From: a virus
Length of the DNA: 48,631 nt
Strand: one strand, 5' to 3'
Virus record (IMG/VR): IMGVR_UViG_3300030102_005119
Coordinates: 1 to 48,631 of that record
Under the pieces are notes generated by a model. That model did no database searches, was not told where the DNA came from, and worked only from the letters and a program-made list of their open reading frames with translations. This document shows, piece after piece, positions 1 to 48,631 of this stretch (positions within the stretch are counted from its first letter, which is position 1; every line of letters starts with the position of its first letter). Both the position numbers and the translations under genes were made by a program.

Positions 1-3000
1 TCGCTGTACCTCACTTGGTATTCGGGTCTGTCTGCTGCTAGCATACCAGCGAAGTTGGTCTGCCTCTCCATGATACCAACGTATGTCGTTGATAGAGAAA
101 CGTTGGACTGCGACGTATCTCCACCGATGTACGTCCATGTCGAGGCAGGCATGTGCACCAATGGCCCTGCAACGTAGTCAGTGGTGTACTGCGTCTCTGA
201 GGTATTGTCATCCTCCAGTTTGCCCCTACCGGGTAGTATGCCGTATGTCGGCTTGTTGTACACCTGTCTCACGGATATCCTCCATCCGTATGAGTATCGG
301 TTGTCAGCATGTGAACTACTCATTGAATCGAACGTGATACCACTGCTGGCCATGGCGTAACTTGAGTTGGCCACATCCTCGTCTTTCCAGTAGTAGAAGT
401 CGTTTGCAGCGTATTTACGGGGTATTGACCATGATACGCTTGCTTCGGTATACAGGTCGAGACGGCTCACCAGAGGCCCGCCACGGCTACCACATGGCCA
501 GAACTTGCTGTACATCACCTTCTGGCTATCCAGCGTAGTACCGCCCTGCGCTTCGTACCCGGAGAGTGCCTCTATTGCTGCTCCTGTGGCTGAAGCCCCT
601 GTTTTCGTGTCTGGGTTAGCAGACTCAATCCTCAGTGATAGAGGCCCTAGGCTCATTGCATACACCGAATCATGGTAGTGTATGCTCTCGAAATGCTCAG
701 GTAGACTGTTGTATGGCTTCTTGTCTACTGCCCTATCACTGGTTGGGTTGTTGAAAGTACGTGAACTATCCGAGTAGAATGTATATGGTCTTCCTAAATT
801 ACTATTCCACATACATAGATATGCATCAGGTATATGTAAATTAGTTGTATCTCTAGTACCTTTTTCTAATTGTGAAAGTACTTTTGTAAATATACTACTA
901 TTTGTATCTGTAAATACATTCTTGGAACTGTATATGTCATACGGTTGTGATAATCTAATCGTAACATCGAGTCCTGCTGCTAAATCAGTAGTGATACTGT
1001 CCCAGAATGGCCCAGAAACAACGTTTGACTGTAGTTTATCTGGTTTGTTAATTGCGTTTAACTGCAATCCTGAGCGTCTTGTGTATGATAATGTCTGCCT
1101 AATACCATTAGAATCAATATATTCCAGTACTTCTCCATATTGTGGAGTCTCTGGGAATCTACTTGCGTCATCTACAGTAATTGTTCTATATCCATTTGCT
1201 GCACTTTGAATACTTTTCACTATACATTTTGGATTTAGAGATGTATTTTGTAATATATGTGAATATATATTTGGATATATTGAAGGATATCCTGCAATTG
1301 TTAATTGTACTCCTATACTTCCAAAGGTACTTCTCTTTATCTGATAGTAATTATCCGGGCGATGTAGTGCTATGTGTTTGAAGTTGTCAGAGGAACTGTC
1401 GTCTGGAGCGACCTTGTGGATGAACGACCACCAAGGTGTGCTGACTGTGTATCCGGGCGTGGCATTCCTGAACTGGCCCGGTGTGTACGGTAGCGCTCTG
1501 CGTGTGAAAACGGGTGACTCCGTACCTTCTACCCCGAATTGATTGTACAATAGCAAGGGTGGGATGTTGGTGAACTGGCTGCCGTGGTCCGGGTTTATGT
1601 CGAGCATGGCCTCATTGATGAACACCTCGCAGCCTCTGACATCAGCCTGAGTAGCCTGTGCTAGAATCAGGGAAACCGTCCCTAGAGTGTTGTTTGCTGC
1701 TTTTCTGCCTATCACCGTGTGCACCTGCTGACTGGTCAGGGATTGGGTGGAAGCACCTACGTCTGTGTGGAAGCCCACCAACTGCGTGGAGAACGTGTTG
1801 GGTTGTATCACAATCTGGTATGCACCCACCTCAGCGGGGTCTGGGAAGTTCTTGCCCAGAGTGTAGTAGTATGCGGATTCCAGCACTATGGTGTGTCCAC
1901 CTTGTTGATTCACCGTACCTGCGTCGCCTGTAGATGCGAGAATGCCGTAACCATCATATTTGATACCCGTCTCGAACATGAGCGTAAACGCACCTCCATG
2001 GATATCGCTGGGCGGCGATGGAGCGGCGTTTACACCACTGAATGCTAACTCAGGGTCGTGGACGTTGAACTGGTCTACTACTGCTCCTGATTCTAAAGCC
2101 GTCAACTCTGCTTTGTCCATGGTGGCAGTTACACTATCAGCCAGTATGTTCTTGTCAGCAAAGCCTCGCAGTGATGCGTTTTCTGCTTTGTGTTTTGTGA
2201 ACAGGCTCTGGTACGCAGGGTGCGCCCAGTGACCGGGGAGCATCGGCATCGTCGGTGTGACGAAGTGATGACCCATGCGTGGTAGCGGCATTGGTGTCAG
2301 TACCTGCTTGTTGTAGATGTTGTGTGCTAGGGTGTTGGCATTGACCGTACCGTATGTCCCTGAGAAGTACTCAGTCTTCGCCATGTCCGGTGAGTTGCCG
2401 CTTACCTCTGCGTGGTCACGTAGCCTCCTCGATGCGAAGAAGCGGTTGCTACCGGCTGGTATGTAGTATGACGGTGAGATGTTGATTGTCGTTGATTCTG
2501 GTGGGTTCGCTGCTAGGAAGGCGGTGAAGTCCACGTCTCCTACCACCCCTTCAAACGTTCTTCCGCTGATGTTTGTGTAGGAGACCACCACTGAGTCAGT
2601 GCTAGTAGCAAGGCGTAGGAAGCGTCTGTCGTCGCTTACCTCCTTAGTTCCGAACCCAGCGTCGTATATCGAGGAGTCTACGGTGGATGACACGGTGAGT
2701 ATAGTGCCGCTGAAACCACTGACTGTGAGGCTTTGACTTACCACACCGTCTGCATGAGTGTACTCTGTGGGGTATCTCTCGGTGCTGCTGTGTCCCATCT
2801 TCGTCACATGGAAGTACAGTGTCCTGTCATGCTGCTCGTAACTGGATTGCAGAGGTGCGCTGTTGGTCGCTTCCTTCCAACCGGCGTTGGTGCTGTCCTT
2901 GGTCAGCACGTCGATGTGCTCCCAGTTGTGGTCCTCGTATGTAGGACCTGTGCGTGGACTGGACACTGAGTTGTCGAACAGGCTTCCTATGTAGTTCTCG

Positions 3001-6000
3001 TTGAGGTCTGGGTGTATCATGCCACCAGAACCCATGGTCTCGTTCTGGTACGCTTGTAGCCTGTCGAAACCTGACCTCACCACTATGTTGCCGGGTATGG
3101 AGTTGGGGTCAGGCAACTGTATCTTGAGGTTGGGTGCAACGTCGCTGTTGGCGAGAGCAGGGGACATGCCCTTCGCTTGCCTGTCAGTGACTTTCCTAAA
3201 GCCACGTATGATTGTACCCAGAGGACTACCGCCCTCAAGGACGTGCTCCTGCCCTGAATCGTCAGTGACGGTCATCTCACCGAACTGCATCTCCTCGTTG
3301 GGTATCTCCAAGACGTTCTGTATGTTGAGTGGGAACTTGGATGCGAGTTGAGGATGATTCAACTCCTGTGCCTGTAGCACTGGTAGCATGGCGCTGTTGG
3401 TGGTCTCGAACGTGAATCTGACGTTGCCGTATATCTTCTCACCCATGGTGTAGGCGTTGTTGCCACTCACCCTGTTCACGAAGGGCACAGCACCCAGACC
3501 ACGTGCATTGACCGCTGGTAGAGAGAGGTTGCCACCATCCATCCTCTTCCACACTATGTGCTCTATCGAGAAGTTCTTCGCTGCTGACCTCTTGTACAGG
3601 TCGTATGCATTCACATCACCGACCCAGAAGTCGTCGTGTGATGGTGTACCGCTGTCATCGTATAACTGTGTGAAGTCCTCACCGATATACAGGTCGGCTG
3701 CTACGTTCCTCTCCACCTCATCACTCTCTTCAAGGAAGAAAGAGCCTACAGAGTGGTCTAGGTCGAATATCAGGTCACCCGTCTTGTGCAGGCTGGGTAT
3801 GGCGTTCTCAAGAGTGGAGTTGTTCGTGAATCCGTGCAGGAAGTACTCTGCATCGAAGGTCGTGTCCAGTATGTGGTCCGTCGTGTAGTCGTTGACGGTC
3901 TTCACAGTGGGTGTGGTATGCACCATTGCCTCTACGTTAGGACCTGCGTTCGCTGGTGCTATGAATCGGTCCTGACCGTGGAATCGCTCGTCCCACTTCG
4001 TAGTACCAGCATAGTGGATGGGGTTGCTTGTGCCGTTAGCAGCAGCACCCTTGACTTGCAGCCAATCGCCTAGACCTGTGATGCCGTCCCTGTCGTACTT
4101 GGCCACGAGAGCGCTCTCGCACTCGTAACTCACCACTATGAATGCCCTGCCGAACACTCCCTGTGGGTGTGTCATGAAGTCAGGTAGAGTGGTGTCGATG
4201 TATGTGGGAGGCTTGGTGTGTATCGTGTGGGGGGCTTGGAAGGCATCGTGTCCTATATTGTAAGTAGCCTGATTGTCAGCGTTTACCCTGAATCCAGTAG
4301 AATCGCTGTATGGGTCACCTAGGTACGTCATCAGGTTCGCTGGGTTAGCACCCATCCCGTCTATTGGTGGTGATGCCTCAGGGCTGTGCACCATAGCACC
4401 AACAACGGGCAGGTGACTGAGTGCTGTCATTGCTGAGGATGCGCTGCCATACGGAGAGAAGCCGAGCATCGGATGCCAAGCACCTAATCCAGCGGCATAT
4501 CCCTGTGTACCCACCTTCAGGCTGTTGAGGTAGGAGTATCTCTCCCCTGCCCAACCAACCGCACCTATCGGTCTCGTTCTGTCTATGGCATCGACTAGAC
4601 CGGAGAAGTGCGTCTGGCACATGTGGTCACGACCAGTGTCGTTCTCGTTGTTGAATCTGTGAACTCCCGCTTTCGACCAAATCCATATAGAGCCTGTTGT
4701 GGGTGTTCCGAATGCTGTGTTGTCAGCCCAAGTGCCTCCATCCTCGAACTTCGTGTGTCCAGTGATTCTATTTGGTGCTAGGTAGAACTTGACCTTGATT
4801 CCGCTGTCATTGAACACCTCTCTAGCGTAGTAAGGTGCGAACGAAGAGGTGTCTGTTCTCAACCACCCACATGCAGGTATCTCCTCGTCTCCTGTGTAAG
4901 CCTCGTCCATTTTCACTGTGAGGTGGTTGTTAGAGGGATTATCGTCGGTTGCGTTGCCTGTCTGGGCTATTGACACGAAAGTGCTCTCAATCCAACCATA
5001 CCTATCTTGCCTCATCGCATTGCCCATTGATGGCATGTGTGTGCCACCCATGGCCTTGAGCGCACCAGCACCGGGGAAGGCGTTGATTGCCGAACCTACC
5101 ACCGTGGCAAGTTCCTCACCGTTCTGGCATCTCGTGGCATCCACGATGATGTACTCCATATCCACCTCGCTGGAGGCAACGTCTTCGCTGTATGCCAGTA
5201 CCTTGGTAGTGATTGGGCCTGCTACTCTGTATGCGCTTGGGTGTAGCACGGTGTTCGCTGAACCGCTGCCCCATCTCTGTAGTATGGTTTCACCCTTGGG
5301 ATGTGGTGGGTTGAATGTGATTTGGTTGTCCATCCAATGACCACCGGGGTGGTATCCACCATCCATGTGGTACACCATATCTGCTGCCATGGCTATACCG
5401 TGACCAATCACTGGACAGTGCCTCATTGGATGGGCCTTCTTCAAATCGTCATCTATACCAGTTGTCGCTGTCCTGTAGTTGAAGTGATTGCCGTACATCC
5501 TACCTGATGCCTGTGACTGTTTGAGTATCGCTAGATTCGGTTTGCCTTGTGGTGTCTCCCAGTTGAGAGTAGTCCTCCAGTGGAATCTGCCTCTAGCCAA
5601 TTGGTAGGCAGAGGCCTCAGGCATGAAGTAGCCCTCACCGAACGTACCGTTGGCCAGCACTCCGTCGCTCTCTATGTGGTTCGGGAATCTCCTTGCATTG
5701 GTCGCCTTGGGTACTTTGCTGTGTCCGTTACCGTTCACTATGACCCTGCCCGGATGAGGCTGCTTGATGTTGTAACTGCCAGCGTTGTCTGCCACTTCCT
5801 GTGCGAATGGGAACGCCTGACCCGGCCCGAAGATGATGTACGTTGTCTTGTTCTCCACGCTAGCGTCCTTGTGGTCCTCGTATCTGGCAGTGGGGTGTGC
5901 GAACCTCAGAATCAGTGGGCTGGGCTTCTGCACTGCGACATCAGTGCCTGAGTTGTTGGTGTAGGGAGTGGAGTTGGGATGGCTGCTGTTGATTGTGCCT

Positions 6001-9000
6001 GTGCCTCTGTTCAGGTCGGGCGACAGTATGTTGTCCCTGTTGAACATCGGTGGTAGTATACTCCCCCTGTGTTGATTACATAAAGCAGCACCGGGGAAGA
6101 AGGCGAACATAGCATTGCCGTCAAGCAAGGCGAAACTGGTGGATATCTCGTTGGCGTTCTGTATGCCTGTAGTTCCCGTAGGGCCATTCGCATACGGGTG
6201 TGTGTAGAATGAGGAGTAGTCGTTCTTCGTACCGTCGTTGATGTCGAGCGTCACACCGCTGAATCCACCACCGAAGAACAGAGGCACGCTGTGGTCAGTG
6301 CTGCTCTTCCCTCCTCTGAAGAACACGTATGGCTCGGAGAACACGCTGCCTAGCGAACGCAGTCCATCGAAGTGCTTGGTCACATCCAGAGTGGCCCAGT
6401 GCGAGAATGCTACGTTACCATTCACCTCAGCAGCAGGCCAGTCCTCCGAGGGATTGGACCAAACTAACTTTTTCGTGCTATTACCACTGTTGACGCTCTC
6501 CACAGTGATAGACTTCTTATCGTTCATGAAGATGGTCTTGGTCTCACCGAAGGATGGTATCCTGCTGCTAGAGCCTTCCTGTCCTGCTGGTATCAGGAAG
6601 TTCCACATCTCGTGGTCGAGAGTAAGATGGTCGTTGGTATTACCACTAGCCCAATCGTCAGCACTGCTTCCACCACTCTTGTCGTACATCGCAGTTGGGT
6701 TGTTTATCATCGGCAGGATGTGGTCTCCGCTGTGGCGTGTGAAACTCTCACCTTTCAGGTTCTTTCTCCAGTCACTGATGTCAACGGGGTTGTTTAAGGA
6801 GTCAACTAGCACTGGTGTGGCAGTGTTGCCGTTAGGTCCTCTGCTTCTGGTGGCTATCTGTAGCACGGTCTTGGGTATGTAGCCACAGGCTATTCTTCTA
6901 TTGGACTCTATCAGTGAGTCTGCTATTGCTCTAGATGTACCGAAGGCCCAGCCTGTCGATAGCAGTTGTGTCTTCTCCACCTCACCGAACTCGACATGCG
7001 CCGCTTGCATCCCGAAGTCATTGTGCAATGATGCGCTGAAGAGGTCTGATATCGGTGTGATGTTCTTGGTGGGGTCGAACGCTCGTATGGTGATGGCATC
7101 AGGCAACACACCCATGTCACCGAACGTCTTGCCGTTGGTGGCGTACATCTCGGTGCAGTCAAACATTATACCCTCAGTCAATTGACTTGCTGTAGCGTTG
7201 ATTGCAGCGGTCGTGACGGCAGCCATCAACTCATCAGTGACGAGTGTGGTCCAATTGAGGACAGGGCTGATTAGATACCTGCCGCTGAAAGAGTTGGACA
7301 ACTCATCACCAGCCAGACCGAAGAACTGGTGAGTACCGTCCTTGGCGTTCTGTGTTCTTCTAGTGTAGGAGAAGGTCATTCCTTGGTCTCCACCTTGTGA
7401 GTCTGTCACCTGTAGTATGCCGTTCGTGACTGGGAAGCCGAGGTATCCAAGCACATCGTGATGTGCGAGACCACTACCGCTGTCGAAAGGTGCTTGTAGA
7501 GTCACTGTGAATGTAGTGCTGGATTTGGTTATTTCACAATCCACTGCTATGTTTGGTGCAGACACCCCTCTCCATCTGTTGCCAGTCCAAGACTTGGCTG
7601 TCATAGCAGTGTTGTCATCATTAGTACCATTAGAGGCTAATTCAACCATTCTACCAGTGGCATCACCAGTGCCACGCATGTGCTTGCCTATGGTGAAGCC
7701 TCCCTGCGTCGTGTCCCTGTCATCGAAGAAGACACAGACCTCGTTGGAGATGGTGTCTGGGAGAACTGTGTTGTCGTTTGCGAAACCTAGTCCTGCACCT
7801 CTGTAGATGTAGCGTATGCCGTGATTGCCTCCCCTGTGGTCTGTCAGTTTGAGACCGTATATCGGTGAGTCTCCTAGTGTGTCGGACTTCAGTTGATTCG
7901 CATCCGTATGAGTGGTGTAGGACACTGTTGTGCTAGACCTGCCATATGTGTCTCTGAAGTCTTGAGAGCCTTTCTTGCCGAAGCCCCAAGGTCCTGCTAT
8001 TGGTGAGAATCCGGGTACACCACTGGCTACCAGTCCACCGAAGTTGACTCTACCAAATGAGTTCTTGCCGACTCTGAGTCCCTGTATGATGGTGGATGAT
8101 GAGCCTATAGTGGAGAATGACTCGGTGTTGACGGTATTGAACTGCTGGCCTCCACCTAACGCATTCGATATCGCCCTGATGACAGGACTGCTGTCATCGT
8201 CGGAATCAGTAAAGTCAGTCGTACTGATTACCTCTTCTCCTGTCTCCTCCGGGTTAACGTACTGAGTGAGCGTTGTGATTGGTGCGAACGGTCTGCCGTG
8301 CTTGTTGAGTGGCATGGGTGCAGGATGCATGTTCTCACCCTCCTTCTCCTCAGGCAATGCCCAGAAGTCACGCCATCTACCACCATGTCCTATGAGGAAG
8401 TCCGGTTGGTAGACGCTCTGTCCCTTGCTGTTGTCGAGCCATACGCAGAAGTTCCTACCGCTAGCACCGGGTACGGTGCTGTGTATGACGACAGTGAAGC
8501 CCCTGTTGCCGTTTCTGTCCTGCACCTCCCTGCCCATGTGTGCTCTGACGTATCCCATGTGAGTTCCTCTGTCACGAGAGGAGAACGCCTTGTCTGTATC
8601 CCAAAAGGGAGCGGGGTCATGGGCGCTGCCAGTAGTGTCCTTGTCAACTACGATTTGCCCCTTCGGTGCACCCGCTTGGTTGATTTGCCTGACAATCTCC
8701 TGTGCTGCTGATTCTATGGATACCACACCGGATTTACCTGCAACATCACCGCAGTCTATCGAGAGTCTCCTGAGGAAGTCCATATCCGTCCATTGCTTGA
8801 GATGCTGTAGCCTGCTCTCCTCATGGCCTGTGAGGTCGAGTGGTGTGTCTCTTATGCCCTTGAGACAGAGGAATGCGGGAATGACACGAGTTCCGTCTGG
8901 TGTGTCGAAGAAGGTGGATGGGTCTCTCAAGGTGTGGTCTGTTGAGGTGTCTGTCCTCAGTTTGACGAGTGCAGCAGTGAATGCCTCGGTCAATGACCTC

Positions 9001-12000
9001 TTGGTCCTTGCGAAGGCATGGTCGCTGTTTGCCGTGAATGGGTTGACCGTAGAGTCTCTCGTCCTCGGTAGAACGCTGTCACCCATTGAGTACTTGTTGG
9101 CCTCACCGAATATGCTGTACCCAGTGTGCACGTGATGGCCGTGTGCCTTGCCGTATATCCCCGGTGATGAGGATGTGGCTGTACTAGCGGGTAGGCTGGA
9201 CGGTAGAGTGCCGTTGACTGCGGTCAGCACGTTAGTGCCTATCCTGTTCGCTAGGTCATGTGAGTATGCGCTTTCTATGAACTTGGACTGCTGTGTCGAG
9301 CGGATGTACCTGTTCTCGCTGGGATAGCCGTTCGCCACGTCTATCTGGGTGGTTATCCATGAAGGCCCGCCACCGTTGAAAGTGGCAGTGTACTCAGCCA
9401 AGTCCACTGGTGCTGTGCCGCTGCCTACCACCATGTTCCTCGGTCTGCCGATTGTGACTGCCTCTGCGCTCGTCTGGACTTGCATGTGCAGGTCTTGGAA
9501 GGCGATGAACTCCTTGTCATGAGCCACGTCATACAGAAGCACCCTAGCGTGTCCGTCCTCAGCAAGGTAGGGGTCAACGTAAGCCACCTTGGGTGCTTTC
9601 GACTCATCGAGTCCCAGTGACTTGTAGTTCTCCTTGACTGTCTGGTTGACGTGCTGTGCGTAGTTTATGGCTGTCTCAAGGCAGGTGTCACCAATGAGGA
9701 AGTTCTCCAATGGTACGCTCTCCCTAGGTCTGGATGCAGCGAGGCTGGCCACACCACCGTTGAAGCCCTTCCATACCTGAGCCTCGTTGAACACTCCCCT
9801 GCTCTTGGCGAACAGACCCTCTGTCGCATAGGGGTTGTTGATTGTCATGTTGGCCCATATCGTGTCACCGCTTCTCAGACCACCAGCAGCGTATGGGTAG
9901 TTCCAAGACTTGTTTAGAACAGCGTCGGGGTCTTCCTCGTATGCGTTGGCTAAGGATAGCCTGAGCGGTTTTGCCGAGGCAGTGTTTGCAGCAACGTCTG
10001 TCAGGGTGACATCGTATGTACCATTATCGTAATCGTCTATAGTAGCGACTGTGCCTATGAAGAGTATCTTGCTTGCCGTCTCCTCTGAGTAAATCAGGTC
10101 GCCTATTCTCAGATTCAGACCGAAGGTGTTAGCGCCTACAAGCCGACCTGTTGAGTTTGATACTGTGATTGATGAACTGCTCGTAGATAGTGCTGTGACT
10201 GTCCAAGCCTCATCGCCAGTGGGTTCGTATGTCTTGGCTATGTTCTCGTTGTTGGCCTCCTTCAAGGCTGCGTTGTTCCCGTCATCCCCGTCAACAGCAC
10301 CGAAGATGTCCCTCACCCTTCTGGTGAGTCTTATCTCCTTACCCGGAAGGTTGGTCACCCAAGAGGGTGTGGATGATGTTGCTGCTCTATATACGAACAC
10401 TAAGACGTTGGGTGCTATGGTGTCACTGATGCTGTTCTTGGTCAGCCTGCCGTAGTAGTGCATCTTCTGGACAGTGCCGTTGCTGAGTATGGTCTCAGCC
10501 TCGTAGAGGAACTCACCTGAGGAGAAGGAGTACGTGCTCATGTCCTCGTAGTCCAAGTCAGGGAAGAGGTCCATGTCCTCCTCAGACATGGTGATGAGGA
10601 CTTGGTTGATGAAAGCACCATTACCGCCTGATAGACTCTTGTGTGCGGCAGTGACGACATTACCAACAGCCCTGCCGGAAACTATCCTCGGTGCGTGTGG
10701 GTTGGACTCAGGGCCTTCCTTGAACTCCACTGCGCTGACATATTGCCGCAACCCGTAGTCCACGTTGCCTCCCTGAGTCTTGACGCTGGCTGAGTCGTGG
10801 TAGTACTCCGACCTGTTCTCGAAGTCCGAGGATGGTGTAAAGGCATCAGAGCCTATGGGGACTATGCCCTCCAGTGGAAGTGAAGGCCCACCAGTAGTTA
10901 ATGAAGCACCAACAACAGCCTCATCGAGGAATCCTGACGAGTAGGCCCAGTTCTCAGAACCCTGACCAGCGCCAGTTATAGGTATGTACAAAGCACCACT
11001 ATTCGACTTTTGGATGTAGTATGCCCACTCTCCACTGGCTAGGAACATCTTCCTGTAGTTCCTGACATTACCGACGTTCTGATAGTTCTCATCGTCATCA
11101 GGCACACCATCTCCATCAGTGTCTGTAGTTTGTTCCATTCGTAAAGCGCCACCATATTGTGGACTTGGAAACATCCCGATGTCTTCTACATAGATGAAAT
11201 AGTAAGATGGGTTGGATTCTACTCTAGTTATTCTGGTTGATGGTGTGTACTGGTTCTGCCTCTTGTTGAGGGCATAGGCTGACATCGCCTCCCTGTCTGC
11301 CGGTTCGACACCCTTTGGTCTCCTACCAACAGGGCTTGGGTTGTACGTGTGCGGAGTGTGTGTAGCGTCTATGTGAATCTTGAACGAGTTGTCTGGTCCG
11401 GGGAAAGTGCCGGTTCGCACGTCATCGAAGAACTGGTTTGCGAAGAACGGTATCTCCACCATCGCCCTTGTGCTTGCGTATTGAGTGCCGAGTTGGTAGT
11501 CATGCTGCACATCGCTCATGCCTTGGAACATTCTGTCATTGATGGTAGAGCCATCTTCAGCGAGTGATGACTCGTCAAAGAAGCGGTCTGCGAAGAGCGT
11601 CACTGAGACGTTGATGTCCTCCACTGACGATATGCCCTTGGAGATGTCAGTGGCTGACAGCCAATCTGAGAAGTCTGTGAACTCAGTGCCATTGGCTAGA
11701 AGGAACTTGCCCGCTCCTGCACCGGCTGCATCGGTGAAGACGAACTCTGACGCAAGTTTGCTGTCATATCTGGCACTAGCACCGTCTTGTAGGTAGACCC
11801 TGCCTGTCTTGGGGAAGCCGTATGTGCCCCAAGACGCTAGGTCTGTTGAGTTGTTATTGAGGGGCTTGACTACGATTCGACCGCCCCCTGAACCTGATAC
11901 TGCTAGATAGCCAACAGCACACATGTTTCTCCTCGTGGAGAACGGGAGTCTGGCTAGTGGGCTTGGGTCGTATGTGGGTTTGACATCCATAGCACCCTGA

Positions 12001-15000
12001 CCCGGACCACCAAGGGTGACTGTGACTACGGGTGCGTTAGGCTCTATCTCCTTGACCACCTGTGAGTCCGGGCTTCCCTTGCCTCTCACATTGACTGACC
12101 TGTTGACTGTTGACTCTGTGAGACCCACACAGCGTACCGTGGTGAAACTGTCACCACCTTGATTGGAGTCCAGCACGGCCCTGATTCTGGCCCTGCTCAT
12201 GAGATACATCATGGTGATGTTGTTAGGCTCTTTGAAATCGGTAGACTGCGACCTCAATCCTGAGAGTTGGTTGATTCTTCTCCTATCGGAGGGTTGTATG
12301 AATACTCTCACGCTACCGTCATCTTGGAATTGATTGTCGATGATGTCGAACATCTCGTATATGTGTGTGCCAGAGGAAGTACCTGCCTTGTCGAACTCTC
12401 CGTTGGATGGTGACTGTATGACTTCGCTAGGCTCTCTCCTGAAGTACAGTCCCTTGTCTGTCAAGGAGTCGTTCTTGCTCCTGCTGGGTTCTATGACCAT
12501 CTTGTGGAACACTGAGTCGTGCTTGGTAGTGGGAGTATGGGAAGCGGTGATTATCTGTGGGGTTTTATTGGGGTGTGCGTTAGTGCCTATCCCTATGTAC
12601 AACTCCTCTCCATTGGTGACAGCAGCAGCACGGTTATCCGTGAGGGTGATGTTAGCCCCTATGCCTCCTGATGCTATTGTGCCTACGAATGCTAGGTCGG
12701 AGTTGTAGATGGCATCTCCCTCCGCTATGACGGTGCTTTCGCTGCTAGTGCCGTTGGTGGTGATGCTAGAACCTCCACCAGAGGCTTGGTCACCATCTAC
12801 AGTGATTCCAGTGGGTGTCATTGGTTTGTGGTTGATTGGTGTGAGGCTCTCGTCTAACTCGTCATCCGCCTCGTATCCCTCACTGACATCACCTATGAGG
12901 GAGTGGTTTTCTCTCAACGACCCCTTGAGTATCTCAGAATCTGTGAAGTCGATATATCCACCAGCGGCGAACACCTCTGACCTTATGGTGTTGGTTTCTA
13001 TTGCTGTCTTGATTAGGCTGAAGAGAGTGGTAGTGCCGGTGACTATGGTAGAGCCAGCAGGTACTGTCTTCTCCACCATGAGCAACGGTTGTACGACACC
13101 GCTCATGCTAGCCCCAGTCAGGTCTATCGCATTGTAGTAGACCTTGACGAAGGGAGCGAGGTTGTAGGAAGTCAGAGCGGGTATTCTGAGAAGCGCTACC
13201 CTGCTCTTCTCACTGGGTCTGAGATGAAGCCTGCGTGTCTCTGCGTTCAGATTGTTTAGGTCTTGTGGGACAGGTCCTTTCAGCATGAAGGGCAGGTAGT
13301 CGAAACTAGGACCGCCAATCGCAATCACCTCTTTCTCTGCGTCTACCAAGCCATTGTCGAACACCACTTGCGCCTCTGTCTTGTTGACTATCTCGTCAAT
13401 CAGAACTGTTCCTTGGTCTCTGTAAACGTCAACTCTGCTGTTGATTGAAATCTGGTCGGAGATACCACCCTTGGAGACATCGTACATTACGTCTATGATA
13501 TCAGCAGAGCCGTCTATTTGCTGGTCGATTATCTCCTCCTGCGCTCTTGGCATTAACTTCAGGAAGTCATGACCGTCAACGTGGTTGAGGGCATGCCTTC
13601 CACTGTGACCGACTTGGAAGGATGTGTCTACGTCAGTGGGCCAAGTGACTGCATATGCGTTATCTGAGGTATCTGTGGCCATTTTTGTTGAGTAGACGAA
13701 ACCATGCAGAGCATACGGACTCTCGTCAATGACCATCTGGCCCGTCCTGTCTATCATCTGTGTGGAATGATGAGGTGGTTGGTATGGTCTACCACTGGCG
13801 CTGTCTATCAATAGGTCAGCGCCGACGACTACGAAGTAGTTGTCAACTCCTGCTGTTCTGCTATGCAGAGCCTTGCGAAGTCCGTTGACCGAACTGGAGA
13901 AGTCAAGATGCACGCTGGAGACGAGGCAGTTACCAGTCGATGTGTTGATGTTGTGAAGCCTGACTCTCTCTGGTGGCTTGTTGTTGGGTTTGAATACGTC
14001 CCTGTCTGTAGCACCGGCGTTGATGAGAAGGTTGTATGGTGTGTGAGAGACGAAGTGTGTTGTTGGAGTACCTGTGTTCTGTAGATAGTTGACGACCTTG
14101 TAGTCCCCACCTGTGTACTTGTGAGTACCTGTGCTGTCCTTTGAGAATACGTAGTTACCTGATACCGTCTCCAATCCGGTGAGTTTCTTGGCTAGTTTGA
14201 CTGCATCAGCGGTACTGAGTGATATCTGGGATATGGTGACGGTCTCACCGTCCATGGTAGTGCCGTTGTCTGATATTGAGGAGAAGGTGTAGACCTCCTC
14301 TACAGGTGCTATTGGTTCTTCAAACCTATAAAGCAGCAACGTACTATCGCTGGCTATGGGTGCAGACCTCTCTAACGAGCCTTCCTCGAAGTTAGTAGAG
14401 ATGTGCAGTGACTCCATCACACCTCGAAATTGCCCTCCCTTTCCTCCTACATACACGTGTGCGTTGCCCTTGGCTATCTGTAGGGTTCTGTTCGGCAACT
14501 CCTTCGATGCCATCAACTCGCCATTGATGTAGAGTTCTATAGCACCAGTCCTCAATGCTGCCACTATGTGCATCAGGGGTCGTTGGTCTGTGTTGAGGGT
14601 AGTGGGGTCGTCGTATGAGCCGTTGTACTTGTTGTATGACGAGTGTATACCACCGAACTCAGAAGAGGGATAGACGACTCCCTCGTATCCTCTACCGGAT
14701 ACTTTGGTCGCTGTGGATATGAAATGATGCTCTTGTCCCGCATCAGTGTCGAGGAATACCTCGAAAGTAGCAGGGCCGGGCGTGTCTACCTCGCCTATTG
14801 ACAATTTGAACTGGTCTTCCTTCTCTACTACCACACCGCCGCAATCGGGTATGACCCAAGCCTCTATGCAAATCTGGGTGTTCAGTAGACCGGATAGTGA
14901 GCCTTCACCCTCTATGTGCTGCCTCTCACCCAGTATGTTTGCCTTTGACTTCGTTCCTGATGATGTCTCTTTTCCCAAGCGACTCATAGCGCCTTGCGGA

Positions 15001-15065
15001 ACGACTATGCTGTCAGACACGCCGTCGAAGAAGAAGGCGTGGTTTGAGCGTCCGAGTATAGGCAT
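1..15065 (-). CDS. Giant tail-tip/adhesin protein, partial (C-terminus beyond window)
   Basis: I translated the minus strand from the ATG at 15065 and found no stop before the window's left edge: 5,021 complete codons. Codon-level checks in several places, including all of 780-1380, stayed open. The gene begins 4 nt after the tail-tip gene's stop, so it belongs to the tail module. Residues about 10-248 look like a LamG/concanavalin-A-like domain: it opens FFFDGVSDSIVVP, continues with CIEAWV at about 66-71 and LYINGELMAS at 178-187, and ends with HVYVGG followed by FRGVMESLHI. This fold usually binds glycans. Near residue 1315 is an Asp-rich DTDGDGVPDDDE motif like a thrombospondin type-3 calcium site. 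The rest is Gly/Ser/Thr/Asn-rich and beta-like, with no fold I recognise. Position and LamG domain suggest a receptor-binding fibre or tip protein; that role is inference. The part coded by 780-1375 is far more AT-rich than its surroundings. Confidence 0.88.
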   Translation of the reverse strand, partial: MPILGRSNHAFFFDGVSDSIVVPQGAMSRLGKETSSGTKSKANILGERQHIEGEGSLSGLLNTQICIEAWVIPDCGGVVVEKEDQFKLSIGEVDTPGPATFEVFLDTDAGQEHHFISTATKVSGRGYEGVVYPSSEFGGIHSSYNKYNGSYDDPTTLNTDQRPLMHIVAALRTGAIELYINGELMASKELPNRTLQIAKGNAHVYVGGKGGQFRGVMESLHISTNFEEGSLERSAPIASDSTLLLYRFEEPIAPVEEVYTFSSISDNGTTMDGETVTISQISLSTADAVKLAKKLTGLETVSGNYVFSKDSTGTHKYTGGDYKVVNYLQNTGTPTTHFVSHTPYNLLINAGATDRDVFKPNNKPPERVRLHNINTSTGNCLVSSVHLDFSSSVNGLRKALHSRTAGVDNYFVVVGADLLIDSASGRPYQPPHHSTQMIDRTGQMVIDESPYALHGFVYSTKMATDTSDNAYAVTWPTDVDTSFQVGHSGRHALNHVDGHDFLKLMPRAQEEIIDQQIDGSADIIDVMYDVSKGGISDQISINSRVDVYRDQGTVLIDEIVNKTEAQVVFDNGLVDAEKEVIAIGGPSFDYLPFMLKGPVPQDLNNLNAETRRLHLRPSEKSRVALLRIPALTSYNLAPFVKVYYNAIDLTGASMSGVVQPLLMVEKTVPAGSTIVTGTTTLFSLIKTAIETNTIRSEVFAAGGYIDFTDSEILKGSLRENHSLIGDVSEGYEADDELDESLTPINHKPMTPTGITVDGDQASGGGSSITTNGTSSESTVIAEGDAIYNSDLAFVGTIASGGIGANITLTDNRAAAVTNGEELYIGIGTNAHPNKTPQIITASHTPTTKHDSVFHKMVIEPSRSKNDSLTDKGLYFRREPSEVIQSPSNGEFDKAGTSSGTHIYEMFDIIDNQFQDDGSVRVFIQPSDRRRINQLSGLRSQSTDFKEPNNITMMYLMSRARIRAVLDSNQGGDSFTTVRCVGLTESTVNRSVNVRGKGSPDSQVVKEIEPNAPVVTVTLGGPGQGAMDVKPTYDPSPLARLPFSTRRNMCAVGYLAVSGSGGGRIVVKPLNNNSTDLASWGTYGFPKTGRVYLQDGASARYDSKLASEFVFTDAAGAGAGKFLLANGTEFTDFSDWLSATDISKGISSVEDINVSVTLFADRFFDESSLAEDGSTINDRMFQGMSDVQHDYQLGTQYASTRAMVEIPFFANQFFDDVRTGTFPGPDNSFKIHIDATHTPHTYNPSPVGRRPKGVEPADREAMSAYALNKRQNQYTPSTRITRVESNPSYYFIYVEDIGMFPSPQYGGALRMEQTTDTDGDGVPDDDENYQNVGNVRNYRKMFLASGEWAYYIQKSNSGALYIPITGAGQGSENWAYSSGFLDEAVVGASLTTGGPSLPLEGIVPIGSDAFTPSSDFENRSEYYHDSASVKTQGGNVDYGLRQYVSAVEFKEGPESNPHAPRIVSGRAVGNVVTAAHKSLSGGNGAFINQVLITMSEEDMDLFPDLDYEDMSTYSFSSGEFLYEAETILSNGTVQKMHYYGRLTKNSISDTIAPNVLVFVYRAATSSTPSWVTNLPGKEIRLTRRVRDIFGAVDGDDGNNAALKEANNENIAKTYEPTGDEAWTVTALSTSSSSITVSNSTGRLVGANTFGLNLRIGDLIYSEETASKILFIGTVATIDDYDNGTYDVTLTDVAANTASAKPLRLSLANAYEEDPDAVLNKSWNYPYAAGGLRSGDTIWANMTINNPYATEGLFAKSRGVFNEAQVWKGFNGGVASLAASRPRESVPLENFLIGDTCLETAINYAQHVNQTVKENYKSLGLDESKAPKVAYVDPYLAEDGHARVLLYDVAHDKEFIAFQDLHMQVQTSAEAVTIGRPRNMVVGSGTAPVDLAEYTATFNGGGPSWITTQIDVANGYPSENRYIRSTQQSKFIESAYSHDLANRIGTNVLTAVNGTLPSSLPASTATSSSPGIYGKAHGHHVHTGYSIFGEANKYSMGDSVLPRTRDSTVNPFTANSDHAFARTKRSLTEAFTAALVKLRTDTSTDHTLRDPSTFFDTPDGTRVIPAFLCLKGIRDTPLDLTGHEESRLQHLKQWTDMDFLRRLSIDCGDVAGKSGVVSIESAAQEIVRQINQAGAPKGQIVVDKDTTGSAHDPAPFWDTDKAFSSRDRGTHMGYVRAHMGREVQDRNGNRGFTVVIHSTVPGASGRNFCVWLDNSKGQSVYQPDFLIGHGGRWRDFWALPEEKEGENMHPAPMPLNKHGRPFAPITTLTQYVNPEETGEEVISTTDFTDSDDDSSPVIRAISNALGGGQQFNTVNTESFSTIGSSSTIIQGLRVGKNSFGRVNFGGLVASGVPGFSPIAGPWGFGKKGSQDFRDTYGRSSTTVSYTTHTDANQLKSDTLGDSPIYGLKLTDHRGGNHGIRYIYRGAGLGFANDNTVLPDTISNEVCVFFDDRDTTQGGFTIGKHMRGTGDATGRMVELASNGTNDDNTAMTAKSWTGNRWRGVSAPNIAVDCEITKSSTTFTVTLQAPFDSGSGLAHHDVLGYLGFPVTNGILQVTDSQGGDQGMTFSYTRRTQNAKDGTHQFFGLAGDELSNSFSGRYLISPVLNWTTLVTDELMAAVTTAAINATASQLTEGIMFDCTEMYATNGKTFGDMGVLPDAITIRAFDPTKNITPISDLFSASLHNDFGMQAAHVEFGEVEKTQLLSTGWAFGTSRAIADSLIESNRRIACGYIPKTVLQIATRSRGPNGNTATPVLVDSLNNPVDISDWRKNLKGESFTRHSGDHILPMINNPTAMYDKSGGSSADDWASGNTNDHLTLDHEMWNFLIPAGQEGSSSRIPSFGETKTIFMNDKKSITVESVNSGNSTKKLVWSNPSEDWPAAEVNGNVAFSHWATLDVTKHFDGLRSLGSVFSEPYVFFRGGKSSTDHSVPLFFGGGFSGVTLDINDGTKNDYSSFYTHPYANGPTGTTGIQNANEISTSFALLDGNAMFAFFPGAALCNQHRGSILPPMFNRDNILSPDLNRGTGTINSSHPNSTPYTNNSGTDVAVQKPSPLILRFAHPTARYEDHKDASVENKTTYIIFGPGQAFPFAQEVADNAGSYNIKQPHPGRVIVNGNGHSKVPKATNARRFPNHIESDGVLANGTFGEGYFMPEASAYQLARGRFHWRTTLNWETPQGKPNLAILKQSQASGRMYGNHFNYRTATTGIDDDLKKAHPMRHCPVIGHGIAMAADMVYHMDGGYHPGGHWMDNQITFNPPHPKGETILQRWGSGSANTVLHPSAYRVAGPITTKVLAYSEDVASSEVDMEYIIVDATRCQNGEELATVVGSAINAFPGAGALKAMGGTHMPSMGNAMRQDRYGWIESTFVSIAQTGNATDDNPSNNHLTVKMDEAYTGDEEIPACGWLRTDTSSFAPYYAREVFNDSGIKVKFYLAPNRITGHTKFEDGGTWADNTAFGTPTTGSIWIWSKAGVHRFNNENDTGRDHMCQTHFSGLVDAIDRTRPIGAVGWAGERYSYLNSLKVGTQGYAAGLGAWHPMLGFSPYGSASSAMTALSHLPVVGAMVHSPEASPPIDGMGANPANLMTYLGDPYSDSTGFRVNADNQATYNIGHDAFQAPHTIHTKPPTYIDTTLPDFMTHPQGVFGRAFIVVSYECESALVAKYDRDGITGLGDWLQVKGAAANGTSNPIHYAGTTKWDERFHGQDRFIAPANAGPNVEAMVHTTPTVKTVNDYTTDHILDTTFDAEYFLHGFTNNSTLENAIPSLHKTGDLIFDLDHSVGSFFLEESDEVERNVAADLYIGEDFTQLYDDSGTPSHDDFWVGDVNAYDLYKRSAAKNFSIEHIVWKRMDGGNLSLPAVNARGLGAVPFVNRVSGNNAYTMGEKIYGNVRFTFETTNSAMLPVLQAQELNHPQLASKFPLNIQNVLEIPNEEMQFGEMTVTDDSGQEHVLEGGSPLGTIIRGFRKVTDRQAKGMSPALANSDVAPNLKIQLPDPNSIPGNIVVRSGFDRLQAYQNETMGSGGMIHPDLNENYIGSLFDNSVSSPRTGPTYEDHNWEHIDVLTKDSTNAGWKEATNSAPLQSSYEQHDRTLYFHVTKMGHSSTERYPTEYTHADGVVSQSLTVSGFSGTILTVSSTVDSSIYDAGFGTKEVSDDRRFLRLATSTDSVVVSYTNISGRTFEGVVGDVDFTAFLAANPPESTTINISPSYYIPAGSNRFFASRRLRDHAEVSGNSPDMAKTEYFSGTYGTVNANTLAHNIYNKQVLTPMPLPRMGHHFVTPTMPMLPGHWAHPAYQSLFTKHKAENASLRGFADKNILADSVTATMDKAELTALESGAVVDQFNVHDPELAFSGVNAAPSPPSDIHGGAFTLMFETGIKYDGYGILASTGDAGTVNQQGGHTIVLESAYYYTLGKNFPDPAEVGAYQIVIQPNTFSTQLVGFHTDVGASTQSLTSQQVHTVIGRKAANNTLGTVSLILAQATQADVRGCEVFINEAMLDINPDHGSQFTNIPPLLLYNQFGVEGTESPVFTRRALPYTPGQFRNATPGYTVSTPWWSFIHKVAPDDSSSDNFKHIALHRPDNYYQIKRSTFGSIGVQLTIAGYPSIYPNIYSHILQNTSLNPKCIVKSIQSAANGYRTITVDDASRFPETPQYGEVLEYIDSNGIRQTLSYTRRSGLQLNAINKPDKLQSNVVSGPFWDSITTDLAAGLDVTIRLSQPYDIYSSKNVFTDTNSSIFTKVLSQLEKGTRDTTNLHIPDAYLCMWNSNLGRPYTFYSDSSRTFNNPTSDRAVDKKPYNSLPEHFESIHYHDSVYAMSLGPLSLRIESANPDTKTGASATGAAIEALSGYEAQGGTTLDSQKVMYSKFWPCGSRGGPLVSRLDLYTEASVSWSIPRKYAANDFYYWKDEDVANSSYAMASSGITFDSMSSSHADNRYSYGWRISVRQVYNKPTYGILPGRGKLEDDNTSETQYTTDYVAGPLVHMPASTWTYIGGDTSQSNVSLSTTYVGIMERQTNFAGMLAADRPEYQVRYS

Positions 15066-15069
15066 AGTA

Positions 15070-16290
15070 TCACAACAAGAAGTCCACAGGCACGAATTGC
15101 ATCACAATGTCGTAGATGTTCTCTCCTGCGTTGTATGTGATGTCGAGTTTGTTTACTGTGCCGTTTATTCCTGTTGTGTTGCCAGTGAAAGTCGCACCTG
15201 CTGGATTGGAGTTATTGTCGCTCCTCTTGTCATTGAATGACTTGCCGAATCCTGTGGGCATGATGAAGTTGCGAGCGACGAAGGTATCGCCATCCGCTTG
15301 TATTGTTGAGTTGTATGGTATCTGTATACCCTTGATGTATCCGCTACCTCTACCTGCACCGTCCATTAGAATACCTGCACCTGCTGCCGCTACACCTACT
15401 CCAACTGGTGTGGCAGTACCGAATGATGCTCCTGTGATTGCTACACCAGCACCAATCATACCTGCTCCTAACAGCGCTTTAGTAAAACCCTCTTTCTTGG
15501 AGTTGTTCATGATACCGTAGAGGTCCATCGCCTTGTCTCCTGCCGACCTCTTGGATACTGTGAGACCACCTGCGAACTTCTCGTGAGAGGGAGGTCTGTA
15601 CCCGTTGGGTTTCTGTGAGAATGTGGGAGTGAGGTTGTTGCCATCCTCCCCTGTGACATTCTGTGTTATGGTGACCACGGTGTTGGTTTGGCCAGTGACT
15701 GCGGAATCTGACTTCGATGCGGTGAACTTGGCTGCCAAACTGGATGTGTTGTTTATCAGGTCTGTGAATGCAGTGGCGAAGCCAGCGGCAGTGAGCGAGC
15801 CTGTTGGGTTGATTCCTATGGTGTAATCGGTGTTCGTGGTGTTGGTGAATGTCCCTGATGAGAGTTTCTTTAGTTTGATGACGTATGTGACACCATCGTG
15901 TGAATACAAATGAATAGTGGAGAAACTGAACTCATCCGAACTAACGAAATACGTGTTGTTGAACAACTTGGCTATGTTGGAGTTCGTAGCACCATCACCG
16001 TCTAGGTAACTCTGTATCTGACCACCCAGCACTATGAATGAGAAGTCCATCCTCGCTTTTGATGCTACGTTAGAACCCACCAGATTCCTATCGTCAGTGA
16101 GCACTGCGTTGATTAGAATCATCCCTTTGTTCATGTTGAGGTCAAGTCCTACCCTTATACCGCCGGTGAAGGGGGTGGGCATGCCACCTGTCTTCCTTTG
16201 TGTAGTCATGGTCATGCTAGTGGCGTTTATCTCAGTCAACTGCCCATTGTCATGAACTAGCCTGATAGGAACACCATTTGCCGCCGCCAT
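15070..16290 (-). CDS. Tail-tip / distal tail-like protein, 406 aa
   Basis: The start ATG overlaps the tape-measure stop as TAATG. The N-terminal 110 residues look like a compact beta-rich domain (VPIRLVHDNG, then GLDLNMNKG and FSFIVLGGQIQSY). The middle is Thr/Asn-rich, with a Gly/Ala-rich hydrophobic stretch around residues 268-310 (ALLGAGMIGAGVAITGASF and onward) that could be a membrane-active or buried helix. The C-terminus returns to beta-like sequence ending VMQFVPVDFLL. Lying between the tape measure and the giant putative fibre, it fits a distal tail or baseplate hub protein. I recognise no definite family motif, so the role comes from gene order. Confidence 0.7.
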   Translation of the reverse strand: MAAANGVPIRLVHDNGQLTEINATSMTMTTQRKTGGMPTPFTGGIRVGLDLNMNKGMILINAVLTDDRNLVGSNVASKARMDFSFIVLGGQIQSYLDGDGATNSNIAKLFNNTYFVSSDEFSFSTIHLYSHDGVTYVIKLKKLSSGTFTNTTNTDYTIGINPTGSLTAAGFATAFTDLINNTSSLAAKFTASKSDSAVTGQTNTVVTITQNVTGEDGNNLTPTFSQKPNGYRPPSHEKFAGGLTVSKRSAGDKAMDLYGIMNNSKKEGFTKALLGAGMIGAGVAITGASFGTATPVGVGVAAAGAGILMDGAGRGSGYIKGIQIPYNSTIQADGDTFVARNFIMPTGFGKSFNDKRSDNNSNPAGATFTGNTTGINGTVNKLDITYNAGENIYDIVMQFVPVDFLL

Positions 16291-17162
16291 TATGCATACC
16301 TACTCTTCGTTGTCGTTCCACCCATTGCTCTGGCTACTTCCTCTTGCATCAACTCACCCATCTCTCTGGCTAGTTGTCTCTTGTCAGAGCGGTCTGTCAC
16401 CCCTGCGATGTTGATGTTCATTGTGAAGTTCTGAGTGACACCACCGGATACTGCCGTTCCAATCTGTGTAGCACTGCTTTCTGCTTTCTTCTTCTTCCCA
16501 CCGAACAACCCCTTCGCTTTGTCTATGAGACCGCCTATTGCCCCAGCAATAGCATCCTTGATTTTCTTGATTATATTCCAGACCTGCTTGAAAGGCCACA
16601 TTATGATGTCGCCTACCTTGGCGAACTGGTCGCCTATGAACTCACCAACACCTGCTAGTTTACTCTTTAGATTGCCGATGAAAGTTGATATTTTACCAGC
16701 AACACGGCCTATAGCATCTTTTATTTTTTCAGGTATGCTGAAGATGAAGTCCTTGACCTTTCCTAGTTTCTCTACGATTGTATCCTTTATTCTCCCAAAC
16801 ACATCAGGTATGCCCGCTATTGCGTTTGTGAGTTTCTCTTTTATCGTGCCGAATACCTCAGGTATCTTCTTGAATCCATCAGCGATGAAACCTATTACCT
16901 TCTTTGCGACCTTCATCACTCCGTTGAACACCTTCTTCGCTATGTCTATGAAAGGCTCAAGAACAGGCATTATCTTGTCTTTTATGAAATCCTTAATCTT
17001 GGTGAATATCTTTACGGCGACTTCTCCGAGTTTGTTGAATACGGTAGTGAAGAGAGTACCCATCATGCTTATGCCGGACTGCACCGCAGATATGCCACCT
17101 TGAATCAAGGTGGTGGATGAGTTGATGGCTGCTAAGGATGCCAAGATTGGTGCGAACGCCAT
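16290..17162 (-). CDS. Short tail tape measure protein, 290 aa
   Basis: The start codon overlaps the stop of the frameshifted tail chaperone (TAATG), the classic position for a tape measure gene. The protein is almost wholly amphipathic helix with repeating short blocks (KIKDFIKDKI, KKVIGFIADGFKKI, KVKDFIFSI, KIKDAI) and a Gly/Ala-rich start, as in tape measures. The C-terminal part (KKKKAESSATQIG, then TQNFTMNINIAGVTD and QLAREMGELMQEEVARAMG) resembles the ends of many phage tape measures. It is very short for the family, which commonly runs from 600 to over 1,000 residues. At the usual 0.15 nm per residue it would predict a tail of only about 40-45 nm. I see no peptidase or muramidase domain. 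The family call is fairly safe; the tail length is inference. Confidence 0.82.
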   Translation of the reverse strand: MAFAPILASLAAINSSTTLIQGGISAVQSGISMMGTLFTTVFNKLGEVAVKIFTKIKDFIKDKIMPVLEPFIDIAKKVFNGVMKVAKKVIGFIADGFKKIPEVFGTIKEKLTNAIAGIPDVFGRIKDTIVEKLGKVKDFIFSIPEKIKDAIGRVAGKISTFIGNLKSKLAGVGEFIGDQFAKVGDIIMWPFKQVWNIIKKIKDAIAGAIGGLIDKAKGLFGGKKKKAESSATQIGTAVSGGVTQNFTMNINIAGVTDRSDKRQLAREMGELMQEEVARAMGGTTTKSRYA

Positions 17163-17805
17163 TAGAAGTCATCCTCCTGTAAGAAGGAGTAGTCTAGCCT
17201 CACTATGTCACTGCTCTCAGTGTTGGACCTGACCCTCGCTTCCTCTGCCTGTTTCTCTTCCTCTGCGTCGTACACCATGGCCCATACGAGGGATTGCTTG
17301 AATATCTCCTCGCTCATGTTGTATACCTCTGTCAGTGAAATCCCGTAATGTTTTGCTATGTTGTATGCAAACAACTGTAGTTGGAGTTCGATGTCTTCTG
17401 ATGACTCTATCTCTTGTCTCTTCAGAAAACTCTCAACCCTCAGTTGTTCGCTTTGGTAAACCCCCCTTGCATAGCCTCCGCCATCTCATCAGGCTTTGGA
17501 AGGAGCGATGCCAGTTGCTCACCAGCATATGCGTTGAGTTGTCTCATCTCTTCTACGGTCAGTTCCGGGTTAGTGCCTACGACCCAGTTAGTGAAAGCAT
17601 ACGACCAGTATGCCTCTAAATCAAGAGAAACGCCAGATTCATTCACCACGAACATCGTTTGTGCTGCTTTCTGTACATCTAGATACGTTATGTCTCTTAT
17701 CCACACTTCCATGATAGCCTCAGGGTCTTCCCTATCGACTTGTATCTCATGCTTGTGTTCTTGTTTATTCGTCAGTATTTTCCTCTTGTTCACCACTTTC
17801 GTCAT
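17162..17805 (-). CDS. Tail assembly chaperone, -1 frameshift fusion (gpGT-like), about 214 aa
   Basis: The downstream open frame ending at 17162 has no credible start of its own. Its first start-like codon is a TTG at 17374 with no ribosome site, and the frame stays open upstream into the end of the 121-residue chaperone gene, in the -1 frame. The two frames overlap only from about 17485 to 17440, and within that lies a run of six G (17461-17466, minus strand). Slippage there would join residues 1-115 of the short form to about 99 more residues (VYQSEQLRVESFLKRQ, through FAYNIAKHYG, to an acidic end FLQEDDF). This is the gpG/gpGT arrangement of many long-tailed phages, immediately before the tape measure. 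The frame relation is read directly; the slip itself is inferred. Confidence 0.75.
17440..17805 (-). CDS. Tail assembly chaperone, short form (gpG-like), 121 aa
   Basis: The ATG at 17805 follows a GAGGAAGTGA-like ribosome site inside the end of the SAP-domain gene, which it overlaps by 41 nt. The N-terminus is basic (TKVVNKRKILTNKQ), followed by a beta/alpha domain with IQVDREDPEAIMEVWIRD and a helical C-terminus ending KPDEMAEAMQGGFTKANN. Its size and its place between the tail tube gene and the tape measure fit the G-type tail chaperones that coat the tape measure during tail assembly. Its last codons contain the G6 run proposed as a frameshift site, giving a second, longer product. Confidence 0.75.
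   Translation of the reverse strand: MTKVVNKRKILTNKQEHKHEIQVDREDPEAIMEVWIRDITYLDVQKAAQTMFVVNESGVSLDLEAYWSYAFTNWVVGTNPELTVEEMRQLNAYAGEQLASLLPKPDEMAEAMQGGFTKANN
17461..17466 (-). other. Putative -1 programmed frameshift site (G6)
   Basis: On the minus strand the zero-frame codons read CAA GGG GGG TTT. A run of six G lets a glycyl-tRNA on the second GGG re-pair fully after slipping back one base, and the next -1 codon is GTT. It is the best slippery candidate in the 45-nt window where both frames are open. It is not a textbook X-XXY-YYZ heptamer. Confidence 0.6.
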
Positions 17806-18412
17806 TGTTTGTCACTTCCTCGGTTACAGCCGCTTCTTCAGCGGGGGCATCCGACGATTCCTCAGCAGCCGCTTCTGCGGGGGCTTCGGTCTCGTCATCT
17901 GGTTGTGTTTCTTCGGTAATGCCTTCGTCGTCTCTCCTTAGTCGGAGCACGACTTCAGCCTTAGTACCTCGAATCGTAAGTCCTCTGTCTCTACACACGT
18001 CACGTAGTTCTGCGACAGTCATCGAATCGTAATCTATGTCTATACCGAAGGGTGAATCCGTCGGTGCTTCCTCAGGCACGTCGGGTTGCTCCTCTTCGAT
18101 TATAGTGTCACCGGGAGAGGTTGGTGCTTCCTCAGGCACGTCAGGTTGCATCTCTGGCTCAGGTTCTGGCTCAGGTTCTGGCTCAGGTTCTGCTTGTGCT
18201 AGCACTTCCTCAGCGACATCGACCCAAGCAGGTTGCTCCTCTACCACCTCAGGAACGGCAAGAGCGGCCTCGAAAGCAGCGTCTATGTGTGCTCTCTCCC
18301 TTGATGGTACGTATCTGATTTCCACACCAGTCCTACTAGACATCCAAGAGAGGTAGTCCTCTTTGGAGATTCTGTTGAATCTCTTGGCTCTTTCTCTTAG
18401 TGCTGGCATCAT
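17765..18412 (-). CDS. SAP-domain protein with acidic Glu-Pro linker, 215 aa
   Basis: The frame is open from a TTG at 18445, but the ATG at 18412 is preceded by GAGGT at good spacing, just after the tail tube stop, so I prefer it. After an N-terminal helical part there is a Glu/Pro-rich linker with a run of EP dipeptides and two copies of QPDVPEEAPT twenty residues apart. A SAP-like DNA-binding motif follows (MTVAELRDVCRDRGLTIRG, then TKAEVVLRLR; about residues 131-159 from this start), and then an acidic Ala/Glu-rich tail. SAP motifs usually bind DNA, which is odd in a tail module. It may act before assembly, or the motif may serve protein binding. The role is unknown. Confidence 0.75.
   Translation of the reverse strand: MMPALRERAKRFNRISKEDYLSWMSSRTGVEIRYVPSRERAHIDAAFEAALAVPEVVEEQPAWVDVAEEVLAQAEPEPEPEPEPEPEMQPDVPEEAPTSPGDTIIEEEQPDVPEEAPTDSPFGIDIDYDSMTVAELRDVCRDRGLTIRGTKAEVVLRLRRDDEGITEETQPDDETEAPAEAAAEESSDAPAEEAAVTEEVTNNDESGEQEENTDE
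18059..18200 (-). repeat. Short direct and tandem repeats in the SAP-protein gene
   Basis: On the plus strand, ggtgcttcctcaggcacgtc occurs at about 18062 and again at about 18122, and encodes the duplicated QPDVPEEAPT. From about 18152 to 18192 a 12-nt unit (ggctcaggttct) repeats in tandem and encodes the Glu-Pro run. The copies are near-identical at DNA level, suggesting recent slippage or expansion. Confidence 0.8.
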
Positions 18413-18422
18413 CTTCAAAACC

Positions 18423-20669
18423 TCAGGAGTGGAACACAGGGTCAATCGTTATGACCTTGATTGACTTAGGCATTATCTTCAGCATGCTCCTTATCGGTCC
18501 TTTGTCCTCAGGTATGGGCAGTGGTGCTTCTGTAATGAAGTAGTCATCAATTAGAATCTCTATGGTCTCTTTAGTGCCACTACCGCCTTGTTTGACGAAT
18601 GATAGGCGTATCATGTCAGCGTCAGTGGTGTCTGTGGTGGTGTCATCGAAGTTGTCTATGCTCCTTCTCATGTTGTGGTAGAACAACGGGTCGTCTACTA
18701 TTATCTCCATCTCCATGTCATACTCTGTCTTACCAGCGACGGATATGGTCGGGTTTCTAGTACCTGCGAATGGTACTTGGTCGGTCTCTGAGTCAGCGAC
18801 GTTAGCGCCTGTGATGGTGTAGAACTGCTGCACTCCGGTGCTACCGTTGAGTTGGAAACTGACGACCTGTCCAAGGGTAGTGCCCTTGACCCTCATCGTG
18901 CCGTTGTAGAACATGAATGGCTTCTGAGTCCTCTTGGCTATGCCGGACTCCTTCCTCTTGACCTCGGTGTTTGCCGTATCCTCGAAGAGCCTGTGTGCGT
19001 CGTACCTGTCACCTTCGTTTGAGGTCTCCAATCTCCCAGTGTCTGTGTAGCATAGAGCAGCGTCGAAGTTCACTGTCATTTTTAAGGCAGCATCAGTATC
19101 AGCCTTGAGTGAAAAGTCCTTCACCTTGCATCCACGGAAGACACGTGTGAGTTGCTTGGAATCACCAGCACTACCATCAACGACCTCTGTCGTTGCTGTG
19201 CCTGCTCCTACGCCTGTGTCGTTTCTCCTAATGCTGACCTCCATGGAGAAGGATGGTAGGTTGGTTCTAGAGTAGATGAGTTTCTCAATCGGATTCTCTA
19301 ATGTACCGAAAGTACCAGCAGTTGAACTGGCCGCTGTGGTTAGGAGGTTCGGGCTACCGTTGGAGTTGTCTGCCATGAACCTACAGAAGTAGATGTCCAT
19401 GTCTGTGTCGTGGTGGAAGTTGAAGGGGTCATCGACCCATATCTTGTTGTTGTTTATGGCGACTATCCTTCTTATCTCGGTCTTGATGGCCTTGCTTATG
19501 ACGCTATCAGCGCCCTGTGCTGGCCAAGTGCCGTCGCTTGCTGTCTCCCTGTGGGTGTGCACGTCTGTCGTGTTGAACTCAGGGATTATCACATAGTCAC
19601 CTGCTGCTGGTGCTTCGTCATCGCTCGCACCTAGTTCACTGACGGCAGTTCCAGTGTAAGCGAAGTAGGAGTCACCGGGCGAGATACTACCGTCAGTCTC
19701 CATGTCAGTCCCACCGGTTGGACCGCAGAGTGCGCTCTTGCTGTAGAAGAGTGTATCTGAAGATGTGAGTGCGACTTTAGTGCCATTACCGAAAGTGAGT
19801 GTACTTGCTGTGGCATCGCTGCCCGGTGAGTCACTTATTGCCGTCAGCCTCCCCACGTATGTGCCGTCTGACTTGAAGACTGCATCTCCAGCAGCAACAG
19901 CAGCCACAGAACCAGATACACCTATTGCGCCTGTAGTCCCTGCGTTGTTAGAACCATCGGGTGTGACTCCTATGGTAGTGAGTGGTAGTTTGGCCACCTC
20001 GTGACCTAGTGCGTAGTAGAACCAGCGACCGTTGTGTATGTTGCACTCGAAAGAGCCGCCTGTGTTGATGAATCTGCCCGGAGTCTGCACTGCTATGTCT
20101 CGACCTAGACCGACCACGTGGTATCTCTTCAGGTCCACGACGGTCTCAGGTAGAGCCACTGTGCCTACCAGTCCAACGAACTGGTCAGTGAGAACCCTCT
20201 CAGCAGCGGCGTTGGCGTTGTCTGCGTGAGCCATGGATGTGTCCATGCTGGGGGTCTTGAACGGTAGTATGTGCAGAGCACCTGAGTCCGACGTTATGTC
20301 ACCATCGCTGTGGTTTGTCAGCAGATGTGGGGATATGGTGAGTTCAGTGTCGGATTGAGCGACTATGGTGTACACCCTGCCGGATTCGCTGTAGTTGTCA
20401 TTCGCATCCCAAGGGTCGCCATCCAAACCGCTGAAGACGAGTTGACTGCCGACCAGCATGCCTCTTGGGAAGGCAATCTTAGCGCTGGCTATCGGTGCTC
20501 CTGCTGCTCCACCACTGAACTTGATGACGCTTGTGTCCTTGATTTTGTCTCTTGTACCGGCCTTGGCAATGAACCTCACAGTGCCGAATGCATCGTACTC
20601 TATTGTGATTCCCGACTCGTGACCGAACGTGATTTCAGTCAGGTCTCCACGATAAACTGTTGACGGCAT
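18423..20669 (-). CDS. Major tail tube protein, large (748 aa)
   Basis: The ATG at 20669 lies downstream of GAGGTGAGAG. The C-terminal half carries the usual features of phage tube proteins: FSMEVSIRRNDTG, then a beta-hairpin region with DFSLKADTDAALKMTVNFDA and KPFMFYNGTMRVKG, and MEMEIIVDDPLFY. The N-terminal half has beta-rich blocks with Gly/Ser/Thr-rich linkers (about residues 220-390, including VTPDGSNNAGTTGAIGVSG). Tail tube proteins are commonly 150-400 residues, so this one seems to carry extra domains, which could decorate the tail surface. It is followed closely by the SAP-domain and chaperone genes, the expected order. The family call rests on gene order and fold-like patterns, not on one diagnostic motif. 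Confidence 0.72.
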   Translation of the reverse strand: MPSTVYRGDLTEITFGHESGITIEYDAFGTVRFIAKAGTRDKIKDTSVIKFSGGAAGAPIASAKIAFPRGMLVGSQLVFSGLDGDPWDANDNYSESGRVYTIVAQSDTELTISPHLLTNHSDGDITSDSGALHILPFKTPSMDTSMAHADNANAAAERVLTDQFVGLVGTVALPETVVDLKRYHVVGLGRDIAVQTPGRFINTGGSFECNIHNGRWFYYALGHEVAKLPLTTIGVTPDGSNNAGTTGAIGVSGSVAAVAAGDAVFKSDGTYVGRLTAISDSPGSDATASTLTFGNGTKVALTSSDTLFYSKSALCGPTGGTDMETDGSISPGDSYFAYTGTAVSELGASDDEAPAAGDYVIIPEFNTTDVHTHRETASDGTWPAQGADSVISKAIKTEIRRIVAINNNKIWVDDPFNFHHDTDMDIYFCRFMADNSNGSPNLLTTAASSTAGTFGTLENPIEKLIYSRTNLPSFSMEVSIRRNDTGVGAGTATTEVVDGSAGDSKQLTRVFRGCKVKDFSLKADTDAALKMTVNFDAALCYTDTGRLETSNEGDRYDAHRLFEDTANTEVKRKESGIAKRTQKPFMFYNGTMRVKGTTLGQVVSFQLNGSTGVQQFYTITGANVADSETDQVPFAGTRNPTISVAGKTEYDMEMEIIVDDPLFYHNMRRSIDNFDDTTTDTTDADMIRLSFVKQGGSGTKETIEILIDDYFITEAPLPIPEDKGPIRSMLKIMPKSIKVITIDPVFHS

Positions 20670-20683
20670 GGCTCTCTCTCACC

Positions 20684-21133
20684 TCATGGGATTAACTCTG
20701 CAAAGATAACAACTTCTATCTGGAAGGTCGTTCTGAACAACATTTTGCTCCTATCGGACAAATCCGTTCGTGTTTTGAACACGAGTCTGTCATAGTTCTC
20801 GCCGTCTCCTTTGCGCTGGGTATGGATTGCTCTTCTTATCTCATTCTCCATGAGTTGCAAGTGCTTTCTGCTTCTCATGGTCCTCGCATCCAGTGTGATA
20901 TTTATCCTAGTGGTAACGAAGTCATACAATAGTTCCGGTGTCTCTTCGTTGTGTGCCGTCTCGAAGACCATGATGTAGTCGTGGTTCTTCATGTCCAACC
21001 TCTTTCCACGCTCTGGTCCTACTTCGGCTATGTCTATGATGATAGGTTTGTAGTTGCCCGTATTGCCCCTGTTCCAATTGTCTCTCAAGACAGCGAGAAC
21101 AGCGTCTATGCCCTCTAGGAAGGTCGCTACCAT
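20684..21133 (-). CDS. Tail terminator / neck protein, 149 aa
   Basis: The ATG at 21133 overlaps the previous stop as TGATG. The sequence has an N-terminal helix (FLEGIDAVLAVLRDNW), a strand PIIIDIAEV, an RINITLDARTM strand followed by a helix with HLQLMENEIRRAIHTQR, and a last strand FRTTFQIEVVIFAEL. This alpha/beta layout and length match tail terminator or tail-completion proteins that cap the tail tube at the head end. The gene sits just before the tail tube gene, where these proteins are usually found. No catalytic motif is seen. Confidence 0.65.
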   Translation of the reverse strand: MVATFLEGIDAVLAVLRDNWNRGNTGNYKPIIIDIAEVGPERGKRLDMKNHDYIMVFETAHNEETPELLYDFVTTRINITLDARTMRSRKHLQLMENEIRRAIHTQRKGDGENYDRLVFKTRTDLSDRSKMLFRTTFQIEVVIFAELIP

Positions 21134-21474
21134 CAGTTCTTCACCTCGGCAATCGGCAGTAGTTTGCCACCTCTGTAGTTGAAGTTATTCTCCCTCATCT
21201 CAGGGTTTCCCTCTGTGAGCATCCTCTCGTCTACTCTCTTCATCACCTTGTCTATGATTTCCTGTGATGCCGGTAGACCTGTCTTGGTGACTGTGATTAG
21301 ACCTTCGTCGTTGGTCAGACCCTCGGACATCATCTCCTCCCTCTCCTTCCTCGTTCTGAGGTTGGATGGGTTCTTCGTGAAGTAGTTGAGTAGTTCTGCT
21401 TGGTTCGCTATGTTCTCAGAAAAGGTGTCCCTGATTCTACTTCGCATCTCATCCCCTGAGTCGTACTTGGTCAT
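21133..21474 (-). CDS. Small neck/head-completion candidate, 113 aa
   Basis: The start overlaps the connector stop as ATGA, showing translational coupling. The protein is charged and mostly helical (RSRIRDTFSENIANQAELL, RKEREEMMSEGL, EIIDKVMKRVDERM) and ends KLLPIAEVKN. I recognise no family. Lying between a connector and a tail-terminator candidate, it may be a head-tail joining protein, but that is only context. Confidence 0.6.
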   Translation of the reverse strand: MTKYDSGDEMRSRIRDTFSENIANQAELLNYFTKNPSNLRTRKEREEMMSEGLTNDEGLITVTKTGLPASQEIIDKVMKRVDERMLTEGNPEMRENNFNYRGGKLLPIAEVKN

Positions 21475-23060
21475 AGGAAACTTACCACCTCTTTGTAGCG
21501 TGGCATGGTGTTCTCTATGTCCATCTTGTACATCTGTATCTTCGATGCGAGGTCCACGTTCTGCGTTCCCTCAGGTATGAGTACGCTCCTGTCGTCACTC
21601 ATGAGTAGGTCTATGGCTACCATCTTGGTGCACATGTCCTCTATCGCCTTCTCAAGATATCTCTCTCCGTAGATGTAGGATACCTTGACTGCGTTCCACT
21701 CGAAGAACGGGTATGAGTTGTTGAAGTATATGATTCCCATCTCAGGGTCTAGCCAGAAGTCACGTAGCCTGCCGCCGTCTCCGCTGCTTCCGTGCAGGTC
21801 AACATCCATTCTCTTCTGTGTCAGTGTGCCACTGATGTCTGCTAGAGCACTACCCACCACGCTGACGCATCCTGTGAATGAAGATGCTGTCTTGCCTGTG
21901 TATCTGATTACAGTGTCACCCACCCCGAACACACCAGAGTCTGCGAAGTCGGCAGTGGCATCTACAGTGGGGTCATCGCTTGTGGATGTGACATTGACCG
22001 TATCGCTGCTTAGACTGGCGAAAGTACAGGTGTGGCTATGAGTGTCCGTTACAGTCACATTGGAATTAGTAGATGCTATTGTGCACGATTCACCCCCCTT
22101 TACCGGCCTCATACTGGTTATCTTTACAATACCAGTGCCTAAATCGGCGTTGGCAGTGGCTAGGAACTCATTGTGCACTGCTACGTTGGAAGTGCTTCCC
22201 TCCAGTGTGAACGCTGGGGAGAAGTCCACTCCTGCCTTCCCAACCCTATCTTCCTTGTTGATTAGGTCAGCGAGGTTCTGTGCTGTTGTAGTGCTATCGA
22301 AGTCTGCTCTCCATTGGTTGGTCGCAGTGCCCATGGTGAGCACCGCTACTGAGGCAGTGCTGTTTCCGGGGCATAGAACGATAGAGCCTGATAGCGAGTT
22401 GACGCTATCTGGTATATTCACTCTGGCTTCTGCTGCTCCTATCTCTCGGTAGTCATCGCCCTGCCATAGTTCCAGACGCAGTATCTGCTGTACGTTCCTG
22501 TACAGCATTGGTGTAGTACCCACGTAGTCCGTGTAGTATCGTCGCCTGTATGGTTTGTATGTGTCGAAGTTGATGTACTCGGCAGTGACGAGGTTAGGTC
22601 TCCATGAGTTGTGTGTCATGTTGTCTATCTTGTCCTGCATGCGCCTGATGATAGCATCGACCTTATCTTTGGTCAGTCCTCTTGTCCTGCCGTTGGTGAA
22701 TGATGCCTTGTTCTGCACGTAGCCGTTGTCAGTGGTCTCGTAGAGACCCGGATTGATGGCAGACGAGAATGCCAGTCTGACACCACTGGCCGTTGATGTG
22801 ATTGCAGTGATGTCTCTATCTATCCCCATCGGGTCTGCATCTGAGTATAGTAGAAGTGTGTCACCGACTGAGAAGCCGATGTTCCTGTAGTCTGCCCCTG
22901 TCACGAATACGGCGTTAGCCTCTGCATTGGCTGACATCAAGACTGCTTCTTGTGGTCCTATGTCGAGTAGGTCTGCTACCTTCTGTGCTGTGGTGTATAC
23001 AATCGCAGTGGGGTCGAGAGGCCTTGTCTCTGCCTCACCGGGACTGAACACCTGTGGCAT
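21471..23060 (-). CDS. Head-tail connector/adaptor-like protein with large insert, about 529 aa
   Basis: The ATG at 23060 overlaps the previous stop as TAATG; a GTG two codons earlier is possible. The first 200 residues contain a helical part (KDKVDAIIRRMQDKIDNMTH) and an aromatic stretch NFDTYKPYRRRYYTDY. The C-terminus has MGIIYFNNSYPFF, then VSYIYGERYLEKAIEDMCTK and a last helical region. This combination, a strand pair with a helix bundle, is usual in adaptor proteins below the portal. Between them (about 220-420) lies a Ser/Thr/Val-rich beta-like segment (SIVLCPGNSTASVAVLTMG, TVNVTSTSDDPTVDAT) that looks inserted; adaptors are often only 100-200 residues. The role is inferred from position and pattern. 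Confidence 0.6.
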   Translation of the reverse strand: MPQVFSPGEAETRPLDPTAIVYTTAQKVADLLDIGPQEAVLMSANAEANAVFVTGADYRNIGFSVGDTLLLYSDADPMGIDRDITAITSTASGVRLAFSSAINPGLYETTDNGYVQNKASFTNGRTRGLTKDKVDAIIRRMQDKIDNMTHNSWRPNLVTAEYINFDTYKPYRRRYYTDYVGTTPMLYRNVQQILRLELWQGDDYREIGAAEARVNIPDSVNSLSGSIVLCPGNSTASVAVLTMGTATNQWRADFDSTTTAQNLADLINKEDRVGKAGVDFSPAFTLEGSTSNVAVHNEFLATANADLGTGIVKITSMRPVKGGESCTIASTNSNVTVTDTHSHTCTFASLSSDTVNVTSTSDDPTVDATADFADSGVFGVGDTVIRYTGKTASSFTGCVSVVGSALADISGTLTQKRMDVDLHGSSGDGGRLRDFWLDPEMGIIYFNNSYPFFEWNAVKVSYIYGERYLEKAIEDMCTKMVAIDLLMSDDRSVLIPEGTQNVDLASKIQMYKMDIENTMPRYKEVVSFL

Positions 23061-23359
23061 TACCACCGGGCCTCCTCATCTCTGTGGCCCATGTTGTACT
23101 CCATTGGCTTCTTGCATGCGCTGCACTTCTCCACGAACATGAAGTGCAGGAGACCACAGTGTTTGCACCGTGTCCCTGCACCTATGTTGAGTATGTCTCC
23201 TATGTCCTCGACTCTCTTGTTCTGCTTGCTGACTGTGCCAGCAAGGGGCTTGTCTGTGTTGAACACAGAACCCATATCAAGGGATTCGGCCAATCTGACG
23301 TTCTGCTTCTGTGCACGCTCTATGTCAGTGAGTTCAAGAGTTTGTATATCGAAACCCAT
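23060..23359 (-). CDS. Zinc-ribbon protein, 99 aa
   Basis: A charged helical N-terminal half (LTDIERAQKQNVRLAESL) is followed by a zinc ribbon with C65-x2-C68 (CKHC) and C79-x2-C82 (CSAC). The spacing of ten residues between pairs suits a treble-clef or ribbon knuckle. It precedes the connector gene, with TAATG overlap. It could be a small head or neck protein stabilised by zinc. No specific function is recognised. Confidence 0.72.
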   Translation of the reverse strand: MGFDIQTLELTDIERAQKQNVRLAESLDMGSVFNTDKPLAGTVSKQNKRVEDIGDILNIGAGTRCKHCGLLHFMFVEKCSACKKPMEYNMGHRDEEARW

Positions 23360-23374
23360 TCATATCCCTCACCA

Positions 23375-23548
23375 TCAACTCGTTGTCACAAATATGTATA
23401 CGTTACCCAGAATCGTATGCGGGTCAACCGCCACAGGTGCGTTATCACCTATAGCAGAAACCACTGCTGCTTGCATTGTCGTCTTCTTACTACTGTCGTT
23501 GAAGTCAGTAGGGGCGAACGGTCCAAGTATCGTAAGTGTCTTTGCCAT
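23375..23548 (-). CDS. Small structural-module protein, 57 aa
   Basis: An open frame from an ATG at 23548, preceded by GGTGACC at good spacing, to a TGA at 23375-23377. The protein begins MAKTLTILGPFAPTDFNDSS, continues with a helix (TTMQAAVVSAIGDN) and ends in a strand NVYIFVTTS. It fills the gap between its neighbours exactly, which supports it being real. I do not recognise it; position suggests a small capsid or neck accessory protein. Confidence 0.72.
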   Translation of the reverse strand: MAKTLTILGPFAPTDFNDSSKKTTMQAAVVSAIGDNAPVAVDPHTILGNVYIFVTTS

Positions 23549-23561
23549 CTAGGTCACCGCC

Positions 23562-23825
23562 TTAATTGCGGAAACCTATGCCAATGAACTTTCCGCCTAA
23601 CGCCGCATCTTCAGTAAAGTGCAGGGTAGTGCCGTTTGCGCCAATTGCTACTGGATTTGCTTGCTCAGTTGGGTTATTGTCGCTACCCACTACTATTACA
23701 TCGCCGTAAACTAGACTAGCCAAGTGTCCTGAGAAGTCTATGCTCGTATCGCCGTTTTCAAAAGTGCCTGTCACTAACACTAGGTTTCCTATTATCGTTG
23801 GTCTTGGGTCAAATGCTATTGCCAT
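23562..23825 (-). CDS. Small beta-rich capsid-accessory candidate, 87 aa
   Basis: The predicted pattern is nearly all strand: IIGNLVLVTGTF, TSIDFSGHLASLVYGDVIVV, TTLHFTEDAAL, KFIGIGF. A ribosome site (GGAGGAAT) precedes the ATG. Short all-beta proteins downstream of the capsid gene are often decoration or tail-tube-related proteins. No family is certain. It is followed by the 57-residue gene. Confidence 0.65.
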   Translation of the reverse strand: MAIAFDPRPTIIGNLVLVTGTFENGDTSIDFSGHLASLVYGDVIVVGSDNNPTEQANPVAIGANGTTLHFTEDAALGGKFIGIGFRN

Positions 23826-23829
23826 TTTT

Positions 23830-24252
23830 TTATTCCTCCATTATTGTTTCTGTTGCCGTCTCTTCGACCGCTTCTTCAACCACTTCTTCCACAACTGGCT
23901 CTTCGGCTATCTCTTCGACAACCGGCTCAGGTGCGGGTGGGTTTAGAATTGTATCGACTTGCGCTAGTAGTTGGGTCTTGGTTTGGTAGACCCTACCGAC
24001 AGTTCCGCCGTTTGCTCTTATCCAGTCTATGATGTCGGCTCTGCGCCATCCATCGTCAGGTAGACCGTCACTACCAGCATCGGTAGTGGGGGCTTCGTCT
24101 CCTTCGACCCTCCATACCGCTGCTGGTAGTTGTCTCCTGTACTGGTCTACCCATGCTTGGGATTTCTCCTGCGAAACCATCCTAACGAACTCAGCGCCAT
24201 TGTCAGGAGAGTTTCTCCTGAAATGAGGACCGAGAAAAGTTACGGTTGGCAA
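23830..24252 (-). CDS. HeH/SAP-like protein with acidic repeat tail, 140 aa
   Basis: The N-terminus has a short beta part (TVTFLGPHF) and a helical region (FVRMVSQEKSQAWVDQY). Residues about 64-103 (WRRADIIDWIRANGG, then KTQLLAQVDTIL) resemble a helix-extension-helix or SAP motif. The last 35 residues are an acidic Glu/Val repeat (EEPVVEEVVEEAVEE). It lies between two capsid-accessory candidates. The layout resembles the SAP protein of the tail module: a possible DNA-binding helix pair next to an acidic tail. The role is unknown. Confidence 0.68.
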   Translation of the reverse strand: MPTVTFLGPHFRRNSPDNGAEFVRMVSQEKSQAWVDQYRRQLPAAVWRVEGDEAPTTDAGSDGLPDDGWRRADIIDWIRANGGTVGRVYQTKTQLLAQVDTILNPPAPEPVVEEIAEEPVVEEVVEEAVEETATETIMEE

Positions 24253-24263
24253 CTATAACCACC

Positions 24264-24746
24264 TCAGGCTAGCACCAATAGTGAAATCTGTAGATTATCA
24301 ACTGCTGCTTCAGCGTGGAAGTTGAGTGCTGGTAGAGCGCCACCTGTTGCTGCTGGTGCACTGTCTCCATTGTCAACTCCAGTGTCTGTGAAGGACACTG
24401 CCACTGTCTTGTCTGGTACTGCTGCTGGCATGTTGCAACCGAGGATTGCCACGATTTTGTCCACGCCTTCTGTAAAGATTAGGGGTTCTGCGTTTGCTGA
24501 TTCTAGGTCTAGTTCGAGAACTAGCAGCCTTAGACCGCCTTCTGCTGCACCATCTGTGTTGTTGGCTGCGAAGGTGCTCATGTCAGAACCACCGGGGTAG
24601 GTACTTCCGTATCCCTTCAACCACTCAGTGCTGCTCACTAGAGTTCCTGTTCTCATGTCTAGGTCTAGTAGGAAACTGACATCCGTCACGTCTCCGTCAT
24701 CTGCTTTCACCGTTATTCCGCCACTGCTTGCTGTAAATACTGTCAT
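24264..24746 (-). CDS. Capsid decoration / head-accessory protein candidate, 160 aa
   Basis: The gene lies directly downstream of the major capsid gene, with a GGAGG site 5' of its ATG. The protein is beta-rich and acidic (TASSGGITVKADDGDVTDVSF; LRLLVLELDLESANAEPLIF; DKTVAVSFTDTGV) and ends in an Ala/Leu-rich strand. Length and position suit a head decoration or stabilising protein. No sequence motif proves it. Confidence 0.6.
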   Translation of the reverse strand: MTVFTASSGGITVKADDGDVTDVSFLLDLDMRTGTLVSSTEWLKGYGSTYPGGSDMSTFAANNTDGAAEGGLRLLVLELDLESANAEPLIFTEGVDKIVAILGCNMPAAVPDKTVAVSFTDTGVDNGDSAPAATGGALPALNFHAEAAVDNLQISLLVLA

Positions 24747-24776
24747 ATTTTTTTCCTCCTTTTATCTCCAACTGAC

Positions 24777-25916
24777 TCACTTAAGGTCTCTGATGCTCCC
24801 TTGTCCTCCGAAGAAAGTGGTCCAAAGTTCTCCCATGGTCCTGTACATTCCCTCTTGTCCTAGTCTGTTGATTGCGAATGGGTCACCAGTCTCAATTCCA
24901 CTCTCGTAGTATTGTGTTGGTATCGCCGTGCTGAAGTACATGTAATCAGTGTCTAGGAAGTACATCCTGCTGATTACGTCTGGCTTGACATCCTTGGAAG
25001 GAATGATTGGGACTCCGTTGTAGGTTGCTACTACGAATCCGGCTTCCATTCCGGGTACACCCTTGACACCGTTGTAGGTCGGGGTGACTCTCTTCTCTTC
25101 CATGAACCTCTGCTGGGACTGTAGCAGTTGCTGTAGTCTCATCAGAGTGTCATATCCGGTCAAGATGACTTTCGGGTTTCCACCACGTACCCATATTTTC
25201 TGGAATAGGTCGTCTAGTTGGTCTAGGCTTAGAACCCTGTCAGTTGCACCGGTGTCTGCGTTTACCTCTGCGTATGACCAAGAGTTAGCACTGCCATCTC
25301 TGTTGATGGAGTAGATGTCCTCTCTGCCAGCAGTGTAGTGAGTTCCGGCTGTCATTCCAGTCGAGTCACCAGTGGTCACTCTGTCGATGGACTCGAAGCC
25401 GTTGTCTGCTGTCGTGTCCACGTCTAGTAGTAGCATCTTGTTGGTCATCTCTGCGTGGTGCTTACCCATCTCCTCTTTCAGGACCGAGCGTATGTCGCCC
25501 ATTCCGTCATCCTTGTCAGCAAGGAAGATAGCAGTCTCGGACATGTCGAACGTGTGAACGACCGTCTTTGGCTTTGCAGCCACGTGCTGGAAGGTAGGCT
25601 TCACTGTGTCTGGAAGGGTTGCGTTCTCTGCAACACCACCGTGGACTGCGCCTGAGTTAGGCTTGTCAGTGAGGACTCTCCATCCTGACCTGTCCCATGG
25701 CCTCTTCGGTAGTATGCTGAATGCATTGAACTCTTGGTTCATCTGCGACCATACTTTTCGACCATAGATTGCGTTGTATGTTCCACCAGTGGTGGACAAC
25801 ATTGGTGCGTCTGCTTTCAATAGTTCACTGCCGGAGTAGGAGTAACCCATTGAGTTACCTGCTCCGTAGTAGTATCTTTCCATATCTGTTACTGTTCTTA
25901 TGTAGTTTCTTGCCAT
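24777..25916 (-). CDS. Major capsid protein (HK97-fold type), 379 aa
   Basis: The ATG at 25916 follows AGGAGTGAT at ideal spacing, just after the protease-scaffold stop. The order protease-scaffold then capsid is the hallmark of HK97-like heads. The sequence fits: a helical N-terminal arm, a strand-rich region (GWRVLTDKPNSGAVHGG, TVKPTFQHVAAKPKTVVHTF), a long helix with DIRSVLKEEMGKHHAEMTNK (spine-helix-like), then PKVILTGYDTLMRLQQLLQ and strands AGFVVATYNGVPIIPSKDV. No large N-terminal delta domain is present, consistent with a separate scaffold domain carried on the protease. Shell formation is the expected role. Confidence 0.85.
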   Translation of the reverse strand: MARNYIRTVTDMERYYYGAGNSMGYSYSGSELLKADAPMLSTTGGTYNAIYGRKVWSQMNQEFNAFSILPKRPWDRSGWRVLTDKPNSGAVHGGVAENATLPDTVKPTFQHVAAKPKTVVHTFDMSETAIFLADKDDGMGDIRSVLKEEMGKHHAEMTNKMLLLDVDTTADNGFESIDRVTTGDSTGMTAGTHYTAGREDIYSINRDGSANSWSYAEVNADTGATDRVLSLDQLDDLFQKIWVRGGNPKVILTGYDTLMRLQQLLQSQQRFMEEKRVTPTYNGVKGVPGMEAGFVVATYNGVPIIPSKDVKPDVISRMYFLDTDYMYFSTAIPTQYYESGIETGDPFAINRLGQEGMYRTMGELWTTFFGGQGSIRDLK

Positions 25917-25918
25917 TC

Positions 25919-27331
25919 TTAATCACTCCTGAAGGTGCTGTTTGCGAGGTTATGTACCTCTTCCCAACTCATTGTTGCGAGTTCCTCAGTCGAAGGGATT
26001 TCGACGGTTGGAAGGGATGCTTCTGATTTTGCGATGGTCGAGCCGGACTCTACTGAGCCGATGCTGTCAATGCGCTCTGTTAGAGCGGCTAGGGACTTCT
26101 CGATAGCGGCTAGTGGGCTGCGAGCATCGAATGCTGCTGCTTCTGCCTTTGCGATTTCCTCTTGCCTCTCTGCTGCGAACCTGCTGGAGAAGTGGCTCTC
26201 TAGGTTGCCCTTGAACTCCTGCTCCAGTGCTGCTGCCTTGTAGACCTCGTATGCTGCCTCGATGTCCGAGTCAGATACCCTGTCTGCGGTTAGGAAGTCA
26301 GACTTCTCTATTGAGGATTTCTTGCCCTTTCCACCAGCGCCAAAGTTGGCCTTGGGTACTTCTGGCTTTCCGTCCACGGTCTCCCTCTTTGGGGCTTGAC
26401 CGCCGAACCTCACAGCACCGTCACCGATTTCTTCGGGTGTCGAACCTGCGTTGGCTTTGGACACGTCATCGAAGTGAGCACGTGCGGCTATTGTGTCCAC
26501 ACCTGCACTCTTCAGAGTGTCTTCCATCCAGTTGAGGTACTCGGAGGAGATAACGTCTGAGTACTCTGATTTTCCGACACCATCGTCTTTGTCGTCATCA
26601 TCGTCTTTCATGGCTTCTTTCTTGTCACCATACATTTTCTCTTCGTCGTCTTTCTCGTCGCCGTCGTCGTCGTTCTTCTTGCCTTGCATATGCTCTTTCA
26701 AGCCCGGTGGCATTTCCCCTTTCTCCATGGAGTCGAGACGGCCTTCCAGACGTGACAGAACATCTGTCATCTGCGTCATTACGTCATTTTCTGCTTCTGT
26801 CATTTTTTTCACCTTTTTCTTATCTTCTTTTAATATCCTGAATGTTGCTTCTGGATTGATTCCCTTCTCACAGATTGTGATTTCGTGTAGTTCAAGTTTG
26901 CTGATTTCTTGGTAGTCGCCGTGCACTGCGTCTGATTTTCTGACTCGCTTGAATGCCTGTCCTCCGATACTAAAGCCCCTTAGTGCTCCTTTTCGGATTT
27001 CGGCAGCGACTTCCTTTGCTTTTTCGATGTCGTCACGTAATTCTACTACTACGAACATGCCAACATCGTCAACTTCGCTTTTCCATAACCTCCCTTCACT
27101 ATCTGTATAATTAGGAATAACTTCTCCCACTTGTATGTTAGAATGCGCTAATTGCACGTTTCTGTATCTGTGGTCCTCCATATATTTCTTGAATGCGTCC
27201 TTCAATGCTTCCTTCGTAATTTTGTCTCCTTGCTTGTCAACTACTTCTACGCTAGCATATCCTGCGACAACGAGGTCTCCACCCTTGATGAGTGTAATTC
27301 CAGACTGAGGTTGTCGCAATGGGGATAGCAC
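25919..27331 (-). CDS. Prohead maturation protease fused to scaffold, 470 aa
   Basis: Residues about 15-170 match the HK97-type prohead protease fold: DLVVAGYASVEVVDKQGD, the His of QLAHS (H63), the nucleophile-like Ser of RGFSIGG (S121), and KLELHEITICEKGINPEA, the usual closing strand. After residue 175 comes a long acidic, coiled-coil-rich region (MTEAENDVMTQMTDVLSRLE, then Lys/Asp-rich blocks and MEDTLKSAGVD), a typical scaffold. The last twenty-odd residues (STEELATMSWEEVHNLANST) are closely repeated at the end of the 116-residue protein at 33222-33572. The start is a GTG at 27331 with no clear ribosome site but a TATA-like element about 33 nt upstream. Expected role: guide capsid assembly, then cleave scaffold and capsid arm. 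Confidence 0.87.
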   Translation of the reverse strand: MLSPLRQPQSGITLIKGGDLVVAGYASVEVVDKQGDKITKEALKDAFKKYMEDHRYRNVQLAHSNIQVGEVIPNYTDSEGRLWKSEVDDVGMFVVVELRDDIEKAKEVAAEIRKGALRGFSIGGQAFKRVRKSDAVHGDYQEISKLELHEITICEKGINPEATFRILKEDKKKVKKMTEAENDVMTQMTDVLSRLEGRLDSMEKGEMPPGLKEHMQGKKNDDDGDEKDDEEKMYGDKKEAMKDDDDDKDDGVGKSEYSDVISSEYLNWMEDTLKSAGVDTIAARAHFDDVSKANAGSTPEEIGDGAVRFGGQAPKRETVDGKPEVPKANFGAGGKGKKSSIEKSDFLTADRVSDSDIEAAYEVYKAAALEQEFKGNLESHFSSRFAAERQEEIAKAEAAAFDARSPLAAIEKSLAALTERIDSIGSVESGSTIAKSEASLPTVEIPSTEELATMSWEEVHNLANSTFRSD

Positions 27332-27360
27332 ACTGACCCAGACTTACTGTGTCATACTAC

Positions 27361-27367
27361 TTATATG
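27361..27367 (-). promoter_or_regulatory. TATA-box-like element upstream of the protease-scaffold gene
   Basis: In the 49-nt gap before the protease gene, the minus strand reads CATATAA, centred about 33 nt upstream of the GTG start. Archaeal TATA boxes lie about 26-27 nt before transcription start, which would leave a leader of only 6-7 nt. The lack of a ribosome site before this GTG fits near-leaderless translation. No factor-B recognition element is obvious. Confidence 0.45.
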
Positions 27368-27398
27368 AAGCGGCAACAAACTAAACTGTTGTTGCTTC
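27367..27398. repeat. Imperfect inverted repeat at the junction of two genes
   Basis: Plus strand: gaagcggcaacaa, nine bases, then ttgttgcttc. The arms pair over gaag/cttc and gcaacaa/ttgttgc with a small bulge. It spans the stop of the 1826-residue gene (27381) and touches the TATA-like element. It may be a transcript hairpin that slows read-through or an operator for the capsid promoter. There is no clear T-tract. Confidence 0.45.
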
Positions 27399-30300
27399 TT
27401 TATCTGGGCCTGAATCTTCGTTTTTGATGCCCTTACCCCTCTTTTGTTGTCGCTTCATATGTGGATACGGCTTTTCATCATCTTCCGTGGGTCTTGCCCT
27501 CATGTCATAGTCGGGCAGGGTCTGCTCTCCGTCGAGCGTGGTAGGTCCTCTGGGACTCTCAATCTGAGCGCCTAGTTCTATACCGAGGCCTTTGCTACCG
27601 CTCATGGGGAAGTGTCCTTTCTCTAGGACATCCAGAACTCTGACCATGACACCGAGTGCTTTCTCCATCTGTGGCTTGAGTAGTTGATTCTTCTCTGCTA
27701 GTGTCTTGGCCTTGTCCTGAACTTTCTTCTCAGGTATGGGTCTCTTCTCCACTTTGCCCTTGAGCATCATGCTAGCGACCTGAGACCAGTATGGTTTGAG
27801 GCTCTCAGACAGCCTGATTGTGTAGTCTGACTCACCGAACTCCGAGAGAAGTGTGCGTGGTGAGTGAACCCAGTATCCCAAGTCGGACTTCTCTAGTGTG
27901 TAGAAAACGTCATTCTCAAGATACGTCTTGACAATCAAAGTGTTGTCATCTATGTCAACATCGTGTGGGAAGTGTAGGTTTGGTATGGACTTGGCTAGGA
28001 TGTTGAGTGTCTCCATGCTGACGCTGGACTCACCCTCTCCCTCTCCGACTATCTTGACTGGGTTCAGGTCGTATACTTCTCTGCCGTTGATTTTCTTTCT
28101 CTTGATGCCGGTGACCTCGACTTCCACAATCTCCCCTTCGTCAAACGATTTGGGGCTGGATACCGTACCTACGTCGAGATACACCTCTCCCTCGTAGTCA
28201 ACTGTGGCATTCTCTATGCCCTCATCGTCAATCAGAGGTCCTGCTCCTAGTCTGTATGTGATGCTCTTCTTGCCCCTCTTGTCGAGAATCCTGAGGTTGA
28301 CGTTCTTGTTCGGTCTAAGTAGAACCCACTTCGGGTGTCTCTTCTCTCCCTTCATGTACGTGCTCTTACCGTCTCTGATGAGTATGCAGTCGTGGTCCTC
28401 AAGCAGTGACTTAACCGTGTCCTCCAGACCCTCGTCGTCAGTCATGCGTGTGTCATGAGGTCCGGGCACAGTGACGTTATCGTATCCATCGAACTGCCCC
28501 CTGAGTATCTTCAGTCTCTCCTGTATGGTCATGTCTGTGATGTCAGAGTCATCGTAGTAGGTGATGTCGATGATGTGCAACTCGTCATCTGAGAGTATGC
28601 CGTCCAAGGTGCAGTCCTTCTTCCCTAGGTTCTTGACACCATCCTTGACCCAATCGGGTATGCTCATCCTTGAGTTGTGCTCGTTGTATGCAGATACCTT
28701 GTCGTTCAACTTCATGACCACGACCCTCTCGCCCTCGTACCACTTGGATACCACCCAAGAGCCGGTGAAGCCCCTGAGTTGATTCATGTCCTTGAAGTCG
28801 AATATCCTGTGCATGGGTCGTATTGGTGGTACGAAGTTCGGTGTGTCGTCCCCTTTCAGCATCAGTGAGTCCGGGTTGAGCAAGAACGCTGCGTAATCCG
28901 ATGGCTCGCTAGTCGTTATCGAGTAGGGTTGTTCCGCTGGTACAGTGCCGTCTGGGTAGACCATGTACTGGTTAGCACCCGTCATAGAGACGTTTTGGTC
29001 ATCGAGGCTCTGGACTGCTGCTGCCACTTCTCCCCCGAAATGCTGTTGGATGACTGACATGGGTACTGCGTGCATCGGTTGGGGAGCGGCTGTCGGACCT
29101 GACGTGAGTTCACCGAATGTGGCATCGAAGGACTCGGCTGGTTTCCTGAGTCTGTGATTGCTGTGGTCCATGAGTCCTGAGTATCCATAGAGGTCCATGA
29201 TAGGCGAGCCTTGTACGCCCATTGGGTGTAGTTCCCTTTGTCCGAAACCTATGGTCTCGCTCTCAATCATGTCAGGTGACGATGACAGGTCGAAGTTGGG
29301 GTCATGCACGAAGAGGTCCTTGCTCGCATGTTGAATGTAATTGGCTCGTGTGTCTATCCCACGGTTGCTCTTGTTTGCCTTGATTTTTGCGTTAGTGAGG
29401 GCAGAGCGCCTTTCCGTCCCTCTGCCTATCTCAGGCGCTGCGAAGTAAGTCAGACCTAGATTGTCCTGAACCTCCTTGGGAAGACTGTTGACCTGACCCC
29501 TGAGTCCCCTCATCTGGGACTCTATGCGCTTTGTGTACCCAAGTATGTCGTCTTTGGAGTACCCGTACTTCTCCTCGAACTCATCGTCGGAGACAGTGTG
29601 GTCTCTAGTAGATGCGAATATCTTCCCAGCATGGTCGTGCATGTGGTCTATGTCATCATAGCCCAAGAACATCCGTTGGTCTTTTCCTGCGTATAACTCA
29701 GGTGGGTTTGTCGTTATGGAGTTGAGGGACATCAACACCCTGTGGTCATCCTCGTTGTTCGGGTCGAGTGACGCTTTTATCGAATCCAACACGTTTCCAT
29801 AGTGTGCTGAGTGTGTTCCGTCCTCACCCATGCCTAGGTGCTTAACTAGGTCGTCCAGAGTTGTTTTCGAGTCTATTCTGAAACCGTGCTCTCGCATGTG
29901 CTCTGGTAGTCTGTGGAGTCCAGTCCTCTGCAATGGTGTCATCCTCTTATCTATGCCATGCTCCATCACTGTGAGGTTGTTTGTCCAAGTAGTGCCGTCT
30001 GGTAGTTCTATCTCCGCTCCCCTAGGTAAGTGCATCAAGACCATGTTGGCATCCCTGAACAGACCGTCAATCTCCGCATCCAAGTTGGGGTTGTCGGGAC
30101 TGAACGTACCCTCCGGCTTGAGTTGCTTGAGGACCATTGCCATCTGTTCAATTGCTCGATGATGGGAATGTATCCTGTCCATGTGCTGCCTCATCAGCGT
30201 GCCACCCATCCTATCATTCAGACCGAAGTGGTCTAGGAACTCTTCAACTGCCTCATCGTCACCAACCCTAGCACCGAATGAGGGGAGATTCAACTTGAGG

Positions 30301-32861
30301 GTGGATGGTGACAACCCAAACATACCGGCAGGTCTGCCACTACCGCCTCTTCCCATCATGGTCGCTATGGAGTGTGACCATATGTGTTGGTACTTGGAAA
30401 CTTGGTCTGGGTCTATCTTCTCCTCGTAACTATCCTGCACGTTGTCCCCTGTCGATAACTCCTCACCCGCTCCTATGGTTGCTGCTAGGTTCGTGCCACC
30501 TATGTCGGTCTCTTTCTTGACTGACCTCTTGTACCCCTTGCCATGTGGTATCCTTGAGTTGGTAGCACCGGATGAGTAGTTGGGCTTGTTGATTCTGTAG
30601 TTCTTGCCGTACTTCTCCACTAATTCCTCATCGGACAGTCTGGATATGACATTCACCAGACCGGGCGCTAGATGTGATAGGTTTGCGAGAATCTGATTCT
30701 TCGGGGTCGTGCCTTTTATTCCATGGACCTTGGTCTGACCGTACTTGGATAGTATGTTGGCTGGGGTGTTGAAGACACCACGCTTGTGGTTGAGGAAGGG
30801 AGCAATCAATCCTATGTTGAACTCATTGGGTGTTATTCGTTCCCCGTCTACCATGCCTAGGTGACTCTCACCATCTGCGTTTGAGAAGTGCCTGAATATC
30901 ATCTCCATCAAGGTATGTGGATTTCTACCAAGACCACCGGCAGCGAAGGCCGGAGCAAAGAAAGCACCGAGACCGTAGTGACCTGTGCTATCGGGAATCC
31001 TCAGGTCCTGCATGACCTCGGCCATCTCCGGGTCAATCTCGGACTCATCGAAGTACAGACCACCATGCAGGAGCATGTCGTTGCGTATGTCCTTGGCATC
31101 CTTACCTAAATCCCCTTGGGACTTGGCTTTGGCGAGCACCGACATGAGTGTGTCCCTGTCGAGCAGAGGACCTGAGAAGTTGGGATAGTGATGGTCATCA
31201 TCCTCGGTCATCTCAGTCATGTCCTCGTTGTATCCCAATGCGTAGAGAATCTCCTTCTTGGATAGCCTATCTCCGTGTCCTGTCCCTATTATGTCGTTGA
31301 TGGACTTGTCATAGTGAGAGGCTATGGCATCCTCCTCAGATGCACCCTCGTTCTTCTTCTGGTATCTCTTGATTGACCTCTCACTGTGCTTCGACAACTT
31401 GGGTAGGTGGTTGAAGTCCTTGTGAGCCTTGCCTGTCTCCTTGTGGAAGTGACCATCCTTGTCAAGACCGTTCTCGTCATTGGCTTTGACGAACTCCAGA
31501 CCCAGAGCCTCTCTGAGGTTGTCGTGTATGGTGTCCCTGTGCTCGAAGTCATCGTCATGTATTATGTCGTGGAGCGCCGAGAAGAACTCGTCCTTCTGGT
31601 TGTCAGAGAGTTGCTCTTCGTTGCTCTCCCTGCTAGGTATGATATTCTCGTTCGTAAAGCCATGCTGCCTGCCACCCCAGTTGGACATCGAGTTGAGTAT
31701 GTGTTGTGTTGACCTCTTTATCCTCCCAGAGGATACGGTTGTTCCATCTGGTAGTTTGATGTCTTGGTTTTCCACCTTGTCCAGTCCATCCTGCATCTTG
31801 TTCATTATCGCCGTCCTCTCTCTGGGGGAGAACCACTGTAGTTGGTGTATGAAACCACCAAGACCCAGATTGTATCCGTGGTCGATGGTCTCCGCTGGTG
31901 GCATCTTGCCTTCCTTGTCTGCGAGTGCGTAGTCGAAGGGCTGCTCCTTCACCTCGGTATCCACGTGCTTGTGATTCCAACTCCTAGCCCTGTCGTCTGC
32001 GTGTAGTTTCCTGAGAGCCAGTTCCTCCTGCGAATGGAAGTGTCCTTCTGGTATCTCGTCTGACAGTCCCTCTGCTCTGGCATCTGCGATAGCGCTTGTC
32101 CTCCAAGAGCCATCATGGTCTACCTCGCCGGTCTCAGGGTGAATGCTCTTCCACTCCTCGTCACCACTGAGCCAACGTTGGTAGTCCCTCTCGTACACGT
32201 CATGCATGGTCTTGAGCGATACGTCCTTCAGACCACCGAGAGGGCCAAGACCGTGGAAGTTCCTGACTGTGTTGCCCTCTAGGTCCAACTTCTCCATACC
32301 CTTGTGGTGTGGGCTGCCCTTCTTCCTGAGCATCCTGTCTTGTGCATGCTCCACCGCTGCTGATATCCTTCCGTGCGTCTTGTGGTTGGTGAGCGTAGGT
32401 AGCATCTGCCTGACCATCAACTCGTCTATGATTGAGCGCCCTGATGGTAGCATTCTCTTCGATGGGTCGTAGAAACTACTGAAGGGGTTGGACTTCGAGT
32501 CACCGTAGGGTGCTAGACCAATATCTGCGACCTCAAGGTCGTGATGGTGAGAAGCCCCTCTCCTCTTGACCCTGCCTCTCCAAGGTTGGTTTGTGGAGAG
32601 ATGCTGCTGGTTCTGCTCGGCTTGTATGGCTAGGAACTGTTCCTTCGGTATGTACGAGTTGCCACTGTAGGACATCTTCCTGACGAAGGAGTCGCATATG
32701 TTCTCCTTCCAAGTGATGTCGTTGGTGAAGCCGTCCTGCTCCATCACCGCTTTGGCGATGACATACTCCTCTATGCTCTCATCTACGTCTAGTCCGTCTA
32801 GTATACTGAGCAGGAGTTGTTCTCTTGCCTTTACGAACGTGGATACTGAGTCTTCATACAC
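27381..32861 (-). CDS. Giant head-module protein with DNA-ligase-like domain, 1826 aa
   Basis: The start is a GTG at 32861 after AGGTGG. Residues 1-1340 are His-, Asp- and Gly-rich with many short helices and no domain I recognise (HHHDLEVADIGLAPYGD near the start). Residues about 1360-1535 look like the adenylation domain of ATP-dependent DNA ligases: KWYEGERVVV (motif I region, 1373 on), TLDGIL near 1418, DITYYDDSDITDMTIQERLK, and DCILIRDG near 1492 followed by KWVLLRPNK. An OB-fold-like part follows to about 1610 (YEGEVYLDVGTVSS, then IVEVEVTGIKRK). Several catalytic positions differ from active ligases: the motif I Lys is displaced by one residue, Glu of motif III is Ile1422, motif IV reads Asp/Arg, and a motif V Lys is Leu. 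The C-terminus is basic. Lying among head genes, it may be packaged in the virion; that is inference. Confidence 0.85.
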   Translation of the reverse strand: MYEDSVSTFVKAREQLLLSILDGLDVDESIEEYVIAKAVMEQDGFTNDITWKENICDSFVRKMSYSGNSYIPKEQFLAIQAEQNQQHLSTNQPWRGRVKRRGASHHHDLEVADIGLAPYGDSKSNPFSSFYDPSKRMLPSGRSIIDELMVRQMLPTLTNHKTHGRISAAVEHAQDRMLRKKGSPHHKGMEKLDLEGNTVRNFHGLGPLGGLKDVSLKTMHDVYERDYQRWLSGDEEWKSIHPETGEVDHDGSWRTSAIADARAEGLSDEIPEGHFHSQEELALRKLHADDRARSWNHKHVDTEVKEQPFDYALADKEGKMPPAETIDHGYNLGLGGFIHQLQWFSPRERTAIMNKMQDGLDKVENQDIKLPDGTTVSSGRIKRSTQHILNSMSNWGGRQHGFTNENIIPSRESNEEQLSDNQKDEFFSALHDIIHDDDFEHRDTIHDNLREALGLEFVKANDENGLDKDGHFHKETGKAHKDFNHLPKLSKHSERSIKRYQKKNEGASEEDAIASHYDKSINDIIGTGHGDRLSKKEILYALGYNEDMTEMTEDDDHHYPNFSGPLLDRDTLMSVLAKAKSQGDLGKDAKDIRNDMLLHGGLYFDESEIDPEMAEVMQDLRIPDSTGHYGLGAFFAPAFAAGGLGRNPHTLMEMIFRHFSNADGESHLGMVDGERITPNEFNIGLIAPFLNHKRGVFNTPANILSKYGQTKVHGIKGTTPKNQILANLSHLAPGLVNVISRLSDEELVEKYGKNYRINKPNYSSGATNSRIPHGKGYKRSVKKETDIGGTNLAATIGAGEELSTGDNVQDSYEEKIDPDQVSKYQHIWSHSIATMMGRGGSGRPAGMFGLSPSTLKLNLPSFGARVGDDEAVEEFLDHFGLNDRMGGTLMRQHMDRIHSHHRAIEQMAMVLKQLKPEGTFSPDNPNLDAEIDGLFRDANMVLMHLPRGAEIELPDGTTWTNNLTVMEHGIDKRMTPLQRTGLHRLPEHMREHGFRIDSKTTLDDLVKHLGMGEDGTHSAHYGNVLDSIKASLDPNNEDDHRVLMSLNSITTNPPELYAGKDQRMFLGYDDIDHMHDHAGKIFASTRDHTVSDDEFEEKYGYSKDDILGYTKRIESQMRGLRGQVNSLPKEVQDNLGLTYFAAPEIGRGTERRSALTNAKIKANKSNRGIDTRANYIQHASKDLFVHDPNFDLSSSPDMIESETIGFGQRELHPMGVQGSPIMDLYGYSGLMDHSNHRLRKPAESFDATFGELTSGPTAAPQPMHAVPMSVIQQHFGGEVAAAVQSLDDQNVSMTGANQYMVYPDGTVPAEQPYSITTSEPSDYAAFLLNPDSLMLKGDDTPNFVPPIRPMHRIFDFKDMNQLRGFTGSWVVSKWYEGERVVVMKLNDKVSAYNEHNSRMSIPDWVKDGVKNLGKKDCTLDGILSDDELHIIDITYYDDSDITDMTIQERLKILRGQFDGYDNVTVPGPHDTRMTDDEGLEDTVKSLLEDHDCILIRDGKSTYMKGEKRHPKWVLLRPNKNVNLRILDKRGKKSITYRLGAGPLIDDEGIENATVDYEGEVYLDVGTVSSPKSFDEGEIVEVEVTGIKRKKINGREVYDLNPVKIVGEGEGESSVSMETLNILAKSIPNLHFPHDVDIDDNTLIVKTYLENDVFYTLEKSDLGYWVHSPRTLLSEFGESDYTIRLSESLKPYWSQVASMMLKGKVEKRPIPEKKVQDKAKTLAEKNQLLKPQMEKALGVMVRVLDVLEKGHFPMSGSKGLGIELGAQIESPRGPTTLDGEQTLPDYDMRARPTEDDEKPYPHMKRQQKRGKGIKNEDSGPDKEATTV

Positions 32862-32871
32862 ACGTTACCAC

Positions 32872-33222
32872 CTAGTCTCTGTTCGGCTGTTTGTTGTCTG
32901 TGGCTACATCACGGTCTTGGTCACCGGTCTGATGAGCGTTCATCCTCTTTGCGAGTTCCTCGACGTTGAATGAACTGGACATAGCACCTTTGTTGGCTAC
33001 GTCTTCAACATCCAGTAGATGTCCGTTGGTTGAGTACCCTGCGCTCTTGGTCTGTCCACCGGTCTCTGATACGAAGTGCATGCCCTCAGGCTTCGTTGAG
33101 AAGGTCTGCTCGTAGTGGGGTTGAGCGGATTTCTCAAGTTTTGCCGCTCTCTCTGCCAAATACTGTGCTTTCTTCAATAGTGCTTCTGCCTCACTGGAAA
33201 CTTCCTCATATCTCGGTCTCAT
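32872..33222 (-). CDS. Small helical head-module protein, about 116 aa
   Basis: Two ATG codons lie at 33225 and 33222; the second has better spacing from GGAGGT and overlaps the previous stop as TGATG. The N-terminus is a clear coiled coil (EEVSSEAEALLKKAQYLAER), followed by a Gly/Ser/Thr-rich middle and a polar tail with FNVEELAKRMNAHQ. It is probably a minor head or scaffold-related protein by context; no family is recognised. Confidence 0.62.
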   Translation of the reverse strand: MRPRYEEVSSEAEALLKKAQYLAERAAKLEKSAQPHYEQTFSTKPEGMHFVSETGGQTKSAGYSTNGHLLDVEDVANKGAMSSSFNVEELAKRMNAHQTGDQDRDVATDNKQPNRD

Positions 33223-33572
33223 CATAATACCTCCACGTTCTTAGTGTTGTCTGCTAATTCGTGAATGTCATCCCAAGACATCTGGTGGATGTCCTCGTTG
33301 CTCATCTCTCCCATGTCTATTCTGTTTCCCTTCAGTAGAGTAGCCTCGCCCATCTCTAGGTCTGCTCTGAAGTTATCAGGCTCTACGTCTTCTGACAACG
33401 GGGTGTTGACTGACACGAAGCCTGCTCTCTTGAGTAGGTTTCCGGGTTGTTGAATCATCTTCTTGAGTTCTAGGTTCTCTTGCTTCAAACTGTCGAGAGA
33501 ACGGTCCATGGACTCCATCTTGTTGATTAGAGCATTCATCAACCGCTCTGTTCCACTCTCTTCTGTTGTCAC
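33222..33572 (-). CDS. Coiled-coil protein with scaffold-like C-terminal motif, 116 aa
   Basis: GTG start at 33572 after a GAGGATT-like ribosome site. Residues 10-42 form a coiled coil (LMNALINKMESMDRSLDSLK and beyond). Residues 91-110 (SNEDIHQMSWDDIHELADNT) align without gaps to residues 447-466 of the protease-scaffold: nine identities and six conservative changes, including MSW and a fixed His. Coiled coil plus a terminal binding motif is the layout of capsid scaffolds, so this may be a second scaffold or capsid-binding partner. The shared motif is visible; the function is inferred. Confidence 0.7.
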   Translation of the reverse strand: MTTEESGTERLMNALINKMESMDRSLDSLKQENLELKKMIQQPGNLLKRAGFVSVNTPLSEDVEPDNFRADLEMGEATLLKGNRIDMGEMSNEDIHQMSWDDIHELADNTKNVEVL

Positions 33573-33581
33573 GTTGAATCC

Positions 33582-33938
33582 TCACTCTGGTCTGTATGCT
33601 CTTCCGAAAGTACCAGTGTGGGGTCTCATCCTGCTGTTGCTTCGTGCAGAAATGATTGTGCCCGGCAACTGACTGTCTCTTTGATTAACATCGAAATTAG
33701 TGCCTCTCTCATTGAACTTCATGGGTGCTACGCCGTTTACGTACTCGGAGAGTGGGTTATCCGCCTTGGTTAGTTTGACAGTCAAGTCCTCGTGCAGGTA
33801 TCCTCCGAACTTCAGCATCTCCTCTAGATGTTGTTTAGCATCATCTGCGTTTCCATTCTCAAAGGCCTTGGTGAAGGCTTCTGCATGCACGTTTAACTTC
33901 CTAGCCATCGGGTCTAACTTCAATAGGTCCATACTCAC
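33582..33938 (-). CDS. Small head-module protein, 118 aa
   Basis: A GTG at 33938 has GGAGGG five bases upstream; an ATG two codons later is less well placed. The N-terminal half is helical (ARKLNVHAEAFTKAFENG, DDAKQHLEEMLKFGGYL) and the C-terminal half is extended and basic (ISARSNSRMRPHTGTFGRAY). It follows the portal gene closely. I recognise no family; a minor capsid or portal-associated protein is possible by position. Confidence 0.62.
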   Translation of the reverse strand: MSMDLLKLDPMARKLNVHAEAFTKAFENGNADDAKQHLEEMLKFGGYLHEDLTVKLTKADNPLSEYVNGVAPMKFNERGTNFDVNQRDSQLPGTIISARSNSRMRPHTGTFGRAYRPE

Positions 33939-33973
33939 TCGTGCCCTCCGAAGTGTTGTTCCTTTAATTATCC

Positions 33974-35722
33974 TTATGCCCCACGAGGACGTTTTGCGTC
34001 CGAAATGCCCCTTTGTGCTCTTTGAACAGGTGACTGTTGAGGTCCTCTCTGTTGGACGTTGGAGAATGGTGAGCCTGCTCCTGCTGTGGCTCTCTGCTCA
34101 GGTCGTGCTGGAGGTGCGTTTCTGATGCCCATTCCCTCACCGCCGGGATTGGCTATTCCCGGTGGCATGCCCGGTACTCTCTGCATGACTCCGGGTGGCA
34201 TTCCGCCCGGTGGCATTCCGCCCGGTGGCATTCCGCCCGGTGGCATTCCGGGTGGCATTCCGGGTGGCATCATAGGCATACCACCGCCGGGTGGCATACC
34301 CTGTCCCTCCATCGGGTCTATCTTCTTGTATACGAAGCGGATGTCCCTCTCTCCCTCTTCAAGTAGTTCGGGTTTGTAGCCGAGCATCATCATTCGTTGT
34401 GCTAGGTTCGCTTCCATCTCGTCTCTCCTGAGTCTGGTTATCTCGTCTTCTTCCTCGTTCGGGTAGAGTGTCAGTTTCCAGTCGTTGACTCCCATCTCCT
34501 TGAGCATTCGTGGGAACATCACGTCTGTGTACACCTTCTGCCCGTACTCTACAGCACGGTTGGTAACGAGAATCTGCATGCCCTCGTTATTGAGACCACC
34601 ACTCTTGCCGTTGTCAATCATGAACACCGCCGACACACCGTAGAATGCTGCTATCCTGTTTCTCATTTCGTCACGGACAGCAATGTACTGCATCTCCTCA
34701 AGAGTGTCCATGAACTTAATCCAATTGACACCGCCTCTTCCACTGGAACTCTCGATACCGACCTTGGGGATGTAGTGTGGGTCTCTCTCCATCTTCTCAT
34801 CAACTGACTTCCAGAAGGACTTCATCGACTCTAGATTGTCTGTGGTTACCGATATGATGCCCTTGGGCGCTCTCCTCTTCTGGTATGATGTGTACATGTA
34901 GTTGTCCATGGCAGTGAGTGTCATGGCTTGTCTCCACATGGTGTTGACTGGGCTTCTCCCATAGAGTTTCGACGGGTTGTACTTGCTGACGTGGATTACC
35001 TCTCCCTTGAGGTAGTACTGGCTCTTGCCGCTACCGGCCATGTTGATGTAGTGAACGTCTTCCATCTGTCCACCGCAGACTTGGCAGTTGCCCTCTTGAC
35101 CGGGATAGGACACCTCTGTCCTGTGCAACGGGCAGACCTTGTACCTGCCACCCCTGACTCCCCTCTTGTCCGATACTATACGCATGAATATGGGGTCGCC
35201 ACGAATGAGTTCCTTGACTCTGAAGAACTGTATCTCACCGTCTTCTGGGTCTACGTAGTACTCCTTAACTATGATTAGGAAAGCGTCGTCAACTATGTTG
35301 AGGTCCTTCTCTATCTCATACAACACGTGCATGAAGTCCTGCTCCATTGAGTTCTGCTCCTTGAGAAGCCATCTTGGGTAGACAATCTCGTCTGCACTAG
35401 GTGGTCTAACTGGTGAGTCGCAGACATTGCAGATGTTCACATCGTGGTGATACTCCTCACCACAGGTGTCGCACTTGAATCTGAACTTCTTCTCCCAGAA
35501 GTACCCTCTCCTGAATATCTCCTGCTGTAGTTTGGATAGTACGGTTCTGAGAATCAGGTTCTCATGTGATACTGCGTATAACGCTGGTATGGTTATACCT
35601 TGAGCGAGAACTGGTTCTTGTATGCCAGTCGTGTATAACGGCATCTGTGGTTGAGGGGTAGTTCTCCTCTTGAACGGGTTCAGGGAATCTAGGAATCTCC
35701 TGACAGGACTCTCATCAGCCAT
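33974..35722 (-). CDS. Portal protein with two zinc ribbons, 582 aa
   Basis: The ATG at 35722 overlaps the previous gene and follows GGAGGGTGAT. The core matches phage portals: an N-terminal helix, KEYYVDPEDGEIQFFRV, EVIHVSKYNPSKLYGRSPV, a helical stem (LTAMDNYMYTSYQKR), and RDEMRNRIAAFYGVSAVFM followed by a Gly-rich turn. Two zinc-binding loops are inserted: C84-x2-C87 with C98-x2-C101, and C197-x2-H200 with C213-x2-C216. After residue 475 is a Met-Pro-Gly-rich segment of MPPGG-like repeats, then a basic tail. The portal forms the dodecameric vertex where DNA enters. Zinc ribbons may replace parts of the wing. Order after the terminase is as expected. Confidence 0.85.
   Translation of the reverse strand: MADESPVRRFLDSLNPFKRRTTPQPQMPLYTTGIQEPVLAQGITIPALYAVSHENLILRTVLSKLQQEIFRRGYFWEKKFRFKCDTCGEEYHHDVNICNVCDSPVRPPSADEIVYPRWLLKEQNSMEQDFMHVLYEIEKDLNIVDDAFLIIVKEYYVDPEDGEIQFFRVKELIRGDPIFMRIVSDKRGVRGGRYKVCPLHRTEVSYPGQEGNCQVCGGQMEDVHYINMAGSGKSQYYLKGEVIHVSKYNPSKLYGRSPVNTMWRQAMTLTAMDNYMYTSYQKRRAPKGIISVTTDNLESMKSFWKSVDEKMERDPHYIPKVGIESSSGRGGVNWIKFMDTLEEMQYIAVRDEMRNRIAAFYGVSAVFMIDNGKSGGLNNEGMQILVTNRAVEYGQKVYTDVMFPRMLKEMGVNDWKLTLYPNEEEDEITRLRRDEMEANLAQRMMMLGYKPELLEEGERDIRFVYKKIDPMEGQGMPPGGGMPMMPPGMPPGMPPGGMPPGGMPPGGMPPGVMQRVPGMPPGIANPGGEGMGIRNAPPARPEQRATAGAGSPFSNVQQRGPQQSPVQRAQRGISDAKRPRGA
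34190..34298 (-). repeat. 15-nt tandem repeat in the portal gene
   Basis: On the plus strand the unit ggtggcattccgccc repeats three times exactly and then continues in shortened form (ggtggcattccg). It encodes the MPPGG repeats of the portal C-terminus. Near-perfect DNA identity suggests recent expansion by slippage. Confidence 0.85.
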
Positions 35723-36857
35723 CTACATCACCCTCCTGTTTAGCAGGGTCGTGTGGACCGTCGTGCTTGAGTGTTTCCATCTTTTCAAGGACATATTCGG
35801 CTTGTTGCCTCTTGGAGGATAGGTATGGTAGCATGTTCTTGAGGATGTTAGATATCTCGTTGTCTATGTTGAAGATAAGCCGATGCTGGGTTGTGTGCTG
35901 TTTCGATACTCTCCTGTTCAACTGGAGAGAGCCACCTTGAATCATCTTGTGCAATTGCTCGCAATGCACCTTCCCTCTCTTCCCCGCTGATACGAAACCG
36001 AGTGATGTCTCGCCTCTCTCTGATACTTTGATGAAGCCATCTGATTCTAGGAAGTCAGCGGCATATGACCAAGGGTTCTTGATGATGATTCCATCGTCAT
36101 CCATCTTGACAAAAGTCCCCTTCTTAGGACCGTTGATGATGTCGTACTCCTCACCGTACATCGAGAGCAACTTGGACAACTTGCCTGTGGTCATGCTCTT
36201 GTGCAAGACCGATTCATCCAGCATCCTCTCCTGTAGTCTCCTGCTGGAGAGAGCACCTTCCAGTTGCAGGATGTGTGATGCCTTGGCTAGAGTGTCCTGC
36301 TCCTTCTGAGTCAGACGCTCGGACTGGTGCAGAGTGCTTCTCCACATCTTCTTGGCATCGGTCTTGCTCTGCATGGCTGTTGCCCACGCCTGTGACTCCT
36401 GCTCTCCCCAGACATCTGTGAATTGGTCTAGCATCTTGAGTGACGAGTCTGCACTGTCCCACAGATTGCAGGCCTGCATTAGTCCCACCTTCCGACTCTC
36501 ACCGAATCTCCTGAGGTTCTTGAGGTCTCTATCACTAGCGCCGAGTTGCTTTATCGTGCTCTCCTTGCCATTCGCCCAAGATATGCCCTTGAGCGTGGTC
36601 TTGACCTCCAGCGCCTTGAGTGTCCTGACATCCTCAATCAGTAGGTCGATGTCTGCTTTCACGTCCTTGTTGCTCCTTCTCATCTTCCTGAGTCTGGATA
36701 CGAAGTCGGATGCACTGCAACCCAGATGAGTCTCGAACCAACCGTTGCCTGTATTGGAGAATGCGTATGAGGGTGTGAACTTCTCCTCTTCCTTCTGTAT
36801 TGTTTCGATGCGGAAGTCTATGTCTTCCTTCAGTATGGCACTATACCAGATTGTCAT
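35715..36857 (-). CDS. Unknown packaging/head protein, about 380 aa
   Basis: The likely start is the ATG at 36857 (a GTG lies one codon earlier). The protein is mostly helical and charged. A middle segment (GKLSKLLSMYGEEYDI, then SYAADFLESDGFIKVSERGE) has the look of a winged-helix DNA-binding domain, with TSLGFVSAGKRGK as the wing. The C-terminus is helical (LKNMLPYLSSKRQQAEYVLE). It sits between the large terminase and the portal. It could be a DNA-binding packaging factor, but I do not recognise a family. Confidence 0.65.
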   Translation of the reverse strand: MTIWYSAILKEDIDFRIETIQKEEEKFTPSYAFSNTGNGWFETHLGCSASDFVSRLRKMRRSNKDVKADIDLLIEDVRTLKALEVKTTLKGISWANGKESTIKQLGASDRDLKNLRRFGESRKVGLMQACNLWDSADSSLKMLDQFTDVWGEQESQAWATAMQSKTDAKKMWRSTLHQSERLTQKEQDTLAKASHILQLEGALSSRRLQERMLDESVLHKSMTTGKLSKLLSMYGEEYDIINGPKKGTFVKMDDDGIIIKNPWSYAADFLESDGFIKVSERGETSLGFVSAGKRGKVHCEQLHKMIQGGSLQLNRRVSKQHTTQHRLIFNIDNEISNILKNMLPYLSSKRQQAEYVLEKMETLKHDGPHDPAKQEGDVDG

Positions 36858-36930
36858 CACCCCAGTATGTGTAAAAAACGCCTGTCGTATTGTCTTCCAT
36901 ATTCGTGCTGCTGTTCTCGTATCTAGCCAT
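36841..36930 (-). CDS. Small ORF, 29 aa, between terminase and the next gene
   Basis: ATG at 36930 with a strong GAGGTGAG ribosome site, TAG at 36841-36843. The peptide begins MARYENSSTNMEDNTTG and ends FYTYWGDDNLV. It fills the 80-nt gap exactly and its end overlaps the next gene's start, so it may couple translation of that gene. The peptide may or may not have its own function. Confidence 0.5.
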   Translation of the reverse strand: MARYENSSTNMEDNTTGVFYTYWGDDNLV

Positions 36931-36940
36931 CTCTCTCACC

Positions 36941-38419
36941 TCAGGGTATTAGCCACCCTCCGCCGGGCTGTTCCTTCCCGCCGAACATGTCATCGAAGCC
37001 CGGCATATAATCATCTAGGAGGACAACCGTTCCCTTGAACTCCTTTGATGCCCAGTTAGCGAGAGCCAGACTCATCGCCAAGTCGTCATGCACACCGACG
37101 CTCTCTAGCCTGCCGTTCTTCTGCATGCCGAAACGATTGAGTTGCATCTCCAACTCATGTGTGTACTTGCGACTTCTCTCGTCACCGTATGGAAGTTTGA
37201 TGTGTCCTTGCTCGAATGCCAGCAATAGTGACATGAACAACGACTCCTTCTTGGCTCTGGTCGTCATGAACACACGAATCGGCATGTCTGCTGCCATCTC
37301 CCTCATCTCCTGCTCCAGCATCCTCTGGAAGTTGTTGCCCTCAAGTTCTATCAGTTCAGGATTGAACTTGCTGTTGAGCATGACCATCATCCTCTTTTGC
37401 GCCATCGAGGACATACCACGCTCGTGCACCACGTGCACTATCTCCTTAAACTCCTCATCCGGCTTCTGACGCATGACAGTCATGGCGGTGAAGTCAGCGT
37501 TCTTGTCAGAGGATATGGCTGGGTCGTGCCCTATGAAGTGCTGTCCGAACACCCCATCAGCCTCCCCTTCTTCGTTGTAGTTGGTCTCGGCCCTGTCAAT
37601 CAGCACGAGATTCGGGTCTCTAGCCACCTCAAGAATCTCCATGGGGAACATGCTGGCCACATCGTGGATAGGCTCGCACAGGTACTCACGGCTGAATTGT
37701 ATGGCTGGCATGGAAAGTCGCCTCTGCTCCAGTGCCTCTATGTTCCAACGCTCAGGCCAGAGTGCCACTCCCTCGTTGTTTATCGCTGGGAACGTCTCCA
37801 CACGGAAGGTCTCCTTCTGCTCCAACTCCGCATACAGGTCGTTGTAGGAGAACGGCGTTCCGACCATCATGAGTTTGCTGCTGTGGTGCAGAACAGGTAG
37901 AAGGACACCGTAGAACCAGTCTGCTGTCCTCTGTAGTTCTGTGCCGCTAGTCCCCCACAGGATGTCGTCGCACACAACCACGTCAGGGTGGAAACCACGA
38001 GTAGCACCACCGACCGACTTGGCCATGATACGAGAGCCGTTGGAGAACTCGAAGTACGATTTCGCCCAAGGCCTACCCTCTGGAATGAGGTCTCTCAGAC
38101 AGTCCGTCCTGTCGATGTTGCTTTTTATGAAACGCATGTGCTCAAGCGTCTGCTCAAGGGAGTGTGAGAAAATCATGATGTGCTTGTTGGGAGTGAATGC
38201 GGCTAACCACAGTGCGTATGTCATGAAGAACACGGACTTACCGTGGTCACGAGATGCCTTCACGCAGTAGTACTGCGACTCCTCAAGCCCGTTCTTCCAA
38301 GACTCGTGGTGAGTGTTGAACAGGAAGCCGAGTATGTCCACGAAGAAGTACTCGAATGACTTCCTGCACATCTCCTTGTCCATCTGGATGATGAAGTCAT
38401 CCATCGACTCGTCGCTCAT
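36941..38419 (-). CDS. terL: Terminase large subunit, 492 aa
   Basis: The packaging motor of the virus. ATPase domain: Walker A SRDHGKS (56-62), Walker B VVVCDD (147-152) and coupling motif VGTPF (186-190). Nuclease domain: Asp299 in GHDPA, Glu360 in ELEGNN and the D445/D446 pair in VHDDLAMSLALANW, together the usual metal-binding acidic triad of RNase H-like terminase nucleases. Length is typical. The ATG overlaps the previous stop as ATGA. All catalytic residues appear intact, so it should be active. It would cut concatemers and drive DNA through the portal encoded two genes downstream. Confidence 0.95.
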   Translation of the reverse strand: MSDESMDDFIIQMDKEMCRKSFEYFFVDILGFLFNTHHESWKNGLEESQYYCVKASRDHGKSVFFMTYALWLAAFTPNKHIMIFSHSLEQTLEHMRFIKSNIDRTDCLRDLIPEGRPWAKSYFEFSNGSRIMAKSVGGATRGFHPDVVVCDDILWGTSGTELQRTADWFYGVLLPVLHHSSKLMMVGTPFSYNDLYAELEQKETFRVETFPAINNEGVALWPERWNIEALEQRRLSMPAIQFSREYLCEPIHDVASMFPMEILEVARDPNLVLIDRAETNYNEEGEADGVFGQHFIGHDPAISSDKNADFTAMTVMRQKPDEEFKEIVHVVHERGMSSMAQKRMMVMLNSKFNPELIELEGNNFQRMLEQEMREMAADMPIRVFMTTRAKKESLFMSLLLAFEQGHIKLPYGDERSRKYTHELEMQLNRFGMQKNGRLESVGVHDDLAMSLALANWASKEFKGTVVLLDDYMPGFDDMFGGKEQPGGGWLIP

Positions 38420-39489
38420 CGCATCACCGACTTCAATAACCTGAAAGCCAATTCCATCGGTTCTCCATTTGCTATGCTACCACCATGTTGTTGCATGTAC
38501 ATCGCTCTCTGCTCAGGTGACATACTCTCAAACATCTGAGCAGTGGCATCAACTGTCGAGGGTGATGACATTATCTCGGAAGCGTCTGGAGTCACGCTGG
38601 TGGTTGGTGCACTGGGATTGAACATGTTGGGTTGTATTCCTTTCTGCCCCGGTATTGCTTGGTTGCCCCCACCCATTGGTGTTCCGTACACTCCGAGTTG
38701 GAAGTTCTGGGGCACGTTGAAATCCCTGTTCTCGAATGAAGGACCTAGTTTCTTGTTGGCTTCCTCAAGAGACATTTGAGGAGTTGCTGGGGGAGTGACA
38801 CCCACTTGTCCTCCTAGAATCTGGTTCGCTTGGTCTGTGCCCATGGTCTGGTAAGGTCCTAGTTGTACCTCTTGTCCGTACTTCTCTCCGGGTTGAATGG
38901 GTACTGGATTTGGGTTGCCGTAGCCCGGCATCACAGTTCCGACTGGTAGTTGATTCTCCTTTTTCTGACCTGCATTGAATGCATCTACCATTGCTGTGTT
39001 CTGTCTTGAAAGATTGGCCATGGCTGTTTGCTGTGCGTCAACTGGGTCGAACATCGTGGGGTCGAATGTAGGTTGGACTTGGTTGTATGTCCTCTCACCC
39101 TGCTCGTTGAATCCCCTGACCCCTCTGCTTTCAGGTGCTGCACCTTGAGAGTAGTCAGAGCGAGGTGCGTTGTATCTCCCTACCTGATTGCGTCGGTCTC
39201 TGCGGTCCTGCAACTTCTCTTGTATCGCTGGTGTCGCTGTGTCTGCTACCTTACCTGCACCGATGTATGTACCTACACCACGACCAGCGGCCATTTGTGC
39301 TCCACTCATGAAATCCTGTTGATTCTCGCTCGCATCTGCTAGAGATGTGAGTGCTGAAAGTCCACCGAGAGCACCACCTATGACTTTTCCGGGTTTGGTT
39401 CTGACTTTGAAGGCATCTTGAACTGTGTTGCCTAGAGCAGCAGACAAGGGTGCAGCAATGGCTGGTGCTTTGACGAGAATCTTGCCCAT
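38416..39489 (-). CDS. Gly/Gln/Pro-rich putative virion protein, about 357 aa
   Basis: The frame is open from 39567, but the ATG at 39489 overlaps the previous stop as TGATG and follows GGGGGGAG, so I prefer it. The N-terminus has Ala/Gly-rich hydrophobic helices (ILVKAPAIAAPLSAALG, VIGGALGGLSALTSLA), then a long low-complexity region rich in Gln, Pro, Asn and Gly, and a helical end (FESMSPEQRAMYMQQHGG, MELAFRLLKSVMR). This resembles ejected or internal virion proteins but has no family signature. It lies directly before the terminase. Confidence 0.65.
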   Translation of the reverse strand: MGKILVKAPAIAAPLSAALGNTVQDAFKVRTKPGKVIGGALGGLSALTSLADASENQQDFMSGAQMAAGRGVGTYIGAGKVADTATPAIQEKLQDRRDRRNQVGRYNAPRSDYSQGAAPESRGVRGFNEQGERTYNQVQPTFDPTMFDPVDAQQTAMANLSRQNTAMVDAFNAGQKKENQLPVGTVMPGYGNPNPVPIQPGEKYGQEVQLGPYQTMGTDQANQILGGQVGVTPPATPQMSLEEANKKLGPSFENRDFNVPQNFQLGVYGTPMGGGNQAIPGQKGIQPNMFNPSAPTTSVTPDASEIMSSPSTVDATAQMFESMSPEQRAMYMQQHGGSIANGEPMELAFRLLKSVMR

Positions 39490-41723
39490 CATTCTCCCCC
39501 CAGTGTGACCTTGACCACCTTGACTACTGATGGTTTGATTTTGTATGCCTTGGCAATCCTGTCCCAATCACCCTTGCTGTTGGATATGGTTCTGACATCC
39601 TGCTTGGTGATACCTAGTTTCATGGCGAGGAATGATACGTCATCCTCCTTGGGCATCTGCTTGAGCACGGCCACGTCCCTTTTGGCCTCAAGCATCTGGA
39701 CTCTTTCCATTGCTTTCACCAGCCTGTCTTCGATGGATAGAGTATCGAAACTGGTTGCCACTGAGTCGAACTGAGACAACCTTGTTTGATAAGGACTTTG
39801 TGCAGCAGCGGCAGAAGCGACCCTTGCGAGCATGTCTCTCCTAGCCTGCTCATCCTCAGGGGTAACCGGTGTCATGATGTTGGGTGGTATCGTTCTACCA
39901 GTCATCTGCTGATATTGAGGTATGAATTGTTGAGGGTTCTTCGCTTGGTCTCTGGCTATCATGTCCAGTAGTCTCTTTCGGTCTATATCATCTCCCATTT
40001 CCGGTAGAGTCACTGGTGCTGCTTCTGGTTTCGCCATCGGCTGTTCGTCATCTGCCGCTAACGGGGAGTCGTATGCCTGTGTCATTGCTTGTGGCACGAA
40101 GTAGTTCTGCATGTGCTCAGGCAGTTGCCTGTTGGCATCGAGGTGACCATCTAGATACTTGGGGACTAGACCGGGTGCATTCTGACTCGACACAGGTGCG
40201 AACTCACGCACCTTGCCACCTTGCGCTGCTGTGACTAGAGAGCCTAGGAGGGAGTACATGTCTCTCTGGTTCTTAGTGGTCTCATGAGCGGGGATGTTCT
40301 TATCTGCATAGTCGGTGAGGAAGCCAATATCCCCTATAGCACCTGAGAGTGCGAGGAACTCGGCTGATGGCATGTGCACCTTCTTGCCTTTTCTTCCATG
40401 CGCTCCTTGACCAGAACCAGCGGTGACCCTCTGCATAGCGTTGTTGAACCGCATTGGCCCTTCCCCTTTCAAATTGGGATGTGTTAGGAGTTGCTCTTTG
40501 AGTGTGTTAATCAGTTTGTTGACACGTGCTGAGTCTTGAGATGGATTACCCAACATGAACTGAAGAGCATCAGGACTCTGGGCCATCTGGTCTATCAAGT
40601 CGTCAAGTTCAGGGAACTTGTCTCCGAATCTAGTTTCTTCGTATATCTCCCTGAGTGTTGGTCCATACGAAGGCCCGCTTTCTTCATCTCTAACGTATAG
40701 AGGTCTATCTAGCATCTTCGGGTCGTTCTCGTTGACATGAGAGACCATCGCTGGTAGCAAGTTCAGCATGTATTTGCGATAGAGTCCTCTGTTTATCTTA
40801 GCACCGCCCGGATTTTTTACTTCATCTCCATATTCGGGAAGGGGGTTGAAGAGGTCAAGAGGCATGTGTTGAATCACTTCCCAGTTGTGAACTTTGTCGT
40901 GCACCAAATCACCAGTGGATGAGTGCCCCAGCATCTCCCTTAACTGAGGTGGTAGTGTCATGTCATCTGCTAGGTTCTGACCCGCCCTTCCTGTCAACCT
41001 CACAGTGTTGGGGGATATCTGACTACCTGAGATGTAGCCGTGTGTGATTCCCTCATCAAAGCCTGATTTTGATTCGTATTTGAAGTCCTCCTTGAGGATG
41101 TTATGTAGGTACGGTGCGAATGGTATCCTGTAAGACTCAGGAAATTGTGCCAAGGATTTTCCTGCATTTTTGAGATTAGCGTCACTGCTCATGTTGAGGT
41201 TGATGAAAGTACCACCCTTGCCACGAGAGGAGAACTGGTTCGCCTGCTCTACGGTTGTTGGACTAGCGAAATCACCCTTGGTCAGCCTCCTCCATTCAGG
41301 TGACATGATGTCCTCAGGCAGGCTCTGGTTCTTCGCATCCTGATGGTCGTCGTTGTAGTCGCCTATCGCATCGCTGATTATCTGCCTAGCGACTTCACCG
41401 CTACCGACTATCTTGGACACCTTCGCTATCAGTGCGTCGATTCCATGTCGATGCTCGTGGCCGTGTATGTCGGTGTAGACGTGCTCGCCATCAGCCCCCA
41501 TCCCCCACTCTCCCTCTGCTGCCCTGTCGCCGTATCTGGCGTTCTTGGGCAGGTCGAACCCCATGTCATTGGTGGGGTTGAGGTCGTGGTACTGGTCTGG
41601 GTGGGTGTCTCCTAGGAACACCAACTCACCAGTGAGGGGGTCAACGGTGTATATTCCCTCTCCCTTTCTGAGCAAGCCACTTGCGAATAGCGCTTGTGTG
41701 ACTGATTTGAAGAGCAGGCTCAT
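39489..41723 (-). CDS. Large unknown protein with C-terminal helix-turn-helix-like region, 744 aa
   Basis: The start overlaps the previous stop as ATGA. The sequence is hydrophilic, His/Asp-rich, with many short motifs such as HGHEHRHGIDALIAK. Around residues 600-650 it is Pro/Gln-rich. The end (VSFLAMKLGITKQDVRTISN, then WDRIAKAYKIKPSVVKVVKV) resembles paired helix-turn-helix motifs. Its composition is like that of the 1826-residue head-module giant, so both may be virion-internal proteins of related style. I recognise no family. Confidence 0.7.
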   Translation of the reverse strand: MSLLFKSVTQALFASGLLRKGEGIYTVDPLTGELVFLGDTHPDQYHDLNPTNDMGFDLPKNARYGDRAAEGEWGMGADGEHVYTDIHGHEHRHGIDALIAKVSKIVGSGEVARQIISDAIGDYNDDHQDAKNQSLPEDIMSPEWRRLTKGDFASPTTVEQANQFSSRGKGGTFINLNMSSDANLKNAGKSLAQFPESYRIPFAPYLHNILKEDFKYESKSGFDEGITHGYISGSQISPNTVRLTGRAGQNLADDMTLPPQLREMLGHSSTGDLVHDKVHNWEVIQHMPLDLFNPLPEYGDEVKNPGGAKINRGLYRKYMLNLLPAMVSHVNENDPKMLDRPLYVRDEESGPSYGPTLREIYEETRFGDKFPELDDLIDQMAQSPDALQFMLGNPSQDSARVNKLINTLKEQLLTHPNLKGEGPMRFNNAMQRVTAGSGQGAHGRKGKKVHMPSAEFLALSGAIGDIGFLTDYADKNIPAHETTKNQRDMYSLLGSLVTAAQGGKVREFAPVSSQNAPGLVPKYLDGHLDANRQLPEHMQNYFVPQAMTQAYDSPLAADDEQPMAKPEAAPVTLPEMGDDIDRKRLLDMIARDQAKNPQQFIPQYQQMTGRTIPPNIMTPVTPEDEQARRDMLARVASAAAAQSPYQTRLSQFDSVATSFDTLSIEDRLVKAMERVQMLEAKRDVAVLKQMPKEDDVSFLAMKLGITKQDVRTISNSKGDWDRIAKAYKIKPSVVKVVKVTLGGE

Positions 41724-43039
41724 GCTGTTCGACCTGCCCTGCTGGTGTAGATACCAACAGGGTCAGCACCATGCATCTCCTCTTCCTCTATGTTCTCTGT
41801 TGGTCCATTGGGTTTGCTGGTCTGGTCTCTTGAGTTAGAGGGGTGCTTGGGTAGACTAGAGCCACCGCCTGAGGTGTCGCTCTCCCCCTTTCCTTTCTTC
41901 TTGTTCTCCTTCCTGTCAAGTAGCCTTGCCACCTTTTGTGCGAGTATCCTCAGTTCCTGCTTGTCTCCCCATGTCATCTTGCGGCCCTTGCCTATCATCG
42001 ACATGGATTGGTTGGCCATCCTAGGGGAGAAGGATTGCGTAGAGCCACCCATGTTGAGATGAGGCATACCACTTATTCTGGGTGGTACTATGGGAGGTGC
42101 ACGATGCGGCTTGAGTCTCGGTCTTGGGACTTTCGGCCTCATCTCACCCGGTAGTTTGGATTGGATTGTACCTGCACCGGTCTCACCTGCCTTGTACGAC
42201 CTAGGGTTCTTCGGATTGGGTGTTGATTCTGTGACTCTGACGTTGCCTGTTCTCTTCCTGCCGCCCTGAGCGCCCATGTAACTCCTGTATGCACCGGGGT
42301 CTTTGCTCATCGGTTGCTTGGTTGCGATGGCCCTGTGCTCCATCTCGACGGAGAGCGGTGCTTCCATCATGCCGGTCTTCTTGCCTCTGGTGACACCTCT
42401 CCTCTTGGCCTTGTACGAACGCTCGGTGGCGTTGATACCACCGCTCATGCCTCCCGGTCCTGTCTTGAACTGCCCTGTGCTGGGCTTGAACTTCTTTCTC
42501 CTCTCCTGTACCGCTTCCTTGTCGTCTGCTCTACCGGACTCTCTGAGTGGTCTGAGCATGGCGGTATCTGCACTCTCACCGAATGACTTGAGCAATGAGG
42601 ACCAAGCGTTCTCCATAGGCTCGCTTGTGAACACCGGGTGACCGTATGCCGCTCCCGGCCCTTTTCCTTGGTTGGCTAGGCTGGTCAGGAAGCCACCATT
42701 GCCGGGTGGTCCGGTGAGTGCGTCGATTTCCCCCTCGTTCGTGAGTCTGCCTGATAGACTCCTAGGGTCTTCTTCCGTGTCGTCTCTGGTTTCCGACGGC
42801 TCGTCTTTGAATTGCTGAAGCAGCGCAGGTGTGACTTTGACGTGCTTCCTGTTCTTGAGTTTCTGCTCCTGCCTGTCCTGCTCCTTCTGCTTCTTCTCCT
42901 TCTCGGCATCTAGGTACTCAGGGTCACCGGGGTTGTAGCGACTCTCGTATCCATCGTTGTACCTGAACATCGTGGATGATTCGCTTCTTGAGTTGTATAG
43001 TCTGGTATCGCTACCACGACCCATCATGCCCTCGGTCAT
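41720..43039 (-). CDS. Basic, largely disordered protein, 439 aa
   Basis: Begins MTEGMMGRGSDTRLYNSRSE with ATGA-type overlap. It is rich in Lys, Arg, Gly, Pro and Ser: an early charged coil (EKEKKQKEQDRQEQKLKNRK), many basic patches (YKAKRRGVTRGKK, RPRLKPHRAPPIVPPR), a short helix (KQELRILAQKVARLLDRKEN) and an acidic end. The composition suggests DNA or RNA binding and a mainly unfolded chain. No family is recognised. It lies between two unknown genes of the packaging block. Confidence 0.68.
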   Translation of the reverse strand: MTEGMMGRGSDTRLYNSRSESSTMFRYNDGYESRYNPGDPEYLDAEKEKKQKEQDRQEQKLKNRKHVKVTPALLQQFKDEPSETRDDTEEDPRSLSGRLTNEGEIDALTGPPGNGGFLTSLANQGKGPGAAYGHPVFTSEPMENAWSSLLKSFGESADTAMLRPLRESGRADDKEAVQERRKKFKPSTGQFKTGPGGMSGGINATERSYKAKRRGVTRGKKTGMMEAPLSVEMEHRAIATKQPMSKDPGAYRSYMGAQGGRKRTGNVRVTESTPNPKNPRSYKAGETGAGTIQSKLPGEMRPKVPRPRLKPHRAPPIVPPRISGMPHLNMGGSTQSFSPRMANQSMSMIGKGRKMTWGDKQELRILAQKVARLLDRKENKKKGKGESDTSGGGSSLPKHPSNSRDQTSKPNGPTENIEEEEMHGADPVGIYTSRAGRTA

Positions 43040-43455
43040 ATTGCCTCAGTCTCCCCCATCATGAAATTGGCAGTCTGTGAAATCGCATCTGATAGTTCGA
43101 TGTAGAACGACTTGACGAATGGTGGGTTGGTGAAGCACTTGCCCATTCTCCTGCATTCGTCCTCGAAAAGTGGTAGTAGTGATTTGAGATTGTCCCTCAC
43201 TGGCCAGACGGTCACCGGGTCGTCATCCTCGGATAGGGTCTTCAATGCATCCACTATGTCACTGAGGAAGGATGAGTAGTCGAGGTTGCCATACGAGTCT
43301 CGATTGACGTAGAACTTGAACCTCTTGTACACCAAGGTGGCGTAGTCTAGTAGTATGGGTAGTTCGTTTTCGTTGACTACCCTGCCTTTTTTGATGAGCC
43401 TGTAGCCCGGATGGGACATCTGTAGTAAATCAGTGATTACTATTCTTTGCTCCAT
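43036..43455 (-). CDS. Unknown small helical protein, about 139 aa
   Basis: An ATG at 43455 follows GAGGTGGGGG at fair spacing; a GTG at 43470 would add five residues. The sequence has PILLDYATLVYKRFKFYVN, SDIVDALKTLSEDD and a Cys-containing ECRRMGKCFTNPPFVKSFY. It follows the tandem zinc-helix gene directly. A packaging role is possible from position only. Confidence 0.62.
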   Translation of the reverse strand: MEQRIVITDLLQMSHPGYRLIKKGRVVNENELPILLDYATLVYKRFKFYVNRDSYGNLDYSSFLSDIVDALKTLSEDDDPVTVWPVRDNLKSLLPLFEDECRRMGKCFTNPPFVKSFYIELSDAISQTANFMMGETEAI

Positions 43456-43466
43456 GCTCCCCCACC

Positions 43467-44144
43467 TCACTCGCCCTGCTGTTCCAATAACTGCTCTTTA
43501 ATCCTCTTCCAACTATCGGGACTTTCCTTGGCTAATTCGACCTTTAGTATGTTGAACGTCTGGTTGATTTGTGCACCGTCGCTATCTGCTCCCCAAGTGT
43601 CATTCAACTTCACTAGGTCTTTGATGCTCTCTCTGACTTCCTTGTGTAGTTTCACCGCATCACCTACGAAGCCATCCTCGTGAACGCTACCGTAGTCCAG
43701 CAACTCGTTGAACTTGTCATTGAGTTTCTCCACGTTGTTTCGCAGCACGTTCATCTCTTGTCCTAGGGTGATAGCGACCTCGAATGCCGCTGATTTCTTG
43801 ACGAGGGGTTGGAAGTGGTGCTTCATGTGATGGTAGACCGAGTTCTCAGAGCAACCGATGACTTCTGCTATGTCCTCGCTAGGTAGTATTCCCTCGAAGT
43901 AGCCTGTCTCGAACTCCCCTCTCCTGTCATGGGAGCAGACGGGGCAAGATGGGTTGGAGTCCATGTGATACTCACCCATGTGATTCTTGAAGTGGCGGTC
44001 TGCTGTATTGGCTCTCCAAGTCATGTCCTTGTCTAGTTGCTTGCAACTGATTTCACCGTTCAAGAGTGCCTCTTCCAGTTGCTCTCTTTCCTCACATTGA
44101 CAAAAGGCGCAGGACCTCTTGACCACTCGCTCTCGCTCGGTCAC
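43467..44144 (-). CDS. Tandem zinc-HTH protein, candidate small terminase, 225 aa
   Basis: GTG start at 44144. Residues 12-56 and 67-111 are two copies of the same 45-residue module and align with no gaps: C-x2-C, 36 residues on a His, four later another His (C12, C15, H51, H55; C67, C70, H106, H110). Gly, Asn and Lys positions are also shared. The second copy holds a clear helix-turn-helix (SEDIAEVIGCSENSVYHHMK). The rest is a coiled coil (LGQEMNVLRNNVEKLNDKF) and a helical tail. DNA-binding modules plus an oligomerising coil, at the start of the packaging genes, suggest a small terminase subunit. A regulator is the alternative. Confidence 0.72.
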   Translation of the reverse strand: MTERERVVKRSCAFCQCEEREQLEEALLNGEISCKQLDKDMTWRANTADRHFKNHMGEYHMDSNPSCPVCSHDRRGEFETGYFEGILPSEDIAEVIGCSENSVYHHMKHHFQPLVKKSAAFEVAITLGQEMNVLRNNVEKLNDKFNELLDYGSVHEDGFVGDAVKLHKEVRESIKDLVKLNDTWGADSDGAQINQTFNILKVELAKESPDSWKRIKEQLLEQQGE

Positions 44145-44183
44145 GTATGACCGGAAGTATAATCACCAAATGAACGTTGTTGA

Positions 44184-44190
44184 CTTATAG
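44184..44190 (-). promoter_or_regulatory. Possible TATA-like element before the packaging genes
   Basis: The minus strand reads CTATAAG about 43 nt upstream of the GTG at 44144, in one of the few non-overlapping gaps of this block. It would allow a transcript with a leader of about 15-20 nt. Weak evidence: one short motif and no clear factor-B element. Confidence 0.28.
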
Positions 44191-44192
44191 AC

Positions 44193-44462
44193 TTACATTC
44201 GACTTATTCTGGTGTATATAGTGCCAAGTCCCATCATTGACACGAAGATGGCAATCATGGCCATTGAAGCGTCTGTCTGACTTATGTCAGCAGCCTTGAA
44301 CACCAAGACGAAGAGCATGACGAGTATGGCACTGATGAGTTGAATCATCACCATGTCGATAATCACGCTTCTCCTGTGTGTGAAGAGGTTGAGCGAGAGG
44401 TTAGCCACTTGGTTCGGTACTCCAAGAGGGAGTGAACTTCTACCACTTGGTCCTGACATCAT
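44193..44462 (-). CDS. Small membrane protein, 89 aa
   Basis: A GGAGGACC site precedes the ATG at 44462. Two hydrophobic helices are visible: MVMIQLISAILVMLFVLVF (about 37-55) and MAMIAIFVSMMGLGTIY (about 67-83), joined by a short polar loop. Holin-like in size and topology, but nothing else supports lysis. It is the last gene of the accessory block. Confidence 0.7.
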   Translation of the reverse strand: MMSGPSGRSSLPLGVPNQVANLSLNLFTHRRSVIIDMVMIQLISAILVMLFVLVFKAADISQTDASMAMIAIFVSMMGLGTIYTRISRM

Positions 44463-44464
44463 AA

Positions 44465-45094
44465 TCAGGTCCTCCCGAATAGTGCTCTGTTGAACATGCC
44501 ACCAACTGCCTGCCCTGCGCTTTCCATCATACCGGGGTCAGAGAGTGCGGTGTTGAGCATACCCTGCATTAACGACTGGTCTGCCATCTGTAGAATCATC
44601 TGTCTCTCCTGCTCTGCCTGTTGGATTATCTGCATGGATGTGTTCTGTAGGCTGTTGAGTTGTGCTATGATATTCTCAGCACTGAGAGTCTGTAGGTCGC
44701 TTGGCATGGAAGTCACATCGAGTGAGAGACTACCAGTGTCCTCGTCCATGGTGAAAGTCGCATTCTTGAGGACATTCAATAATGAGAATGTAGTGATATT
44801 GGATAGCATCTCGATGAACACAGGCATGTTCTGACTGATGATGAACTTGTCAATCGGTTGGATTGTAGCAAGCATCGAAGCCAGAATCTGGGTCTCCGAG
44901 GGCGGTGCTACTGGAGCGTTGTATTGTTGGGGGGATATGCCTGCGCCCCCTAGAATGCCACCTACCAACGGTGATGTTCCGTATCCGTTGGTGTACTGCT
45001 GCTGCTGTTGTCCGAAAGCGTTCGGTTGAGAAGCACCTAGACTGAGAGAATTGCCGTTTTGGGCGCTTCCTAGATTTGAAAGCCCTAGTGTCAT
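44465..45094 (-). CDS. Gln/Asn-rich protein with coiled coil, 209 aa
   Basis: ATGA overlap with the previous gene. The first 65 residues are low complexity (NAFGQQQQQYTNGYG, Gly/Pro-rich). A helical middle follows (LASMLATIQPIDKFIISQN, TTFSLLNVLKNATFTM), then a long coiled coil (ENIIAQLNSLQNTSMQIIQQ and beyond). Function unknown; the low-complexity head suggests an assembly or scaffold role. Confidence 0.62.
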   Translation of the reverse strand: MTLGLSNLGSAQNGNSLSLGASQPNAFGQQQQQYTNGYGTSPLVGGILGGAGISPQQYNAPVAPPSETQILASMLATIQPIDKFIISQNMPVFIEMLSNITTFSLLNVLKNATFTMDEDTGSLSLDVTSMPSDLQTLSAENIIAQLNSLQNTSMQIIQQAEQERQMILQMADQSLMQGMLNTALSDPGMMESAGQAVGGMFNRALFGRT

Positions 45095-46122
45095 TGTACT
45101 ACCTCTGCTGGATTTGCTGTTGTTGCTGCTGTAGGCACTACCGGTGGTGGTGTCTGCACAGTCGGAGCGGGGTTCAGGGTTTGAGCCTGTTGGTTGAGAA
45201 CGGTGTTGAATGCCTGTTGTGCAGCCAACTGTTGCTCTTGAGCCTCTTTCTGGAACATTCTCATGTCGAATTGTATCATTGTGATGTCATTGCTACCAGT
45301 ATCAGGGTTGGGAATGTGCCAGACATTGATTCCCTTCGTCTTGTTGGAGTCCTTCTCAATCTCTTGGAAGAAAGGCTCGTACTTCTGAACTAGGTCAGGC
45401 GCTCTGGTCTCAGTAGTTTGCAGTGATGATACCGGTATGGTGACCAGACTCACTCCTTTCTTCACCTTGTCCTTGAACCTGCTTGGTCTCATCTCGTCTT
45501 CCTTGTCTTGAGCGTCTTCCCATTTGCAGAGTAGGTGGTACAGATGTAGATGTTCAGGGCAGTATGTCCCTTTGAGTGTCTTCCCACTGGTCACACCGCT
45601 TCTTGCTAGGAATGCCTCGGTCTGTCCTGAGATTGGATTCTGCCAGTACATGTCCCAGAGGCTTCTACCTGTGTCTTCGTCTGTTATTCTCGCATAGAGA
45701 TTGTCGTATTCTATGAGTTGCTTGCAGTCACAACCATCAACTACGCACGTCCCACTGTCCTTGGTGTATCTGTACGGGCTTCCCAACCATCTTCTTGGGT
45801 CTAGGATAGACCTCTTAGTGGGTTTGAGAAGTTTGTATGCCTGTTTGATGTCCTTCCTTCTGGCTTTTCTTGGGTCAGCGTGGTTGGATGGGTAGAAGTT
45901 CACCTTCGGAACTTCAAGGTTCTTTTGAGTCGCTATCTGTTGCATCTGCTGTTGTGCTATTGCTTGCTCCATTATAGCCGCCTGATTGAACTGTGGGTTG
46001 CCCATTTGGGCCATGTTCATCATCGCTGCGTCGTTTAGGTTGCTTAGGCTCTGAGTCTGAATCGGAGTTCTTGTTATCGTGCGGTACATGTTATCGGGTA
46101 CATCTAAGAGGCCGCCTACCAT
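45091..46122 (-). CDS. Cys/His-cluster protein, about 343 aa
   Basis: The ATG at 46122 overlaps the AbrB stop as TGATG after GGAGGGTGA. The first 65 residues are Met/Gln/Asn-rich coil. The central domain holds a Cys cluster (C126, C131, C133, with CVVDGCDC) and a second cluster CPEHLHLYHLLC (C188-C199), so it could bind one or two zinc ions. A basic region (KARRKDIKQAYKLLKPTKR) precedes it. The C-terminus is Gln/Ala/Pro/Thr-rich. No family recognised. Confidence 0.66.
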   Translation of the reverse strand: MVGGLLDVPDNMYRTITRTPIQTQSLSNLNDAAMMNMAQMGNPQFNQAAIMEQAIAQQQMQQIATQKNLEVPKVNFYPSNHADPRKARRKDIKQAYKLLKPTKRSILDPRRWLGSPYRYTKDSGTCVVDGCDCKQLIEYDNLYARITDEDTGRSLWDMYWQNPISGQTEAFLARSGVTSGKTLKGTYCPEHLHLYHLLCKWEDAQDKEDEMRPSRFKDKVKKGVSLVTIPVSSLQTTETRAPDLVQKYEPFFQEIEKDSNKTKGINVWHIPNPDTGSNDITMIQFDMRMFQKEAQEQQLAAQQAFNTVLNQQAQTLNPAPTVQTPPPVVPTAATTANPAEVVQ

Positions 46123-46307
46123 CACTCACCCTCCGCTGGTGTCACATGAATAGACATTTGCCCATTTTCTGCCGATAATCGCCATTCTACCTTGCTACCG
46201 GCAGTCATGCCGAATTGCTGCACAATCCACATGGGAATGGTGGTCCGAAGTGAGTTGCTACCCCCTCCTGTCGGAACGAGAGTGGTGGTGGTCTTACCCT
46301 TGGCCAT
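46122..46307 (-). CDS. AbrB/SpoVT-type DNA-binding regulator, 61 aa
   Basis: The frame extends upstream to 46385, but that part overlaps the GTPase gene; the ATG at 46307 gives a compact domain. The sequence SNSLRTTIPMWIVQQFGMTA followed by GSKVEWRLSAENGQMSIHV is the swapped-hairpin AbrB pattern: a first strand, a T-I-P turn, a short helix, a G-x2-x-G-x2-V strand and a final strand. AbrB-fold proteins bind DNA as dimers and are common in archaea and their viruses. It may regulate genes of this block. Confidence 0.8.
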   Translation of the reverse strand: MAKGKTTTTLVPTGGGSNSLRTTIPMWIVQQFGMTAGSKVEWRLSAENGQMSIHVTPAEGE

Positions 46308-46342
46308 AGAGGTCGCACACCCTACTACATCAAAAAGGTCAC

Positions 46343-47056
46343 TCAAGAGGTCAAGAGTTCTACTAGGGTTGGTTCGACGTTCCAACCCACACGAGTGGCC
46401 ATGAAAGCACGCTTTGTTGGAAGCCTCGCTTTCTGCAATCTAATCAGGTCATCTCGGAACGGGTCGAATATCTTGTGTTCGCCTATTCTGTTCTGCTGCC
46501 AGAGTTCAGCGGCCTTCTTGTCGAAGAACCTGTCTGCCTTATTAGCCACCAACATGAGCATCCTAGGTGTGTACTTCTTCCCCTTCCATCTGCTTCTGAG
46601 GGTTCTGTATCTGTAGTCCCTCTGAATGAGCCTGTCTACGAGATACTTGAACCCGGCAACTTGCTCTGCACCCTCAGGACCACCAGCGAAGGCTCTGTCA
46701 TCGAACACGTACATGACGCACTCCACCTGTCTGGCTACCATATCGTCAATCCACAGATTCCAGAACCTCTCTTGCCCACCTATGTCTGCTGAGTATACAA
46801 CTCTCTTCTCGCCTTGCCAAGATATTCTCTTCCTAGTCGGTTTGGGCAACATGTATCTGGTGATTAGTTTGAAGTGTTCTGTTCTCTCATCCTCTGCTAT
46901 CTCTTCCATCTCGCCGGGTGTGGTCATGTACCTGTCGAGAGTGGTCTTGCCGACCATGCTAGTACCATATACTCCGACTCTTCTTGGCTTCCATGCATTG
47001 TAGAGGTGTTGTCCGTATATGGCTACACCGACGAGTACGCTCCCTCCACCTACCAT
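46343..47056 (-). CDS. Membrane-anchored Ras/Arf-type small GTPase, 237 aa
   Basis: The ATG at 47056 follows AGGTGAG. All main GTPase motifs are present: P-loop GTSMVGKT (31-38), G3 DIGGQE (91-96, Arf-like rather than Ras-like) and G4 NKAD (172-175). A candidate G5 is ATR near residue 220. An N-terminal hydrophobic segment (SVLVGVAIYGQHLYNAW) followed by basic KPRR could anchor it in a membrane, as in the signal-recognition-particle receptor beta subunit. The motifs look intact, so it should bind and probably hydrolyse GTP. Its neighbours upstream are two membrane proteins. Small GTPases are rare in viruses of prokaryotes. The role, perhaps acting on the host membrane or protein targeting, is inference. 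Confidence 0.85.
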   Translation of the reverse strand: MVGGGSVLVGVAIYGQHLYNAWKPRRVGVYGTSMVGKTTLDRYMTTPGEMEEIAEDERTEHFKLITRYMLPKPTRKRISWQGEKRVVYSADIGGQERFWNLWIDDMVARQVECVMYVFDDRAFAGGPEGAEQVAGFKYLVDRLIQRDYRYRTLRSRWKGKKYTPRMLMLVANKADRFFDKKAAELWQQNRIGEHKIFDPFRDDLIRLQKARLPTKRAFMATRVGWNVEPTLVELLTS

Positions 47057-47065
47057 TCATCTCAC

Positions 47066-47326
47066 CTAGTTGGGCAGTTGAGAGTAGAGCCAGTCAGCAA
47101 AACCCTCGACCTGCTGATATGACCACTCGACTGTCCAACCCCAGAGAGTGAAATCGGTGTATGATTCAATCGCACTGACTGCTAGTGACGCTCCTAGTGC
47201 TGCAAGTATTGTTCTAAGCCATCCAACACCCCATTCGTAGGTATTGTCCACCGTGTTTGCCAAGTGCATGGCACGCAGTGTCTCTTCTACTGAGTCGTCC
47301 TTGGGGGTCTTGAATATCCTGCCCAT
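47066..47326 (-). CDS. Single-helix membrane protein, 86 aa
   Basis: TGATG overlap with the previous stop. One hydrophobic helix (WLRTILAALGASLAVSAI, about 36-53) follows a charged N-terminus (RIFKTPKDDSVEETLRAMH). The C-terminus is Trp-rich and amphipathic (FTLWGWTVEWSYQQVEGFADW). It is directly upstream of the membrane-anchored GTPase and may be its partner; no family is recognised. Confidence 0.7.
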   Translation of the reverse strand: MGRIFKTPKDDSVEETLRAMHLANTVDNTYEWGVGWLRTILAALGASLAVSAIESYTDFTLWGWTVEWSYQQVEGFADWLYSQLPN

Positions 47327-47964
47327 CAGTTATCGCCGCTGCTGTTCTTGTATCTAAGGTCTGGTGTCCCATCCTTCTTTAATCGCACATTATCGGATGA
47401 AATGTCCCTAGGGGGAGTCACGGATTGCTCCAGTATCTCATCTGCTAGCGAGTCCAGACCGAAACTCCTTGCTTGAGTGACGTTCGCACTGTGTGATGGT
47501 GGTTTTGATGTGTTGAACAGGTCAACTCCCAGACCTGATACCGAGGATTGGCTGTTTGATGCCATTGATGGTGGCATCTTGCCCGGATTCTGCTGCATCC
47601 AAAGCAGTTCTTTCTCCAACTGCATCTCCTGCATTCGTAGTTCCATGTCTGCACGACGCTGGTCGTAGTTGAACTGCTGCTCTCTGAAGCGGTAGTCCCT
47701 CTGCCTCTGCATCTCTGACATCCTGACTCGCTCCTGCATCTGCTCCTCAAAGAACATCTTGAACAAGTAGTACGCCAGAATCTGAATTGCCAATGCCCCC
47801 ATAGCATATGTCATTCCGTTGACGTATTGGTTTGCATTCTCTCCACCGGGTAGCCACAATCCAGCATCGTAGATACCTATTGCGACCCCCACTAGAGCCG
47901 ACTGGGTTAGTATCAACCCGGTCAATCTCATTTCCGATTTATCCGAAGGGTCTTGTCTGCTCAT
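47326..47964 (-). CDS. Two-helix membrane protein with coiled coil, about 212 aa
   Basis: The frame is open from a GTG at 48018, but the ATG at 47964 has GAGGT seven bases upstream, so I prefer it. Two hydrophobic helices (LTGLILTQSALVGVAIGIYD and MTYAMGALAIQILAYYLF) are followed by a long charged coiled coil (EEQMQERVRMSEMQRQRDYR and beyond) and a disordered polar tail. It looks like a membrane-anchored scaffold. It begins the run membrane protein, membrane protein, GTPase. Confidence 0.7.
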   Translation of the reverse strand: MSRQDPSDKSEMRLTGLILTQSALVGVAIGIYDAGLWLPGGENANQYVNGMTYAMGALAIQILAYYLFKMFFEEQMQERVRMSEMQRQRDYRFREQQFNYDQRRADMELRMQEMQLEKELLWMQQNPGKMPPSMASNSQSSVSGLGVDLFNTSKPPSHSANVTQARSFGLDSLADEILEQSVTPPRDISSDNVRLKKDGTPDLRYKNSSGDN

Positions 47965-48018
47965 CTTAGTGACCTCTAGAAAGACCCCACGAGGGTGGCT
48001 ATCATAAGCCTTCTGCAC

Positions 48019-48631
48019 CTAATTCAGTGTCTGGTAAAGATTAGAACCCGGATAATTAGTATAATAATCAGGTTTGTTTGGAGTAATAGATGACGATTGA
48101 TATTGTTCGGTAATATCACCACGAGCATCTCTGAAAGATGGTTTTTGCTGACCAGCAGTATACATGACAGCCTCTTGTCCATACTTCGCCGCCAACTCCA
48201 GAAGTTTGGCCTGTTGCGCTGGGTTTACTCTAGGTAAGGTGAATGAGGGTTCTGTGTCTCCCCCCTCTGTCCACTTAGAACCCCCCTCGGCTGATATTAT
48301 GTCTGGTAGTCTAAGTTCCGCCAGTTCTGCGAGCATTTGATTACTCAACCCTTCTGCTCTTTTCCTACCCATGGTTGTTGCTCCCGGTTTAGTACCTATG
48401 GTCATGGTGGGGTACTTGTGAGGTCGATGTGCCTCTTCTATTTTAGAGGGATTAAACTCAGAAAGAGTAGTCTGTTTTGATTTCATCACTCTCAGAGTCC
48501 CTTTGTCTTTGAAGTGTCTAGCCCTGTTCGCATGCTCCCCCTCTAAAGTGAGCCTCCCACCTTGTGTGTGACTGACATCCTTACGGTTGTGTGAGCCGTA
48601 TATGCCTCGTCGTCTTCTTTCCCTATTGAGT
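48019..48631 (-). CDS. Unknown protein with PIP-box-like motif, 5' end open at window edge
   Basis: From the right edge to the TAG at 48019 this frame has no stop (204 codons). The ATG at 48486 could be an internal start giving about 155 residues; the upstream part (GRLTLEGEHANRARHFKDKG and so on) looks coding, so the true start may lie outside. Just after the internal ATG is KQTTLSEFN, similar to the QxxLxxFF motif that binds sliding clamps, though the second aromatic is missing. The middle is helical (LSNQMLAELAELRLPDII, AQQAKLLELAAKYGQEAVMY) and the C-terminus polar and Tyr-rich. Function unknown. Confidence 0.6.
   Translation of the reverse strand, partial: LNRERRRRGIYGSHNRKDVSHTQGGRLTLEGEHANRARHFKDKGTLRVMKSKQTTLSEFNPSKIEEAHRPHKYPTMTIGTKPGATTMGRKRAEGLSNQMLAELAELRLPDIISAEGGSKWTEGGDTEPSFTLPRVNPAQQAKLLELAAKYGQEAVMYTAGQQKPSFRDARGDITEQYQSSSITPNKPDYYTNYPGSNLYQTLN

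Follow-up and report, generated by a model that had tools for sequence, protein, structure and literature searches.

Magroviruses are described as carrying an ATP-dependent DNA ligase among the enzymes of their replisome (PMC10160649, PMC10768690, PMC12999244), and another report places the 'ligase' of one published read next to the prohead protease (PMC7318539). What does a ligase-like domain do inside a giant protein encoded among head genes, and is it a ligase at all? Here, we addressed this question in the window, i.e. the whole 48,631-nt stretch of an IMG/VR contig (IMGVR_UViG_3300030102_005119), which belongs to a magrovirus-type tailed virus by marker kinship. The hosts of magroviruses are marine Poseidoniales archaea. 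The major capsid protein (MCP) of the window is 35% identical, and its portal protein ~30% identical, to those of Haloarcula viruses of Druskaviridae, with which marine magroviruses group in published trees (PMC8651126). The name magrovirus is used here because of this MCP and portal kinship, the marine MCP clade (PMC8651126) and the adjacency of ligase and protease (PMC7318539).

The head module of Magrovirales, with homologous terminase large subunit (TerL), portal, protease and MCP genes in conserved order, is found in the window (Table 1). Comparison of 13 magrovirus loci revealed a constant order of TerL, HNH, portal, three small ORFs, giant ORF, protease and MCP, and the orthologues of the giant ORF, mostly ~1800-2040 aa long, occupy the same genomic slot. 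Scans of IMG/VR yielded 213 stretches encoding the ligase-like domain, plus a further set and divergent members that were reached via the MCP. The domain was present in the giant ORF of this slot in 57/57 magrovirus loci (loci extending 3 kb or more upstream of the MCP) and in 0/10 Druskaviridae-like loci. Its placement among capsid genes, noticed in a preliminary description of the window, is thus confirmed and conserved. Searches with tblastn, using both the domain and the whole protein, identified zero relatives in 50,697 phage records, and a tblastn search of GTDB genome contigs identified zero as well.

Several other features of the window were observed. The portal ORF contains a tandem 15-nt repeat at 34190-34270 (minus strand), encoding Gly/Met/Pro-rich GMPPG repeats near the portal C-terminus. 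An ORF at 3-15065 (minus strand) has at least 5021 codons and runs off the contig end; it shows a weak Laminin_G_3-type match (1e-4) and probably encodes a giant receptor-binding or tail-fibre protein. A 290-aa ORF at 16290-17162 (minus strand) has partial matches to tape-measure and endolysin families (PHROGs, best 1.2e-12).

Table 1. Features of the head module in the window, of the ligase-like domain and of compared loci
Feature	Position	Strand	Basis or remark
Major capsid protein, Druskaviridae/magrovirus type	24777..25916	-	phrog_24667 4.5e-58; 35% identity to HVTV-1 MCP
Prohead protease (S78), gene next to giant ORF	25919..27331	-	Pfam PF04586 4.4e-10; PHROG head maturation protease 6.6e-17
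Giant head-module ORF, 1826 aa	27381..32861	-	ORF list; pseudo-ligase near C-terminus
Conserved C-terminal tail, r1613-1826	27384..28025	-	Signature G-x-[KR]-G-x-G-I-[DE]...SPxGPT...PD[YFW]D, family alignments
Pseudo-DNA-ligase core, NTase + OB, r1340-1612	28026..28844	-	AlphaFold2, Foldseek, profile search
Family signature S1500-T-Y-M-[KR]-G-E-x-R-H-P-K-W-x-x-x-R1516, including degenerate motif V	28314..28364	-	48-member alignment
Degenerate motif IV, H1490-D-C-I-L-I-R1496	28374..28394	-	Asp/Arg replace Glu/Lys
Degenerate motif III, T1418-L-D-G-I-L1423	28593..28610	-	Glu replaced by Ile
Degenerate motif I, S1372-K-W-Y-E-G-E-R1379	28725..28748	-	Trp at nucleophile position 1374; K and [D/E]-G separated by one additional residue
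N-terminal ~1325 residues, fast-evolving	28887..32861	-	Conservation 0.13-0.64 per 30-residue block
Three small conserved ORFs between portal and giant ORF	32872-33938		Synteny in 13 magrovirus loci
Portal protein	33974..35722	-	PF04860 7.2e-11
Terminase large subunit	36941..38419	-	phrog_38 5e-63
Separate ligase of G022, 379 aa	L268 1222-2361		Intact K-F-D-G-x-R, D-G-E, E-G, K-V-K motifs
Halovirus giant slot protein, HVTV-1 gp115	L012 10623-14564		
Halovirus giant slot protein, HCTV-1 gp109	L015 10929-14561		

Residue r of the giant ORF corresponds to nucleotide 32861-3(r-1). The ligase-like segment had been placed at 28030-28785 (about residues 1360-1610), whereas the actual domain (residues 1340-1612) begins upstream of that edge with a ligase-like 'PIRPM' segment. 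The N-terminal 1325 residues gave zero Pfam or PHROG matches in the 18 family members searched. A domain-only AlphaFold2 model, built from an alignment of 48 sequences, reached a mean pLDDT of 88.3 and a pTM of 0.72. Archaeal ATP-dependent DNA ligases were on top when this model was compared with the PDB by Foldseek (4eq5, 1.0e-12; 2cfm, 2.4e-12; TMq 0.60-0.61), and the best 50 listed matches were all DNA ligases or ligase-containing complexes. The overall rmsd to PDB ligases is large (8-15 A), which we read as a different arrangement of the nucleotidyltransferase (NTase) and OB domains in the model. The domain-only model supersedes a first one of residues 1330-1826, which gave the same kind of matches with less confidence, a low-confidence tail and poor superposition (TMq ~0.3).

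Profile searches pointed in the same direction. A profile of 48 diverse members matched the archaeal DNA ligase 4eq5 at an E-value of 1.1e-7, followed by other archaeal ligases, with WD-40 and snurportin chains being weaker (snurportin-1 cap-binding domain, E 0.05). Of 18 family members, 16 matched the Pfam family DNA_ligase_A_M (PF01068; 5e-6 at best), and the window copy is sub-threshold at 17.6 bits (curated cut-off 26.2). Alignment of the family by hhalign with a single true viral ligase, that of HGTV-1, gave nothing meaningful, so the link to ligases rests on the PDB and Pfam profiles and the fold. The predicted fold is NTase + OB with the OB domain after motif V, as the OB-like end in the preliminary description had implied, and the profiles match ligases; thus, neither an unrelated fold nor a lack of remote similarity was found. 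Based on the model and profiles, residues 1340-1612 are confirmed as a genuine NTase + OB core of the ATP-dependent DNA-ligase type. In the viral structure library, by far the nearest neighbour was an 827-aa viral protein (BFVD A0A516LT18, E 1.4e-23).

The domain and the archaeal ligases of Thermococcus/Pyrococcus (4eq5, 2cfm) have in common the NTase + OB fold and order, the 'PxRPM' lead-in, the [D/E]-G-x-R of motif I, the motif IIIa Asp and the motif V Trp. However, the nucleophile Lys, the motif III Glu, the motif V Lys and ~30 residues between motifs III and IIIa are absent from the domain, and no ligase N-terminal DNA-binding domain is recognisable; instead, the core is fused to a ~1325-aa head-module protein.

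In DNA ligases, the motif I Lys is adenylated, the motif III acid contacts the ribose of AMP and the motif V Lys the alpha-phosphate, with metal ligands also among these residues (PMC6698739). Residues at these positions were counted in 48 members sharing less than 92% identity. The nucleophile position 1374 is occupied by Trp in 39 members, Tyr in 6 and Met in 3, and by Lys in 0/48, while the motif I Arg (R1379) is kept in 47/48. At position 1422, which corresponds to the motif III Glu, Ile was found in 41, Val in 6 and Met in 1; the motif IIIa Asp is kept in 46/48. The motif IV Lys is replaced by Arg in 46/48 (Lys in 2/48), Asp or Glu stands at 1491 in 29/48, and Gly is absent among the residues listed for the motif IV Gly position in the 48 members. 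The first motif V Lys (1514) is Leu, Val, Met or Ile in all 48 and the second is Arg in 41/48 and Lys in 2/48, in accordance with the window's KWVLLR (Lys to Leu and Lys to Arg), and R1508, H1509, K1511 and W1512 are invariant (48/48). The altered residues originally read from the window were all verified in the DNA, where the motifs are S-K-W-Y-E-G-E-R with Trp at the aligned nucleophile position, LDGIL, HDCILIR and KWVLLR. Judging from the alignment, the loss of the catalytic Lys, Glu and Lys is family-wide. As the residues needed for lysyl-adenylate formation are missing, the domain should not seal nicks, and we infer that ligase activity has been lost.

K1373, directly before position 1374, was considered as a one-residue-shifted nucleophile, which would make the protein an active, unusual ligase or nucleotidyltransferase. 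This Lys is present in 36/48 members, and both the [D/E]-G and the Arg of motif I are retained. However, K1373 is poorly conserved, being replaced by Thr, His, Ala, Val, Ser, Asp or Leu in 12/48, and 0/48 members retain the acid of motif III or the first Lys of motif V; this candidate was rejected, and we regard an active enzyme as very improbable. In the clade of L009, L010, L011 and L016, Thr replaces the Lys before the Trp (S-T-W-Y-E-G), and among the closer relatives no copies are more clearly dead.

Loss of the catalytic residues could also mean that a ligase once used in replication was joined by accident to a structural gene and is now decaying there as a relic. However, conservation within the giant protein is highest in the ligase-like region. 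Excluding pairs with saturated synonymous sites, dN/dS in close orthologue pairs (Nei-Gojobori) was ~0.03 in the NTase + OB region versus 0.10-0.16 in the N-terminal 1325 residues, showing that, at the level of coding sequence, the domain is under strong purifying selection. Moreover, it is kept in every magrovirus locus tested, and broken ORFs are rare exceptions (L067, L263). A relic, which should not combine the lowest dN/dS with the highest conservation of the whole protein, is therefore hardly credible. In L263, the giant ORF at 2811-8593 lies in two frames (an N-terminal piece at 2811-3782 and the rest at 3755-8593), due to either a frameshift or an assembly error. The suggestion of a pseudo-enzyme in the preliminary description is strongly supported by the family-wide loss of Lys, Glu and Lys under such selection.

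In the Druskaviridae (HVTV-1, HCTV-1), too, this slot encodes a giant protein, with homologous genes for portal, protease and MCP next to it. Besides a MuF-like protein, their portal-protease region encodes this giant protein, which carries a Zeta-toxin domain, in HVTV-1 also an ADP-ribosyltransferase domain, and no ligase domain. It is possible that HVTV-1 gp115 and HCTV-1 gp109 are virion cargo. Because the region looks cargo-like in these related haloviruses, the magrovirus giant protein might likewise be packaged and injected with the genome into the new host, where it would, for instance, shield incoming DNA ends or nicks or compete with host repair. On the other hand, hhalign detected no homology between the magrovirus giant ORF and the giant slot proteins of HVTV-1 and HCTV-1, and injection is a conjecture, which makes such a role rather improbable.

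We slightly favour the view that the domain is a non-catalytic DNA-holding module of a head or packaging protein. An ancestral magrovirus would have fused an archaeal-type ATP-dependent DNA ligase core to the C-terminal part of the giant head-module protein, and the dead domain would then have been retained as a binding module under the purifying selection observed. The giant protein would most likely act in the capsid interior or at the vertex that bears the portal, during assembly, packaging or ejection. The surfaces with which the NTase and OB domains of ligases clamp a duplex, together with the invariant basic STYM[KR]GExRHPKW loop, could hold viral DNA, conceivably at its termini, at nicks made by the terminase or along the packaged duplex. 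Presence and action in the head, binding instead of catalysis, DNA as the ligand and the more specific suggestion of the preliminary description, binding to DNA ends or nicks in the virion, are all inferred.

The main uncertainty is whether the partner is DNA or protein. A dead ligase fold could also serve as a structural adaptor, i.e. an assembly or scaffolding domain that binds head proteins (portal, protease, scaffold) and not DNA. The fixed slot beside the portal accessories and the protease, a gene neighbourhood that suits a minor head protein, and the net acidic charge of the window domain are consistent with this possibility; given that charge, any contact with DNA would have to be made by a local patch. 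However, positions at the ligase active site and DNA side, including the motif I Arg and the motif V region, are conserved, seemingly beyond the need of a generic scaffold, and we consider the adaptor role an unlikely alternative.

For a DNA-holding module, precedents of catalysis-independent DNA binding exist: T4 ligase whose Lys is changed to Leu still binds nicked DNA, and domains of T7 ligase bind duplex DNA (PMC6144786). Both the ligase fold and the existence of non-catalytic derivatives of nucleotidyltransferase folds are already known. The cap-binding domain of snurportin-1 has a nucleotidyltransferase-type fold and binds without catalysis, although its ligand is the RNA cap and it functions in eukaryotic nuclear import, with no head role. 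T4 RNA ligase 1 (gp63) likewise has a ligase fold and a part in virion assembly, namely in tail-fibre attachment; in contrast to the magrovirus domain, it keeps its ligase activity, is encoded by a separate gene and is used in the tail, not the head. A limited literature search found no catalytically dead, ligase-derived module that a group of viruses carries as a constant part of a protein of the capsid module.

What, then, is the ligase attributed to the magrovirus replisome? In 21 long magrovirus records, the head ORF was the sole DNA_ligase_A_M match, and none of PF04679 (C-terminal ligase), PF01653 (NAD-ligase) and PF09414 (RNA-ligase) was detected in the 21. DNA polymerase B (PolB) is encoded in 12/21, so these records include the replication module at least in part. 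Mere contig incompleteness was therefore rejected as the explanation for the absent ligase, since all three other ligase families are missing in 21/21 while PolB is found in 12, with the reservation that the records are not proven complete. The head copy occurs in 37 records (window included), of which, although they may be incomplete, only G022 has a separate canonical ligase (1/37); this 102-kb magrovirus keeps the head pseudo-ligase beside its intact-motif ligase, which speaks for the binding-module view. The head copy passes the curated PF01068 cut-off in 18/36 relative records, so automatic annotation would name it a ligase. With half of the copies above the cut-off, the published magrovirus 'ATP-dependent DNA ligase' is probably the head pseudo-ligase, at least in these lineages; it was published as a replisome enzyme, whereas the copy described here lacks the catalytic residues and lies in a head-module gene.

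If so, most magroviruses would encode no working ligase. This would correct the repeated claim that almost all of them possess a DNA ligase within a replisome that is largely self-sufficient, and would illustrate how a function comes to be claimed for a pseudo-enzyme when genes are annotated by profile match. Tentatively, one may go further, to a scenario that we consider possible rather than probable: in the magrovirus order, a DNA ligase may have become a head component that is essential and non-catalytic, an undescribed capsid-associated clamp that would grip DNA ends or nicks in packaging or ejection, with most members then lacking a ligase of their own despite the description of a near-complete replisome. 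The DNA-holding reading, if right, makes a biochemical prediction, namely that the domain binds and does not ligate, and would add a conserved head component to one of the most abundant groups of archaeal viruses in the ocean.

Follow-up and report, generated by a model that had tools for sequence, protein, structure and literature searches.

The window analysed here is the full 48,631 nucleotides of the IMG/VR virus record IMGVR_UViG_3300030102_005119. On its minus strand, an ATG at 47056 and a stop at 46343 delimit an open reading frame of 237 aa (46343..47056), whose product is predicted to be a small GTPase of the Ras superfamily from a deep-branching viral family. An earlier note on this DNA had picked out GTSMVGKT, DIGGQE and NKAD in that order, and all three are indeed found in the ORF: the G1 or P-loop motif GTSMVGKTT at residues 31-39 (46940..46966, minus strand), the G3 motif DIGGQE at residues 91-96, with which DIGGQERFWNLW begins (46769..46786, minus strand), and the G4 motif NKAD at residues 172-175 (46532..46543, minus strand). 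Motif coordinates were derived by hand, for G1 by counting from the start at 47056.

Gene neighbourhood

We compared the surroundings of the gene in 83 loci, comprising the best 80 of 158 IMG/VR relatives, the window and two contigs from metagenome-assembled genomes (MAGs). The two membrane proteins that had been noted upstream are present, encoded directly 5′ of the GTPase gene on the same strand. The nearer gene (47066..47326, minus strand) encodes 86 aa, among them a single hydrophobic segment and the conserved N-terminal stretch GRIFKTPxDD...TLRAMHxANTxD, while the farther one (47326..48018, minus strand) encodes a protein with two hydrophobic segments, a long charged and probably coiled-coil stretch and a C-terminal LKKDGTPDxRYK. 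The two genes share one base, and the GTPase gene starts 9 bases past the end of the 86-aa gene. On the other side, also on the minus strand, lie a small AbrB/MazE-like protein (46122..46307; Pfam MazE_antitoxin E 3.6e-4, below the curated cut-off), a 344-aa conserved protein (45091..46125) for which a PDB sequence search gave no match and whose invariant Cys and His residues (C127, C189-PEH-x-H) mark a possible zinc site, a conserved 209-aa protein (44465..45094) and an 89-aa protein with two hydrophobic segments (44193..44462). Each of these block genes was found in 82 or 83 of the 83 loci (83 for the 344-aa protein; 82 for the two upstream genes, the AbrB-like gene and the 89-aa protein). 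A Pfam scan of nine neighbours gave no recognisable GAP, GEF, roadblock or longin protein.

Further downstream and in the same direction as the GTPase gene, sequence matches identify the terminase large subunit, TerL (36941..38419, minus strand), the portal protein (33974..35722, minus strand) and the major capsid protein, MCP (24777..25916, minus strand), and a protease gene is also among these structural genes. Together they bear out the view of the window as tailed-virus DNA. The best matches of portal and MCP among phage records are Druskaviridae haloviruses, with HVTV-1 and HCTV-1 nearest in the case of the MCP. Two very long open frames also lie on the minus strand of the window. One, at 3-15065, has at least 5021 codons, runs off the contig end and is possibly a giant tail or adhesin protein; the other, at 27381-32861, encodes 1826 aa, gave a weak match to a DNA-ligase domain alone (E 0.0033) and occupies the slot that in HVTV-1 holds a long ORF annotated as zeta toxin.

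The flanks of the GTPase gene in related loci hold many open frames that begin alike. A tag, mostly M-x(2-3)-F-[DEN]-x-[AS]-W-x-[LVFI]-L-K, begins 161 ORFs in 59 of 80 loci, and beyond the tag these ORFs fall into 55 clusters (blastp 1e-3), with up to 7 clusters in a single locus. Under a looser definition, the tag occurs 174 times near a start codon and 12 times elsewhere (80 loci plus the window); on the GTPase strand, 176 occurrences lie upstream of the GTPase and 7 downstream, despite the larger amount of downstream sequence in the sample. Examples of tagged flanks 5′ of the GTPase are L058:118-2781, L060:380-8907 and L062:1522-9016; the window itself has no tag. Shared N-terminal tags on unlike proteins recall capsid-targeting signals such as that of T4, and by this analogy the tag is a possible packaging or targeting signal. 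Ten flank proteins gave no match to Pfam. Some tagged ORFs (L009 from 898, L058:2308-2781 and others) contain YHGTT...GVYAT and look ADP-ribosyltransferase-like by eye, and Pfam found nothing in the one that was tested.

Sequence motifs and their spacing

Motif conservation was counted in 128 distinct relatives among the matches listed, and spacing in the 126 that are full-length, the other two being clipped at the locus end. The family carries the GxxxxGK[ST] pattern of Ras-superfamily G1 motifs (GKT[TS] by pattern in the 126 full-length relatives), and NKAD, a G4 motif of the NKxD form, occurs in 128 of 128. An RTxH motif is equally universal (128/128); its Thr is invariant and falls within the interval between G1 and G3 where G2 is expected, in a switch I region that is modelled with low confidence. 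By pattern, G3 conforms to DxxG in every relative (128/128), as DxGG or DxAG with the Asp kept; the next residue is most often Q (72 relatives), then E (43), D (11) and H (2). Finally, MAT[RK]-x-GW-x-V is present in 126 of the 128 and begins a constant 47 residues past NKAD in 125; it is a G5-like motif, its equivalence to SAK/CAT having been judged by eye. Essentially all relatives retain the P-loop Lys/Thr, the Thr of RTxH, the G3 Asp and NKAD. This strong constraint on the motifs that contact the nucleotide speaks for genuine nucleotide cycling; the usual catalytic Gln, by contrast, varies. A basic stretch, YRYR...KGKKY, is also conserved in the family.

The spacing of the motifs had been taken as normal, and this does not hold. 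From the first G of G1, the distance is 60-63 residues to the G3 Asp and 139-144 to the G4 Asn, longer than in most of a cellular panel, where the corresponding values are about 43-49 and 100-111. The main exception in that panel is a group of Asgard proteins with DCPGD or DNPGD at G3, whose spacings of 59-61 and 133-135 are close to the viral ones. This group (L387, L388, L399 and L477) consists of small GTPases, and L387, the one tested, matches Pfam Arf, EF-Tu and SRPRB alike.

Single-sequence searches were nearly silent. Against Pfam, the window protein matched Roc (E 0.0067, below cut-off), a search with 13 family members gave weak matches (best E 0.0022), and four divergent members gave nothing at 0.01. 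The NCBIfam small_GTP model returned E 0.079 for P0001 and 0.0021 for one relative, both below cut-off. Nothing was found for the GTPase in PHROGs or in 50,697 phage records, and a PDB sequence search with the family profile yielded weak matches alone (best E 0.22 and 0.23). Routine annotation could therefore leave the gene unnamed.

Predicted fold and N-terminal helix

An AlphaFold2 model built from 39 family sequences, which replaced an earlier one from 13 rows with pLDDT 58.9, reached a mean pLDDT of 75 and a pTM of 0.77, with lower confidence at residues 31-50 (P-loop and switch I) and at both ends. Foldseek matched this model to 902 PDB chains at E<=1e-3, and the best 50 of the 902 are all Rab, Rho/Rac/Cdc42 or Ras proteins. 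With VIA-align, where rows within Z 1 are treated as ties, 997 of 1000 chains scored Z>=8. Arl8b scored Z 13.7 (159 aligned residues, 3.0 Å), the G chains of two tubulin-cofactor entries, which we take to be Arl2, 13.2, LokiRagO 13.0, the Asgard proteins GerdArfR1 and HodArfR1 12.8, Arf1 12.5 and a mimivirus Rab 12.0. Based on sequence and model, the product is almost certainly a Ras-superfamily small GTPase with a single G-domain fold.

The modelled structure also contains a helix at residues 3-22, and a hydrophobic N-terminal helix preceding the G domain and followed by basic residues invites comparison with two families. SR-beta has an N-terminal transmembrane segment, and Arf proteins have an N-terminal amphipathic helix that is released on GTP binding (the interswitch toggle). 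The earlier note had seen a possible N-terminal membrane anchor here. The N-terminal maximum of Kyte-Doolittle hydropathy, taken over 19-residue stretches, is 1.08 in the window protein and 0.96 on average in the family (n 39), below the cut of 1.5 used for transmembrane segments, so that a confident transmembrane segment is not supported. The helical moment averages 0.31, compared with 0.22 for shuffled sequences, and stays within their 95th percentile of 0.42. As judged from these sequence measures, the helix appears convincing neither as a transmembrane segment nor as an amphipathic helix.

Structural and motif comparisons also separate the family from several known systems. The Rag/Gtr proteins and LokiRagO have a similar fold (Z 12.6-13.0) and a weaker profile match (90.5% in hhalign); Rag proteins have a C-terminal roadblock-type domain, for which the viral protein of 237 aa has no room. 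MglA is likewise a prokaryotic single-domain small GTPase. According to the accessible text of PMC3000849, a Thr replaces the G3 Asp in MglA, whereas the viral family keeps this Asp in 128 of 128 relatives; Pfam detected no MglB (roadblock)-like gene among the nine neighbours scanned, and on these two grounds an MglA identity is ruled out. Virus-borne genes with the same fold are found in giant viruses of eukaryotes as Rab, Ras and Ran genes (e.g. the mimivirus Rab GTPase, PDB 5xc5), and the 30 matches at E<=1e-3 among viral structure models all bear names of giant viruses that infect eukaryotes, or of environmental samples of such viruses. The GTPase described here differs in being of another type, a conserved core gene of a tailed-virus lineage.

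Nearest relatives and placement

A profile search of 195 Asgard genomes returned a single true family member, in an Asgard MAG, on an 8-kb contig (L082). The contig has the viral gene order and is therefore most likely a misbinned viral contig. L082 and L083 are both contigs of the GTPase virus lineage, binned into an Asgard and a Maricaulis MAG, respectively, and such misbinning is a trap for claims of hosts carrying the GTPase. The further Asgard matches (E down to 1.5e-7) are Arf-domain proteins of about 290-330 aa with DxGGQxxFWxLW (e.g. L386, L389-L393). They resemble the viral family in G1 and in this G3 region and give its best matches by both profile and blastp; unlike the viral GTPase, they are cellular, have an N-terminal extension of about 100 aa and show normal spacing.

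In profile comparisons with hhalign, the viral family matched this FWxLW group best (99.0%, E 2e-18), followed by the RasL set and the DCPGD group (97.2% each), another Arf-domain group (97.1%), a third GGQ group (96.2%) and ArfR-type rows (94.2%); Era/Der rows reached 31.5% and IF2 rows 2.7%. Three unrelated alignments used as controls (capsid and two neighbours) stayed at or below 1.2% in 18 comparisons with six small-GTPase groups. These controls and the fold matches together rule out an unrelated P-loop family. In a small blastp panel, a divergent viral member matched the Asgard protein L386, which passes the Pfam Arf cut-off, at E 2e-13 (30% over 169 residues).

The Arf/Arl/Sar proteins and Asgard ArfRs share the fold (Arl8b, Arl3, Arf1 and ArfR1 lie within Z 12.5-13.7) and the GGQ...LW signature. 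DxGG and LW are kept in the viral family, with the Gln of DxGGQ in 72 of 128 relatives alone. In contrast to these families, the viral switch I/interswitch and alpha3-beta5 stretches are longer, and the Pfam Arf cut-off is not reached (2 of 13 members match, best E 0.12). Pfam SRPRB matched none of the family members scanned.

Two trees, both made without eukaryotic sequences and without Poseidoniales genomes, recover the viral proteins as one clade (100) on a very long stem of 2.6-3.3 changes per column. A quick tree with 12 of the 39 family rows sets this clade beside the FWxLW Asgard group (SH-aLRT 88). A careful tree, which excluded L409's second ORF along with the DMPGL rows and in which every second RasL and viral row was thinned, sets it near several groups and outside the core RasL clade (100/100). 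AU tests rejected none of the joinings of the viral clade, with p values of 0.262 for RasL, 0.158 for ArfR-type and 0.467 for Arf-domain FWxLW proteins. Because the Asgard rows were partly chosen by similarity to the viral profile, the apparent nearest neighbour is biased.

Neither the two trees nor the AU tests give the family a firm place in Arf, Ras or SR-beta. The earlier note had assigned the G3 motif to the Arf/SR-beta type; what stands is the resemblance, since DxGGQxxFWxLW recurs in Asgard Arf-domain proteins, and what does not follow is a placement. As neither a Ras-like nor an ArfR affinity is rejected, 'Arf' denotes resemblance and not membership, and the family is best described from its sequences as a deep small-GTPase lineage with Arf-like features rather than a placed Arf member. 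For comparison, eukaryotic Arfs are derived from Asgard ArfRs, separately from Ras, in the accessible text of PMC12554972.

Distribution and virus lineage

The earlier note had proposed looking for the same gene in related viral contigs. In IMG/VR, 158 of 160 pattern-bearing stretches encode relatives of the GTPase; the best 80 of the 158 are 67-98% identical, and a degenerate DNA pattern recovered members down to 55% identity among the matches listed. We also approached the lineage through its capsid gene. An MCP profile gave 80 loci, and the records of 28 of these were scanned for the GTPase, which is present in 19. These 19 are all of the MCP-bearing marine records that reach the expected site, and the GTPase lies 19.8-24.0 kb from the MCP locus. 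Five marine MCP records lack the gene, and their sequence ends 0-12.8 kb beyond the MCP locus, short of that distance. In four halovirus-type records (102-104 kb) with a related MCP, the GTPase is absent. The GTPase shows a median identity of 73% to the window protein, against 77% in the case of TerL and 30-64% across nine further genes of the block, which makes it the best conserved block gene after the terminase. Small GTPases had been regarded as not being standard viral cargo; in the lineage that carries it, this one is a core gene, near-invariant in a large group of marine tailed viruses.

A family-B DNA polymerase (PolB) and a Cpn60/TCP1 chaperonin are encoded in every one of 16 long relatives (85-116 kb) that were selected from the GTPase carriers (16/16); these counts cover the long relatives, the window being a 48.6-kb fragment. 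One chaperonin was tested and passes the thermosome_beta cut-off. In two records (G016 and G020, the records of L215 and L223), the PolB match is divided between an open frame of 471 aa and another of 349 aa. Putative Marine Group II viruses that form a clade and encode chaperonins of archaeal type are described in the accessible text of PMC5332604, and ICTV profiles describe magroviruses with PolB and an affinity to Druskaviridae (PMC12999244, PMC10768690). Magroviruses (order Magrovirales, viruses of Poseidoniales) are, like the GTPase carriers, tailed viruses with PolB, chaperonin and Druskaviridae-like MCP and portal. Since its relatives have PolB and chaperonin and its own MCP and portal are near those of Druskaviridae, the window is most likely a piece of a magrovirus (Magrovirales-type). 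The host, we infer, is probably a member of the Poseidoniales. Three ORFs in related loci (L060:1925-2794, L062:3798-4643 and L058:2782-3630) contain YEVGPRDGLQ and were assigned by eye to HMG-CoA lyase, which is among the enzymes that the aoguangvirus profile lists.

The two magrovirus profiles (PMC12999244 and PMC10768690) do not mention the GTPase. Nor is such a GTPase mentioned in the accessible text of the magrovirus literature searched, including PMC10160649, PMC8651126, PMC5332604 and PMC5628999, and we make no claim that it is unreported.

Possible role

The fixed trio that the GTPase forms with two membrane-protein genes, together with its hydrophobic N-terminal helix, argues for a site of action at the host cytoplasmic membrane, and the position of its genes, head-to-tail with and ahead of the packaging and capsid genes, points to a late step. 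The link to membranes and to late steps we infer from the neighbouring genes only. One possible scheme is that the GTPase and the two upstream membrane proteins act together, the latter forming a site at the host cytoplasmic membrane to which the GTPase would dock by its hydrophobic N-terminal helix and/or its partners; the helix being unconvincing as either a transmembrane segment or an amphipathic helix, docking through partners is as likely. GTP binding would then reorder the enlarged switch I and interswitch and thereby recruit or release a partner, and hydrolysis would reset the switch, probably with the help of a second protein, given that Glu or Asp often stands in place of the catalytic Gln. 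The late step served would be assembly at, or release through, the host membrane. That the protein acts as a membrane-coupled switch at all is, in our estimate, evenly balanced between true and false, and late assembly or egress as the step it serves is a distinctly more doubtful proposition. The explanation as a whole, a magrovirus-type core gene product working as a membrane-coupled GTP switch with the two membrane proteins in late assembly or egress, we offer as tentative, falling a little short of an even chance. A broader version, in which magrovirus-type viruses own an ancient, independent Arf-like branch and employ it, outside eukaryotes and Asgard archaea and in concert with two dedicated membrane proteins, as a membrane switch in assembly or egress, is rather unlikely.

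Other roles would account for parts of the same evidence. The protein could be an assembly or packaging factor that serves portal, terminase or capsid assembly as a checkpoint or chaperone, in which case the membrane genes would be neighbours without a related function. In favour of this are the strand and order shared with TerL, portal, protease and MCP in the window, the presence of TerL downstream on the GTPase strand in 76 of the 83 loci, a degree of conservation almost like that of TerL, and the basic stretch YRYR...KGKKY, which could touch DNA; the four halovirus-type records nevertheless have a related MCP and no GTPase, the 5′ neighbours are two membrane proteins in 82 of 83 loci, and we consider this role unlikely. 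A host-takeover switch, delivered by the virion or made on entry and acting as a decoy in, or dominant regulator of, the small-GTPase pathways of the host (polarity, division, vesicles), would suit the Ras-superfamily fold and the 5′-side genes of related loci, whose shared N-terminal tag resembles a packaging signal. The GTPase itself, however, has no tag and sits among structural genes, leaving this reading quite unlikely.

An SR-beta-like membrane receptor, steering host protein-targeting machinery to insert viral membrane proteins, seems very unlikely: the hydrophobic helix before the G domain, the basic residues after it and the three small membrane proteins encoded in the block fit such a receptor, but the helix remains under the usual transmembrane hydropathy, no SR-alpha-like partner was seen among the neighbours scanned, and the members scanned leave Pfam SRPRB unmatched. 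That 56 of 128 relatives have Glu, Asp or His in place of the Gln after DxGG, and that the stem in the tree is long, could also be read as signs of a degenerate GTPase that serves as a structural scaffold and does not cycle, a reading that the near-universal retention of the P-loop, RTxH, G3 and G4 residues named above makes most unlikely. Lastly, the gene lies 1.6 kb from the window end, as might a cellular gene at the end of a chimeric contig. The chance of such an artefact is practically nil, a chimeric contig or stray host gene being ruled out by the same block in 83 syntenic loci and the presence of the gene in 19 records reached via the capsid gene. The two findings that the earlier note had named as speaking against it, an unrelated P-loop family and a chimeric contig, were accordingly not what the fold matches and the syntenic loci revealed.

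In eukaryotes, membrane traffic is usually switched by small GTPases, and Asgard archaea have many of them. A small GTPase as a core, strongly constrained gene of widespread marine tailed viruses would mean that a prokaryotic virus depends on such a switch, and would open a way to study how viruses are assembled within, and exit from, archaeal cells. The protein is small, single-domain and accompanied by two candidate partners, and is thus directly testable. The family also adds a deep branch to a protein family whose early history is debated.
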